A DNA stretch of 64,000 nucleotides from Chytridium lagenaria (Eukaryota > Chytridiomycota > Chytridiomycetes > Chytridiales > Chytridiaceae). Under the pieces are notes generated by a model. The model made no database searches and was not told the origin of the DNA. It saw nothing but the letters and a program-made list of their open reading frames with translations. How positions within the stretch are numbered: the stretch's first letter is position 1; every line of letters begins with the position of its first letter. Location: the NCBI GenBank assembly GCA_025449115.1, contig JAHLKC010000105.1, forward strand, positions 1 through 64,000, read 5' to 3'. The translations under genes and the position numbers were made by a program. Of this stretch, positions 1 to 64,000 are shown in pieces.

Positions 1-795
1 TGTTGGGTTTGGGTGCTGGGTTTGGGTTGGGTCTTGCATCATTTGCTAGGTAGGAGTTGGAGGGGGTTTTGTTGCAGTACGATGGGAATGCAAGATGAGG
101 ATGACTCAAGCAGAATGCTTAATACGTTGTCGACGGGGAATGACCCTTGGGTGAAAAGAAAATGGATGAAGAGGTTGTAGGGTGCCGGATGCAGTGTGGT
201 GTGTAAGTATAAAATGTCTTTTTGAGGTGTGCGGTGGCGATGCTAGTGGAGAGCCATCCATCCGCCGAATGTTGATCAACAGCTATCACTCCCCCAGTAT
301 CACGTTTGAGTTCACAGTATCAACCCAAGGGCTCCTTCATGTATCAGGAGCAAAAGAAGATTACTTTCTTTCGAAAAAGATGTTGTTTCGAGGTCGCCGC
401 TTTTGAGTCGGAGAAGAAAGACGGCCAATACAAAATTGTCACGGGTCACCACCTCATTCGACCGCTGGCTCAGAACGATATATATGTATATAAAAAAAAA
501 GGGCTGTATTACAATGAAGTGAGGGTATAATTTCGCTATTGACGCATCACGCATCCTTCTTCTATACAACCTCGCGCAATCTCTACCGCGGAACCACTAC
601 CGCCATCCATTTCGCTCAATCAATTTAAACCCTTTAATAAGCTCTTTGCGACCTTAGCCTATATAAATTAACTTAACACCAAAAACCGCTGTGAGATCCT
701 TTCACTCTATCACGCATTAACGCGTTCCGTCACACCTTTATCAGCGACTTTTGCACATTCGCAGAGGACCATTCCTAACAAACACAGGAGTTGAA
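1..795. other. Unassigned left-edge sequence
   Basis: No gene recognised. It begins with a short G/T-rich stretch of imperfect TTGGG-like words, which is not a telomere repeat I can support. Short open frames here overlap one another on both strands and show no family motif. It could hold a UTR or promoter for the Ser-rich ORF that follows. Confidence 0.4.
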
Positions 796-1420
796 ATGTT
801 CGTGTTTAGACAATCGAGCAAAGAAAGATTAATATTATTGTGGTATTAGGACTATTGAATCTTCAGCTTCCGGTTCTTCCTTCTCCACAATCCCAATTGC
901 GCCAAAGTCCAGCTCATCTTTTGGTGGCGAAATTTCCGGTCAAACGCGCGTCACAGCTTCCACCAAATATTTCGCCGTGCCTTTGTCGTCTACGATGCAA
1001 ATTCGTTCATCTCGGAATGCACTAATCACTAGTCGTCCTTTGCTGCCTTCAAGTCTGCCACGGTTGACTGAGACTACAACATTTGTCGCTCAAATGCCTA
1101 ACGCCTTAAGTTTACCTCGCAGTGATATATATGAGCCTCTTACCGTGACGTCGACCGGCTCTAGCTCAGATTTGGCACGTTTTAAAATTCCGATGGATAT
1201 GGAAAGTTCAATGTCCTCAGATACGTTACCGTTGTCACGTAGCGCCCTTACTGGAATTGCTCGGACTGCTAGCTTGAAAAAAGCGAATAACAGACCACCT
1301 CGGAAGGTTGCAGAGTGCGGGAGGTGTAGAAAGAAGATGGTGGGGAACGCGCACTCAGAGTGCGATGATGGTGTAGCGATTAAAAATCGACATATCCCTT
1401 ACCTGGACGTTCCAAGATGA
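796..1420 (+). CDS. Hypothetical Ser/Thr-rich protein
   Basis: I do not recognise this gene. An open frame runs from about 851 to the TGA at 1418-1420; its first in-frame ATG is at 977, giving 147 residues. The frame stays open upstream of that ATG with the same Ser/Thr/Pro-rich composition, so the true start may be an upstream exon. The ATG at 796 is a candidate, but it needs an intron I could not place cleanly. The C-terminal 35 residues are basic and include a CGRCRKKM stretch with one CxxC pair, too little for a zinc-finger call. No signal peptide or membrane segment is visible. It lies 1.1 kb left of the retrotransposon. Confidence 0.35.
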
Positions 1421-2566
1421 TTTTGTTATTAGAAAATTATGATTAACACATATTATCAGTAATAAAGAACTTTAACGGAATGGCGTCTTACTTTGTAAAA
1501 TTGAGCAGATTAATGAAACTAAGGTGATGATTTTTAGTTGAAATAAAAGATAAAGGCCTCCAAATCGTGTTTACAATAGTAATGGATCTACCAATTCCAA
1601 AAAGGTAAGATAGCACTACATAACTCATGAAGAATACATTAAGGACAACAATAAAAATGAAGAAATGACTGCCGTGTTGTGGAACTCAATGACGAGGTAA
1701 AAGTATAAGTTAACGAGACAGTTTCTGTTGCGTACCCCCTCCGCCAACCTCACGACTTTCTACGTCACAAAAAAATAACTGTAAGCAATCGCGCGAAAAT
1801 TTGTCTTTATTCAAACTGTGAAGAATCAACAATCACGCGGCTGACGTGCACCATCCGCAATTGGAACTGAAAGTGAATAGCCGCGCCGACCACTTCCCGC
1901 ACCAGACTTGACAAGAGCGGAGTAGACCCATACCCCTTCTCAAAGACAGCCACGTTATGGCTTTATCCGTGTGCCACTGAATGCACTGCCTGGATAACGC
2001 GCCACACACCGTCGCCAGGCCCAATGTAACAGTAGCGATCTACCACGTTTGAGCTGCCAGTCCCTCGCGATGGCGCCGACGCAACGCGGGCACCACCACA
2101 CCAACCAGAAATGATCCCGAGTGCAGAACCCCGCCCCCGTCAAAGAACTATCACTCACCAACCCCCACATGAGAGGCCGAGCGCCACACCTGCTCACGAA
2201 TGTAGTCAAGCCCCTCCTTACGACAGTAGAGTTCGAGCGATACCGTTTGTGACCTCTGTTGCGTTGGATGTCGAGCCCTCGTTCTCTCTTTATTAGTTTA
2301 TAACCCCTGTTTCCTCTTTTTATACCCCTCTCTTTGTCCTTGAATTCTACAATAAATAAACACCGCGACTTAACTTCTCTTTTATTAAACTTCCTCTCTC
2401 CTCTGATCCGCTCCCTCCTTCCAATATGAAAAAGATTACAAGATAAAAAAAACGTTCCCCAGACTCCCTCCCCCCTCCAGACCCCATCCTTCCTCCTTCT
2501 CTCCTCTCGCTCCAGCCCAAAACGCGCAAAAACAAAACAAATAAGAAATATTTTGTAAATCCGACC
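1421..2566. other. Spacer before the retrotransposon, pyrimidine-rich at its end
   Basis: No gene supported. From about 2280 to 2520 the plus strand is strongly pyrimidine-rich (CTC/CCT runs), so the 210-residue minus-strand open frame over it is a low-complexity artefact. The sequence abutting the LTR at 2562-2566 is CGACC. Confidence 0.4.
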
Positions 2567-3507
2567 TGTGATCTTCTCTTGACCCATCCCTCCCTACCTA
2601 GCTTCGACTAGGGGGTAGGGGAGAAGAGTAAAGGAGTTGCTCCAGCAGAGCAAGTCCACAGAGCACCTAGGGACAGGATGTACTCCTGAATCTAAGTGAT
2701 GTTGTTGTTGTTTGGCGATGGTGTGGATGAGTGATCGCGAGGTTCTGCTTAATTAAAGGGAGAAGGGAACGTGTTTAGTATCTTCTATGTCGACTTACCT
2801 TGCTAATAAACCAATATGAGCACCAGATCGTCTCCTGGCGATCGGGGATGGCTGAAAGCCTCCTTGCCTTCCTGCTATGGCACCTTTTGGAACGTGATGA
2901 TCTCGTTGCCTCACGAGCTGGCACAGGGTAACCTCACTCATCACCTGCCTGCAGCGTCGATCACCGGCTCGGGGATCATCAGAGGTGGAATGTAGCCGAC
3001 CAAGCCTAAGCTAAAGGACACTGACAATGAGGAGGACCCTTGGGCTCCCATCGCAGCCTTCTGCTTCAGACAGCTGGATTGCGGCTTCACCAGGTGGCAG
3101 GGGGTAGAGGGGTGGGCTGCCATCCAAGAAGGAGTGAAGGGAGATCACGGCGAGGCCACGCGCGTGAGATAGAGGATGGGGGATCAACTCAATATCAACT
3201 ACTTAATTCAACAGGTACAAATTAAATCAAGAAATCTCTCATATTAAAGTAATACACAAAATACAAATAAATAATAGACACAACATATGCACAGACACAT
3301 AAACGGCACATATGCGCGCCACCTCCTTCAATAAAAACCCTATAAACGTGGGGAAAAACTATATATAAAAAACCCAAAGGGAAAAGAAGGGAGGATTCAA
3401 TATGACGCGTAAATATACGCGTCGACGCGGGATATAACGGAACTCAACAGACTTAGACGGAATGTCCTTATGAGCCATAGGCCATGTGAATAATGTAATT
3501 CTTCACA
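2567..3507 (-). repeat. 3' LTR of the retrotransposon
   Basis: A 941-bp repeat with TG...CA ends: on the plus strand it starts TGTGATCTTCTC and ends AATTCTTCACA. It matches 17793-18733 over its full length without indels. The last 23 bp (3485-3507) form an imperfect palindrome from TGTGAA to TTCACA. A TATA-like stretch lies at 3359-3372 on the element's sense strand. Confidence 0.95.
3359..3372 (-). promoter_or_regulatory. TATA-like element in the LTR
   Basis: On the element's coding strand this reads TTTTTTATATATAG, about 140 bp inside the LTR start, as expected for a U3 promoter. The equivalent in the other LTR is 18585-18598. The assignment rests on composition and position only. Confidence 0.4.
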
Positions 3508-3522
3508 TTCTCCCGTTTTTAA
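3508..3522 (-). other. Polypurine tract (plus-strand primer)
   Basis: On the element strand the 15 bases before the 3' LTR read TTAAAAACGGGAGAA, purine-rich and abutting the LTR start TGTGAAG, as expected for the RNase H-resistant primer of plus-strand synthesis. The second copy has a near-identical tract before its LTR at 19251. Confidence 0.8.
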
Positions 3523-3550
3523 GAAAAGGCTTACGTAAGAAAAGTCTAAC

Positions 3551-4140
3551 TTAGCTGTCAGAAGTATAAGAACGTTCTGTGATTATATCAGAGCTTGCGT
3601 TATGGGCAAGTCTATAAGGCCAAGTATTGGCAAAAGTTATATAATTGTTACCATCTAGCATCTCTATAGCTAAAGGTAGTTCAAAGTTATCATCAGGATA
3701 ATCATTATCCTGATTATTATCAATATCAGGTTCCAACTGAGGAACTTCATTGTCAATAACATTCTGGTCATCAGAATCTATGGGTACAGCTTGCCGTAAA
3801 GTACGTTTAGCCTTGCGCTTACGTTTCTTTATGGGGCTAGGAGGGGTATCATTAGGATACCTTCATCTTCATCCTCACTACGATAACCATCATTATCTTC
3901 AGGCATCGTGTAGGATATGGGCTTAGGCGCAAGTCTCTTGCGGCCAGCATTCTTTTCATATACTACTCGTAGAGCATATGCTGTGGGCTGTGTTTAGCAA
4001 CCGGTCCCAGTAATCTTTAACTATGGATGAGGGTAAGGCCTCTTCATCCATTAGAAGGTTATGCGCGGTTCCATGACCGAGCCATTTAACATAATACTTA
4101 TACTTTTGTTATGAGAATCATAAGTATGATAATCCAGTTT
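3551..4140 (-). CDS. Pol C-terminus: chromodomain and acidic/basic tail
   Basis: Downstream of integrase the minus strand encodes a chromodomain. The signature YKYYVKWLG lies at about 4077-4102, preceded by FYVEKLxDYHTYDSHNK and followed by a GHGTAHNLLMDEEAL segment, with one base shift inside. Chromodomains at the end of gypsy integrases are thought to direct integration to marked chromatin. The tail then has a lysine/arginine cluster near 3800-3830 and ends with a 61-residue acidic segment (3551-3736). The second copy at 18734-19251 preserves the tail after the chromodomain, so it is a real part of the family. Confidence 0.75.
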
Positions 4141-5198
4141 CTCAACATAGAACTCAGGATCATTATAGTCGCATCAGCGACTTCTTCATCAAATCGTCGA
4201 AACAATTCGCGATTAACTCCAACTGCTACCTTATTCTTAGGCATGCGTCTAATAACTTGGAGTTCTTTCCATGCTGCGATCTCAGCAGCAAAGTCATCTG
4301 AAGCTACTTCTGCAGATGCAGCATTAGCAGTTTCGTAGGCGGCAAAGACTCAAATGGTCGGAGTCTAGCAGCATTAGCAAGTCGTGATAAGAGCTGGCCT
4401 CCAGGGAGGAGCTCTACAACTGTGTATCTATTGCTGTCCATAGATTTACTAAGGACACGCATAGGGCCAGCCCATCTAAATTGGAACTTCTTAGTGGGGG
4501 CATTCTTGTTCTCTTTCCCCGACGTTCAGTCTTCAAGGGAACAGAGAGCCATACCAGGTCGCCAACATCAAACGATGTTTGTTGCGACTGGGTTTATTTT
4601 GTTGTGCTCGTCTCTTGCGTTTGAGTTCTGCACGCAAGAGTACGGCCTTTGAGTAGGCTAGTCTAGCAGCTAGCTGAGTAACATAATCTTAGCCTCTAAA
4701 CGATCATCTTCATCGTTGAGGGATTCTTTGACAAAGTCCTGAAGGGCTTGTCGAGTATTCATGAGCACACTCACATGTGTGTCAGTGTCTATATCATCTT
4801 CAGGAGAAACATAGGTCATCCTGATCGTCATTGACTTCAAGTTCAATGATTCTACATGCCGTGCAGGTCCTCGTCAACAAGGGGATGCCAGCATTGAGGT
4901 GTATAATATCTGGGGAAAGTACCAGAGTGTCGTGACATATAAGTTCATGGCGTTGTCAACAAATATGGGGTAACTGTCACGCAAATGTGGGCGTTCGTCA
5001 TACAGCCATTATGAATAATAGATACATAGCATCTTTTTCTTTCCCATGCAAGTCGTTTTCGCTTTACGAGTTAACGAATGCATCTGGGAGGATTCATTCC
5101 TTCCAAAGGATCTCCATTGGAAGGTATGTCCAAGTCCTTCATCGCGTGGATGTGGACAAGGTAAAATAGATCATAACCATATTTCTTAAGGACGTCAG

Positions 5199-6252
5199 CT
5201 ATGAGCAAGTAAGGCTCTCGACCATCAGTCGAGCAAGTCCATGAGCAGCTCGCGCTAAGCGGCCGTCAAAGAAGTGTAGCTGTTCAGAGAACATAGCAAG
5301 TATTTTAGGAAGAGCCTCTGCAGTATCTCTAGTAGTGGAAACAGCTATCAGAGGTTCTTCTCCTGTCTGAGCCCACAGTCGTGGGTCAGGATATTCTTCC
5401 GCAAACACATCGTCTGTGGGATAACCAAACTTGAGGTCAGCCGGCGTAAACGCTTCACGGCCAAACATCATCATGAATGGGGTTTCATTTGTGGTCTGGT
5501 GGACCGTTGTTCTGTATGCAAACAACACATAGGGGAGTATTTCATCCCAATCGTCATGTGTTCTTTGGTTTATATACGCACGTATCATCTGGCATAGAGT
5601 TTTGTTTGTTCGTTCAACTAAACCGTTGGCCTGAGGCCAATACGGCATAGAGAAGGATTGTTTCATTCCTAGTACAGTAGAAACTCTCTTAAAGAGGTCA
5701 CTAGGAAATGGTTGTCCTTGATCCGAGTGTAAGGTCAAGGGAATGCCGAAGCGGCAAAAGCATTGCTCAACAACTATTCTAGCAATGGTGTTTGCTTCTA
5801 AGTCGGGGACGGCAAACGCATCAGCCCAACGGGTAAAGTAGTCTGTGAGGACAACAATGTACTTGTTGCCACGTTGGCTAGTGTTCATAGGACCAACAAT
5901 ATCAATGGCAACACGATCCCAAGGTCTATGACCAAAGGGTATGGGCCTCACGGCACCTTTTCTAGTCAAGTTATCTTTAGATTGTTGACATGTGGGCATC
6001 GTCGTATTATGCCTCTAAGTCTTTTTGGATGGTAGGCCACCAAAACCTATCTAGGGTAGTGGCGATAAGTCTGCGAACACCGAGGTGTCCTCCAGCCATC
6101 ATATCATCATGGACGGCATCAAAAGCAACGTCCTGAAGTCTTTTGGGGACACATAAAGCGACTCGCACTGGCGATCGTCGCATAAGGTAGTCCTTCACAT
6201 AGAGTACGCGGTAGAGGACTCTACCACGCATCACCATATTCTGGGCATTCAT
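5199..6252 (-). CDS. Retrotransposon integrase
   Basis: Two abutting frames form integrase. The first (6007-6252) carries the zinc-binding N-terminus, HDDMMAGGHLGVRRL, and FWWPTIQKDLEA. The second (5199-5999) starts with CPTCQQSK-like residues completing the HHCC finger and holds the rve catalytic core: D33 in AIDIVG, D93 in LHSDQG and E129 in NGLVERTN, with the canonical 35-residue D-to-E spacing. Integrase joins the cDNA ends to target DNA. The usual YHPQ motif before the glutamate reads YWPQ here. A frame break lies between the HH and CC parts near 6000. It follows the EEP domain rather than RNase H directly. Confidence 0.92.
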
Positions 6253-6540
6253 TAAAACACCCTTTCTTAGATCAGGATCCTCAGGAAGGATTCCTTTCTC
6301 AGAAACTTGATGACGTCGGCAAATCTCAAGTCATTTCTTTGGGCTTTAATAAAGTCACCAGATATCTGTCCATTGGCCATGAAGGCATTGGGACAGTATT
6401 TGCATTCCTATCATTGACAGAAGGCCCGGGTTGTTTGGGGCTTCATGCGGTGGCTCTTGATCAGGTAAGTCAAGTGCCGGCAATGAGATCATGTTATCAT
6501 AATCATTGTGGTGAGCATCGCTGTGCTCTAAGACCAATTC

Positions 6541-7438
6541 AACCATTTCATGGTCAGTCAGTGACGCCACAAAATGGTGGTTGACATTCCATTTGCAAGG
6601 AATTCGTTTATCTACAAAGACGTAGTCTATTCTCCAACAGCTTTATAGAACTCTGTTGGATCATGCCAAGTATATCCTGGCGTATGCGGATGGCTATGAC
6701 GAAATCCATCCTTAAAACCTAAGTTAATGAATGAGCTAAGCCAGTAGCGTTCATCATTGCGGAATCCAGAGTATCCATAAAATCTGGATGGTTCTCGAAC
6801 ATCATTGCTTTGTGAGCAATGTTGAAGTCTCCTACAACAATTGTATTTGACTGAGCTTTGAGACTCTTTACAAAAGTATGTAGTCGTTCCAGGAACTTCA
6901 TCTTGTATTCCTGTCTGTGATCATGCCTCGTGCCATTTGGCGCATAGACATTCACTATATTCATACCTAAAAGGCAGAGAGTAAGGCACCGTCCCTCTTC
7001 AACAAAGTCGTCGAAGTCAGTGCGCATCATATGAGTCCCACATATTACTGAAAGTACGGGGATATCTTCGCGGACCATGGTCATAACACCATTGTGTCCA
7101 TTTCTTTTGTCGTCAGCATACATCTTCCATCCGCGGACGGACTTCAGTTGTTGCCAAAACTTTTCATGACCATCGCCGACCATAGTCTCTTGGAAGCAGG
7201 CGATGTCACATTCCATTTCATCCAAATATTTAGCAAAGAACTCTGCTCTATTGGATTCATCACCTTCAATTCTCTTTGCAAAGTGTTTCTTAACAAGAGC
7301 TTGAAGGCTGTTCACATTCCAACTTATAATCTTCAACTTGGAAGAGCGGAATGGTGTTTGTATATCATCAATGGGATATAACTTTTTCATTGACTCTGGT
7401 GGGAAGTCATGGATCATACGAGAAGGAACATCAGGCAA
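6541..7438 (-). CDS. ExoIII/AP-endonuclease-like EEP domain within pol
   Basis: A 239-residue frame (6719-7438) continues through two single-base shifts to about 6541, giving roughly 265 codons, the size of an ExoIII-family enzyme. Motifs in order: IISWNVNSL with N41, CFQET with E84, NVYAPNG with Y165, VVGDFNIAH with D204 and N206, then in shifted frames GYTWHDP, RIDYVFVD and LTDHEMV (6541-6561). These correspond to ExoIII N7, E34, Y109, D151, N153, D229 and H259, so the whole active-site set is represented. The family cleaves DNA at abasic sites; related domains nick target DNA for LINE retrotransposons. It lies between the RNase H end (7789) and integrase (6252). I know of no typical Ty3/gypsy element with this insert. 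Its role here is inferred only. Confidence 0.88.
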
Positions 7439-7788
7439 GCCGTCGTTCTCTCAACGCCATATATCTCGCGTAGAGATGGGGGTGAGTCTGAGGTTTCTCT
7501 TTTCATTGAGGGTGAGAAAGCTCACGTATCTCAAGTATTTCTAGCGTAAAAACCACTTAGAGATTTTGGACCAGTGTCAGGCACTGGGTAGTTTACAGCA
7601 TCTGGTGGTATACCAGCATAACTGTTATGACGTGGGTGATCTGTCCAGGTATGTGCCTAGGTGCGCGAGAGGAGTTACCTCAGGATCAGGCACCTGGCAA
7701 ATCCAGAATCGGGTAGTTCCTGTGAACTCCCGTTTTTGATATTCAAATAGTCTGCGTCTCTCGAGAATGTCCTTCAATCGAGATGACT

Positions 7789-8737
7789 TTATCCTGACAA
7801 AACATTGTCAATGAGCTGTTCAGGGAAGATAACTTCACTGGAAAGCAATGGTCGATCAGATCCAAACTCCCGTTTTTGAGAAGGAGAGAAGACATGGGCG
7901 GGCGGGTGGGTATAATTAATGCTAATCGCAGAAGTTATAGTTTGCAAAAGTTCTTTGTTCTTAACTTTAGCATCTTTTCCGATAAAGACTCGAGGGGCGG
8001 TCTCAGGGAAGTCACCAACCTCTGAGTCATCATCAGGTATAGGCTTTGGGGGTTTGAAGCTGCGTGAGAGAGCGTCGGCAACGGCCTGGCTCTTGCCGGG
8101 AACATGAACCAACTCAATCTCATGATCCTGTAGAGAGTATGACCATCGGGCAAAGCGGCCTTCAGTCACCTCTAGCAAACAGGGGAATTAAGGCTGAGTG
8201 ATCAGTCTCAATGCGGTATGGTTTGCGCCATGTGTAAGTCTCAAAGAGGTTTGAAGACCACACAACAGCGAGACCCTCGCGGTCAGTGTTAGAGTAGTTT
8301 TGCTCAGCATCGTTCAACGTGCGTGAAGCAAAAGCTACAGGATGGTATATGCCGTCGCGATTCACAAAAAGCGCAGCACCAATTGCGTACTTAGAAGCAT
8401 CGCAAGATATAACGAACTTATCGTCTGGTAATGGAGTTACTAATAGTACCTCAGATTTGAGTATATCTATCAAGCGTCGAAAGGCTGCTTCACAGGAGGC
8501 AGTCCAGTCAAATGAGATCTCTTTGCGAGTGAGATCATATAATGGTTTTGCGACGTCAGTAAAGTTGGGTACAAATCGTCGAAAATAATTAGTGAAACCA
8601 AGGAATCGTTGAATATCCTTGACTGTTTTTGGTACAGGCCAATCTTCAAGCTTCACAAGCTTATCAGGATCTGCTTTTATCCCATCTTCAGAGACGATAT
8701 GACCCAGGAAGGGTAAGACCTTGAAAGGAACTGACAC
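7789..8737 (-). CDS. Retrotransposon RT connection and RNase H
   Basis: The frame 8162-8737 starts with the RT thumb/connection (LPFLGHIVSEDGI, IQRFLGFTNYFRRFVPNF) and passes into RNase H: ISCDASKYAIGAALF (first catalytic Asp), TDREGLAVVW (Glu) and TDHSALIPL (Asp). The next frame, 7789-8178, completes it with the gypsy-type ending HVPGKSQAVADALSRSF. RNase H removes the RNA template and shapes the primers. The two frames overlap by 17 bases in different phases, so one base shift separates them. About 90 residues of non-conserved linker follow before the EEP domain. Confidence 0.93.
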
Positions 8738-9292
8738 TTCTTAGGTTTAAGCTTCAGGTTGTACTCATATAGTCTATCAAATACAAGCTGAAGATTTTCG
8801 AAGTGGGAATCCACATCCGTTGAGAATATGATAATATCGTCAATGTACACCATACATTTGATCCACTTTATTCCAGCGAGGACTAAGTCCATGCATCTCT
8901 GGAAAGTTGGTGGACTATTTGTGAGGCCAAAGGGCATCACGTTGTACTCATAGAGTCCATCTGGGGTAACAAGGCAGTTTTGTGACGATCCTCTGGGGCT
9001 ACAGGTATCTGCCAAAAGCCTGAGAGGAGATCAAGGGATGAGAAGAGACACATCCCGGCTAACCGATCAAAGGTCTCATCAATGCGGGTAAAGGATACTT
9101 ATCCTTTATTGTGATCTCATTGAGACGACGGAAGTCAGTGCAGAATCTGTCAGCACCGTCCTTCTTTTTCGCGAGACACACGGGAGATGCGTGAGGAGAG
9201 CGTGACTTCCTAATGACGCCAGTCTTCAGCATTTCCTCGACATGGTCGCGGATGATCTTAGCGCGCTCTAAACCAACGGGGTAAGGAGCCAT
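8677..9292 (-). CDS. Retrotransposon reverse transcriptase core
   Basis: The frame 9059-9292 holds RT block 1-2 (MLKTGVIRKSRSPHASPVCL, KKKDG, FCTDFRRLNEITIKDKYPLP). The frame 8677-9015 holds LVTPDGLYEYNVMPFGLTNSPPTFQR and the catalytic YIDDIIIFS near 8830-8848. These are standard Ty3/gypsy RT blocks. The stretch between them, with the first catalytic Asp region, is broken by a base shift near 9020-9060, and another shift leads into the thumb at about 8735. The enzyme copies element RNA into cDNA, primed by a tRNA. Confidence 0.93.
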
Positions 9293-9469
9293 GTTGGGAG
9301 GGCGAGAATATGGTTTTGTTTCAATGGTATGGTAACCAGGTCCTTTGTGCCTGTTCTAACGTATTCACGAAAGACATCAGCGTTCTTAGGAATTGACAAG
9401 AACTGGATGAGTCGCTCACGCAGTTGCATATCAGTAATGTGCTGAAGATCAAACTTCTTCAGAAGATCC

Positions 9470-10156
9470 TCAGTGGTATAGGATCCATATTCTTAAGGTA
9501 ATCCATGCGATCCTCATTTGTGGTGTCATGAGGTCTATGACGGGAGGGCTCTTCCAAATCAGGGCCATCGTCAGCTGGAGTTTCCAGCAGAGCTTTTGTG
9601 ACAAAGTCAGGAAGGGGGGAATATCAGGCATTGAGCCGTATCCTTCATCAACGGGATCTAACTCCTTTTGTGAAGTCAGGATATCCGTGTCGGGCACATC
9701 CAAGAGGGGGTCTCGAGACTCCTCTGGTGGCAGTTTCGCTTTTTCAAGCTTTTGTAAGGTGAGAAGTACGTTACTCTGTGGGTACTTCCCTTTATCGCTG
9801 CTCTTCCTAAGAAGGCGGCGGGTGTCAGCACGGCTGACCTTTCTTTTACCATCGTCATCAACAGCACCAATGCCATTAATGAGAAGGTTGAGATGGTTTC
9901 CAAAATCTTGGAGTGTTTTAATCCGTCTATTTGCGGTGACCTCTGTTTTGATATAGAGGCACGCAGCAGGGTCATCCTGATCATCCTCATGGATGGGGAT
10001 GAAGTCAGTGAACTGTTGTTTAGGGTCGTCATGAATATACCCAAAACACGTTCCTGGTGGTAAAGAGGTTTGGAAAGGTCCTCGATGACCAACCTGTAGG
10101 GGGAATGGTTCCATGTCTGGTACAAGGCGACCATCGTCGCAACGTACAGCCTGCAT
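9470..10156 (-). CDS. Pol linker between protease and RT
   Basis: A 228-residue open frame between the protease and RT. No catalytic motif is visible. It is acidic, with IPIHEDDQDD and repeated short D/E runs, and has a basic segment (DDDGKRKVSRADTRRLLRKSS). An overlapping alternative frame (9676-10284) reads into its upstream part, so the join to the protease frame is shifted. Such linkers are usual in gypsy pol but normally shorter. Confidence 0.5.
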   Translation of the reverse strand: MQAVRCDDGRLVPDMEPFPLQVGHRGPFQTSLPPGTCFGYIHDDPKQQFTDFIPIHEDDQDDPAACLYIKTEVTANRRIKTLQDFGNHLNLLINGIGAVDDDGKRKVSRADTRRLLRKSSDKGKYPQSNVLLTLQKLEKAKLPPEESRDPLLDVPDTDILTSQKELDPVDEGYGSMPDIPPFLTLSQKLCWKLQLTMALIWKSPPVIDLMTPQMRIAWITLRIWILYH

Positions 10157-10461
10157 TCCGTTGGGAAACAGGTCTGCGTGTGAGTATACGTCCGTTCCGC
10201 GTCAAAGTCAGTAAAATCCTGACGAGGAAGAACGGTGTAGTTTGCGGAAGGAACGTCTGGCAGCCTATCAAAGACACACCACACGGTTGTTCCGTAGTCA
10301 GGGTCGAACTGAGCCTCCTTAGCGAGGACAATTCGTATGTAGGGTGACTTACTCTTGTAAGTGAACCCTGTGCTATTACTTTAAAGGTGTCTCGTAAGCT
10401 TTTACTTTTCTGCCCTTCAGAGTAGGTGCATAGTAGAAGTAGCGTAGTTTGTGGGAACTAG

Positions 10462-11292
10462 CTAGGATATCCATATGGAAGGCAGGATAGTAGGCATGCC
10501 AAGAATGACTGGCCGCGGACAGTGTTCCACTATATAGAAGGGAAGTTTCTTCTTAACTCCAGGAGTACTTCCGGGAGATACGTTGAGTCTGCATATTCCA
10601 AGAATACGCTCTCGTCCACCAATTCCATTTGAGAACTTTGGGTAATGGAAAGGTGTAATGTCAAACTCCACTCCTCGTGAGTAAAGATCACGTAAGAGGG
10701 ACTTAGTTACAAGGTTGCCATCAGAACCTGTATCGATGAGTGCATCACCAATGTGGACGCCACCAAGGTTGCAACAAATCTGAGTGATACAAGGAGCATC
10801 ATTTTCAATAAGATCAGATGGGACATCATCAACAATGACGTCATCAGTTTGGCACTCCATTTCTCGAGTCTCCTTAAGAGGTGCGGGATGATTACTAGAT
10901 GTCTTTTCAACACATACATCGTAGAGTTTGGATACTGCGTGAAGAACAACAGGACCTGTATCAGACTGAGTCTGGTTGGAGCTGTCGCTGGTGCTAACAT
11001 GTGTATTAACACCTGCTGAAATCATTACTGGAGTTTTACTCGCAGAGTCAGAACCAACGGCTTGATGCAAAGCAAGCACAGGGGCCGGGTCTTTAAGGAA
11101 TGTCTGCACCTGAGCAGAGAACGCATCAGGGAGGGAGGGCAGGGATAAACTCTTCGAAGTCAAAGTCATAGCAGACTGACGGAGAGCACCTGTTATGGGT
11201 ATAGGTTGCGAATTACGATGTCGCCGTAAATACGGGATGTTGCAAGAAGTGCTCGGATGAAAGGAGCAACTGTTTAGGGTCTTCTCGTGCAC
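10462..11292 (-). CDS. Retropepsin-like aspartic protease region
   Basis: In this 276-residue frame the second half is a retroviral-type protease: ALIDTGSDGNLVTKSLL has the DTGS active-site triad and a conserved hydrophobic flank, and PVILGMPTIL near the end matches the usual ILG motif. The protease cuts Gag-Pol into working proteins. The first half is Ser/Thr-rich with no fold signature. The frame overlaps the end of the gag frame (11213) by about 80 bases in a different phase, consistent with a frameshift or an indel between gag and pol. Confidence 0.85.
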   Translation of the reverse strand: MHEKTLNSCSFHPSTSCNIPYLRRHRNSQPIPITGALRQSAMTLTSKSLSLPSLPDAFSAQVQTFLKDPAPVLALHQAVGSDSASKTPVMISAGVNTHVSTSDSSNQTQSDTGPVVLHAVSKLYDVCVEKTSSNHPAPLKETREMECQTDDVIVDDVPSDLIENDAPCITQICCNLGGVHIGDALIDTGSDGNLVTKSLLRDLYSRGVEFDITPFHYPKFSNGIGGRERILGICRLNVSPGSTPGVKKKLPFYIVEHCPRPVILGMPTILPSIWIS

Positions 11293-12982
11293 AGACCTTG
11301 TACAGCGTCAAGTGTATTGGGACAGGAAGTGCCGACGTGACCGTAACAAGGTCGTGGGTATAGAGAAGTGTGTCCAAATACACGGAGTCAGGTTTGGACG
11401 AGACAAACCAAGCAGTAGAGTAGACGTTTGGTTCGTGGGATAACACGTGTAAATGAGGTAGCATACACCGTATAGAAAGAGGGTGTTTGATACTCAAATT
11501 GGTTAAGTGTGGTAAGGCGGAAGCTCTTACATTAGGTTGCGTTATAATAATAACGTCGAGAGGATATGCTAGTAAAGCAATAAGGAAACGATCTAGCTCA
11601 TCATCATCCGTAGGCATATAAATATACGGATGTGAGAGTTCTGGAGATGTATTCTGGACAACAGATTCAACATCAATTAATGGGACAGAAGTAGGAAAAC
11701 AAAAATGTTTATTGTTATGATTCCAAACTACTGATGGTACTGATGTAAGACTTTCAAGAAAAAAGGAGCTCACGGCGTAAATGAAGTGAAACGGAACTTC
11801 ATAAGTTGCCATAGCCATGGGCGGAGGTACAGATTCCGGCATCAAGGCTTGAGTTGAGCTATCAAAAGCATCAGTATGTGAAGAAGTATGCGGGATCTTA
11901 CCAGAAGAAATCAAACGAGACAAAACTTCATCAGGGTCTTCAAGATCGGCAAAGGGTCGTCCACTAAAGGGGTCAAAAGAGAACATTTGATAGTAATGGG
12001 CGGGGTAACGACGCGCAGCTGGAGGGGCTGCGGTGGTCCCGGTTGAAGTGGTGCCAGTACTGAGTCGGGTAGACTGAGTACCAGCAGTATTCATAATAGA
12101 CGCATTAGAAGCGTCAGAAGTAAAAGGACCATTACGATGGTCATTCTGAGCAGAGCTCTGACGACTACGAGTATAGTCAGAGTTGTTGTAACTGCCCTGA
12201 CGAGAGCGGTTGTTAAAGTCATTATTGCGAGGAGGATATCCTTGGCGATAGGGTTGGCGCTGATAAGGCTCACGAGCACCATTGCGTATCATTTCGATAT
12301 CCGCACGAAGACTGATGATGTCAACGTCGGATAATTCAGAATCTCCGTCAGAAGTAAGGACAGAGTTCAACGTGTGAATGTACGTGTTGAGCGTACGATT
12401 CACAAGTTCATCACTCATGTTGACAAAAGGCAACGGGAGCTCAGTGTTCTCAGCGATATGAACTAAGAGGTTATCGCGAGTGTTGGGAGCTTTCTTAAGC
12501 TCACGACGGAGGCGAACAACTTCGCGTTGGCTATCAGCAACAACCTGCGTCAAGTTTTCGAATTTCTCATTGAAAGCGTGCATAATAGCAGCAGTCTCAG
12601 AGGAGTCAGACTTAGCAATCACCCGAGGGTGATGAAGCTGCATGTGGTCAACGATATCGTCGACAGTTATAGTGAGATCATCCCACTTCTTTCCAGAGTA
12701 AGACTCCTTCTTGACGAGCGACTTCCATCGGTCGTCTTGACATCCTGAAATAAGGATGGTTTTAAGCCTGTCGTCGCTGAGACGATTAGCAAAAGGCAAA
12801 GACGTGTTAAGATACGTCAGTTTATTGAGAGCTTCAAGAGGACCCATGCGGGAGGTGTCCCATTGAAACTGCTCAACTTTTGTAACAAGATCCGACTCGT
12901 CCGTATTAGGAGCAAAGTTACGGCGAAGGACCTTCTGAAGTTGACTCAACGTCGTTGAGGCTCTAGGAACCAGATGAGCCAC
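11213..12982 (-). CDS. Gag (capsid-like) with extra C-terminal region
   Basis: A 589-residue frame. Residues 1-130 look like a Ty3-type retrotransposon gag/capsid domain: LSQLQKVLRRNFAPNTDE, LVTKVEQFQWDTSRMGPLEAL and ILISGCQDDRWKSLVKKE are typical helices. A coiled-coil stretch (FENLTQVVADSQREVVRLRREL) follows, then an Arg/Asn/Tyr-rich nucleic-acid-binding-like region (YQRQPYRQGYPPRNND...) with no CCHC knuckle. The last roughly 190 residues form a separate hydrophobic region (YIYMPTDDDELDRFLIALL, LDVIIITQPNVRASALPHL) that I cannot assign. Gag packages the RNA in the virus-like particle. Its upstream part is probably in the 13119-14300 frame. Confidence 0.75.
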   Translation of the reverse strand: MAHLVPRASTTLSQLQKVLRRNFAPNTDESDLVTKVEQFQWDTSRMGPLEALNKLTYLNTSLPFANRLSDDRLKTILISGCQDDRWKSLVKKESYSGKKWDDLTITVDDIVDHMQLHHPRVIAKSDSSETAAIMHAFNEKFENLTQVVADSQREVVRLRRELKKAPNTRDNLLVHIAENTELPLPFVNMSDELVNRTLNTYIHTLNSVLTSDGDSELSDVDIISLRADIEMIRNGAREPYQRQPYRQGYPPRNNDFNNRSRQGSYNNSDYTRSRQSSAQNDHRNGPFTSDASNASIMNTAGTQSTRLSTGTTSTGTTAAPPAARRYPAHYYQMFSFDPFSGRPFADLEDPDEVLSRLISSGKIPHTSSHTDAFDSSTQALMPESVPPPMAMATYEVPFHFIYAVSSFFLESLTSVPSVVWNHNNKHFCFPTSVPLIDVESVVQNTSPELSHPYIYMPTDDDELDRFLIALLAYPLDVIIITQPNVRASALPHLTNLSIKHPLSIRCMLPHLHVLSHEPNVYSTAWFVSSKPDSVYLDTLLYTHDLVTVTSALPVPIHLTLYKVCAREDPKQLLLSSEHFLQHPVFTATS

Positions 12983-13118
12983 AGTATCAACTGGGGGTCG
13001 TAAGTTTATGACGGGTTCCAGGTCACGCGGAAAGCGTGCTCCAGATCGTCAAAGGGACGAGCTAGATCCGGCTTAGTCGGATCAGTAACGTACTGTGAGA
13101 GAATACTCTCAATCTTCG

Positions 13119-14300
13119 CTATAAGCGATAGATGGACGCAGGCTGCGGTGAGTCAAGAACCACCGTAGCCATATCATCCTTTGCACTCTTGGCATTCATG
13201 CCATCTTTGATTTTACCAGATCCAGCCAAAGAGGCAGCGGATGAGGACCTGGAAAAAGAAGTGGAACCACCGGCACCAGACATAGTGGGAACGGGAGGTA
13301 TAGGTGAGGGTGGGCTAATAAAAGACCGACCGTCGTTATCTGTATGTGAGAAACGAACTGCACGAGATGAAGTCTCAGCAGTTGTAACTGGAATAACGCG
13401 TGAAGCGTCAATTAATTCGCGTGAAGCGTCGACTAACTCACTGGAAGCAGCAGGGGTTGGACCTGGCTGGATCCAAGAAAGGTTTGAAGGAGCAGAGCGG
13501 GAAGGGAAGCTCTGGTCCAAGAAAGATGATCGACGGCGACGGGTGAGGGAAACCTCGGACTCGATGTCGTCAAAGGCGTCGTCGGCGGTGTCAGGATAGT
13601 GTTCTTCGTCGTCAGAGGTCTCAACAGGGCGAGAGAGACCGGAACGAGGTATAACCGGGCGAGACGGTTGAGATAGACTTACACCAACGACTGGAGAGAA
13701 GTCAGGTAAAGACGGAGAAAATAACCTTTGCCGCGAGTCAATGATCGCGACAGAAGGCGTTGGAACGGATAAATCCGTTAAAGTACCAGGCGTAGAAACG
13801 CGTGGAGGTTGTGCGGGAGCAGAGAGAGCTCGAGCAGCACCTGGAGCTGGGATAGTCGTAAAACGAGAATCCAAAGTAAGCTCGAGGTGAAATGGAGGTT
13901 CCAAGTGACGAGGAGCTGTGGAAACAGGTCCAGGTCCAAGGAATCGAAAGAGATCTGCCCGTGTGAACAGGCTATCGCGGTGAGAGGCGAGGTAGTCGAG
14001 GGAAGCTCTCTCACGGCGAGATCTCGAGTAGGTGACGGCGTCGAAGGTAAGGTCCGTAAGGTGAAAGAGGCGAGGATGGAAGAGAACGCTCCCGTTGACC
14101 GTGATCTCGTCCACAAGTTGCAGCGTAGTAACAAAAGACGAAGAAGACAAAGGCGTACTTACAAAGTTCGTAGTGACGAAGAGGAACCACCAGGTGTCGT
14201 GAACGGAAGGTCGTCCTCGATGGATGTTCGTCGTAAGTGATGCCTTGAAAAAGAAGGCGTCGGATGGGTTTTCAGGTGTAAAAAGAGGATAGTTCTGCAT
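13119..14300 (-). CDS. Gag-region N-terminal ORF (ORF2)
   Basis: A 393-residue frame immediately upstream of gag. The N-terminal 130 residues are ordered-looking (DTWWFLFVTTNFVST..., LVDEITVNGSVLFHPRLFHLTDLTFDAV, RADLFRFLGPGP). The rest is Ser/Pro/Arg-rich with acidic DDEE and DDAFDD stretches. It ends at 13119, but another phase continues with IAKIESILSQYVTDPTKPDLARPFDD towards the gag frame, suggesting that ORF2 and gag are one protein split by indels. I recognise no domain outside the retroelement context. Confidence 0.55.
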   Translation of the reverse strand: MQNYPLFTPENPSDAFFFKASLTTNIHRGRPSVHDTWWFLFVTTNFVSTPLSSSSFVTTLQLVDEITVNGSVLFHPRLFHLTDLTFDAVTYSRSRRERASLDYLASHRDSLFTRADLFRFLGPGPVSTAPRHLEPPFHLELTLDSRFTTIPAPGAARALSAPAQPPRVSTPGTLTDLSVPTPSVAIIDSRQRLFSPSLPDFSPVVGVSLSQPSRPVIPRSGLSRPVETSDDEEHYPDTADDAFDDIESEVSLTRRRRSSFLDQSFPSRSAPSNLSWIQPGPTPAASSELVDASRELIDASRVIPVTTAETSSRAVRFSHTDNDGRSFISPPSPIPPVPTMSGAGGSTSFSRSSSAASLAGSGKIKDGMNAKSAKDDMATVVLDSPQPASIYRL

Positions 14301-14834
14301 CGTTTTTGGATAAGATGGTAAAAGCTTGAAGATTAGCGAAGGAAATCAACAAGGGATCACCAAATATTATAATATGTATTGCATCGCATGGGCAGATCGA
14401 AGCCCATGAGTGCATGTATGAAGAGGCGAGGGAAATCTCCTAATGTGGAGATGAGCCTCGTCGGCATCCTCATTTTCATAATAATAAAAAATAATATTTA
14501 ATTATTACTTTGTGTCACGGTATGTGCAGTACGGGTATCGTCCTAAACGAATTCGGATTAATCCGTTCGAAAATCCGAGAGAGTCAGGAATCGAACTGAC
14601 AACCAAGCGTATCCCCAAGAGTTTAACTTAGGAAATTTGTATGACGTCGTGTCTTATATATTTTCTTTCGAAAAGATAGAGACTGATCCCCGGTGAGTGG
14701 AGGATGAAGAAGAAAATCTATTATTCTAATTATTCCCAAAGAGATTCATTATAAATCTGCGAGGGGATATCTATATCACTACGAGAGGAATAGGAAAGAG
14801 AAGGTAAGGAGAGCCCTTTTTTTGGACTTCATCA
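14301..14834 (-). other. Non-coding spacer inside the retrotransposon
   Basis: Between ORF1 and the gag-region ORF, with no coding frame supported. It contains a 7-bp perfect stem (CATGGGC...GCCCATG, 14387-14408) and a 12-bp perfect palindrome CGGATTAATCCG (14554-14565). Such structure could affect internal translation or RNA packaging, but nothing proves it. Confidence 0.4.
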
Positions 14835-17060
14835 TTAAGAGGATGAATCCAGGACCAAGTCTCGAAGGGTGGGATAAGGTGAGCAGGGTGGAGTTGATGA
14901 AGGACTATCATCATCATCAACTTCAATCGGTTCACCATTATTAACAGGGTTCTCCTCATCAACACGAGCTGCGGGGTCTTCTCGAACGATCAGAGCGGCA
15001 TCAGGAGCAGTGGAAGGTACGAGAAGAGGGGTGGTCTGCTCAGTGAGGGTATGTTTAACTAACACCGATGTTTCAAGCTTAGAACTACTAGTATCCGTTG
15101 GTGGGATAACGGCAAGTGATGAAGTTTGGCCGACTCGAGCTGACGTCTTTGCTAGAAGAGCGAGGGCATCATCCTTCTTGGAGACTGCGAGGGATGGACG
15201 AGCAGGAGAAGAAGGTCCAGACCGACGATGTCGGTACTGGAGGAGGGTAAGTCTCTTAGTAATGCCCTCAACATCAAAGCGTCGAGACTTAGATTCATCT
15301 ACTCCAGGGGCTCTAGGGCGGGACACCGAATGGCGTGGAGCCTTGCGGCGAGAAGAGGAGGCAGAAGGAATGACCTGACGGGGGTCGGGGGGATTGTCAT
15401 CATCACTAACGGAACCAACGGAGGCGGTGGTAGTGTCTGTGAGGGACTCTCCATCCAAATCGATGGCGAGTGCTTCCTTCTTTGGGGTGAGAGGATGGTT
15501 GGGAGGAAGGCGTACATTAGCACTTAAACGCCGAGGGGTGGCCAAAACCAACGCTGGAGGCGGTGGAGGAGGTGGTGGAGGGGACTGGAGCAAAGTAAGT
15601 TGCTTAGCACGAGCCTCTTTCACTTTTAACTGACTTTCAACAAGGACACTGGTCCAGTCGCGACGAATAGAGACGAGAGAGGCGTCGGAGTACGCATGCT
15701 CGTTGTCTAAGTGACGGATGGTGGGCTGGCGGATCCGAAGGAGCGTTTGGAGCTCAGAGGTAGCATCCACAAGCATCTCTCTCACTCCACTAATCGTTTT
15801 GTAGAGGAAAGCACGACGATCATCGACGAGAGCGGTGAAGGATGCAAGTTTCTCGTTGCGGTAAGTCGGGTTGCTTTTGAGCTTGCTCTCGTTGATGACG
15901 ACGTCGACATCTAGGTTCTTCAGGCGTTCCACGAGGGAGAGGACAGCATCGATATTGTATCGATTACTGCCGGGCTCCTTTTCGCGAAGATTGGTGTTGG
16001 AGGAACAAGGGTCGGACGTTCCATCCAAGCAGGGAGATGGCGGAACGTCCCGAGAGGAAGAAGGTGAGGGTGCCTTTGGGCGTACTGTCACCAGGGTGCG
16101 GGGACTAAGGCATCCCTGTTGGCGTTGGATGATGGCACGGTTGCGAGCGGGACCTACTAACTCTTCGTAGGAACAAGGATCATCCACCCTGGGGCGGAGA
16201 AACACCTCCTCGTATTCAGGTAAGGGTTCCTTTCCTTTGACTTTTGAATGCTCAGTGGCAGGTTCGAGGCCTGCCTTGAGCCTGTTAAGTTCGCTGTCCA
16301 ATGGAGCATGGAAAACCTCATCCTCGTCCATTGGGGAAGGATCTCGAGTGGAGTGAAGACCACTAGGGAGGGGATTCTGAGACGACGAGGCGAGATGAGG
16401 GGAGCCCTTGTATTTACCGACGCCACCAGGGTGATGGGATTTAGGCAAAGAGGGGGCAGAAGCCCTATTGGAAGCAGGAGACTCCCTGGATGGTGGGGGT
16501 CGAGAACTCGAAGTTATAGAACCGGAAAGGAGCTTTTGATGCTGGCCAACGGTAGCTCGTGGGTCGAGGATGGTGAGGTTGTGCTTGCGGCACTCCTCAT
16601 CATTAAGGTAGGGTTCAGAGAGTTGTCCCTTCCCTTTTGGCCTTTGGTTTCTGATGAATCTGCTAAGGTTTTCTTGACAGAGCGGCACTCCAAAGATGGC
16701 GCATGTGGCGCGAAATTCGGAAATGATTCCATTGGATCGCTCAGTGATGGAGGGGAGGTCTCTTCCAGCCTTGATCTGGAAGAGGCGGGCATTTTCTGGG
16801 ATGCCAGACCCGGTGAGTTTGGGTCTTTTCTTTTCCACTTTGCCCCCATCTTTGCGAGGGTAATCGTCACTAGCCCTCTTTTTATCGTCACCTCGCTCTC
16901 GCCAGTTGTTGTTGCTGCGGGATGAAGACATGGTGTAGGTAGCGATACTATTAATAAAGTGATTGTCAAACTTATTTTGTATGTTTTCATTTGACAAGTT
17001 TTTCGAAAATATTTTCGAAGTCCCTCGTTCAAGAAGGGGAAACAAGAGTTTCATCGTCAA
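14835..17060 (-). CDS. Retrotransposon ORF1, extra protein upstream of gag
   Basis: A 741-residue uninterrupted frame and the first ORF after the 5' LTR. A later in-frame ATG gives MSSSRSNNNWRERGDD, a plausible alternative start about 43 codons in. After a basic N-terminus there is an ordered segment (ENARLFQIKAGRDLPSITER, CAIFGVPLCQENLSRFIRNQ). A long Ser/Pro-rich region follows, with a possible helical stretch in the middle (LVERLKNLDVDVVINESKL...), a run of nine prolines and an acidic tail. I recognise no family. Extra ORFs before gag are known from giant plant Ogre-type gypsy elements; whether this is comparable is inference. Unlike gag-pol it is free of frame breaks. Confidence 0.65.
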   Translation of the reverse strand: MTMKLLFPLLERGTSKIFSKNLSNENIQNKFDNHFINSIATYTMSSSRSNNNWRERGDDKKRASDDYPRKDGGKVEKKRPKLTGSGIPENARLFQIKAGRDLPSITERSNGIISEFRATCAIFGVPLCQENLSRFIRNQRPKGKGQLSEPYLNDEECRKHNLTILDPRATVGQHQKLLSGSITSSSRPPPSRESPASNRASAPSLPKSHHPGGVGKYKGSPHLASSSQNPLPSGLHSTRDPSPMDEDEVFHAPLDSELNRLKAGLEPATEHSKVKGKEPLPEYEEVFLRPRVDDPCSYEELVGPARNRAIIQRQQGCLSPRTLVTVRPKAPSPSSSRDVPPSPCLDGTSDPCSSNTNLREKEPGSNRYNIDAVLSLVERLKNLDVDVVINESKLKSNPTYRNEKLASFTALVDDRRAFLYKTISGVREMLVDATSELQTLLRIRQPTIRHLDNEHAYSDASLVSIRRDWTSVLVESQLKVKEARAKQLTLLQSPPPPPPPPPALVLATPRRLSANVRLPPNHPLTPKKEALAIDLDGESLTDTTTASVGSVSDDDNPPDPRQVIPSASSSRRKAPRHSVSRPRAPGVDESKSRRFDVEGITKRLTLLQYRHRRSGPSSPARPSLAVSKKDDALALLAKTSARVGQTSSLAVIPPTDTSSSKLETSVLVKHTLTEQTTPLLVPSTAPDAALIVREDPAARVDEENPVNNGEPIEVDDDDSPSSTPPCSPYPTLRDLVLDSSS

Positions 17061-17778
17061 AACAAAAGGTAGACGCGAAAACCCTTTTGAATTTTAGAAA
17101 GGTCGAGCGGACCTATCTAACACGTTTTTGAGCACCGCAATAGGGTGCGTTTCCATAGACATCCTGCTCGACCATCCACTGGCTTCAGGTTTTTGGCCTA
17201 GCCAGGTGGTGTGACAAGCATTTTTGTGAGAAATGTAGTGCGCCGCAAAGGTACGCTACATAGTATCATTGACTTTAATAAGTCAAATATGAAAAATACG
17301 AGCTAAGAGCTCGAAATTTTACGAGGATGTGTAAAACATGCTCGGATTTAGCTTTAAAAGCAAGGTAAGGCCTAGAAGTCGAAAATCGAGTTCTAATAGC
17401 CAAAGTTTCTCAGTAGATAAGGTAAGAGTCCAGGGACTCAATCTAGAGAGGTAGGTATCACTTTAAGCATGACCCACGCGGCGTGAAACGCGGCATAGAG
17501 GTGATGCAGTGATGGTGTGGTCTCTGGTGCCCTTCCATCATCCCAGACTGCCCCAAAATTGGAACAATGGCCAGGACAATGGTAGGTAACACGAGATGAT
17601 TCCAGGCATGCATGGAGAGAGGTAGGAGATCCAGGCACATCCAGAACACATCCAGAGGTCCAGTTTCGGCGGGGGAACGCGTCCAGGTTGGTCCAGAGCG
17701 CAGGTGATGTCGGGTTTGCAAAAGAAACAACGAAAAACAAGCAAAAACCGACGAGAACTCACCAAAACACCCATTTTA
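17061..17778 (-). other. Retrotransposon 5' untranslated leader
   Basis: About 720 bases between ORF1 and the primer-binding site. The short open frames here overlap one another and carry no motif. It is probably the leader with packaging and dimerisation signals, by analogy with other LTR elements. Confidence 0.5.
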
Positions 17779-17791
17779 GGTTGGGCCCCCA
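17779..17791 (-). other. Primer-binding site, complementary to tRNA-Pro(AGG)
   Basis: On the element strand, one base after the 5' LTR, the sequence reads TGGGGGCCCAACC. It pairs perfectly over 13 nt with the 3' end of the mature tRNA-Pro encoded at 61509-61580, once CCA is added (GGUUGGGCCCCCA). The match stops at the next base. This tRNA is therefore the likely primer of minus-strand cDNA synthesis. Confidence 0.92.
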
Positions 17792-17792
17792 C

Positions 17793-18733
17793 TGTGATCT
17801 TCTCTTGACCCATCCCTCCCTACCTAGCTTCGACTAGGGGGTAGGGGAGAAGAGTAAAGGAGTTGCTCCAGCAGAGCAAGTCCACAGAGCACCTAGGGAC
17901 AGGATGTACTCCTGAATCTAAGTGATGTTGTTGTTGTTTGGCGATGGTGTGGGTGAGTGATCGCGAGATTCTGCTTATTTAAAGGGAGAAGGGAACGTGT
18001 TTAGTATCTTCTATGTCGACTTACCTTGCTAATAAACCAATATGAGCACCAGATCGTCTCCTGGCGATCGGGGAGGGCTGAAAGCCTCCTTGCCTTCCTG
18101 CTATGGCACCTTTTGGAACGTGATGATCTCGTTGCCTCACGAGCTGGCACAGGGTAACCTCACTCATCACCTGCCTGCAGCGTCGATCACCGGCTCGGGG
18201 ATCATCAGAGGTGGAATGTAGCCGACCAAGCCTAAGCTAAAGGACACTGACAATGAGGAGGACCCTTGGGCTCCCATCGCAGCCTTCTGCTTCAAACAGC
18301 TGGATTGCGGCTTCACCAGGTGGCAGGGGGTAGAGGGGTGGGCTGCCATCCAAGAAGGAGTGAAGGGAGATCACGGCGAGGCCACGCGCGTGAGATAGAG
18401 GATGGGGGATCAACTCAATATCAATTACTTAATTCAACATGTACAAATTAAATCAAGAAATCTCTCATATTAAAGTAATACACAAAATACAAATAAATAA
18501 TAGACACAACATATGCACACATATATAAACGGCACATATGCGCGCCACCTCCTTCAATAAAAACCCTATAAACATGGGGAAAAAGTATATATAAAAAACC
18601 CAAAGGGAAAAGAAGGGAGGATTCAATATGACGCGTAAATATACGCGTCGACGCGGGATATAACGGAACTCAACGGACTTAGCCAAAATGTCCTTATGAG
18701 CCATAGGCCATGTGAATAATGTAATTCTTCACA
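17793..18733 (-). repeat. 5' LTR of the retrotransposon
   Basis: A 941-bp LTR with TG...CA ends, equal in length to 2567-3507. Differences by eye are about 16 substitutions, five of them within 60 bp of the element's outer end and three in one short A/C/T tract. It should carry the promoter for the genomic RNA; the TATA-like stretch is at 18585-18598. Confidence 0.95.
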
Positions 18734-20185
18734 AGAGGCCTTACCCCCATCCAAAGTTAAACAAAACTGGGACCGTGTTGCTAAAACACAGCCCACAGCA
18801 TATGCTCTATGAGTAGTGTATGAAAAGAATGCTGGCCGCAAGAGACTTGCGCCTAAGCCCATATCCTACACAATGCCTGAAGATAATGATAGTTATCGTA
18901 GTGAGGATGAAGGTGAAGGTATCCCTGATGATACCCCTCCTAGGCCCATAAAGAAACATAAGGGCAAGGCAAAACGTACTTTACGGCAGACTGTACTTAT
19001 AGATTCTGGTGACTAGAATGCTATTGAAAAGAAAGTTCCTCAGTTGGAACCAGATATAGACAATCCTCTGAATGATGATTATCCTGACAATAACTTTGAA
19101 GTACCTTTAGCTATAGAAATGCTAGATGGTAACAATTATATAACCCTTGCCAATACTTGGCCTTATTGACCTCACATATTTACAGATAGTTTCTTATACT
19201 TCTGACAACTAGGTTAGACTATACGTAAGTCTTTTCTTAAAAACGGGAGACTGTGAAGAATTGCATTATTCACATGGCCTATGGCTCAAAAGGACATTTT
19301 GTGTAAGTTGGTTGAGTTCTATTATATCCCGCATCGAAGCGTATATTTACGCGTCCTATTGAATCCTCCCTTCTTTTCCCCTTGGGTTTTTTATACATAC
19401 TTTTTCCCATCTTTATAGGGTTTTTATTGAAGGAGGTGGCGAGCATATGTGCCGTTTATGTGTGTGTGCATATGTTGTGTCTATTATTTATTTGTATTTT
19501 GTGTATTACTTTAATATGAGAGATTTCTTGATTTAATTTGTACCTGTTATTAAGTAGTTGATATTGAGTTGATCCCCCATCCTCTATCTCACACGCGTAG
19601 CCTGGCTGTGATCTCCCTTCACTTGTTCTTGGATGGGAGCCCACCCTCTACCCCCTGCCACCTGTGAAGCTAAAATCCAGCTGTATGAAGCAGAAGTCTG
19701 CGATGGGAGCTGAAGGGTCCTCCTCATTGTCAGTGTCCTTTGGCTTAGGCTTGGTCGGCTACATTCCACCTCTGATGATCCCTAAGCTGGTGATCAACGC
19801 TGCAGGCAGGTGATGAGTGAGGTTACCCTGTGCCAGCCCGTGAGGCAACGAGATCATCACGTTCCAAAAGGTGCCATAGCAGGAAGGCAAGGAGGCTTTC
19901 AGCCCTCCCCGATCGCCAGGAGACAATCTGGTGCTCATATTGGTTTATTAGCAAGGTAAATTGACATAGAAGATACTAAACACGTTCCCTTCTCCCGTTA
20001 TTAAGCAGAATCTCGCGATCACTCACCCACACCATCGCCAAACAACATTAACATCACTTAGATTCAGGAGTACATCCTGTCCCTAGGTGCTCTGTGGACT
20101 TGGTCTGCTGGATCAACTCCTTTACTCTTCTCCCCTACCTCTAGTTGAAGCTAGGTGGGGAGGGATGGGTCAAGAGAAGATCACA
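18734..20185 (+). mobile_element. Truncated second copy of the same retrotransposon, opposite orientation
   Basis: 518 bp of internal sequence (18734-19251) match the reverse complement of 4043-3508, meaning the Pol tail after the chromodomain plus the polypurine tract, and then a third LTR follows. The copy begins exactly at the outer edge of the full-length element's LTR, so the full element probably landed in it, with the other half later lost. The coding remnant has in-frame stops and is clearly older than the full copy. Confidence 0.9.
19252..20185 (+). repeat. 3' LTR of the truncated copy
   Basis: 934 bp starting TGTGAAGAATTGC and ending AGAAGATCACA, homologous to the other two LTRs in inverted orientation, with many more substitutions and small indels. 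Together with 17793-18733 it forms a large inverted repeat with a 518-bp spacer. Confidence 0.92.
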
Positions 20186-21157
20186 CTGTCCAGCGCCAGG
20201 AGAACATCCTGATCTGGGGAGCGAGCGGAGGACTCTGATAAACATTGATAAAAGATATATGTATAAGTTAGTAATTGAATTTCTGAAGACCTCGCCCTCA
20301 AGTCTACTATCATTTGAATATGGTAGACAAGCTCCTAGATAACTTATGGCAGGCGTAAACATCCCTCGTCACCCAAACAGAAATCCCACACCAGGTAATT
20401 TCTACACACGCCCCCACTGTTCCTTGGGATTTCAGTTTAAACCGTGCATTATGCCATGGCAAGAATGTTCCCCTTTTCGCAGCTCTCGGGTTTGAGAGGG
20501 AGAAATTCATATTCTCGCTCATTTAACCTGTTTTTGGACCCTCCTTACACTTGATATATATCTTACAAATGATAGAAAATAGTCAACACGTGGCATTTTT
20601 CCAATTGGGAAGACCGAGTAACAACAACAAAATCACTGACGGTAGCAACATGGAGAAATCCATAAATATAGACGATGATATAATTAACTATTAGAACTTT
20701 TTACCATGTTTTTTGCCTAATACTTTACTGATCTGACTGGCTCCATGTGTGAATCCTGGATATGTATGTATGTGTAGATTCAATTATCTCTCCCATTTTC
20801 AACTTTTCCGCATGCCTCTGCAACTACATTTTACATCCTGAATGATGGGCTTATTATCCGTTCTTTTGTTTTGCCATGGTTATCTCCAGATTCCAGGCTG
20901 GATATCGTACGTAATGGATCATGTTTATCAACTTAACATATGGCGGACCGTAAATAACTCTGCAAACTCGCTAGCACAAATAGTGGCTATTCATAGATTG
21001 AATTTGGACTTTATTCAACTGTTCTTCGGTTGGATTTTGGAGGGGCTAGGATTTACCAAGCGCATGTGTCGTCCAAATCTTTAAGACTCTGGAAAAAAAG
21101 AGAATTGTCGCCCCAACTGTAAAGAATACTCTATTCACCTTCTCCATTCTTGACAAG
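20186..21157. other. Spacer right of the retroelements
   Basis: No gene supported. An 80-residue plus-strand frame (20842-21084) has no recognisable motif. The sequence is AT-rich and otherwise unremarkable. Confidence 0.4.
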
Positions 21158-21475
21158 ATGGAAGCATCAAAACAGCTCTTTGAAAAAGCAAAGCTTGGTG
21201 GGAATGCATGTCTCCAGAGAATATCAGTATAACATTCTACAGGCTTGCTAATGGGTGGAGCAACTGGGATGGCCGTCGGATTCCTTGTTGGAAGCTTTAC
21301 AGTCCTGAGGTACATGAGCGTTATCGTGTGAATAAACTGAAGGCTTCCAAAGGTACGGCCCTGGTGAACGAGGCTTTTGGGAACCATTGGGACCCAAATG
21401 ATTCAAACGGGAGGGTTCCTTGGCTTCATTTTCGGGCAAGTGTTTAATGTAGTGTCAGCATTCTTATTTTATTAG
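21158..21475 (+). CDS. MGR2/ROMO1-like mitochondrial inner-membrane protein
   Basis: Three exons read as a small two-helix membrane protein. Exon 1 (21158-21197) encodes MEASKQLFEKAKLG. Exon 2 (21243-21309) encodes LLMGGATGMAVGFLVGSFTVLR. Exon 3 (from 21353) starts YGPGERG and continues, after a one-base gap, into LGTIGTQMIQTGGFLGFIFGQVF. The Gly-rich first helix, the GPG turn and the second Gly-rich helix are the signature of Mgr2/ROMO1, a subunit of the TIM23 presequence translocase in the inner mitochondrial membrane. Introns are GTGGGA...CTACAG and GTACAT...CCAAAG. The missing base near 21372 sits in a GGCTTTTGGG context. A stop occurs at 21473-21475. About 80-90 residues is normal for the family. 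Confidence 0.75.
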
Positions 21476-21810
21476 TGTTGGAATGTTACTTCGGAGTGAA
21501 GACGAGTCCTTTGCATTTAACAACAAGCTTGCTCATCGGCGGTCAATGTTTGCACCAAAGCAAAGAATTCATATTGATCGATCAAACATTTGAGAATTCA
21601 GGATCGATCATGGCAGCTCTTGTTTCGTTACGCGTTTGCTTGAGAAACGGAATAAGATCTAAAAGCATCAACGTTTGTGCAAATAAATATATACTCAACT
21701 TGTTCCACCAGTTCCTCGTGCTAAAAGAGCCTTTAAGATATTAATTAATTGTATTAATGAGTTTCAAAACCTTTTGAATTCTTTCCGTTTGAACCTCAGG
21801 TGGAGCACCA

Positions 21811-23359
21811 TTATGCCCAACTTCGGCGCTTGCGGGCGGGAATGACAATGTAAACCGTTACCATTTGAATGTGCTTATCGCGAAATGCTCTCATCCCTTC
21901 GACGCACTTGTTGAAAATGTCTTTAGGGCTAAGGCATCCGTATTTGTGGAAGGTAAATCACGAATAAAACTACGGATGGAGTATGACTCGGCGACGGCGT
22001 CGATAAAGCGGCGATGCGGACCGGGCATGTAATTCCGCATTTCGTGGATGACTGAGACTGCTCGTGATTTTTGGACCTCGGGTTCTATATGTCCGTTTGT
22101 CAGGTTTACAGAGCTCGTAGAACCTGACGGGATCGTATAACTTGTGGGACTTGTAGGGCTCGTAGGACTCGTAGGGGTTTTAAGGCCCGTGGGGCTCGTG
22201 GGCTCGTGGGGCTTCTAGGGCCTGTAGTGCTTGAAGGGTCTGTGGATATCGTAGGTTGAAAACTGTCGTGGGAAACACCCAATGCCACATCCAGCACATG
22301 AATCAAAGTACTTTGCCCTGCACTTGCTCCGGCGTATTTACCGTATGTACCTTTGCGGCCGTTTTCTTCCCAAATCTCCTCACCATTCGGTACACATCCT
22401 TGACGTTTAACTCCCTCGTATAATACCCCTTTCGGAAGATCATCTGATTTCTCCCATCCATTCATGTAAGGGCGAACGCGATGGAAAAACACATGCGGAT
22501 CGGTCTGTAAAATGTGAATTAAAAAACTTCGAACGTTTTTTAAACCTACTTTTTCGTACATCCTCATTAAAACCGTCGTAATTTTGTTGATGGCCTCATG
22601 AATAATATGGAGGCCTTCTGAAAGTGCTTTCAAGTCATTATTCTCAATTGATTTAAGGCATTGAATGATTGCCGGGAGAGCGGGAGCACCAGCGGCCTCA
22701 ATGCCGACGCTAATGAGGAAAAACCATTCCTTGCAAATTAGCTCACAAAACTACAACACTCTCACTTCATCCATTCCACCCGAGAATATATGTTGCATCC
22801 CCATGTTGCTTAAATCCCACGGCCCTTCCGCGGTTGATTAAAAAAAAGTTGTAAAGTTCAACCGCCTTAACATAACGGCTTAGTAATGCGTTTACCAAGC
22901 CATATTTACCGAATATGTTATCACTGGCTTTAGTTCTAAAACTTCGCAAGCTTTACACCATGGCACAGCAATGGCCTCCGGAAGTACCTGAAGATACTCA
23001 ATGACTCATCTCATGGAGGATTCTACTTCAACTGCCTCCTCATTCTTTCCCCATACATAAGCTTGACCGATGAAGGATAGAACAAGGTACGCTCTTTGCC
23101 ATTCCCGAGTCGATGTCACTCTGCTTACATCCAGCAGCTCGAGCTTTCTCTTTGATCAGCGCCTTTTCAACTTTCATCTTGAATCTACCTTGTTCACACG
23201 ATCCCGCAACTGCCCAGCCAGCAACAACGTTCGAAGAATGTCCAAAATAGACTCCCAAGGTTCAAAGTAGGCGGGCAATCGTCTCAATGGAGGAGGATCG
23301 GCTGGAAGGAAGCCATGCTGAGGGTGAATGCCATAGTCGGTAAGCTTGGGGATGATCAT
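21811..23359 (-). CDS. Indoleamine 2,3-dioxygenase
   Basis: Haem enzyme that opens the indole ring of tryptophan to N-formylkynurenine, the first step of the kynurenine/NAD pathway in the cytosol. Exons from the start at 23359: DYGIHPQHGFLP and LRRLPAYFEPWE; LVLSFIGQAYVWG; PEAIAVPWCKACEVLELKPV; FFLISVGIEAAGAPALPAI; FFHRVRPYMNGWEKSDDLPKGV; YAGASAGQSTLIHVLDVALG; EMRNYMPGPHRRFIDAV; and finally FRDKHIQMVTVYIVIPA with the proximal haem-ligand histidine. Introns are about 40-60 nt. A Pro-Thr-Ser repeat tract (about 22110-22230) is inserted between the GASAGQS and MRNYMPGP blocks and holds a one-base gap. The stop at 21811 is the most likely but not certain. The start lies 130 bp from the divergent LST2-like gene. 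Confidence 0.9.
22110..22230 (-). repeat. Pro-Thr-Ser-coding short tandem repeat within the IDO gene
   Basis: On the coding strand short units of the type CCTACGAGT or CCCACGAGC recur, encoding PTS/PTSP repeats, followed by SGSTSSVNLTNGH. One missing C around 22190 changes frame within the tract, typical of repeat slippage or assembly error. Confidence 0.6.
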
Positions 23360-23489
23360 TTCTTACTTCCAGCAAGACAAACCCTTCCGTGAGGTTATAG
23401 GGCTAGCCTGTGGGTGTTGCACGGCGTGTACTAAAGCTGACAATTCAAAGATTCACAGACACCCTTCAACAAAACAAAAGTGATCAGAC

Positions 23490-24812
23490 ATGATGGCTTT
23501 TCACCAAACACGGGCTGCGTTCAATACACCCCCACCAACTGCCAATCCAGCTGCATCCGGCGCTTCATACATCTGCTCCTCCTAAATTCACACAAGGAAT
23601 AATGCATCTTCGAATGAGCTCACTACAGCCCAACAGCCTCCTCCTCCACCTGTATCAACCTTCTCCATTGCGCACATATTCCAGTATAAGAGCTGGAAGA
23701 TGATGCCTGGAGAGCAATATCCACGGTTGAACGAGAGCCAACCCTTGACATTATACTTTCATGCAGGTTACTTCATCATTGCTGTTCCTCGCTAATGATT
23801 TTAGATGAAAACCTTACACATGCAATCAAGGCATTAAAAAGAGTCCGCAACACCACTCAGCCTCCTTCCGCCGAAAAACAGAGAGAGTCCACCGATCTCA
23901 AAGACTCATGCTTGACACCATTATTTAATTTACTCAGACATGGACGAATGCATTAAAGCCAACCGTGACTACCGTCGCCAACTCCCTCCAGAAGATCAAC
24001 GTGAATTGGAGGGCGGTTTTTCCGAAAATATCCTATTTGCTGCCCAAGCGTTAAGTCGTGGCTTCAGGATTCGCGGGATCGAGCAGTTTACAACGGATTT
24101 GGTTCAACCGGCTCGCGAATTATCAGCGTCGGTGGAGGCACTGAAGTATCTTTTGAGATCAAGATCTCTTCATCGCCGGAAGCCTTACATGATGATTTGG
24201 CGGAAGTGTTTCGAGATTTTGATATCAAATGGACCGTTTTGAAATGAAAATATGTTTCTGTTACTTTTCTGTGACTTACACGGGTCGGCCGACGCGCGTT
24301 GATGAGACGGATATGTTCCAGGTGAAGGCATTATAAGTGTTTCTCTTTTCTAAATTTCTCAGGTATTGATGAGTGAGACCATTATCAGATCTATCGAACA
24401 AAAACTAGTGTCTTTAGACCAGATCTTATCATTTGATCCTGAAATCATCGTAATGATACCTCGATTGACCATTTTGAACGGTCTCGTGCATATGCCTGAC
24501 ATAGTCAACATGACAGACCACGAAAGCTCTTTTAGATGGTTCCGATCCAAAGCTGTGCTTCTGCAAAATGCGCAAAAGGACCTTTTAGATCTTCAACCCA
24601 ACGAGCTCACCTGTTTAGAGAGACTAATCGCTGATTCGGAGGATAGTCCGCTCCACAAAAAAGACGTAAACGCTTGCACGGATGAGGAACTTCGGCTTGA
24701 CGTCGTCAACAGGCTTTTCATAGTTATCTGCGGTGTCGCAGACGAGATTGCGAGAGCCCGTGAATTCGTACTTGTTATGCAAGCCGTCTTCCGAATGCAT
24801 TGCTTGCCATAG
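23490..24812 (+). CDS. LST2/ZFYVE28-like protein (no FYVE finger)
   Basis: Exons resemble the N-terminal helical domain of animal lateral signalling target protein 2. MDECIKANRDYR, LEGGFSENILFAAQALSRGFRIRG and LVQPARELSASVEAL (23940-24240) and, after an intron, ETIIRSIEQKLVSLDQILSFDPEIIVMIPRLTILNGLV (24366-24812) align by eye with the LST2 blocks MDECI...RDFR, LWFGAECLAAGS, LAKELTRSLEDV and PALMFTIPRLAIVCGLV. In animals LST2 acts on endosomes in receptor signalling and uses a C-terminal FYVE finger, which is absent here; the frame stops at 24810. The first exons are Pro-rich and uncertain; DENLTHAIKALKRVRNT at about 23803 is probably coding. The stop is 80 bp from the convergent F-box gene. 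Confidence 0.7.
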
Positions 24813-24891
24813 AAAGGCCTTCGCACAAAAGGAGAAAAAAGAAGCCATATATATATTACTCAGTCATTAATATAGTTGTATCATCAGTGTA

Positions 24892-26624
24892 TCAATTTTC
24901 CTCCTCCTCCCCAGTCTCATCCATATCCTCCCACCCATACCAAAACGACAACCCCGTTTCGGCGGCTTTACAAAAGTCCCTTTCATATTCCCCATCATTA
25001 TATCTAAAAGAAGCAAGGCGTGGACAGAACCGGTCGATGAACAACGTCATCCCCTCCTTCGTAGCAAAATTCTCATGATGGTTCCCAAACTCCACCACTT
25101 GGAGTCGAGGAAACTTTAAATTTCGACCTGATGGCGTTGATAAGAGTTTTGTAAAATTGATGTTTACGGGATCTAATCTCAGTTCCGTTAGACTAAGTTT
25201 GAGATCTAGTAATCCTTCCAAGCATTCATCCGTGATGCCTGACAACTCTAATGGTCGACCGGCTCGAAGCGACAATACTTTTAAATCCTTGCATCCTTTG
25301 GCTAAAGCAAGAACACCTCTGTTGGTGATAGGGATTTTGTTGTCAACAATCGGTATGTAGATATCATCATTTGTGTCAGGCGGTGTCAGAAACAGATGAA
25401 ACGTCACGAGTGATTTAAGGCTTTTACCAAGACTTTCAAGCCCTTTATCTGACGCTCTTCGCTGTTCCTCACTTTTTGGGTCTCCTCTTATCACCGTGAC
25501 GATCCTCAATCTCCGTAATGTGTTTCCACAAACAGCAAGAGCGTCAGCGATGGGATCAAGAGAGCAGGTCATGTACAAATCTGTTAGATGATTCAAAGCT
25601 GACAATACGGGTGAGACGACAGGCGCCTCGTAACCGCCATGAGTTCTGCTGAGCCAAAAAGAGCTTAATGCCGGAAAGCACGATAAGTCAATTGTCTTTG
25701 TATGTGACGAGGTGATGGTGGATTTTGAACCGTCCGTGTCGATATTGAGCATACGTAAATGCTTCATTCTTGAGGTTTGGAGAAGATGAGTTGAATTAAA
25801 TAGACTGGTTCTGAGCTCAACTATAATCAGCGTTTGTAAATTTGGGCGTTCTTGAAGTAACTTTCCGAGAGCGTCAGAAGCCGACTCATCCAGACAAAAC
25901 CGTATCCGAAGGTACTCTAGATTTGGGCAGAATTTTCGTAGTGCCTCCAAAGATGCTCCTGTTAATCCTAGTATCCCCTCAAAGCTGACGCCCTTGAGCC
26001 GAGATCCCAAGTGAGAGAGAATTGTCTCAACGTGGAATCCAGGACATGGTTATCGTCATGCTGGTATAGCCGAATCCTTGACAAAGGGTCGTTGGCATAG
26101 GCATTCCCTCATCCGCGTATTCTTCATCCGAAGGATCAAACACAGCAGGGTCGTGGAAAAATCGTATCTTGTCTAAACGTGGGCAAGCATCCGAATCTGT
26201 CTTAAAACATTCTCTTGCAGTGGAAGAGCAAATCTATCAAACGGTCAATATAATAAATTCAAAAGATAAACCTCGTCACCATCAACTGTTCAACTCCTGG
26301 ACCGATTTCCACCAACCGAGCATGATTGTTCAAATGATTTTGCGGCTTTACAACAGTCTTATGATCATCGCTTTTGGGCGACGGCAATGAGCCTGGATAT
26401 GTTGCGAAATCACACAAATCCGCCAACGGAATGACTCTCCAAAGGGAAGCAATAGCGGGTGCCGAGAATTGCCGACACACAAGTGCACATGATAATAAAT
26501 CATTAGGATCCAGATATGAAAGAGATTCTGCTATGATTTCTAAAGGGAGATGACGGCCTAACATGGAGACGGTCTTAATGGCCTCGATACCGTTGCTTTC
26601 TTTAAGCTTCTTCGGTATGTGCAT
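24892..26624 (-). CDS. F-box/leucine-rich repeat protein
   Basis: Exon 1 (from ATG 26624; alternative ATG 26564) encodes an F-box: MLGRHLPLEIIAESLSYLDP followed by DLLSCALVCRQFSAPAIASLWRVI. The large last exon (24892-26010) encodes LRR-type repeats: LRKFCPNLEYLRIRF, LLQERPNLQTLIIVEL, LALAKGCKDLKVLSLRAGRPL and FPRLQVVEFGNHHE, with an acidic GEEEEN end. A short middle exon lies between about 26010 and 26260 (DPAVFDPSDEEYADEG). F-box proteins bring substrates to SCF ubiquitin ligases through Skp1. Its start is only 39 bp from the divergent mevalonate kinase ATG, so they share a promoter region. The substrate is unknown. Confidence 0.85.
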
Positions 26625-26663
26625 AATTTCTTGCTTTATGTTGAGGGAGTGACAAATTTGATT

Positions 26664-28315
26664 ATGGCACCATCCGCTCGAAAGCATGTTCTTGTTAGAG
26701 CTCCGGGGAAGGTGATCTTGTTTGGAGAGCATGCCGTTGTATACGGGAAGGTAAGGCTTATTTAAACTCAAGTAAAAGTAATGAATAACTTACCAGAAAG
26801 CTCTTGCTGCAAGTCTTGGCTTACACACCTACACTTGCATAAAACGGCAAAGCGACTATGATGGCCTCGAATTCAATTTTCCGGATGTCGAATTGAAGAT
26901 GAAACTTTCCGCTGATTATTTATCGTCGTTATCTTACGGTAATTTCAATCAGTTTTCAAGGTTGACGAAATCTAGAGACGCGGGCTTCGTTAGAGCCCAC
27001 CACTTTTACTGATGCGCACAAAAAAAGCCTTGCTGGATCTGTGGAAAACTCTACATCTGAAGGAGCGAAGCAAGCAGCTTATGCAGCCTTGCATCTATTT
27101 CTTTGCATAGTACCAAAGTAATATGTTCGATTACGTGACATAGCTAATGTTTAGGAATTCTAAAGTTTCCGTTGAAGTGAGGTCTTTCATTCCTGTAGGA
27201 TCCGGTATGGGATCGTCCGCTTCTTTCAGTGTATGCCTTGCAGCTGGATTTTTGGTATACTCCGGGAAAATATCATACGATAAATGGGGTCGATTAAGTA
27301 AGGAAGACCTGGATCTTGTTAATCGTTGGGCGTTCGTATCTGAACAAATATTGCATGGCAATCCGTCTGGAATCGATAACACCATATGCACTTTTGGTTT
27401 GAAAAAAAGATTTTATCTCACGTCTGATTCTTTTAAAAGGAGGAGCTAGTTCTTATGTTAAAGGGGAAGATATGAAGCCGGTTGAAGGGTAAATGCCTTT
27501 ACATGTATTACAACTCATGCATCTAGACTATCGTCATTAGAATTTTTATTGACAAACACCATGGTTCCCAAAAACACAAAAGTGCAGGTAGAGAAGGTGC
27601 GGGAAAAGTTGAACAAGGTGAGTTATCTTGACCCACCAAGATTTTCAAGAACCTCTCTCGCGTGCTATTCTTGCAATGCTTAATAACTCTTTTTCTTGTT
27701 CGGAGGATGTAGTTTCCTCTTATCATAGGCAATGTTTTGCAGGCAATAGACGGTATAAGCCAAAGCTGTATGGATATATTTTCAGATAAAGGTATGGTCA
27801 TCTAATTAAGTACACCAACGGTCATAGAATATGGCGAAGCGAAGCGAATTGATGCACTAAAGGTGATGCTTTGGATATAGTATCATGCCTAACTGTTCAC
27901 TTTTTCCACGGGGTTTTTCTAAAATGTAAACAGTCGCTCATCGAGATGAATCATGAGCTTCTATCCGTCTGTGGAGTGAGCCATCCGGAAATAGAAAAAG
28001 TTCGGCGAATTGCGTCTTTATTCGGCTTTGTTTCAAAATTAACGGGAGCGGGCGGAGGCGGTTGTGTTTTGACATTTATCGGGGAAGGTAAAATGGCAGC
28101 GATAGTTAAAGATATAATATTTTAAAGGAGTATCATCCCATACAATTGATTCTGCCATAAAAGAATTAAAGGCTAAAGGATATGAATGCTACAGTACTTC
28201 GATTGCATGTGACGGGGTGCGTGTGGGACTGGAGGAAGAGGCCTCAATGCCGTTAAGCATGTTTCCTCTCAGCTCTCTCGAACTTCTGTTTCCAGAGGTC
28301 CCACACGTCAAGTGA
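26664..28315 (+). CDS. ERG12: Mevalonate kinase
   Basis: Phosphorylates mevalonate with ATP in the cytosolic isoprenoid/sterol pathway. Exon 1 is 26664-26750 (KVILFGEHAVVYGK, GHMP motif 1). Exon 2 starts at 26797 (ALAASLGLHTYTCIKRQ). Then LEPTTFTDAHKKSLAGSVEN; VEVRSFIPVGSGMGSSASFS (ATP-binding motif 2); QILHGNPSGIDNTICTFG|GASSYVKGEDM; LSSLEFLLTNTMVPKNTK; AIDGISQSCMDIFSDK; EYGEAKRIDALK; SLIEMNHELLSVCGVSHPEI; KLTGAGGGGCVLTFI (motif 3); and a last exon ending PEVPHVK at 28315. At least eight short GT-AG introns interrupt it. All three kinase motifs are present and I see no clear frame break. It converges with RCE1, 87 bp away. Confidence 0.93.
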
Positions 28316-28402
28316 TGGGATGGAACAAGGTTTCCGGAAATATTTTTGGCAGAAGAAAAGAAAAGAGAGCGACCCCGCATACAAACGCACCGATGATGAG
28401 TG

Positions 28403-29381
28403 CTAGCCGCAATTTAGATCATTTCTTCTCGGTTTCATACCATTCTTTTTATTGCGGGGGTTAGCGAAAGCAGAAAAGTCGGGAAATCCCATGTAATTGC
28501 AGAACATATGAGAAATAATGGGGGCAATGACGTTTCCGGTTTTGAGAAGGATATGCGTTGCAAATATCCCAAAGACGTACGTATAAATAAATTGGAATGC
28601 TAGATTTTGTTTAGCGTTCTTGCTTGGGCTCTGTTTACCTGAAGTTAAAACTGCCATTTTGAGAGCTTTTACGTTTTTACCGGAACGCACGAAAATCTCA
28701 AAGCCGTGATGAAAATGAGCTACGAATCTCAGTAATCAAAACATATTATGTAGGTTCAAACCAAATCCGAAAACCAGTGGAAGTAAATAAGTTGTTTGAG
28801 AAGAATTGATCCTGCGGAAAGTGCAATCGGCACCATGTAACTACGAAAGTAGAGCTCCTCAGAGATGGGTCCCTACAAATGGTAATGACAATATTAATCT
28901 AATGAAGAAACTTACAATAATGATGGATCTAATCCACATCAAAGTCCCAAACTCGTTCTTGAAGTTTGAGTTCTTTTGGAAAGGAAGTTCGGACTCCAGA
29001 TACTCTGATAGTAACGGTCCGAGAAAGAGAGCAACTGGTAACGCAAGGCCAACAACTATTGACGGGATGACGGCCGCAAAAGTAATTCCGGACATAGATA
29101 AATACGACAAAAACCCCATCTATCGATATGTTTAATACGAGTTTCTTTGATCATTTACTAACTCGAATACCACGTAAGTTCAGGTACATCCAGATGACGA
29201 CAGGCGCAATGATACAGTTTGCGGATACGATTTTGATTCGATGAACCATGACTCGCGGAGTGTTTCTGGGTAGCGAACGGATTTCTTTACTGCCGGTGTA
29301 CAATGATGCAACAAAGGCGATCATGCATATGATGCATGCCAGAGCAGCTTCTGTTGGGCTCAAAGACGATATGGCCACCAT
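28403..29381 (-). CDS. RCE1: CAAX prenyl protease 2 (Rce1 type)
   Basis: ER membrane protease that removes the last three residues of farnesylated or geranylgeranylated CAAX proteins. The start at 29381 opens MVAISSLSPTEAALACIICM, a first membrane segment. The following exons have IVVGLALPVALFLGPLLSEYLE; GPISEELYFRSYMVP with the catalytic EExxxR motif at 28843-28860; AHFHHGFE with the conserved histidines; and, last, FGIFATHILLKTGNVIAPIISHMFCNYMGFPDF, the second histidine motif of the CPBP family. Several hydrophobic segments fit a multi-pass protein. It ends at 28403. Confidence 0.88.
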
Positions 29382-29703
29382 GAATTGTCAGTGCTTAATT
29401 TACGTTTTACCATTCACGTTGACCAAGGTAGAATAAGAGGTTTGTTTACAAGTAACCATCAACACATCTCTCTGCTCATATCTCGGGCATCTTTACATAC
29501 TGAGGAATTGATAACTTATTCTCCTTTTGTTCGTTTTGCGCAAGTTTCAATAAAAAAAACCCCTGTAGATGAGATAAGGTGATACTTTAAATGTGAATCG
29601 AATTTCGTTTACCCTGCATTCACATTACTGACAAGACTAAGGGGATCGTATTCCCTGTCATAGACAACAAACCGTACTCTAAAAACGCAGGGTGAAAACA
29701 AGA

Positions 29704-32700
29704 ATGACAAACCTGATGGACATTCGACAACTCGCTTCGTTCTTCCGCTCGAGCAACTTCACAGATGAACAATCAGAATCCATCCAGCAGCTACAGATCC
29801 CTGTCATCCAGGAATTCGACGAGGTCAATATCAGCTTACTCTAAACAGCTCTCTTAAAGCTTCACAGGACGTATCGTTCATTCTAAAGCAAGGATGCATT
29901 GCTTTCAGAAACAATTCTCGTGGGGCATTATGGCTTTCCAAATTCATCGCATCTGCATTCTCCGTCCCAGCAGTGAGTAAACTTCTGCGATCACGCCGAA
30001 ATAACCACGCCGTTTATAAGAGACATCGACCAAAGTCGTTAAAGGATGAGGCTTCGAAAGCTTGTGCGATGTTTTTGAGTCAGTCTTTGAACAACGGTCT
30101 CACGAAAAACGAAGAGATTCTCGGCTGTCTTCATCCGTTGCTATTAATTTTAGAGCGACAACCATATCCTCCTAGCTTTGTAAGTCCAAAGCTTGTTGTT
30201 ATGACATTTTTGGTACGTTTTTTTTTTCACTCATCGCCATCATTGTTTAGGAGCTGGAGAACATCATTCGTTCCGTCACGCCATATGTTAAGCCACCGTT
30301 TTCATATCCCGTTCGTCTCGTTGCACTTTTATGCATAGAATCCGCAATATTAGGCCAGTCGTCACAGGTGTCTCTTCCACACGAAATAGTCATGGAGTGT
30401 ACCAACTGCGTGACAGATATGATTTTGTTTTCTACGGGTCAAGCCAATGGCGGTAATCAAGTAAATCGATCAGTTTTTGTAGAATCCTAATATGAATAGG
30501 GCCTACATGCATGCTTTAATATCATTCGCGCTACATTTAAACAATTGAAGAATGCTGCTGCAGCCGATCATCTTTTCAATATCTGTTGGAAACTGCTATT
30601 TCTGAATACTGAAGTAGATGTGGAGAAAGAGTCGAAGTTTGAGGATACATGGCTTGGAACTCGTATCGCTGCAAATAGCGTCCCCAATGTTTTATCATCT
30701 ACCAGACTATAGCTAATATTTGAAGCCTGGCTCTATCAAATACATCGCCTTGCAAAGCATTTATCTTATCTGCAAGGTTGGTATATTATTGTGAGGAAAA
30801 CAAGAATCAGTTCTTAACGAAGATTTAGGATTACGCTAAAATCGCTCAAACAAAGTTAGCGACTATTCTTGGATTCACTGGACAACCCAGACAGACATTG
30901 TTCATCTTTATTATACCAGAATACCCAGAGTTTATCAGACTTGTGGCTCTTGAGGTGTTAGGCATTGTTTTGGAAGCGTCGCGGCAAACTATTTCTTTTG
31001 CGGGTCCAAAGTGAGTGTTATGGAGAGTTATAGGTTCATAATTTAAGCCTGCCAGCCGAAAGATGTCTGGAAGCTTTGTATCGTTTTCGGAGAGCTTAGA
31101 CTATCAGATAGATCTATTGCATAATGGATTATTGCGACAACTTGAAGTGGAGGTGAATGAGAAGTGTAGAATTGTAAATACCAAGGTAATTGTTTAACAA
31201 GGTTACTTTGTTACCGGAACCAAAGTTGCTTTCAACCGTTAATATCATTTTTTGTTAGTGTCTGACGATTTTGCTGCAATGTACTCCATATAATCGTCTT
31301 CCTGTAGACTATAGACATTCCATTCTCGTTGCCTTTTCGAAATTTCAAGGTGCTCTACGAAATGAGGCGCCACTTTGACTTTTTAGACCTTCAAAAAAGC
31401 CCGTGCTTCTTCCTTGCCCTCGCGGAGCTCTACGAATCCGGTTATAAGGACACATCCCAATTTCAATCAGATGCCTCTTCTTTAAGTGCGCATAGCATTA
31501 CTACGCTATGCATGGATAAGTTGACGAAAATGGGACCACCTTTACTTTTAGCAGCGTGTGCCAGATTCCTTCGAGCCGTTGCGCGTCAGATTTTAGAATT
31601 ATTTTCCGAGAGATGGGACGTTATTAAAATCATATTATTGGATATATTACGGGTGGGCGCGACTGAGGTTAAAATTGAATGCTTGAAGATTGTTGGGGAG
31701 CTTATAAGTCAGCGTCATGCAGTGGTAAGTTGCTAAAGGTATAGCATTGCTCATGTAAACTTAACGCTGCCAAAGGAGGCGGTAGAAGCTTTGCTGCCAC
31801 AGTTTGTCGGAACATCACTTCGAGATAGCGAAAGTAAGGTTCGATTAGCTGCACTGGAAGCTATTTCAAGTATTCCCGAATCTGCGTTGGCTGGGTCCAC
31901 GGTATTAATAAGTAATTATGGGTTGTCTGATTTTTAAAGGATGACGGAATGAGAGAATTCTTCAATATTGTCAAAATTGGTATCGAGGACTCTGATAGTA
32001 ATGTCAGAGGAGCGGCATACAAAGTCATTGGAATGTTAATAGGATATGTGAATCTAATTCAGGTGAGTTAAACGTGATTTAACTAGCTTTCTTTCCGTTT
32101 TTTAAATCACTATTGGACACTAATAACAAACCAGAAATTGCCATTTCTCCACTCTGCCATCAAAATTATTCTTTTTCAACGTCCAGGCAAGCAAGGCTTG
32201 AGTGAGCGAATATGGCAATCATGGGCATTTGCAAATTTTCTTGACGCTATTTCGACGGATGAGGGCTCCGTCACGTTTAAATCTTTGTTTCCTAGTTCGG
32301 TTTGGAACACGGAATATCAACAGAAAATAAATCAGGAAGATCCTTTAGTGTTTTGTTTTGAAAAGGCTATTGCGTTTGCTGAGGATAACGAGAAGGTTTG
32401 TTTGATTTTTGTTTGGATTTACATAGTGAATATAACATTCTATAGTGTCGACCAAACGGTCTTCGGTCGATTGGAACGTTTTTTTCGTTAGCTTGCGATA
32501 ATTATTTACAAAGTGGCGGTGAAGGATCCGTCAAAAGAGCCGCTGATAACGTTGTTCAAAACCTAGAATCCGGGCCATTCAAGGTAGATACGAAACTCTC
32601 CGTATCTGTTTTAATACGTGCAGGTTCGATGGAATGCAGCCCGCGCCGCCCAAAACATACTATCTTCTTCCTGTCAATCCTCATGGAAAAAAGATCTAAT

Positions 32701-33140
32701 ATGGGCACTTGCAAGAGTTACTGGAACATGTCCGAATTTCAAGGTCCGAATTCATGCAGCGTCAGCACTGAGGCAAGTTAACAGCCTAAGCGATCTTGGA
32801 GGGAAAGGGCAATGTTCGGAGTTAGTGAAAGCGCTGGAGGAGTCGCTGAAAAATGTGGAGGATTTGGAAGGGGTGGCGTTTGGGGAGTTTCAGTATCAGA
32901 CGCAACTACGAGAGGAGGTTCGTGTCTTTTTTTCCGGCTGTAAACATGATTCTGACCGATTTCATTCAACGTTGATTTACCTTTGTCCCTAAACTTACAC
33001 TTTGCCAATTCTCCACCACCTTTAAACTTCCTTTCCTTCTTACTTAATTCGCCTTCACCACTCCACCACTGCCTCATGGTGTGCCACTTCTTTCACAGCT
33101 CCAACACCTTCTGACTGGGCTACCTCTTCTACGTGAATAA
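29704..33140 (+). CDS. HEATR6-like HEAT-repeat protein
   Basis: A many-exon gene from ATG 29704 (MTNLMDIRQLASFFRSSN). The middle exons are helical repeats: KVRLAALEAISSIPESALAG and NVRGAAYKVIGMLIGYVNLI are HEAT-type units. The C-terminus resembles HEATR6: VRWNAARAAQNILSSS, CPNFKVRIHAASALRQVNSL, EFQYQTQLREEV and, after an intron, LQHLLTGLPLLRE ending at 33138-33140. HEAT arrays scaffold protein contacts; the specific role of HEATR6 is poorly known. Introns are about 45-60 nt. Exon boundaries between 30300 and 32600 are only partly resolved. The start is 322 bp from the divergent RCE1. Confidence 0.75.
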
Positions 33141-33486
33141 AATAGAATTAAATGCCGTTTTTCATACTTCAGAACGTGCTCTGCGTTGATTGGCAAAAGT
33201 CACGCAAGCTGGCGAAACCCTTCTCTGCGCCATCCAAGCCAAGTTGGGCTCTATTTTCTCCGCCCACTCAAAACCGAAATCTTTTTGTGGACTTCTCCAA
33301 ACTGTTTTAGGACCTACTCCCTGTCCCCCCTGAGAGCGTGACCGATCCCTTGAAGTCGAACGACTTGCATTTATCTCTGCATCCGTCGCTAAACATCCAT
33401 TGCATCGCGATAATTCGCTGGGGAGCCGTTTAATCGTCTTGGAGGCAATATCAACATATTTTCTATCTTAATCAATCGTCTCCATC

Positions 33487-35139
33487 ATGGCCTCTTCAGC
33501 TTACCGGTGAGCCCATCATAGCTGATGATTGCACTCATGGCTCTTTTACTGATTTTTTTATCCAGATCCCCAGACTACACAGTCCCAAAACTCCAGGATG
33601 AGCTTCGGAAACGAAAGGTTAGATCGATGCAAGCCCAACGTCTTATCACTTCTAGCTCCCCATGTAGGCAAGAAAGCTCAACTGTATCGAACGCTCGAAC
33701 TCAGAAGGGCATCAAATCAAAGCCGCGACCATCCGATGATCAACCTATTTCTCGTAAGGCGTGGGTTTTCGCATCCACTGACGATGTTGTAGCAAGGAGC
33801 GACGAAGAAAGGAACTATCAAACTCCGATCGGGTTACTGTGTGGACGTCTCCGTTTACAATCTCAAAGTTCTTTGTACTTTACATGGTTGCGTCATAGGG
33901 ATGGCCTTGTTGCTTTGTCAAAGCAGAAGTTGGTCATTGGCGGCTTTGGCGGCAGCGGCAGCTTCGATAGTTTATGCCTATGTTCAGGAAGGATACATAC
34001 ACCGGTGGAGATCTTTTTGAGGTGTTTTTTTTGCTGAGTTGGATTAGTTTCTTCGTCTTGCTGAATGAGGTGCTTTTGGTATGGATGGTGGGTGATGCTT
34101 GGAATGCCTCTTCGATCGGTCTTGGGACTGGTTTCATATTTTTGTTTTGTTTCTTGGACCTCACTTGCCCAGTCACTATGGCAGCTTACAATGGGGAGTT
34201 TGGACTTTCAGGACCGAGGATTGGAAAGGTACAGGCAGACAAGCACCTGTTCTAAAGAGATATTGCAGGTTCATCTGTCAACACACCTGGAACTATGGAA
34301 GCCATTACAGTGGATTCGCATCTTCTCCAAGATTCGGCTGGAGAGTTTCTTCTGGGGACTAGGAACGCTATTGGAGAGCTTCCTCTTATTTCGTCGCAAG
34401 GGCAAGCGGCGAAGCCGGGAAGGACGATGCTGATTTTAATAGTATCGAAAGGATTCTGGAAAAGAATCCACTCGAGAGGACTGTGATGGAAAGAGGGCAG
34501 GTGGCCGTCTACTTCGTCGTTCAAAAGCTCGGATTTATTGGAATCGTTTTAAGCGCATCGGTAAACTTTATTTTAGTTTCAAAATGCGGTACTCACTTTT
34601 TTCAAGATTCCCAATCCCTTATTCGACCTCGCTGGCATCATCTGCGGGCATTTCGGCGTTCCCTTCCTTACCTTTTTTGGAGCAACCTTTATTGGAAAAG
34701 CTTGCGTCAAGAACTTTGCTCAGAGCTTTATGATAATCTTGCTTTTCTCTGAGGAGATTTTAGAAGTAGTTTTAAAGAGGCTCAAGACTTCAGTTCCCGC
34801 TCTTCACAATATTGTTCAGGATTCCTAGACTCCCAGGTTCGGCAATTTGGCAAGGGTCCAGTGGGTAGTTGAGGAAAAAAAGATCGATTCGGTTTTTTCG
34901 GTGAGGAACCTTTCTAATAATGGGATTTTTAACATCGCTTCCCTTAGCCTGCAAATATCGTAGGAATCCTTTGGAATGCGCTTCTCGGCGGAATGGTGCT
35001 CTATTTTCTCCTTTCTATGGTGGAAGCCCTTGCTCTCCAGGAAATGAAGAGGCGTCACGACCGGGAACTCATCGAATTGAAGCGTGAATTTGCTGCAAAC
35101 CACATCAAGGACAAATCAGCTTCAGCCACATCTTCATAA
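33487..35139 (+). CDS. VMP1-like vacuole membrane protein with N-terminal SAP-like segment
   Basis: Exon 1 encodes MASSAYR; exon 2 reads [16 protein letters not shown], and a later segment [11 protein letters not shown], together resembling a SAP helix-loop-helix. Membrane segments follow ([30 protein letters not shown]). Then come the VMP1 blocks: [98 protein letters not shown] and [21 protein letters not shown], ending at 35139. VMP1 is a DedA/VTT-superfamily ER scramblase needed for autophagosome formation in animals and amoebae. At least four single-base gaps break the conserved central blocks. Identity is confident; the SAP part is tentative. Confidence 0.88.
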
Positions 35140-35225
35140 TCCACTTAATAACTCAATAACATAATTTCTGACACCCTGTAAACGAGTTGGTCGCTAAAGA
35201 TTAACGGAAAACGTTATATTGAGGT

Positions 35226-36812
35226 CTATCTACTATGTGAAATTTGATGATGGGCACCCGTGAGATGACTTGGGGAATTGTGAAAGAGGGACTTCCACAT
35301 AAAGGCTTCAGAGAGCAGTAGTTCAATGTCTTTTTCATCCAGGATGCCGTAGGCAGAGATTGTAGAAAAATCATGACTTCTTGGAAATCCATCTTTCGAA
35401 GCTGTTCTGACCATTTCACGAGGAAAGCGGCACAGACGTACAGATGGAAATCTGAGAATCCGTCTGAACCTTCAGCCTGTGCATGGCGTGAGAAAACGCG
35501 CCATGGAGAATGAAAGACGAACCTGGTAGGAGTCCCACATGCGAATGTATTTTTGAGGGAAAGTTCGCGCATCAGAAGGCAATTCATCCAACGGAACGCG
35601 AATTGAATGAATTCTACGCCTTGCGCCTGTAAGTGTGCAAACAGTGGCGCTAAACCAGAAAAGTACATAAGGGAAGAGTGTGAGTTCAAGATAAGGCAAT
35701 TGAACGAATTAGATCGCTTCATCATGAAATAGAAAAGTATAAAATAGTTAATGTTACTACCATCTATCCGATTGATCAGCTCCTTTAACCTGCCAATTTG
35801 ACGTTGAATCCCAGGCTGTGCAAAAGTGTAATTATCCTTTAACAACGGTCAGAATTCAATTCATTTTCAAGAACTAACCTGAATCCGTCTAGTAGCTTTG
35901 CAAGGCACCAATAGCTATCCGCCTCAACTTCCGACAATACTTTTTTGCTGATTTTATCAACAGATGTCGTCTCGACATCATCGGCTATTAATTCCGTTTA
36001 GTTCAATCTAATCGTCGCCATTCAAACTCACTCAAATATGACTGTAGAAACACTTGATAGAAAGGCGTGACGAGATCGTTTATGCCTTGAACGTATCCGC
36101 TCGCAGGATGTCTTATCGCCCAGCAATAAAGTATTCTCTCCAATGACTTTGGTAAGACAAGGTGAGCCATCCAAACCATTTCCGAAAGCGCGAAATCTCT
36201 CGCACATACCTGCTGAATCCGTGCATTTTGATAAAGGGGTATCGTAGCATTCGTGCGTTGGATGTCAATGTGTATTTGATGTTGAAGGGATTGATCTAAT
36301 GCAGCGCAATCCTCTCCGAAAGACTGCTGAACATAATCCTCGTACTCCTTTCGTTTCCTTTGCAATGTCGCTTCCCTCCTATCCGAGTTTGCCGGTAAGT
36401 AGCCCTATACATAAAAGTAAATGATGTTAAGACTTCCAAGGCGTCGATCCAGATATAGACAGCATGCAGTCCGCACCATCAAGATTTTCCAGACCATTGG
36501 CCGTATCTCATCAGGAATACCCATCCAACTCAGTTTCTTGAGCTGCTCCAAGTCGACATTGGTGGATTCCAGGATATTCTTGAACTTTGTGAATCGGATC
36601 GCTTTCGCATTTAACTCCGCGACGGCACCGAGCATCTTTGCTTCCTCCTTCGCTGGACTTGCGCCGTTTTTGCTGGGAACAACGGCCCCATTTTTCGCTG
36701 CTAGATGCATCCCGGAAGCAGTTAGGCAAGGGCTTCAGCAAAGCTACGGCATGGGCGATGGGTATAGACACATACTCGGCTTTCCAGACATTTTGCTCTT
36801 CCCAAAGTCCAT
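35226..36812 (-). CDS. TBC-domain RabGAP (Gyp1/TBC1D22 type)
   Basis: Rab GTPase-activating protein. The start is uncertain: ATG 36812 with a GTATGT intron, or ATG 36710. Blocks in order: LKKLSWMGIPDEIRPMVWKIL (TBC start); QIHIDIQRTNATIPLYQNARIQ (IxxDxxRT arginine-finger motif); RILYCWAIRHPASGYVQGIND (YxQGxN glutamine-finger motif); the short exons ADSYWCLAKLLDG and DNYTFAQPGIQRQIGRL; FAFRWMNCLLMREL; IRMWDSYQ|AEGSDGFSDFHLY; and LLLSEAFMWKSLFHNSPSHL at the end. Both catalytic fingers are visible. The order matches Gyp1/TBC1D22, Golgi Rab1-type GAPs. One base shift separates FLQSLPTA from DEKDIELLL near 35345. Confidence 0.88.
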
Positions 36813-36976
36813 GCGACTGTCAATGGAGGCCTTGGAATTTATTATTCAGTGCAACATTCACAAGTTTTTGGAGAGCTTCGCCGATGATTTTATTACTAAC
36901 GAACTAAGTATACGAAGGCACGGGGTAATATACACGTGCGAGATATGTACAAAAGAAGAGACGCCATAAGATGATA

Positions 36977-38446
36977 TCAAAGGAAGTAGTCAGGTGCGGG
37001 TTTTTTCGCTGGGATTCCGCGGGCGTCCTTAAGATCAGTTAATTTTGCACACAATATGGATCAAAACCTGAGGTGCCGCTTCAAATATCTTGTAATTCGT
37101 CGAAAGGTTATCTCCCAGCTCTAATATGGCTGCCACGTTACCGCATCTGGTAAATAGCATAAGATGTCTTCACCGCGCTTTGAATATGACTCACCTATAA
37201 CAGTAATTTGGCGCAGACCAAACTGTAACTATGCGATCATTGAACATTTGCTTGTATCCCTCCATAACCAGCTGATGGGCACGAGCGATAAACTCCAAAT
37301 TATTGGATTGAATAAACTGAATAAACGAACAAAAAAATGGGGAAACAAAAAAGTTAATAAAAAACGAACTTCAGCGAACCTGCTCACATTTTGTACAATA
37401 TCACCACCGAAAAGAAAACCAGCACCTCTCGGACTCAGGCCCCAACCTTCAATATCTATATAGACGTCAGATAACATATAATAAAACGTAGGGTACCTTC
37501 GGGATCGGACCATAATAGATCGCACATAGCCCCGTCATGAGGGACTTCTTGCTTTCTATCTATTGACCTTATCTAAGGTATGGTTAAATGGAAATTCAAT
37601 GCGTTTTTGTATTTCAAAGAAAAACGGTAAATATGTACCTGGTCAATCGTCGTAATGGAAGGTGAAAGTCCGCCATGCACGCAAAACACCTTATCATCAA
37701 TGATAGCAGCCAAACTTAGATAGTCGAATATTTCGCAGCAGTATCGCCAGACATTGACCGAGCCGTATTTCCTCAAACATTCATCATAAAATCCATACAC
37801 CTGCGTGATTTGCCTTGATTCGTGATTTCCTCGAATAAGTGTTATCCTGTCTGGATATCGAACCTAATAAAGTTCAAAAGCTGATAAAAAAGTAAATAAA
37901 AAAATACCTTCAAAGCCAGTAGGAGGAGAAAAGTTTCGACCGAGTAAAACCCTCTGTCCACGAAGTCGCCTAAAGAGCAAATGAGTTGGTCCGATTTTCT
38001 TTACAGAAGACATAGAGATGTCTAGGGGTGTTTCAACTGTAGGTTTCTCACCCATAAAAAGGTAGCTGGTTTGAGGGCATTCACCCCCCGTAGCGAACAG
38101 CTCCTTCAAATCGTAAAACTGCCCATGAATGTCTCCACATATCTGGTAAAGATGCTGAGCTATTGAAACCAACGGTTTTATCCTTACAGTAACAGGAGCA
38201 TCTACTCTTTGAACATTACTCTCCTCGATGAGAATCTCCCTTGCCTTGTTGCAAAGATCCCTAACATCGCTCTCTGAGATGATTTCGCATCTTCGCAGTT
38301 GTTCAATCTGACTTCAGATACAAAAGCAGAACATCACAGAAACATACAAAAAGGAAAGCTTCGTCAGCATTCACATCATAATATCGTTTACAAGCCGATT
38401 TCGTAGCAGTAATCTGTAGCACTCACCGGTCAAGATCGCTACCCAT
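36977..38446 (-). CDS. PPH3: Serine/threonine-protein phosphatase 4 catalytic subunit
   Basis: Metal-dependent PPP-family phosphatase. Start MGSDLDR at 38446, then after an intron [20 protein letters not shown] and [19 protein letters not shown]. Metal and catalytic motifs follow: [15 protein letters not shown] (GDxHG), [14 protein letters not shown] (GDxxDRG), [20 protein letters not shown] (GNHE) and VHGGLSPSI, with [13 protein letters not shown] further on. The C-terminus has [14 protein letters not shown] and [10 protein letters not shown], the methylated Leu tail. The sequence resembles PP4C more than PP2A or PP6, especially the N-terminus. PP4 acts in DNA-damage recovery and at microtubule-organising centres. 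About eight small introns. It lies head to head with MZT1. Confidence 0.93.
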
Positions 38447-38527
38447 CAGGGTCGTGGCTAAGTGTGGAATAGGTGAGATCCAAGCAAATTTTTATCGGAA
38501 CCAGTCATTTGTCCAGCTCCGCAAACC

Positions 38528-38758
38528 ATGAATACCAACAGTAGCATCAACAGCTCCTCGCGAGCAGCAGAAGCCAAGGAGACGCTCGACATTACTTACG
38601 AGATATCGCTTCTACTCAACACAGGACTGGACAAGGATGCACTCGCGACATGCATTTCGCTATGCGAGATGGGCGTAAACCCTGAAGCACTCGCGGCCGT
38701 CATCAAGGAGCTGAAAAGAGAGGCAAGAGCTCTTCAAGTTGAAATGGATTCAGCATGA
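38528..38758 (+). CDS. MZT1: Mitotic-spindle organizing protein 1 (MOZART1)
   Basis: An intact single-exon gene of 76 residues. The core TLDITYEISLLLNTGLDKDA, ATCISLCEMGVNPEALAAVI and KELKREARALQ is the MOZART1 three-helix fold, close in length to human MZT1 (82). MZT1 binds the N-termini of gamma-tubulin complex proteins and is needed to assemble and activate gamma-TuRC at spindle poles. Its ATG lies 81 bp from the divergent PP4C ATG. Confidence 0.93.
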   Translation: MNTNSSINSSSRAAEAKETLDITYEISLLLNTGLDKDALATCISLCEMGVNPEALAAVIKELKREARALQVEMDSA

Positions 38759-39124
38759 ATGCGATATGGGCCATGGCGCCCTTTTTCAGAACAACTACCG
38801 GACCCAAGTTGCTGGAACATTCTCCACAGGCAAGACCGTCGTTACATCAACCACAAATTTTCCACCTCCACCAGCAATAACACGACATCATCCTCCTCCA
38901 TACCCATAGACCATTCCTCCACTTTTCTGTGTATTCTTTGCAGCATCACAGTAAAATACAGAGACCAAAATTATTAGTAACTAACGTCAAGTATCCGTTC
39001 AAGCCTCCATCCCAGTTCCAAAAGGCTGTCGTCATTCTAATTTTTTTTTTTTGCTCTGGCCATTTTGTGTGCATCATTATTTGGGGAAGAACAAGAACTT
39101 CACCCAGATTCAAGATCGCTCGCA

Positions 39125-40035
39125 ATGGTAGGTGTTGCTCCCGCTGCTGTCCGCTGTCAACTGGGCGGGCTGCATACTGTGCTTTTGGAGATGATTAGAA
39201 CTAACAGTGCAACCCTTCATTCTTGTAGAAACTGTTTGAGCACACACAATACTTTAACCACTCTTGGGACACCCTTACCGCTGCTAACTGGAGAAAATAT
39301 CCCAACGAACTCTCCTCCCATGTCATCTCCGTAGATATCCTTTCACGTGAGGTTGATCCTCAAACCGGCGTTCTTCGCACAGAGCGACTCCTTTGCTGCA
39401 AACAGAACGCACCACAGATTCTGAGAACGCTGGGCCTGCCCATCCCAGAAGTTGCTTACTTTAGAGAGATCTCGGAGCTGGACCCAAATGTTAAAGAGTA
39501 CACCGCAAACACCTTCAACCTTTCTTTAAAAAACATCATGAGCGTTCACGAGACCGTTATTTTCAGAGAAGGAGTATCATCCTCTGAAGCCACAGAACTA
39601 GTCATTTCACCATCTACCTCCACTCCCTCTGTCGCCACTTCCTCCACTCAGGTCTCTTACCCTAATACCGAATATTCGTCTGCCTTAATTTCCTCCTCAC
39701 CGAAGCCTTCATGGACCACGTATCTCTGGCCATCATCGTCTGCAACACTGGCATCACCATCTGTCCCCTCTGCCCCTTCCACTTCCTCAGGTACTGGCAT
39801 CACGGAGTTTGTGCAGCAAGCCCGCTTCCAGGCTTGTGGCTTCGTCTCGCTTGCCCGGATATTGGAGGAAGCCGCCGCCAGCCGCTTTAAAGCAAACGCG
39901 AGTACTGGGAAGAAAGCACTGGATATCGTCATTGAAAAGATATTGGAGGAAGCAAGGGCGATGGAGGGGAAGGCTCAGGCTGTGGTTGACGGTTTTAACG
40001 AGTTGACATCGAAGAAGTCTTCACCAGCATCCTGA
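39125..40035 (+). CDS. PRELI/MSF1-domain (Ups-type) mitochondrial lipid transfer protein
   Basis: The large exon 39229-40035 encodes a PRELI/MSF1 domain: LFEHTQYFNHSWDTLTAANW, KYPNELSSHVISVDILSREV, LRTERLLCCKQNAPQIL, FNLSLKNIMSVHETVIF and a C-terminal FVQQARFQACGFVSLARIL...VIEKILEEA helix. A Ser/Thr/Pro-rich insert (about 39590-39790) breaks the domain before the last helices. The family (Ups1/2, PRELID) moves phosphatidic acid or phosphatidylserine across the mitochondrial intermembrane space with Mdm35/TRIAP1. The likely start is the ATG at 39125, followed directly by a GTAGGT intron (39128-39228), so exon 1 would be the start codon alone. The next in-frame ATG would lose half the domain. 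Confidence 0.85.
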
Positions 40036-40412
40036 CATTGAGTCTTTTTAATTGGCTGAACGATCCTCATCCTCCGATTTACGCTTGCTATGTTGAGCAG
40101 TCATTCTCCACAACCGTCACTTGCATTGTATCGCGTTATTATTACCCGCGCATGTTTTTATTATTTCTTTCTTTTTTCACATAAACGAATTTATTGCATG
40201 AGACCGTGGGATCGGATTTGTATTTGAGGACAAGGGCGTAAGGGATGAAGATCGATGTGTGTTTTGTTATAAAAGCCAATGTCGAGCGGATTTAAGGCAT
40301 AAGAAACCTCCTATACTTTCAGGAAAAAGTGCCTTTGCCCAATTGTGATATTATTAACAGTGGCTGAGGAAATATATAAAATGATCGGATTCTAGCACGA
40401 CTAGCTGTGACC

Positions 40413-41237
40413 TCATTGCTCGGGTGGAAAGTACTCGAGCACGAGCTGGCTATAGATTTTGTAGTCTACAGGTAAGAAACGCAAAAAACAACCAGGTCGA
40501 TATCGTCAATATGCGATTCAATCCAGCTCCTCACAGTAGATAGAGCAACATGGGCAGCTTCATCGTTAGGATACCCATAAATCCCTGTGCTTATGCATGG
40601 GAAAGCCTGATGTGTGTTAGACAGAGAAAGATAAATTTATAAAAATACCAATGTTCTAAGCTTGTTTTCTAAACATAGATTTAAAGAATTCAGATAGCAG
40701 CTTCCGAGGAGTTTTGGATTCGTTTCCATTGGGCCAACCTTTCACTGTCAGCTGAAATAGAGCTGCTGCCGCACTTACCGCATGAATAACTTTTTTCGCT
40801 GGAAGGTTATAGCCTTCTGTGATTTTCGCGTTTCCGGTGGACATCCGCCTAACTTTGAGCATTCTCTAAGTAGCTTCGGTCCCGCGCCACGATGAACGGC
40901 GCCGTCAACTAAAAATAATAATAAAAGTATTATAAGTTTTAACCGTATTGATGAAATAATAATATACAAATATACAGACCTCCTCCTCCACCACGCAGAC
41001 CGCTGTTTGCGGCAGTTACTATGGCATCGAGTGGTAGTCTAGTGATGTCTCCTTGCCAAAGGGATACCTTTGAGTTGATGAGGTTGTTTGCCTTAATAGA
41101 TGTTGCTAAAAAAAAATTAAAATGTAATCATGCAATCACATACTTGTTTCTGGCATCTTGACCGTTTTCTCTCTCAGCATCTTGACGAATTCATACTGCC
41201 CATACCACCTCGCAAGGTTCACCACTTCGGACGGCAT
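40413..41237 (-). CDS. Macrodomain protein (MacroD/AppR-1"-p type)
   Basis: ADP-ribose-binding protein, probably an O-acetyl-ADP-ribose deacetylase or mono-ADP-ribosyl-glutamate hydrolase like MacroD. Exon 1 from ATG 41237 gives [20 protein letters not shown]. Then [20 protein letters not shown] (DxI...N motif, with TAAN where NAAN is usual), [50 protein letters not shown], and [20 protein letters not shown] (GIYG loop) ending IDLVVFC. The natural end [16 protein letters not shown] needs one extra T in a TTT run near 40465. Three or more small introns. Its ATG is 11 bp from the divergent ORF at 41249. Confidence 0.87.
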
Positions 41238-41248
41238 GTTTGGACTAA

Positions 41249-41875
41249 ATGGTTTTTGGGATCGACAATTCTTGGATGCTGGACAGCAAGCAACAAGAGG
41301 AGGATGAGGAGATTTGGGATGATGCGTACATTACGCCGGACTTTCTACGATCTCTGGATGACTTGGAACAATCCATCAATGTGAAGCCACCTCAACCTTC
41401 AGCTGTTGTCCTTTCAAGATCTATGTCGGCGCCGGCCTCTTTAGAAGTAGGTATATAGTTTGATGCTCCAACCTGGGGTCTATTCGCTTATTCCTAGCTG
41501 GTCGCGGTTCGCCATGCTGATGCAACGTATTAGGACAGAGACGAACGAGAATTATCCTCAACGTTCGGGAGCTTAAAAGCAAGTTTAAGAAGGATGGTTG
41601 AGCGTGACGGATTCTCCGGGCTTCAGGTTGTAAACTCGTCACAGTTGTTTTGACCACAAATGAATTATGCATTTACTATGTTTCCTTTTGTGCAGTGTGG
41701 AGCAGCAGTGAGGATAGGCGTTCGGAAGAGTAAAGATGTGGCTAAACCTAACGAACGAGTCTACTATACGGGATACCGGGTTCAAAAAGACAGACTAAGG
41801 CATGAAAATGGCAGGTTATACATAAACCTTGAGCGGGAATCAGCATATTGTGGATGTTGTGGGAGATGAAGATAC
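41249..41875 (+). CDS. Hypothetical protein
   Basis: Not recognised. The first frame (41249-41458) encodes an acidic MVFGIDNSWMLDSKQQEEDE and DAYITPDFLRSLDDLEQSI stretch. A second frame (to about 41870) encodes VRKSKDVAKPNERVYYTGYR and ENGRLYINLERESAYCGCCG. A segment between (LRRMVERDGFSGLQ, near 41590) is in another phase, so this may be three exons with introns or an indel. No domain is assigned. Its start is 11 bp from the divergent macrodomain gene, so one of the two starts may be wrong. Confidence 0.35.
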
Positions 41876-43622
41876 AGAAGATACTTGGGCGTACGGTAAG
41901 AGTGAAACATGACTAGCTCGCTTTTAATGACGTTTATTTTAGATTCCTAAACATGATCACAGCGATTGAGAGTTTAATTGAAAGAGGTTTCTTGAATAGG
42001 AAAATAAATTAATCTCCATAGTATCCACGGAGTCCCTATACTTGGTCGCGTAGGTGATTTTCTGATTTACGGCATCGTCGACCAAGTTGAGCCGCTCGTC
42101 GCCAGATCCCATCCTACCTCCACCTCCTTTACCAACACACCCGAATCACTGATAGATAGAGTTGCATTACTCAAGACCCACCATGGCACTACATCTTTCC
42201 GACACTAAAACCCGACGCATCCCAACTGCCACGTCGTAGCCATGGTCTCCCGTCTCGTCTCCAATTCTTCTATATCGCCGTCTGTTCGTATCTCGCAACA
42301 GAGCCTTCATCCCATTCTTCTTTTGAAGTTACGACGCTGCGGCGGACGTGAGGCTCGGACATAGTTTGCTAGAGCACACGGCTGAGGTTTTGGAGTGGTC
42401 GCGGATGATATCGTCACCGTTCGGGATAAAAGGAAGGACATTTCCGACAACGTAGAGAGATGATGGAAGCTGCGGTGAGCTCTTCAAACTTTACCGAGAT
42501 ATCTGGGAATGCGAGATTGAGTACCGATGGCAGCATGGGAAGTACGGAAGATTTGGAGGGGAAGGGAAAAGGAGACAGTATGTAGGGTCGGGCACGGTAA
42601 TTGGAGTGGTGAAGAGGCATACGATGTGAATGGTAGGAAGGCACTTGAACGCGCTGTGTGGTTTTATGAAGGCAAGCTAGAGACGTTACGTGGGTTGAAG
42701 TGGGTTAATATTGTATTTCCTCATTTTTGATTGCTTGATTAGGATATAGAAATGTTTCATCAAATGTAATCCCTGTCGTTTCGTGAAGTCTGCGAATGGA
42801 GAGAGAGAAAGGCCGGACGGAGCTAACTTCGGCGCACTTTTGATCGAAACCAGTGAGATCTTATGCGCATTGAGAAGAAACTGGTGACTTTTCCGTGTAA
42901 GGTAATATAGATTCTTATAGGATGACGCAAGCGATACCAGATCGAGAAGGAGGATCGCCACTGTTAAAGAGGCCGAGAGGACGACTGATGATTTTGGCTT
43001 AGGACTGCAAATTTGGCGATTCGTTAGCTAAGAATCAGGATAGGCTACCCTATTTGTACTTACATACTCGATATAAAGAGATTTTGGACTTGTAAATAAA
43101 CGCAACGATGATAATTACCCTTTTCATGACGTCTTGCTTTTAAAGTATGTCATAAAGTTGCAACTTAATTGGATGTCTTGGGATTAATATCAAGTTGTGA
43201 CGTTACTGCATGCTGTGGCTCACCAATAAAGATTGAATTGGATTGTTTGAGGAATTCCTCTCTACAGACAAGAAATAAAGAGCTGAGACATAAAAAATGG
43301 TGAAACATGTGTTTGATAGCCAACTCAAAATAACATTTCAATATTCCAGAAAACGTAACCGACGGGTAATGGACGAAATATAATATCCAGAACTTCTTTC
43401 GCGGTCAGCGCCATCTCACCTTTGAGAACCACAAGTTAAAAAAAAAACCATCACATTCAAGTACAGTGATACTTTCAAAACCTGCAGCTCATGATAGGTA
43501 TAATGCTTGACGACAATTTAGGCCAACAAAGAATTCAAGAAGTAGCGTCATCACAGTCCGAAGAGGCGGTGGTGGAAGGAAGAGACTCTACAGGAAAGTC
43601 AAAGCCAAAAAGCTGTGAAAGC
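41876..43622. other. Region without a supported gene
   Basis: Several frames of 60-90 residues occur (for example 42414-42644 minus, 42527-42730 plus, 42686-42961 minus). The last begins MAILLLDLVSLASSYKNLYY and could be part of an unrecognised exon. They overlap in opposite senses and show no family motif, so none is called. Confidence 0.35.
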
Positions 43623-44690
43623 TCAGAGCACCGCCGAAGCTAAGTCTTTTGCCATTTCGATTCCCATTACACCAAAAGGAAGCTGCGCAAGTGTGGGGAG
43701 CTTGGAAAGCTTGGGCGAGACTGCATTACCCATAACGTAGTTTATGCCAGCGTCAACCATCAGATCCACATGCTCTACGTGGTTAATTTCGGGAACATCA
43801 TCACCCATAAAGTCCATATTCTCTGCGTGATCCTTCTCGAAATCATCGTTACCCCTCAAATCCACACCCTCTTCGTAATTATTGTCAAGTATCAAAGCAT
43901 CTGCATAAACATTGGCGGAATTGTCGTCACCCATCGAACCCGCAGTTTCTGAGTGATCATCACCGAGATTGTAATCGCCCGTCTGGCTCATTCTCTTCAT
44001 GTGATCATTGTCAAAGTTAACGTCGTCGTTCAAACCCATACTCTCTGCATGATTCTATCACTCGTCAAATCCACGCGCTCTGCGTGGTCATTATCGAGAT
44101 TTTGGCCACCCATCAAACACACATTCTCTCCGTGAATATAGTCGGAATCATTTTCGGCAACCAAAGCTATATTCTCTGAGAAACGAAGTCAAGGTCATGT
44201 CAACAGCTAAGCTCACACTCTTTGCGTGATCGTTTTCCCACTTCATCGTCATCCATAAAACCCACACTCTTTGCATGGATACCCGGTGGGATAACTTTCA
44301 CCTGTCAAACTCACACTCTCTGAGTGATTATTGTTGAGGCTATCCATCAAACCAATACTCTCTGCGTGAATATCTGCGGGATTATCACCACCCATCAACT
44401 CCTTATTGTGAGCATGATCATTGTCGAAATCATTGTCACTCAACAAATTCACGTCCTCTGCGCGATTAATCTGAGAATTATGGCTATTCGTTAACTCCGA
44501 ATTCTCAACTTGATTATTGGCGAGATTATCCCAAGCAAGCTAAAACTCTTTCCGTAGCCGAAGCTTCCTGCTTTTCAAGGCATACTGTACAGTCACACTC
44601 TTCCTGTTTTGACAATGCCGAGACTTCGAGCGTTATCTCTTCCAATTTGGCATGCCTTGCTGTTGCACGGTTCACCATTTTTCTCTGCCA
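43623..44690 (-). CDS. Acidic protein made of about 16-residue tandem repeats
   Basis: Not recognised. On the minus strand an N-terminal part (from about 44680) reads MVNRATARHAKLEEITLEVS and ECDCTVCLEKQEA. It is followed by some 14-16 imperfect Asp/Asn/His-rich repeats of the type (H)AExxxLMGDDxxxxxN, and ends in a unique hydrophobic tail (LPTLAQLPFGVMGIEMAKDL). Frames 44249-44452 and 43623-44039 carry most of it; between them the phase changes, so there is an indel or a break. The regular His-Ala-Glu and Gly-Asp-Asp positions could bind metal, but that is speculation. Confidence 0.5.
43755..44540. repeat. Coding minisatellite, unit about 45-50 bp
   Basis: On the plus strand a core of the type CACACTCTCTGCGTGAT recurs roughly every 45-50 bp, with ATCATCACCCATCAAA-like ends, about 14-16 times with strong decay between units. 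One unit near 43861-43935 looks expanded. It encodes the acidic repeats on the minus strand. Confidence 0.75.
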
Positions 44691-44699
44691 TGGAAATCA

Positions 44700-46454
44700 A
44701 TCTTCTCTCAGTTTGTAAGTGTACGAATTGTTTTCCTTTACAGCCTTAAGAAGCGACAATACTTCGCTGAGTCCCCTCCATTCGAACGCTTTCTGCAATA
44801 TTTAGAGCGTTTAAACGAGCCTTAGCAGATTGCTATGCTGGATGCCAGGCAAGGCCTGCCTTTCCCTTTGGCTTCAGTGACACCAGGCTAATACATATAT
44901 GTCAAGGCAAAAAACGAAGGGAGGAAGTGTGAGTACAAATGGCAATGATTAAGGACAAAACAAGATTATGCATACATTTATGGTTTTGTTTGATCATTGG
45001 TAAAGAGAATGGAGCTGTTATCGCCCGTCTTTACGACTTCCTCAAAACTGCTGTCGACTTCAACGTATCATCATCATCCAAATAAGTCCTATCCAGAGTA
45101 AACGCGTACTATTCTTCGTCTCCGAAGACATGGCAGCGGCCTGCTTACATGGTTGAGAAAAAGAAAGGCGAAGCTGGAAATAGTGGAATAAAGCTATACC
45201 TTGTCACCGAATGCTTCTGCAGCTGGAGCAACCGTGCTTAGTTCGCTTCTTCCCTTGTTAATATCTATTGACAAGTTACATCGGAAAGCCTCGTCTACAC
45301 AAGCATGTCGGCTTTACGTTCGCCTGCCTCTTCTTCTGATTTTGGCTGCACGACATATGTTTAAGAAAGAAGAAATCGAACGTCAGTACAAGTTCTCTGT
45401 ATAACTTTTCTCACTCAATCAGTATAACTTCGATAAACAATTTTTCGGTAAACTCACCGTATATATTTTTGTGTTTAATGGTTGCGGTCTCTCCTTCATC
45501 TTCGTTGACTTCCTTTTCTTTTTCTTCCTCTCTTTTTATTCTTATCGTCAGCAGTCCGGGGGCAGGTCTGACTAAAATCGTACGTCACAACGGTTGCGGT
45601 ACCATCATCCTTTGTAATATCCAGCGCAAGGATAGACGAGCTATCATCTTTTCCGGATAATGGGAGTGAGTCGAGTTCGTCTTCGTCATTCGCCGTTTAG
45701 TCTTGTCTCCTGATGATTAGTCAGTAAAACATCAAAGCAAGCAAGTTATTTGAAGTAAAGAAATTATAAATCACACTCTTGCCGACCTTTAGTATTTCTT
45801 CGCAAGCTTGTTGTCTCGCATTCCACCTTGGCAAGGTTTGCATTCGTCGAAGGAGCAAAAAAATCCCAAATATCGCCAAAAGCTTCCTCACTAGCAAACC
45901 AAGTCTGACTTGATAGAATCTATAAATCTCTATAATGGTGTAGACGAGATATTCTGTATCGGAAGAGAAAATGGTGGATACCAAGGTCAAATTACATTAA
46001 ACAAGGGATGATAGCGGGAACTGCAGCAGACAGGAGACCAAGGATATATAAAGAAGAAGGCTCTACTTACGTGCCGCTAAAACGACGACTAACTCCTTCA
46101 ACTTCGTAACGGTGGTTTGGATCAAGGTTTGGCCCACATCCTCCATAATGTGCTGTGGTTGTCAGTTCCAAGATTTTTGCTGAGCTTAAAAAAGACTATA
46201 GAAGCTATAAAATGATGTACAAACGCTTTTATTTCAAAACGTAACGAAGGGCATTAAGAATTTTAACTTCTAGTAAGAAAAACTTAAAAGTGAATGAAAT
46301 TGAGGTTGACTTCATATAAAACAAACCCTTCCACGACATCAAAAAAACCCCCGGCAGCCTCCTAACAAGCAACAAATATATACCCTCGACTAGCGTCAAA
46401 AATAAAGAGCACGAGGCGCCATCTTCATTATCACGTAAACTTAAAGATGGTTAG
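44700..46454. other. Region without a supported gene
   Basis: Short frames exist (45201-45404 plus, Leu/Ser-rich; 45721-45990 minus, with hydrophobic IYRFYQVRLGLLVRKLLAIF) but none shows a family. A small unrecognised membrane-protein exon at 45721-45990 is possible. Confidence 0.35.
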
Positions 46455-47272
46455 TTAATTGATCAGTTTAAGTATCGATTGTAAAGCGACGCTAAAAATA
46501 TTTTTACTAATTTGCTTACCTGAACTTTTGCCGCCAAGATATCCTCTAAACTTTCCTTTGCTACTTCCCACCGGACCAGAGGTACACCACCAATGTTTCC
46601 AGGCGGCACTTTTGATCCACAAGATCCCTTCAAAATCCAATAAAGTACGTTTTGGTCAATGCTTTGGACTTGGCGGTCCTTTGAAGTAGGGCGGAAAAAT
46701 ATGGACCTGTTTTGTTTCCGCGTCTATCATAATATTTAGTAAAACAAGTATCATAGAGCTAGTTACTTGATGCAAACAATCTTGTAATTCATGGTCGCAG
46801 CGAGGTCTCGAAGAATCAATGGGAGACGGGAAACCGAGATGTCGGAAGCGAGTCGCAACCATTGAAGCTCGGGAATTTTAACAACAGGGTTTGAAACTGG
46901 AAGAGATGCGGCAAGGTCTTGAAAGACCATTTTATTCTTTGCAGCAATGGGGACAAGAGGCTCCGTAACCTGGTTAATGTATTCATCGACAGCCTTTTCC
47001 TCGGAAGGAAACATCGAAACGGTAGCCTGTCTTGTCAATGCCGACGCATTTTTTGAGAACGAAGACGCTGCAGCATTCAAGGTGAGCTTTGAGCTATCAT
47101 CGGAGTTATCGATATCCGCCGACTTTGAGGAAATAGAGCACAATGCCAACGACGCTGTAATTAGTTCCACTAGCTCTTCCGTAGTAGACGATTTACTCGC
47201 TGCAACTTCTTCAGCTTTCCCACAACGGGCTCTTTCCTTTCGCCTCACTCCGCCATTCTTGTGTTTACCCAT
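46455..47272 (-). CDS. MGKHK-family hypothetical protein A
   Basis: Not recognised, but clearly paralogous to the gene at 47949. It starts MGKHKNGGVRRKERA, a basic, possibly nucleic-acid-binding or nuclear-targeting start, followed by a low-complexity Ser/Ala region. A conserved block follows, KIPELQWLRLASDISVSRLP with LRDLAATMNYKIVCIK, and then a GTAACT...GATAG intron. The next exon has GNKTGPYF and KALTKTYFIGF, matching RENRTNGTVSI and GLTKTYLDGL of paralogue B, before a stop. Protein A thus appears much shorter than B and lacks most of its C-terminal half. Confidence 0.55.
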
Positions 47273-47948
47273 ATAATTTAGCTTACAGTATAGGTCGCAA
47301 AGAGCGATGTTAGGCTGCGTGCGGTGAAGTAATCCTTGTAAAGATGCCCGTCGTTGAGAGAGGTATTATTTGTAATTAATCCAAGGGATCCGCAATTGAT
47401 CCGACGGGGTTAGAATAAATGCCCATGACAGAGCTGGCAGTGACTCTCAACATCCCTTTTTAACTAGCGTTAATATCCGTCCGCATCGAGATTGACGATC
47501 GCTGCTGTCAGAAACAGCGACTTTCCTCAATACGTCTCTTGACCATCCCAACAACAAAGGCAAACATAAGATTTTTCATCAACTTGTAATGTACATCTCT
47601 AACATTACTGGTTGATCGGCCTAGGCTCGCCCCGCGTCCATCTGTCAATCACGAAGAAGACGCAGGGCAGAGAAGGAACACTGCTGATGATTGTGTTCCT
47701 ATCAAGAGTTTACCTGTGCTGCGTTTTCTTTCCACTTCGTAGAATCGTTACTTGAAAGGCGTAGGCTCACTTCATCGCCGTCTCTGCATCTTCAGTGTCA
47801 GCATCGAAGGACATACTGGCGAATACTTGTTAGACTCTTGTGAGTAATTAAGAGGTAAGTCTCCTTTATTTATTTTCAAAAATCCGTTCAGCGATAAGCT
47901 GAGCAAGCGTTTTACAGATATCGATTTGATCATCCACTAGAAATTAAT
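47273..47948. other. Shared upstream region of the divergent MGKHK paralogues
   Basis: 676 bp between two head-to-head starts. No coding frame or obvious repeat. It probably holds both promoters. Confidence 0.4.
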
Positions 47949-49597
47949 ATGGGGAAACACCACAAAAGCGGTTCGGCCAGAAGGAAGGAGAAGGCGCTCC
48001 GTCACAAATCTTCTGAAGTTGCAACACAAGAAATGATCAACTCGGAAGGACTGTCGACTGGCTTGGCCAAAATTGAAGGCTCTACTGCTGCCCTTGAGAA
48101 TTCCTGGCAAGTCACCGCTGAAGTGACTGCTCCTTTAACTTCAGTGCCGCCTGCACAACCTACCGTTTCCACCCCTCCTTCAAGAGAAGAGCTTGTTGCT
48201 GCGAAGACAAGTCACCCGAAAGATTCAAAGGCTGTGTGCCATGATGAAATTGATTCAAAAATTGATCTTCCCGTGGCCTCTTCCTAGCGTTCCTAAGGCC
48301 AATATTCCTGAACTTCAGTGGTTGACATTTCTTCTAATGTCTCGGTGTCAAAGTTTCCCGGTATTACTTCAGGGCCTTATTGAGGGGATGAAGTATAGAA
48401 TTATCAGCGTCAAGTGAGTTTCATGTGATTACTCTCAAATTGATCTGATGCTCCTTGTTAGACGCGAAAATCGAACGAACGGAACCGTCTCCATTTTGAT
48501 TCAAAAGACTGAGGAGTCCGAAGGCTTGACTAAAACATATTTGGATGGGCTGGTGAACGATTCGACCGCGTCAGGAGCTCGTATTGCGGAGCAAGTTAAG
48601 CCAGCCGTTCTTTTGGAGGCGGCGAACGAGCCTTTAAATGAGATAATCTCTGATTCGGTGGAAAGGCATTACACCTCTTGGGCCGAGCTCGGCGAGTTCC
48701 AAGACTCTCAGCTGGATGATATTGGTTGCGTTCTTATCCGCGAATCTGTCATGGGGCCCGTCTGCAGACGCTTATTTAAAGGAAACGGGTTGGAGCTGCT
48801 TGGATTGAGGTTTTTGTCTGAGTTAAGCGATCGCAGGGCCCGAGAAGTCATGCCCGCATGGATGGATCTAAGAGACTGGTGCGGAGGAGTTGAGGAGTTG
48901 TCGAGTGCGAGGAGCTCGATGGAGCTTGATGGAGTGTGTGCGGACGGCGTCCAGGGATATTATGTGCTGGCCTTAAAAAAAATCGGAAGTCCTACGGGAG
49001 GTGTAAATACGACGCGAACCCGAGGCGAATCTGTTATCGACATTGTGAAGGCAGCCATAGGTGAGTGTTTACTTCTTAAAAGCTTAGTTGGCACCTACTA
49101 ACAAATCCTTTTCAAAAGCGATGTATTGGATACGCTTTTACGAAAGCCACTATCTCAAACGGCGCGTTCCCAAAGAAATACGAGATTCCGGCCAAGCGCA
49201 TGCTGAGTATGTTGGCCGTCCCTGGCGCGGATGCAGACGCGACTTTTAAATGCTGTCTGTGTTTTTCCGAAAAACCGATTTTTTCGTGGATGTTTCATCG
49301 AAGAAAAGCCTCAGGAGACCATTTCTGTTCGATATTGACGGGTGCTTCCGGGCCGTTTCGAGGGAAGGTGGCCCTACTTCGTATATCATTGATAATGATA
49401 TCCCCAAATATGGGGTGAGTGAGTCGGGTAAGCATATAGGTGTTTTCAGTAATGCCTCATTCATTTGTCAATATGAAGTTAAAGTGTGTTCTGAAGGTCG
49501 CGTGAGCATTCCTGCTCAAACTCCTGTCAATGTTCCGGTGCGACGGGGATTTGGTTTAACTTCTGCGTGGAGGTCTGCGGCTATGCAGTGTCGTTAA
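47949..49597 (+). CDS. MGKHK-family hypothetical protein B
   Basis: Not recognised. It starts MGKHHKSGSARRKEKALRHK, like paralogue A, then a Thr/Pro/Ala-rich spacer. The conserved IPELQWL block ends GMKYRIISVK, with a GTGAGT...GTTAG intron at the same place as in A. The third part (48462-49063) is long and unique to B: VERHYTSWAELGEFQDSQLD, IGCVLIRESVMGPVCRRLF and EVMPAWMDLRDWCGG. A final part has IRFYESHYLKRRVPKEIRDS and FFVDVSSKKSLRRPFLFDID. One extra T near 48287 shifts the first frame. No known fold is recognised. Intron conservation shows a true gene duplication. Confidence 0.55.
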
Positions 49598-50134
49598 GAG
49601 GCAGTTTAATTGCCTCTATTTTGTATCGTGTTATGGTTTGGATTAATTCAAATGTCATAATTCTCTAGGCTTGAAAAGCTTAATGACTTGAGAACACATA
49701 TGCGACCTTGCCTGTGATATCCTCTCGTAATTTATTTGTTTTTCTCCCTTTACAATAATGTTAACAAGCTCGACCATTTGTTGTTCTTTTGTTTCTACTC
49801 CTATGGCATGACACTTTATTGATATCAAACCCTTCACATTAAAATGAGCTCATGATAAAACAGCATGAATTGCATTTGGAAATGACGCAGAAATTCTCCG
49901 AGTGAAGGGAGGTTAAGCAATGCGGAGTGAAGCTGCATCATCAATTTGGTTTTTTTCAAAATGGAATCAGATATGTACAAAAAAAAAAAAAAAAAGAAAA
50001 AGAAAGAAAAGATTTTTAGACGGAGTTTGAAAAAATATAAAAGCGTGCTCCTCTCTTTTACCATTTCCCCCCATTTTTTTTCCATTTGTTCATTCACACA
50101 CACTCAAATTTAATTCAACCCATCCTCACTTGCA
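49598..50134. other. Spacer with a 17-A run
   Basis: No gene. A run of 17 adenines at 49979-49995 continues as an A/G-rich tract. Confidence 0.5.
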
Positions 50135-51886
50135 ATGGGGTCGTTGAAGAGCCAGCTCGCTCGCATGAACGCAAAGTTGGCCGCCTTTACAACAAGAGTC
50201 TTCAAGAAGCGTAGTCTCACTACATCCTCATCCTCTTCTACTTCCACCCTCATCCACACCTCGCATCCCCTCCATCCACCCCTACTCCGTCATCTTTACC
50301 ATCCTCACTCACCTCTTCCAGCCCGACCCAAATACCGCCATCTCCCATTTCGTCGTCACACTGTCTACTTACGAGCTCGAGCCTGAGGTCATCCCCGCCA
50401 TCTACTGCGATTTTCTATACTGGCGAGCACCCCTCCCTGTCCTCGATTTCGACATCTTTTCTCCTACCGCCAAGACCATCTCAAGCCCCGAGACTCCAGT
50501 AGTTGTGCCGGCAGAGTACAATGACTTCATGTTCTGGAGGGAGTCCCTCCCAATTATTGACTTTGATGACGATCTTGCGGCAGCAGCTCATGATGACAGG
50601 TTTGAGGTCTCTGATTTTGTGAGGTTGTTGTAGGGATGAAGGGTGATATTACCGTTGAAGTTGCCGCTCGGATTGCTGTGGAAGAGAGTAAGACCGATGT
50701 TTTCGTTGGAAGGAGGGAGGAGGCAATGGAGTTTGGGGACATGATTGAAGGCCTGGACGTCGTCGTGCACTTCTTCGACCCGCGCCACTATTCCAGGGAG
50801 TTCCTTCGGCGAGGGTTTCTTCATCTCCTTCGCGTCCCGGGGTATGACATCCTCGCACGTGAGGCCCTTGCTATGATGGATATGAGGAGGAGGCGAATGT
50901 TGTGGTGACTGGAAAGAATAACAGGGATGACCTGACCAAGGAGGAGCTTGAAGACATTCATACCCCATCCGCCGGCATTGCCGTTGGAAAGGACAACAGG
51001 GAGGAGTTTGTTAGGGAGGAGTTCGATATGCCTTCGCTATTCACCAGCACTGTCGTTGCAAATAACCACATGGATGAGCTCACTAACGAGAAGGCCGAGC
51101 ACACCCCTACGCCATCCACGGACAACCTCCCTGCCGCCGGAAGGCAAGTCCAAGCTCACCGACGAGGAGTACGATGGCATTCCTACTCCATCCACCGGCA
51201 CTCCGCCTGTCGTGGGGAACAAGTCCAAGGTCGCCCGCAAGCAGGCCTCCAGTGGCGTCAAAATTCCCGCCACCAAACGCTTTGCGAACTTCAACTCCAG
51301 GCTCAACAAACTCGCCGAGGCCAAGAAGGCTGATGGCAAACGCTTTAACAAGCTCGTGAAGAAATTGCAAAGTCATAAGACATACGCGGAGAAGATTGTG
51401 TCGAGTGTCGTGATGGCGCTGGCTGCGTTGAGCACATCCTTTAGTCAGATGTCGAAGCAGATGCAGGACGTGAAGGAGTCGGTTTCAGATTTGAAGTTCT
51501 TTAAGAAAGTCGTGGAGGAAGAGGATTACGAGATGAGGGTAAAGAAGGCAGAGTTTTCATTTTGTAGGCTGGAAGCTTACATGAGTGCAGCCACTGGTGT
51601 GTTGTATGATTTAAGCCAAGGGAGGTTTGATCTGAATGAGCTTGCTGGGTATGTCAACTACGGAGTCGAAGAAGGCGAGCCAGAGGTGGTTCAGCCGGAG
51701 GATGGTAACAGAGTTAGGTCTCAGCCCACCATGGAGGACATTTCTGGAGGCGATGATGACGACGGACATTTGGAGTTTATTAATGTTGATGGTGATGTTG
51801 ATGAAGTTGTTGAAACTGTTGATGTTGTTGAAGAAGTCCTACCCGCCACTCCACCCCTCAATCTGCTCAGGGTAACGAGGAAGTAA
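50135..51886 (+). CDS. Hypothetical repeat and coiled-coil protein
   Basis: Not recognised. It starts MGSLKSQLARMNAKLAAFTT. Two similar segments follow: IPAIYCDFLYWRAPLPVLDF and VPAEYNDFMFWRESLPIIDF (about 50390-50575), a duplicated motif. Then come about four copies of a 28-30 residue unit of the kind GKDNREEF...EE...IPTPSTGT (50902-51240). A coiled-coil-like region follows (FNSRLNKLAEAKKADGKRFN, VVMALAALSTSFSQMSKQMQ), and an acidic Asp/Val-rich end (VDGDVDEVVETVDVVEE) stops at 51884. The frame changes at least twice upstream of 51140, so an indel or introns must be assumed. Confidence 0.45.
50902..51240 (+). repeat. Tandem repeat of about 84-90 bp in coding sequence
   Basis: About four imperfect units encode (V)GK(D/N)NR-(D/E)-(E/D)(L/F)T-EE-x-IPTPS-x-G. 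The second and third are the most diverged, and the units lie in different phases because of indels. Confidence 0.55.
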
Positions 51887-52676
51887 TTGACACCCAACCC
51901 TCTCCCGCGGCAACTAACATTCCTGGAGGATATGATACTTCGGCTTGAACAACTCGCACCACCCGACCGAGCCTCCAACCGCTCTTTGCTGAGAATGCCG
52001 TTGAAGAGACTATTTCACCGAGCCCGCCCAAATTGATCTAGACGTACCCGTTGTCATCAACTTTTTCTGTCAACCCGACCAAAGTTTCCCTGCGGGTACT
52101 CGATGCTTTTCGTTTGGCAATGGTATTGAGGTCAATGACGATGAGCCGGAGCGGCCTTCTTCTCGCCCGCGTCAACAGAGGAGGAGGGATCCAGGAGGCC
52201 TCGATGATTATTTTTTAAATTTTGTATCTTTTTGTTCCTTTCGTTTTGTTATATTTTTTCAGCCGCGTTTATTCTTCCTAGGCTTTTTGTTTACCCACTT
52301 ATACTTTGATCTGTGAGTCTGCAATTCTTGTTGTTTGCTCATGTCGTCACCTCCTCTCAAATTTTTATTCCTGGGTGTTTTTCTCTACATTACTACTTTT
52401 TTAACATGTTTTTCACTTTTTTGTTATTCCATGTAAGCCCTCGTTCGATGAGTGTATTATTACTATCGTCTTCCTTTCTTCCTCTTTTGCGCAAAAGAGG
52501 GGAAGAAATGAAGACAGTAGGATATGATACTGAATTTTGGTTTTTTTTGTATTCTATCCATTTGCCAATATTAAATAAGCAGGAATCCTTCCTTTGTTTT
52601 CCATTCCACCGTTTATTGGGAGTTTTTTTGCAGTTTGATTTCCAAGTCAATGCAAAAAGTTGACAATCTAGCACAC
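51887..52676. other. Spacer, pyrimidine-rich
   Basis: No gene supported. T-rich on the plus strand from 52210 to 52620, with no motif-bearing frame. Confidence 0.4.
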
Positions 52677-55250
52677 ATGATGGTTCTTCAAGAAGCCTCA
52701 ACTTTCTTTGCAAGGCTCGTTTTAGTATTTACCTGTTGGAATCACAGCGGGGTGTACGTATAGTTCCATACATCCTCTACGTTCTCAGTTAAGCACGCTC
52801 AATTGCAACAGAGTGTTTTTATTCTTCTCGTTGTGACAAGACTTCCCCACCCTATTTTGTCATCGCTTGCAGTGTTGGCGCTTCACTTGAAGCGCACTTT
52901 GAAGTCTATCTATCCATACTAATCATAGCGATTTCAGTAAATAAAGCCATTGGCGCTGTCTTGTTTCTCTATGGACACCTTACACAGAAACGGATTGACA
53001 ATACGAAAGCACAGGAAGCAGAGAACGACGTTTTAAAGCCATACTTTCAAAATGATGAGGTGAGCAGCGGCTTTTCATTCTTTTAAAGCGATTATCTGGG
53101 TATTTCGGCTGAAATTCGCTTATTTCAATTCTTCATTGGGAATTCAGAAGTCGGTCACTACTTTAGAGAAGAACAAGACTGAGAGTATGGAACTTGAGAA
53201 TGCCGCGACCGATGTTTCAAACCACTTACTTGAAAAGAATGAATGCAAAACCGCCATCGCATCAGGAATGCAAAAACTACCTGGCGATTTTATTTCGGTA
53301 CCGAACGAATCTATTGAGCCTTGTCCCCACGTTCCCCGCCCCGTCACAGAAATCGGGAAAATGGAGGAAATGAAAAGGAAGTTTAATATGAAAATAAAGA
53401 AGAAAGGCTCGCGAAAGCCAATTCGCGTACTCGTTTCATCACAAACTCATGAGGTAAAGCTCACAAGTTTGTCGTCCTTTTTCCTCCTTTCATTTTCGAA
53501 ACATCCGTACTTTTCCTATTTACTGACGAATCATTTGACTCAAAGGAGGCTACCACATTACTGAAATCGACGAATACTGCAGAAGACCTCCATTCTCCAC
53601 ATCTTTCAAAAAACGATGGCATCATTCCCATCATGGCAGCAACTGTGCATATGGCTAGCGATGCTTCAGTGACGGCAAACCAAGTAAACGAATCAGTCCC
53701 AGAAATTACAAGTGAGTTTATTATAGAAGACTACAAAAAGGACAAGAAGAGGATGAAGAAGAAAAAAGATCGCGTAACAACAACGTAGAGAAGACCAAGA
53801 TGGTAAGAGAGAACTCTTTCCATCAGACGTCTCCACAAGTTATCTACGAGAAATCTTAGGGTTGATTTAAAGGTTCTTTTATGTTTTTAGCCCAATCCGA
53901 TGAAGAGATTCACGAGGATAAGGCTTTTAGCTGGATACAACGAATCAACGAAATTCGACAAAGCGAAAATTAATCAAACCTCTGTTGTGAACTCAAACAC
54001 CGCCGCTTTGCACCGACCCCGAATCTGCAGTGACATCTACAAAGTAAATCAGCATATATATTAATATCCTAATGTTTAACTAACTTACTTCTCGTATTTA
54101 CAATTTCTTACCTTTTCGATCTATCCGGATTAGCACGACGTCGAAGAAGCCAGAAAAGAATGGAACGCGTATTTCTACTGAGGGTAGCTATTCGCTCAAC
54201 ACTGAGGAAAATTTCAAGGGCTTTAACTCTGAGGACGTTGGAAATACTAAGCCCAGTTCATTCACAGAGACACGCAACGTAATTACTATCTTCGTCCGAC
54301 TTACGATTACATCATATTTATGATACTCACACACACTTCTTCCATTTCTTTGTTCTCGTCAGATTGAAACCACAGCTATACCGCATTTATGCGAAATTCG
54401 CACTTCTGCCGGGACGTCTTGGGCTGATCTCATTATGGCGGAGTTCGAAGAAAATATGGTGAAGACTACAGCACAGATCAGTGAGAGCGTTAAAGAACAT
54501 GTTGCTACGGTGGAGGTTACTTGGGCTAAAGAGAAACTTTACGCTGGGACTATTTCGGTCGATGCTTGTGAGGTTGATAATCTTGAACTTGAACACGGGA
54601 ATACGGAAGAGACACTTGAAGATAAATCCAACGTTTTGATGTAAAAGCTGAGTATGGATGTGCGGAAAAATTAGTTGAGGATCATACCGCCGGCTCTTGT
54701 TGGAAGTTGAGTACGGAAATACGGACAGTTTAGTTGAGGATAAGGCCGACGTCTTTGATCGAGAAGTTGAGTATCGAGGTACGGAAAAGTTAGTTGAGGA
54801 TCATACCGCGGGCTTTTGTTTGGAAGTTGAGTATGGAATACGGTCAATTTAGTTGAGGGTGAGGCCGACGTTCTAAGGGATGAGCTTGTCGAATACCATG
54901 AAGCTACGAACGTTGGTCATTTCAAAGACAATGGTTCGCATCCTTTAAAGAAGGTGCAATCACTCGCTGTGCTTCCGCTTGGTACTGCAGGAGTTAATAT
55001 GGGGGAGAGGCTACGTTTCGGACGTGACGCTGAGTTCCCAAAGTTTCAGAATTGTACGGTTTTCAACTTCCTTTGCCGTCTCCACCTTCCACGATTGCTT
55101 CGTCTGATAGTAGCCAAGCCGATGAGGATGATTATCTACCCACTTCCCTGTCTACTCGCTCCACGACGGCCTCGATTGAAAGCAATCAAGAAGACGAGGA
55201 CTGAAAATACGTTTCAGCGTACCGAGATCTTGCGAATTCCAATGTTTTAG
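52677..55250 (+). CDS. Hypothetical protein with N-terminal membrane segments and tandem repeats
   Basis: Not recognised. A possible start at 52677 reads MMVLQEASTFFARLVLVF. A later exon (about 52873-53059) holds a hydrophobic helix, FEVYLSILIIAISVNKAIGA with VLFLYGHLTQKRIDN after it. A GTGAGC intron then leads to a polar, Lys/Glu-rich exon from about 53149 (KSVTTLEKNKTESMELENAA). Later small exons are basic (KKKGSRKPIRVLV) or acidic. At 54560-54880 a 21-residue repeat LEVEYGNTExLVEDKADV occurs. The frame around 55060-55250 is Pro/Arg-rich. Overall it looks like a membrane-anchored, fast-evolving protein. Exon structure is tentative. Confidence 0.4.
54560..54880 (+). repeat. Tandem repeat of about 63 bp in coding sequence
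   Basis: Four to five units containing GAAGTTGAGTA(T/C), a GTACGGAAAAGTTAGTTGAGG-type core and GCCGACGT(C/T), about 63 bp apart. They encode EVEYGNTExLVEDKAD. Alternate units carry CATACCGC(C/G)GGC in place of AAGGCCGAC, so the array may have grown as a two-unit block. One-base differences shift the phase. Confidence 0.65.
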
Positions 55251-56185
55251 CCGTTTTAACCTCAAATTTTGTTTCATTGCAGACTGTTCAGCGTGTCATG
55301 AATATTGAATTTTATAAAAGCTTCCATCGTCTTTTTGTGATAGTTTGACTTTAGAACTTGAATAACAATACTCGATGTTTTGTCTTGACGGGATTTTTTT
55401 GAAAGCAATTTGTGTATTCCAAGAAAGGGGGGGAGTTCATACACTATTGAAAGAGAAGATGACGGTGCAGCATGTTGTGTGAGACTACTTCGTGGAGGGC
55501 TTTTGCTAGTTTAGGACTGTCCTCTCTACTTGGGTTTGGAAAAGTAAAAGTTAGCAGCTAACACTGAGGAAAATAATATTTGGAGTTTAAAAGAGCTAGT
55601 GCAGTAAGCATCCATGGCACAGATGTCTTTAAAAACTCCCTTACAGCATGTCCAATGCAAATTCTGAGATACTGAGATATAGACGTCAACGCGGGTAGGC
55701 CTGCACGAAATGCCAATATTTGCTTTAATAGCTTTAGCTTTTTTGAACCCGTACAAGTAAGATGATATTTATGGTGAACCCACGAAGAGCTCGCTTTTAA
55801 GCTGTCGTGGTATTGTCCAATCAGGAGCTGCCGCGCTGCGGTAAGTCTGAAGGTAAGTATGGGGAAAGAACAGCGAAAGGTTTATTTAAGACGCGTCTGA
55901 TCCAGCAGAAAATGATAATCTAAAAGAGTTTCGTGAACATAGAGTGAAGCGTAAAGCACTGTTCCAGACAGGTTGCCTCAAGTCATATATGAACGGCGAT
56001 ATGTGAAACGAGTCAGAAAGGAACACAGTAGGTGGTGTCAGGAAACGAAAAATAATGTCAAATAAAAAACATATGAAGGGTACGTTTATAGGCGAGAAAA
56101 AAAAGGGAACGGAAAGAAGGGAAAAGATATACGTCTATCAAAGGCCTCTAAAATCAAAAAGACGCAAAAAAAGCAACTGTGGTCT
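55251..56185. other. Spacer without a supported gene
   Basis: Only short overlapping frames. A 76-residue minus-strand frame (55526-55756) has no motif. Confidence 0.4.
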
Positions 56186-57731
56186 TTATCTCCTCCCAAA
56201 CGTTCCAAATCCTTGTCTCTCCGCCTCTGCCTCTAACACAGACGACGGTACACTCGACGCCTGTGAAGTCCACGACATAGGTCTCACATCTTCCACTTTT
56301 TCCTCCACAATCGTGACCACAGGTACAGGCGGTGCATCCGCGTCAGCTTCCATGATCCATCACTCCTTACGGAGCTTAAGAGGGATACAGACGATAAAAC
56401 TTTCTGACGGTTCTCGTTAGATCGACCGACCAGGGGTGCTGTGTCGACGGTTGCCACGGTGAAGGTAGAACGATGGCGATCGGTAACGTCTGTAGAGGTG
56501 TAGGAGGAGAGATGGTGATCGCTTGTAGCAATGGTATCAGCGACGGTGTAGGTGGATCGATGACGATCGTATGAGGCGATGACTTCACCAACCCCGATTC
56601 CAGGTTCCATACTAGCTGAATCAAAATCATCGTCATCGTCTGGTAGGGTTTGCGCGAGATCATCCAGCACGTCTGCGGCGACGGTTTGATCGGATTCAGC
56701 AGGGAGAGGTGGTGTGACTTTTCCTACGACGCGTCCAAGAGGAGCATCGTCTTCATCGTCTTCAGGGATGGGGTTGGGGAGTTCTCGTTTTAGGATTGGA
56801 TGAGAGTAAGGTGAGGGAGGAATGTTGGATTCCACGTCATCTGAGACATGTGAAGCACCGGTTTCGGATTTAGAGCCGTAAAAGGATCGATAGCGGGAGA
56901 TGATGTCGTTGAAGGAGGTGTGGGACATTTGGGATTGACGGTTACGGTATTTGCTTTGACGATTGGATGAGGTTGAACGACGGGGTGGATTTGGGGTTTG
57001 GTTGTGGTAGGCTGTCACGGCGGCGGCTGTGGCCGAAGAAGAGGGGAAGAAGAAGGAGGAGAAGGTGGATGGAGGAACCACTGGCGTTGAAGGTGGGATC
57101 CACCGACCACTGAGGATGCGACAGTAGAAGGGCGACGATTTTTGTGGGCGTTGATGACAGAGTGTCCCCAGTCTGGAAGGGTTGGAGTTGGGGTTGGGGT
57201 ACGGGATTCGTCGAACAGGGCGTTGTTTTGACCGAACCAAGTTGAAGGGTTGAACCAGACCGAATTGCGGGTTTTGCGACGTTCAGAGCGGGCGTCAAAG
57301 TTGAGATCGGGGAGAGTTGGAGGTTCAGGGTCTAGGTTGGTGCCGGCCGTGAGACTTGATGGGGTCATACTGCGGTCTTTTGGAGAAGGGTCTTGAAGGA
57401 AGCGGCGTTTCCGACGGTAGAGAAGGAATGCGACAATTATTATGATGAGGGATAGAAGGGATAGACCGACAGAGAGGCCAATGATAAGGGGTTGGTTCGA
57501 TGTGGATGCACTTGGAACGGGTGTTGCGGAAGGGGAGAGTGTTGAAGTGGGAAGATCCACCGTTGACGTGAATGAATCCATGACTGTCGATGTTGGTGAG
57601 GAATCAATGACAATTGATGGAATTGTAGATGTAGTGGTGGTTGTGGTTGTGATGAAAGTAGTTGTCCCTGTTGATGTCGATGATCTAGAGGTTGATCGAG
57701 AGGAAGTTGTTGATAATCGAGACGAGGACAT
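56186..57731 (-). CDS. Ser/Thr-rich single-pass membrane protein (Mid2-like architecture)
   Basis: Starts MSSSRLSTTSSRSTSRSSTS. About 75 residues are almost all Ser/Thr (likely O-glycosylated), then one transmembrane segment, PLIIGLSVGLSLLSLIIIIV plus AFLLY, a basic RRKRR stop-transfer stretch, and a long cytoplasmic tail with WFNPSTWFGQNNALFDE, acidic DDEDDAPLG and DDDDDF stretches, and repeated DRHRSTxTVA units. This resembles fungal Mid2/Wsc-type cell-wall sensors, but no cleaved signal peptide is evident and no WSC domain is seen. The C-terminus probably ends at 56186 in the phase MEADADAPPVPVVTIVEEKV, one base out from the upstream frame near 56350. A second shift lies near 57090. Confidence 0.6.
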
Positions 57732-58285
57732 TATATTTGAATTGCCCCTTCAAAAAAGATCCAAGATCAGAGATGTAAAAGTGTGAGGTATGGGATATGC
57801 GATATGCGATCCAGCTTGGAAAGTGAAGAAGGGATGAATGACTAGGGTATGTATGCGTTATGTGCTGAATGACTTGATAGTCCGTTGTTGACGGCCTCTC
57901 CTGATGCTCACTCCGGTAGCTCTCCGACGTAAATACCAAGATGAAAAGTCTTTTGCCCCTTGGTCTCACCTGTGCTAAAAGAATCTTATCGCTCATTGGT
58001 GAATTGAAAATGATTAACTAATAGGCAACAGGTTGACAATTCCATCCAACTCCATTTCTGACAAGTTCAACTATTATTTACACAACTGCTCAAAAAACAA
58101 TAAAAGGGGTGGAGCGATGGGCAAAAGCGCATCAAAGGGAATAAGCGGATAACGACAAGTTTTTGGAGAATTTAAGAAGATGGCAAGTGATATAACAAGG
58201 AAGGGATCACTAAAAAGATAATATGCGTTGGGGCGAAAAGAGCGTGGGGTGATGGTTGAGGCGGGAAGAGGGCGAGCCAAATCAT

Positions 58286-59199
58286 CTACTTGGCTCCTCT
58301 GGCGCTCCTCTTGGTGGGGGCGGCAGCGGGCTTCTTAGGGGCAGCAGCAGCCTTCTTTGCCGGTGACTTGGTTACCTTGGTGGTACCTCCAGCGACGCGA
58401 GTCTTGGACGTTGCTGCCTTTGCAGCAGGCTTGGCCTTAGGCTTGGGAGCGGGCTTTGCCACGACCTTCTTTGCGGGTGCCTTGACGACCTGTGAAATAG
58501 AAAAGAGAGAAGACATGCAGGATGTTATGAGTATAACTGTTCAAGTAATGCCCATAAATAGGTTTATGGTGAAAAAAGTGAGGATGAGCACTAAAGAAAA
58601 GGGCAAAGGCTATAATGAATGATTCAAGTATTGATACCTTTTTGGGTGAAGCTGCAGGCTTTTTCTCCTTTGGCGCTGGTTTAGCGGGAGCAGCCACTGG
58701 CTTCTTCACAACAGGAGCACCATCCTTATCCTTCTTCACAATCTTGACGGGTCCAGAAGCTCCCTTAGGTTGAGTAAAATCGCCCGCGTCCACACCCTTC
58801 TTGAGGGCTTGGTTGATAAGAGAGTCGGCTTGTCCAGTGAGGCCCTGAAGGTGTGCGATAGTGAGAGGTTTTGTTTAGTCACTGAGACAAAGAAAATTTT
58901 GGGTGGAGAGGGTTGAGGTGGAATGGCATGGTACCTTGAAGTTGATGTGGATGTACTTTTTGATCGCTTGGCGGGATGAGCCACCACGTTCCTTCTGTAA
59001 TGCGGGTGGGAGATGAAGGATAGGTGAGGATGAGTGGTTAGTTCAATTAAGACTTTTAAGGCCAAGGAAAAAAGTAGCCACTCACGAGGTTGACGATAGC
59101 CTCTGTGATCATCTGCTTGTAAGTAGGGTGCGATGCGACCTTCTTAGAGGCAGCGGCCGTCTTTTTTGCCGCAGCGGTGGTCTTCTTGGTGACGCCCAT
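58286..59199 (-). CDS. Linker histone H1
   Basis: Four exons: 59086-59199, 58935-58994, 58638-58844 and 58286-58489, with clean GT-AG introns. The N-terminal tail is MGVTKKTTAAAKKTAAASKK. The winged-helix GH1 domain runs from SHPTYKQMITEAIVNL through KERGGSSRQAIKKYIHINFK and GLTGQADSLINQALKKGVDA to DFTQPKGASGPVKI. The long C-terminal tail is Lys/Ala/Pro-rich (SPAKKAAAAPKKPAAAPTKR) and ends at 58286. H1 binds the nucleosome dyad and linker DNA and compacts chromatin. No frame break is present, unlike many neighbours. Confidence 0.96.
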
Positions 59200-60087
59200 T
59201 GCTGATGCGGTGATGTGGTTAAAGATGAAAAAGGGGAGGGGGAGAGAGAGGGGTGAGAGAAAGAGCTGGGAGTAAAGTTGTTGAGGGAGAAATGTAGGGG
59301 AACTTGTCCTTGTGGCCTCTTTTATTCTTGAAAAATAAATTTGAGTATGAAAAATTAATTCGCTGTGCCTCTAAATTATTGTATTGGACGAAAATGAAAA
59401 TAGGTAATAGTCATCAGCCTACTTGGGCTGGCTGGTCTCTTGCGAGGCCGTCTCTTTATCATTCCTTTACAAGATGACGCTTGTAGTCAACGGATACGGA
59501 TGGAAACTCTTTGCTACAATATACAGAGCTTTTATCCTAGAGCTTAATATCAATGTGTTAAGAGCCCACACACTGTGCCATCATTCCTTGCATCCCTATT
59601 CCCAACTGTTGTGATTCTCTGCAAAGATCAATAAATATTCATGCATCCAACGTCAATGATGAAGGATACGGCCTCATCATGATCCTCTGGCAATCAAAAC
59701 GTTTTTCGTCAATTCCGTGCACACAGAGCAACATGACACAAACCACAACATCGAAATCGCAAATTTTCAGGGACCTCCCCAAAAGCGTTATATCGAGCTT
59801 AGTTTTGTTAAAGCAGCACGTTCACTGTATAGCACACGTTTGAATTAATGAATTAATCACTTTTTAGCTTTGATAGATATAGGCAGCATTTCTTCTTCTC
59901 GCTCATGTCTCTTGTCTGTTTCAGAACAGCATGCAATAATATTCCCTACCGTTTTGTCGACATGACCGAATTATAGTGATGTTAACGAAGCATTAAAATT
60001 TAGCCTTGTAAGTTTCATTACAAAAACACGGCCAACGTCAACATCTAGTTCATTCACATATTTTAAGACAAAAAGGCACTCCCCTCT
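59200..60087. other. Spacer and H1 upstream region
   Basis: No gene seen. It includes the H1 promoter side (59200-59400, A/G-rich). Nothing else is distinctive. Confidence 0.5.
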
Positions 60088-61300
60088 TCACCAAAGCTCA
60101 CATAAAGACAGTCGCCTTAAACCTTGAATGCTGTTATGTATGTTATTACAACGGGACAAAATTATTACTTTCTCCACATATTCCTTCCCCAAGTATTTCT
60201 CCAAACTCTCCAAACTCTCCCTCCTGCCATACCCAATCGCAATCTTCACAGCTTCTTCCAAATCGACCATCTCCTTCTCCACCAAAAACTCAACAAAATC
60301 GACGCGTCCCGACGCGTCCCTCCCCACCGCCCCCTTTAACACATCTTCCGACCATTACATTCCTTTCTCATACAAAACTGTCAGAATCCCTAAATGCCCT
60401 CTCATTGCCGCCCTATTCAATCGCCTGCGTCGTCCACCTCTCCCGCTGATGATCAATCAGAAACCCCACAACACCAAGTCTTCCAAAATCAGCCGCGCAG
60501 AGTTCATCGCTTTCACCGTGCATCCTTCGCGTCAATGAACATGGTACTTCACCACCTCCAAAATCCACACAACGCCGCTTGATCCATTGCAGCAGTCATA
60601 TAACCTTCCCTTCGATGCTCATGCAAGAACTGTACAACCCCCGAATGCCCCCTCCAAGCCGCCTAATAATTGATCCATTGCTTGCATCGTGAATCCTTCA
60701 TCGCGATTCCAATGAAGTTAATCCACAACATATAACCATCCATGCTTGTCCGCAGCTGTCATGGCAGTTGTCGTACACGCCCGTCCCCGTGTATGAAGGT
60801 CCCTAAAAACCCATTCTTGGCCGCTCGTCCATCGCATTGGTTGTGCAACCTCCTGACGACCTGGGTATGCAAGAACTGACGACCTCAAGATGACCTGCAC
60901 GAGCGGGGGGTGTGTGGAGAAATTTGTTGACGTCAAGATGACCGTAGTGCGATGCCTTGTCAATCGCGTCAGTTGTTCACCCCTCGTGCTGGTTGGAATG
61001 GAGGAATTTAACAACGTCCAAACATCCTGCAGATGCGGGCATGTCGATTGGTGCAACCATAATCTGCATCATGTAGCTGCCTTTTAATCTCGAAATGTCC
61101 CTTAGAGGCTGCACCATCCATGGCAGCGTTCGTGCAGCCACCGCGAGGGACGTGAATGAATTTGATGACTTCAAGATGATTGTTGATTGCAGTCATATCC
61201 ATTGAGCGTGTGGTGCAGCCTTCGTCGTGGTTAAAGCGGAGAAACTTGACAACGTCAAGTCAACCCAGCGCTGCCGCAATATCCATGGCATCTACAGAGA
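60088..61300 (-). pseudogene. Degraded ankyrin-repeat gene
   Basis: The minus strand carries ankyrin units of the type GHLEVVKFLHxxRxEGCTxxAMDxAA. Examples are VVKFLRFNHDEGCTTRSMDM, HLEVIKFIHVPRGGCTNAAM and DGAASKGHFEIKRQLH at about 61040-61240, VVQFLHEHRREGYMTAAMDQ near 60550-60640, and a C-terminal cap (VDFVEFLVEKEMVDLEEAVK, LEKYLGKEYVEKV) ending at 60088. About nine 33-residue units would fit, but the frame changes or stops in nearly every one, far more often than in neighbouring genes. I therefore call it a decayed copy. Arrays with this consensus form large families in some oomycetes and early-diverging fungi. Confidence 0.65.
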
Positions 61301-61497
61301 AATGGCATCTATAGTTATGTAAGGTTCGGATAATGTTTAGCCCCCGCGGTATCCCGCAAAGGAATTAACGTGAGCGTGGACACTGGATGGGAAGAATTGC
61401 ACCACAAATGCAATGAAGGATATGGTGATGTCTGTAGCTGCGAGGTGTGGGTTGATGGGAAGAGGGAGGGAGATGAGGTTGCAAGATCGAAAAAGGC

Positions 61498-61504
61498 AAA
61501 AAAA
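61498..61504 (-). terminator. Pol III terminator of tRNA-Pro
   Basis: Seven T residues on the minus strand, four bases after the 3' end of the tRNA-Pro gene. Confidence 0.85.
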
Positions 61505-61508
61505 GTTC

Positions 61509-61580
61509 GGGCCCAACCGGGAATTGAACCCGGGACCTCACCCACCCTAAGGGTGAATCATACTACTAGACCATTGGGCC
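61509..61580 (-). tRNA. tRNA-Pro (anticodon AGG)
   Basis: 72 nt, no intron. The acceptor stem GGCCCAA pairs perfectly with TTGGGCC, with discriminator C. A-box-like TGGTCTAGTAGTATG and B-box GGTTCAATTCC are present. The anticodon stem is CACCC/GGGTG and the loop TTAGGGT gives anticodon AGG (read as IGG). The T arm is CCGGG-TTCAATT-CCCGG. CCA is not encoded, as expected in a nuclear gene. The mature 3' end is exactly complementary to the primer-binding site of the retrotransposon at 17779-17791. Confidence 0.97.
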
Positions 61581-62995
61581 GATTTTTTGTTATACAAGAA
61601 TTTCTGGTTAATTGTCATTATATACCTAACATTTATTGTAGAAATTGATGAATCTGATTGGTTGAAATTTCTTTTTCGTTGAAGCTTGCTGCTGTTTTCT
61701 TCGGAGCCGTGGTCGAGAGTTGTAAATCATTGAGAAGTGGTTAAAGGCGTAAATTTACTATGAATCAAGTACTTTTAGGTTTCTTATTAACGTATATCAA
61801 CTCCAACTGCATTGATAATCATCAAACGCAAAACCCGTACACTTATTTGAACATTGTAGGAGACGAGAGAGATTTATTTTGATAGATTTATTCATACTTA
61901 GTTCGTACATCTCGAGGCATTCCCGTTGCAGATTTTATACGAGGTGGATACTTAAAGTCTACGGACTATGGATAGGAGTAGGTAGGTGCCTTTGACATGA
62001 ACTTGCGAAGTTAACGACAATTAAATCGACGTGCTTTTACTTGCTTAATGACCATGAAATGGAATATCGAATGATATTTTATGTTACGCCATGGACTGAC
62101 CACTGCATTTAACTACAATGAACATCCCCGTCATCATTTTCACGCCTTCCCGAGTGTTGTGGCCTTCTTACCAGCCTGCCTACGCTTCAAAACTGCGGAA
62201 GTCACGTGACTAATAGGAATTGTCAGAATTGTCAATGAAAAGAGAAGAAAAAAAAAGAAGCCCTTTGCAAATGTGTATAAAAAGCGTCCCTCAACTCTCG
62301 TTTTTCTCATATTGATTCTCTCTTTCTTCCCATCATCTGTCTGGATCAACCGTCGACACGAGTTCAATGACACTCTTGAACGTCTCACCTTTTCAATAGC
62401 GTCGTGCCCTCCTGCCTTCTATGATCCTTCCTGTTCATACTTCCTTTCCTTCTATTACACATCACAAGCACCGATGCATGCAGCCCCTTGACAGGGCCGT
62501 TGGCGCCGAAGCACCTCTCTCAGTGGTGTATAGTTCTAGTCAACGCATCGAAGATCAACCCTCCCCATTTCACTCCCCCTTCTTTTTCCTCGTCATCAAG
62601 GTCGTCTTTGGTTGGCATCGCTTTATTTTTGGATAAAGTTGAACCCTGGAGTCGGGCTGGCTTGGAGAACGCTGGGGTGTTGGTGGGTGGAGAAGGAATC
62701 CAATATTCTATGGCGTTTGCTGTTAGTTCCTATGGGACAATGCGGCTTGGGCAAAACCATTGGATGGGCATTCCCTTTTTACTTTGTTCTTTCTCTTAAT
62801 TCTTTTTGAGTTTTCAGGTAATGACGGGGATAATGCACAAAATTGTTTCATATCTACATGTTTAATAAATCGAATCGAACATAAAGTTGACATTAAACTT
62901 TCTCATCGAATCGGTGTTGTTCTTATTCGTAATTTAGCCATAGCAGAGCAACCCGTCATGCCTCAGGCGAAGTATACACAATGCCCGACAAATGA
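61581..62995. other. Intergenic region with a possible unrecognised short gene
   Basis: A TATA-like TGTATAAAAAG at about 62272-62282 precedes several short overlapping plus-strand frames up to about 62999, the longest being 103 residues at 62488-62799. None shows a family motif and the phases conflict, so I do not call a gene. A short non-conserved protein or a non-coding transcript is possible. Confidence 0.35.
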
Positions 62996-64000
62996 CTAGT
63001 ATATCGACCCATAACTTCCAGCACCTTGCAATCCCTTCCCGTTCGCTTCGACGGGTGATTGCTCCTTCGAAGCGTTGAAAGCCGCAACACCAACCTTTCG
63101 AATCTTGAGTACATCCATAACCGCCTTACGAAACACTCCAAAGTTGAAATCAATCAGCCCCTTCTTCTCAAAGTTATCCTCGCGAATGAGGCAAACAAGA
63201 GAAAGATTTCTGAAAAGTAAAATAAAAATGTGAGATAGATGGATTAAATCAAAATGAATAAATATCGAAAAAGTAAAAGGAGACTCGCGAGCAACACATA
63301 TGAGGGAAAAAATTACTTACTTATCAACCTGTCTTGTATACAACACCATCCCATTATTCAATTTAATCGACGTAAATGCATCTGGTCTTGTCTCCTCATT
63401 CGCAGCCCCCGCATCTCCCTTAAGCGTCCCATATATCATCGCAAAATCCATCACAACATCGATCATATCCGAACAAAGCTCATATGACTGAATATCAACG
63501 GGTGACGAGTCTGTCGCGATATAAATTTTGGAGAAAGTATCAAAAAGAAAGGCTTTTTCAATGCCAGAGTTCTGTGATAAAATGAGATTTTTGATGAAGC
63601 GGCAAATATCCCCTTACCGAACATAAGATGTTGAGAAGGTTTTCGAGGGTGGGGAGTTGAACAATGAGTTTTTGGATGACTTTTGAGAAGGCTTCAAAAA
63701 TGGAGTGGTCGTAGATGGAGGTGAGGTAGAAGCTGATGTGGATGTCGTCAAGGCCTGCGTCGGCGAGATCGTCAGTGATGCGTTGATGTATTTCTCGTTG
63801 CGTTTCTAAATTAAGAAATGTTTACGTAAAGCATTAGATAAATACGCGGTTGACAAAAACATGGTTCATAATCAAGGTCACTAAAAACTAAGGATAACTG
63901 ATTGTAATCAAGGTTCGCTGTTAATAGAGAGTAAAGATGAAAATAAAAGGTGTCTAGTCTAAAACCCAGATAAACTAAACAAAGATCACTATAACTGAAA
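62996..64000 (-). CDS. GTR2: RagC/D-type GTPase (Gtr2 family), C-terminal part
   Basis: Partial; the gene runs past the right edge. Three exons are resolved: 63618-63805 ([53 protein letters not shown]), 63321-63571 ([56 protein letters not shown]) and 62996-63209 ([35 protein letters not shown]), stop at 62996. This is the roadblock-like C-terminal dimerisation domain of RagC/Gtr2, which pairs with RagA/Gtr1 to recruit TORC1 to the vacuole or lysosome in response to amino acids. The GTPase domain lies outside the window; 63806-64000 looks intronic. Confidence 0.93.

What the first reader, a model, noticed from the sequence alone, without database searches (positions are those of the whole stretch)
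6541..7438. Complete ExoIII-like endonuclease inside an LTR retrotransposon, between RNase H and integrase
The pol region carries an EEP domain in which every catalytic position of ExoIII has a counterpart: SWNVN, CFQET, YAPNG, GDFN, RID and TDHE. It is collinear with pol and lies inside matching LTRs next to recognisable RNase H and integrase. APE-type endonucleases belong to LINE-type elements, where they start target-primed reverse transcription; typical Ty3/gypsy elements have none. Possible roles (inference): repair of abasic sites in cDNA, removal of blocked 3' ends, an integrase-independent nick for cDNA insertion, or target-site choice. It could represent a new lineage of LTR elements with two DNA-cutting enzymes.
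Basis: partly seen in the sequence, partly recalled or inferred. Interest (0 to 1): 0.9.

Follow-up and report, generated by a model that had tools for sequence, protein, structure and literature searches.

The report
Retrotransposon lineage carrying a repair nuclease
A whole group of LTR jumping genes in this probably fungal genome carries a complete, selectively conserved DNA-repair enzyme (an exonuclease III / AP endonuclease) inside its replication protein, next to its usual insertion enzyme, which is unusual and suggests the elements process or repair their own DNA copies.

Summary
Confirmed and extended. Window 2567-18733, minus strand, is an LTR element (941-bp LTRs, 98.3% alike) with an exonuclease/endonuclease/phosphatase (EEP) domain between RNase H and integrase. 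This copy is frame-broken, but 27 of 42 listed genome matches cover at least 880 of 898 bases at 90-100% identity. Further families, about 25-53% identical in protein, carry the domain; in two, RT, RNase H, EEP and integrase share one frame. One metagenome protein (33% identity) has the same order from RNase H on. Catalytic residues are kept; dN/dS is 0.02-0.17 in pairs with enough changes. The domain is ExoIII/AP-endonuclease type (NCBIfam xth 128-159 bits in 7 of 8 tested, cut-off 99), not LINE type (three LINE-like controls: 20 bits or less). Element EEPs form one clade. 35 of 79 RNase H places have it downstream; a separate gypsy group lacks it. RNase H and integrase catalytic residues are present too, so EEP is an addition. 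Most likely role (inferred): processing 3' ends and abasic sites of the element's own cDNA. Ten paper searches found no description; animal Kuafuorterviruses are reported to carry Exo_endo_phos sporadically.

The parts
17793..18733 (-). 5' LTR (941 bp, TGTGA...TCACA)
   Evidence: 98.3% identical to the 3' LTR over 942 aligned bases, no gaps
17779..17791 (-). PBS-like stretch (begins TGG) just after the 5' LTR
   Evidence: read by eye from the sequence printed; tRNA not identified
11213..17060 (-). gag region: ORFs 14835-17060, 13119-14300, 11213-12982
   Evidence: ORFs; no Pfam match for the last two, the first not tested; gag by position only
10462..11292 (-). protease region
   Evidence: Asp_protease_2, 22.0 bits, below the 24.3 cut-off
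8677..9292 (-). reverse transcriptase, in more than one frame; YIDD motif
   Evidence: PF00078 1.2e-21 for 8677-9015; 9059-9292 read by eye
8162..8737 (-). RNase H
   Evidence: PF17919 1.9e-27, PF17917 9.7e-25
7520..7830 (-). conserved about 110-residue spacer domain between RNase H and EEP (frame-broken here)
   Evidence: counterparts aligned; no profile match in PDB or Pfam; coordinates approximate, read by eye
6719..7438 (-). EEP domain, first part, one frame (SWNVN, CFQET, YAPNG, GDFN)
   Evidence: PF03372 6.1e-12
6541..6718 (-). EEP domain, last part, in other frames (RID, TDHE)
6007..6252 (-). integrase zinc-binding domain (H2C2)
   Evidence: PF17921 7.1e-10
5199..5999 (-). integrase core (rve)
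   Evidence: PF00665 1.3e-12
3508..3520 (-). PPT-like purine-rich stretch next to the 3' LTR
   Evidence: read by eye from the sequence printed
2567..3507 (-). 3' LTR (941 bp)

Best explanation
These are Ty3/gypsy-like LTR retrotransposons whose Pol has taken up a cellular-type ExoIII/AP endonuclease between RNase H and integrase and kept it as a working domain. SHOWN: position, in-frame fusion in uninterrupted copies, complete catalytic set, ExoIII-type abasic-site pocket in the window's group, purifying selection, one EEP clade across the element families tested, and presence in a metagenome protein from another record. INFERRED: as part of Pol it would be packaged with RT and integrase and act on the element's own cDNA, cutting at abasic sites and removing blocked or damaged 3' ends so that LTR ends stay usable for integrase and gaps stay extendable by RT.
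For: Pol frames holding RT, RNase H, EEP, H2C2 and rve without interruption: C198 (P0001) and C95 (P0002). C76, of the window's own family, reads from the end of RNase H through EEP to integrase in one 1039-aa frame. xth TIGR00633 over the 99.05-bit cut-off in 7 of 8 element EEPs tested (128-159 bits; the eighth, cut by a frame break, 95.7; C3 and C76 are one family) and in 0 of 3 LINE-like endonucleases. PDB best matches are ExoIII and APE1; the one LINE-like endonuclease tried matched none. Codon-model omega 0.060 (9 rows), 0.063 (4), 0.037 (6); C324 vs C234: 78.5 synonymous and 20.5 non-synonymous changes, dN/dS 0.041. Catalytic positions kept in every element row where covered, except N to A after YxP in C11; pocket W-W-I/V in the window's group, as in bacterial ExoA; the 3 LINE rows have no counterpart of the second W. 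EEP clade 96/85. RNase H and integrase catalytic residues can be read in P0001 and P0002 (motifs recalled), so the domain is additional.
Against: No activity, expression or processing data exist. EEP protein identity is lower than for other Pol domains (window vs C198: EEP 42%, H2C2 56%, RT 73%, RNase H 71%, rve 72%). C11 (group B) has a changed pocket, T-F-F, and P0074 T-M-F, so their substrate may differ. dN/dS rows were chosen because they read without stops; three near-identical pairs gave higher ratios on few changes (C324-C120 0.41 from 3 and 5 changes, C95-C50 0.28 from 1 and 1, C234-C37a 0.18 from 3 and 2). The fold was not modelled (the prediction machine was always busy).
Confidence: 0.55

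Rival explanations
1. cDNA maturation: the ExoIII-type domain mainly trims extra 3' nucleotides or removes primer remnants (tRNA, PPT) at cDNA ends, helping RNase H and integrase, with abasic-site repair secondary.
For: It sits between RNase H and integrase in one polyprotein; ExoIII-family enzymes are known for 3' exonuclease and RNase H activity (recalled).
Against: RNase H residues are present in the same Pol; EEP-less gypsy elements of the same genome manage without it; the abasic-site pocket is kept in the window's group.
Confidence: 0.2
2. A second insertion route: EEP nicks chromosomal DNA so that cDNA can be inserted, or reverse transcription primed, without integrase, as LINEs do.
For: LINE elements use an EEP-fold nuclease for target-primed reverse transcription (established knowledge). 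By eye the element in the window shows no target-site duplication in its direct flanks.
Against: The domain is not LINE-like in sequence, tree or pocket. Integrase is kept, H2C2 and rve lying in the same frame. TG...CA LTRs with PBS-like and PPT-like stretches. The missing duplication is explained as well by the inverted fragment abutting the 5' LTR.
Confidence: 0.1
3. Target-site choice: EEP steers integration to damaged or nicked chromosomal DNA.
For: It would fit a DNA-damage-binding domain fused beside integrase (inference only).
Against: The catalytic residues are kept, not only a binding surface; no insertion-site evidence was examined.
Confidence: 0.07
4. Passenger or artefact: a host gene fragment, a LINE nested in the element, or decaying sequence.
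For: The window copy is broken, as are many others (stops and split frames).
Against: Recurs in many copies and families, in one frame with RT and integrase, low dN/dS, and a relative in a metagenome. The host's own ExoIII-type genes lie elsewhere and appear interrupted by introns. The three LINE-like endonucleases form a separate clade, 97/91.
Confidence: 0.02

Closest known systems
Ty3/gypsy LTR retrotransposons (Metaviridae)
   Same: LTRs, PBS-like and PPT-like stretches, order PR-RT-RNase H-integrase; best PDB match of P0001 is Ty3 (7q5b, 6.1e-111).
   Different: Typical elements have no nuclease between RNase H and integrase (recalled); in this genome 9 EEP-less places have rve 656-664 bp after RNase H, against 1796-2831 bp in 17 EEP places.
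Exonuclease III / ExoA / APE1 AP endonucleases (xth family)
   Same: Catalytic residues, abasic-site pocket in group A, TIGR00633 above cut-off.
   Different: A domain of a retroelement Pol, not a free cellular enzyme; forms its own clade.
LINE (APE-type) endonucleases, and Dualen, a LINE with two endonucleases
   Same: EEP superfamily; Dualen also carries two different DNA-cutting domains (Kojima and Fujiwara 2005, seen only as a reference entry in PMC5348765; content recalled).
   Different: LTR element with DDE integrase; the EEP is not LINE-like.
Kuafuorterviruses (PMC11673190)
   Same: LTR elements in which Exo_endo_phos is reported 'only present sporadically' (passages read).
   Different: Those are animal elements with IADD, VADD or LADD in RT; here YIDD (group A) and YLDD (group B), and the domain recurs across whole families.
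Gypsy elements with captured enzymes: DNMT3 (PMC5890265), AlkB demethylase (PMC9289625), extra RNase H (PMC5348765)
   Same: An extra enzymatic domain captured by gypsy elements; Ka/Ks < 0.2 reported for the DNMTs (passages read).
   Different: Different enzymes; none of the passages seen reports an AP endonuclease in an LTR element.

Membership tests
Ty3/gypsy LTR retrotransposon | Paired LTRs with TG...CA ends, PBS and PPT | tested here: met
   (PBS and PPT by eye only); no target-site duplication seen in the direct flanks
Ty3/gypsy LTR retrotransposon | Order PR-RT-RNase H-integrase on one strand | tested here: met
   for the window (protease match below its cut-off); for RT to integrase in P0001 and P0002
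Ty3/gypsy LTR retrotransposon | RT-RNase H closest to Ty3 among solved structures | tested here: met
   for P0001: 7q5b (Ty3) 6.1e-111
ExoIII/AP endonuclease (xth) | Score over the curated TIGR00633 cut-off of 99.05 bits | tested here: met
   7 of 8 element EEPs over it; 0 of 3 LINE-like controls
ExoIII/AP endonuclease (xth) | Complete catalytic residue set | tested here: met
   one exception, N to A after YxP in C11
ExoIII/AP endonuclease (xth) | Hydrophobic abasic-site pocket (APE1 F266, W280, L282; numbering recalled) | tested here: met
   W-W-I/V in the window's group; changed in C11 (T-F-F) and P0074 (T-M-F)
ExoIII/AP endonuclease (xth) | Fold | not tested
ExoIII/AP endonuclease (xth) | AP-endonuclease or 3'-exonuclease activity | not testable with these tools
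   needs purified protein
LINE APE-type endonuclease | Groups with LINE endonucleases | tested here: not met
   the 3 LINE-like rows are split from all 33 others at 97/91
Kuafuorterviruses | IADD, VADD or LADD in place of YXDD in RT | tested here: not met
   YIDD and YLDD; definition
Chromovirus | Chromodomain at the integrase C-terminus | tested here: inconclusive
   P0003 has Chromo at 23.8 bits, cut-off 25.1; none listed for P0001 or P0002, whose ends are cut

The most novel reading that the evidence does not exclude
A long-lived lineage of LTR retroelements in which one Pol carries two DNA-cutting enzymes that work together at insertion: the AP endonuclease opens or repairs cDNA or target DNA at a step that integrase alone does not serve, or undoes host damage to cDNA (abasic sites left by deaminases and glycosylases), making it a built-in counter-defence.
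Probability: 0.25. Interest if true: 0.93.

Novelty: new variant of a known kind. Interest (0 to 1): 0.78.

Why it matters
[quoted passage not shown] A lineage that has kept its own AP endonuclease through deep divergence would mean that cDNA damage or end quality limits retroelement replication strongly enough to be solved by gene capture, as dUTPase capture is thought to do for uracil. It also gives a natural contrast: EEP and EEP-less gypsy families side by side in one genome.

Tried and rejected
LINE origin or nested LINE: rejected. Host gene fragment: rejected; the host genes that look APE1-like (C71) and Apn2-like (C26; labels by eye) lie elsewhere and appear intron-split. One-off insertion: rejected. 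Two independent captures: the RT tree puts group A and group B apart, with a long branch for B, but a single EEP-bearing RT clade is not rejected (AU p 0.126) and the EEPs form one clade, so the question stays open with one capture favoured. ASCH/PUA-like nature of the spacer domain: suggested by eye, no support in PDB or Pfam profiles. Wider distribution: an IMG/VR scan and a first GTDB scan gave no relative; the second GTDB scan gave 80 bacterial or archaeal ExoIII-type loci, 22 of which went into the tree; protein searches gave one further Pol of the same order, P0003. Host identification: not achieved; 'fungus' is inference.

dN/dS for integrase and RT as comparators: clean pairs give 0.086 (C76-C155) and 0.136 (C234-C120) for integrase, but several integrase and RT rows are distorted by frame breaks (up to 0.67), so they are only a rough yardstick.

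Full report
OBSERVATION. The segment lies on the minus strand. Read 5' to 3' on that strand the window holds LTR (18733-17793), PBS-like stretch, gag-region ORFs, protease region, RT, RNase H, EEP (7438 to about 6541), integrase zinc domain and core, PPT-like stretch and LTR (3507-2567). LTRs are 941 bp with TGTGA...TCACA ends and 98.3% identity over 942 aligned bases without gaps. Pfam finds PF03372 at 6.1e-12, rve 1.3e-12, H2C2 7.1e-10, RNase H 1.9e-27 and RVT_1 1.2e-21; the protease match is below its cut-off. This copy is interrupted: its EEP matches in three frames, so RID and TDHE lie in other frames than the earlier motifs.

RECURRENCE. The 898-base segment has 42 listed matches in its own 41.9-Mb genome (55 candidates, 40 scored); 27, the window included, cover at least 880 bases at 90-100% identity. 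A protein search lists 136 rows, including further families at about 25-53% identity; some lie in long open frames (C198 2573 aa, C95 1604, C324 1308, C76 1145, C50 1001), others are full of stops. RT and integrase of the window's element hit many of the same places. By translation, two copies, C198 and C95, carry RT, RNase H, EEP, H2C2 and rve in one uninterrupted frame; C76, of the window's own family, reads from the end of RNase H through EEP to integrase in one 1039-aa frame. C324 reads from RT through EEP in one frame, its integrase being broken.

HOW REGULAR. Merging the 85 RNase H rows into 79 places, 35 have an EEP within 3 kb downstream on the same strand and 44 do not. Where an integrase core was among those rows, it lies 1796-2831 bp after RNase H in EEP elements (17 of the 35) and 656-664 bp after it in EEP-less ones (9 of the 44). 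Of the 75 EEP places 32 have such an rve row within 2.6 kb downstream. Translations of C23 and C312, read by eye, confirm an EEP-less gypsy group in the same genome. Some of the 44 are cut by contig ends or decay, so they are not all truly EEP-less.

WHAT KIND OF ENZYME. NCBIfam xth (TIGR00633, cut-off 99.05 bits) scores 128.4 (C198), 148.5 (C95), 134.6 (P0003), 155.7 (C76), 128.0 (C11), 130.9 (C324) and 159.3 (C3); C41, cut by a frame break, gets 95.7. Three LINE-like endonucleases from the same genome (L029, L033, L035; called LINE because a non-LTR-type RT sequence follows by eye) get no match, no match and 20.1 bits. Solved-structure matches of C3 are bacterial and archaeal ExoIII enzymes (best 1.9e-29) and APE1 (about 1e-19); L033, the one LINE-like endonuclease tried, had none. 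On an alignment with APEX1 and bacterial ExoIII, the element rows keep the catalytic N, E, R, Y, D, N, D, D and H where covered; the exception is N to A after YxP in C11. The abasic-site pocket (counterparts of APE1 F266, W280, L282) is W-W-I/V in the window's group, as in bacterial ExoA, but T-F-F in C11 and T-M-F in P0074, and the LINE rows have no W280 counterpart (APE1 and ExoIII residue roles are recalled).

ORIGIN. In a 36-row tree (7 element-type EEPs, 22 loci and P0023 as bacterial or archaeal rows, APEX1, the host's two genes, three LINE-like rows) the 7 element-type EEPs, with P0003, C11 and P0074 among them, are one group at 96/85; LINEs are apart at 97/91; the element group's joining with host Apn2 is weak (89/39). 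P0074 is counted as element-type by its place only. RT trees put group A (C198, C324, C95, C135) and group B (C11, C94, C63) in two places, each 100/100, B on a branch of 2.4-2.7 (51 and 40 rows, 11 long or partial rows dropped for the second). Holding all EEP-bearing RTs together is not rejected (AU p 0.126). One ancient capture is the simpler reading; transfer of the domain between lineages is not excluded.

SELECTION. Codon-model omega is 0.060 (9 rows), 0.063 (4) and 0.037 (6). Pairs: C324-C234 0.041, C324-C184 0.074, C234-C184 0.074, C120-C234 0.051, C76-C155 0.097, C3-C155 0.135, C3-C76 0.017; four further pairs were saturated at synonymous sites. In one search, 14 of the 17 EEP pairs printed are at 0.06-0.17; the other three (0.18, 0.28, 0.41) rest on 5, 2 and 8 changes. 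Integrase of clean pairs gives 0.086 and 0.136; other comparator rows are spoiled by frame breaks. Rows for one search were chosen for reading through without stops. EEP evolves faster at protein level than RT, RNase H and rve (42% against 71-73% between window and C198), which tempers the claim; its active site does not.

ELSEWHERE. P0003, a 1710-aa protein from an unnamed ENA contig, is 33% identical over 99% of the query region and carries RNase H, EEP with complete motifs, H2C2 and rve. Of the 21 proteins only P0003 and P0023 list PF03372. A search with P0003's EEP and H2C2 found only itself. A profile search (54 proteins at 1e-20; only the 7999 candidates sharing most words scored) gave, besides P0003, gypsy-type Pol and integrase proteins without EEP, APEX1, and P0074, an EEP-bearing protein with no recognised RT or integrase. 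Scans of viral contigs and, first, of GTDB contigs gave no relative.

MECHANISM. The domain travels in Pol between two enzymes that act on cDNA, keeps an ExoIII active site and abasic-site pocket, and is added to, not exchanged for, RNase H and integrase, whose catalytic residues can be read in P0001 and P0002 (motifs recalled). I therefore hold processing of the element's own cDNA (abasic sites, blocked 3' ends) most likely, at about 0.55, with end maturation next and a LINE-like nick for insertion much less likely. All of this is inference from sequence.

LITERATURE. Ten searches of the held open-access library listed no paper that, by title, abstract start or the passages I read, reports this architecture; subscription papers and Repbase are not covered. 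Passages, not whole papers, were read: PMC11673190 (Exo_endo_phos sporadic in animal Kuafuorterviruses), PMC5890265, PMC9289625 and PMC5348765 (other captured domains), PMC3248453 (fungal LTR survey: additional domains such as chromodomains, and 'complex transposons' with many additional domains from multiple insertions), PMC10799480 (Exo_endo_phos assigned to LINEs in fungi), PMC9926174, PMC9025612 and PMC3391268 (not relevant).

LIMITS. The fold was not modelled. Activity is unknown.

Noticed in passing
window 18734-20185: An inverted fragment of a related copy (LTR plus about 0.5 kb of internal sequence) abuts the 5' LTR; by eye no target-site duplication is seen in the element's direct flanks.
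   Followed up: partly
window about 7520-7830 (-); L014:2407-2727, L020:997-1329, L040:1984-2271, L039:2665-2994: A conserved domain of about 110 residues between RNase H and EEP in group A, which looks ASCH/PUA-like by eye but has no profile support; not evident by eye in C135 or group B.
   Followed up: partly
P0074 (unnamed metagenome protein, 1101 aa): An EEP of the element clade, grouped with C11 at 99/98, in a protein with no recognised RT or integrase; a different arrangement.
   Followed up: partly
P0003 residues 1009-1086 and 1578-1625: Weak aspartyl-protease-like match downstream of integrase and a chromodomain match just below its cut-off.
   Followed up: no
G000 contigs C80, C114, C291, C319: The same broken EEP fragments with identical scores on four contigs, suggesting a shared duplicated segment.
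   Followed up: no
G000:C71:40051-40915 and C26:250572-251006: The host's own ExoIII-type genes, APE1-like and Apn2-like by eye, apparently split by introns.
   Followed up: partly
window 61509-61580 (-): tRNA-Pro (AGG) gene.
   Followed up: no
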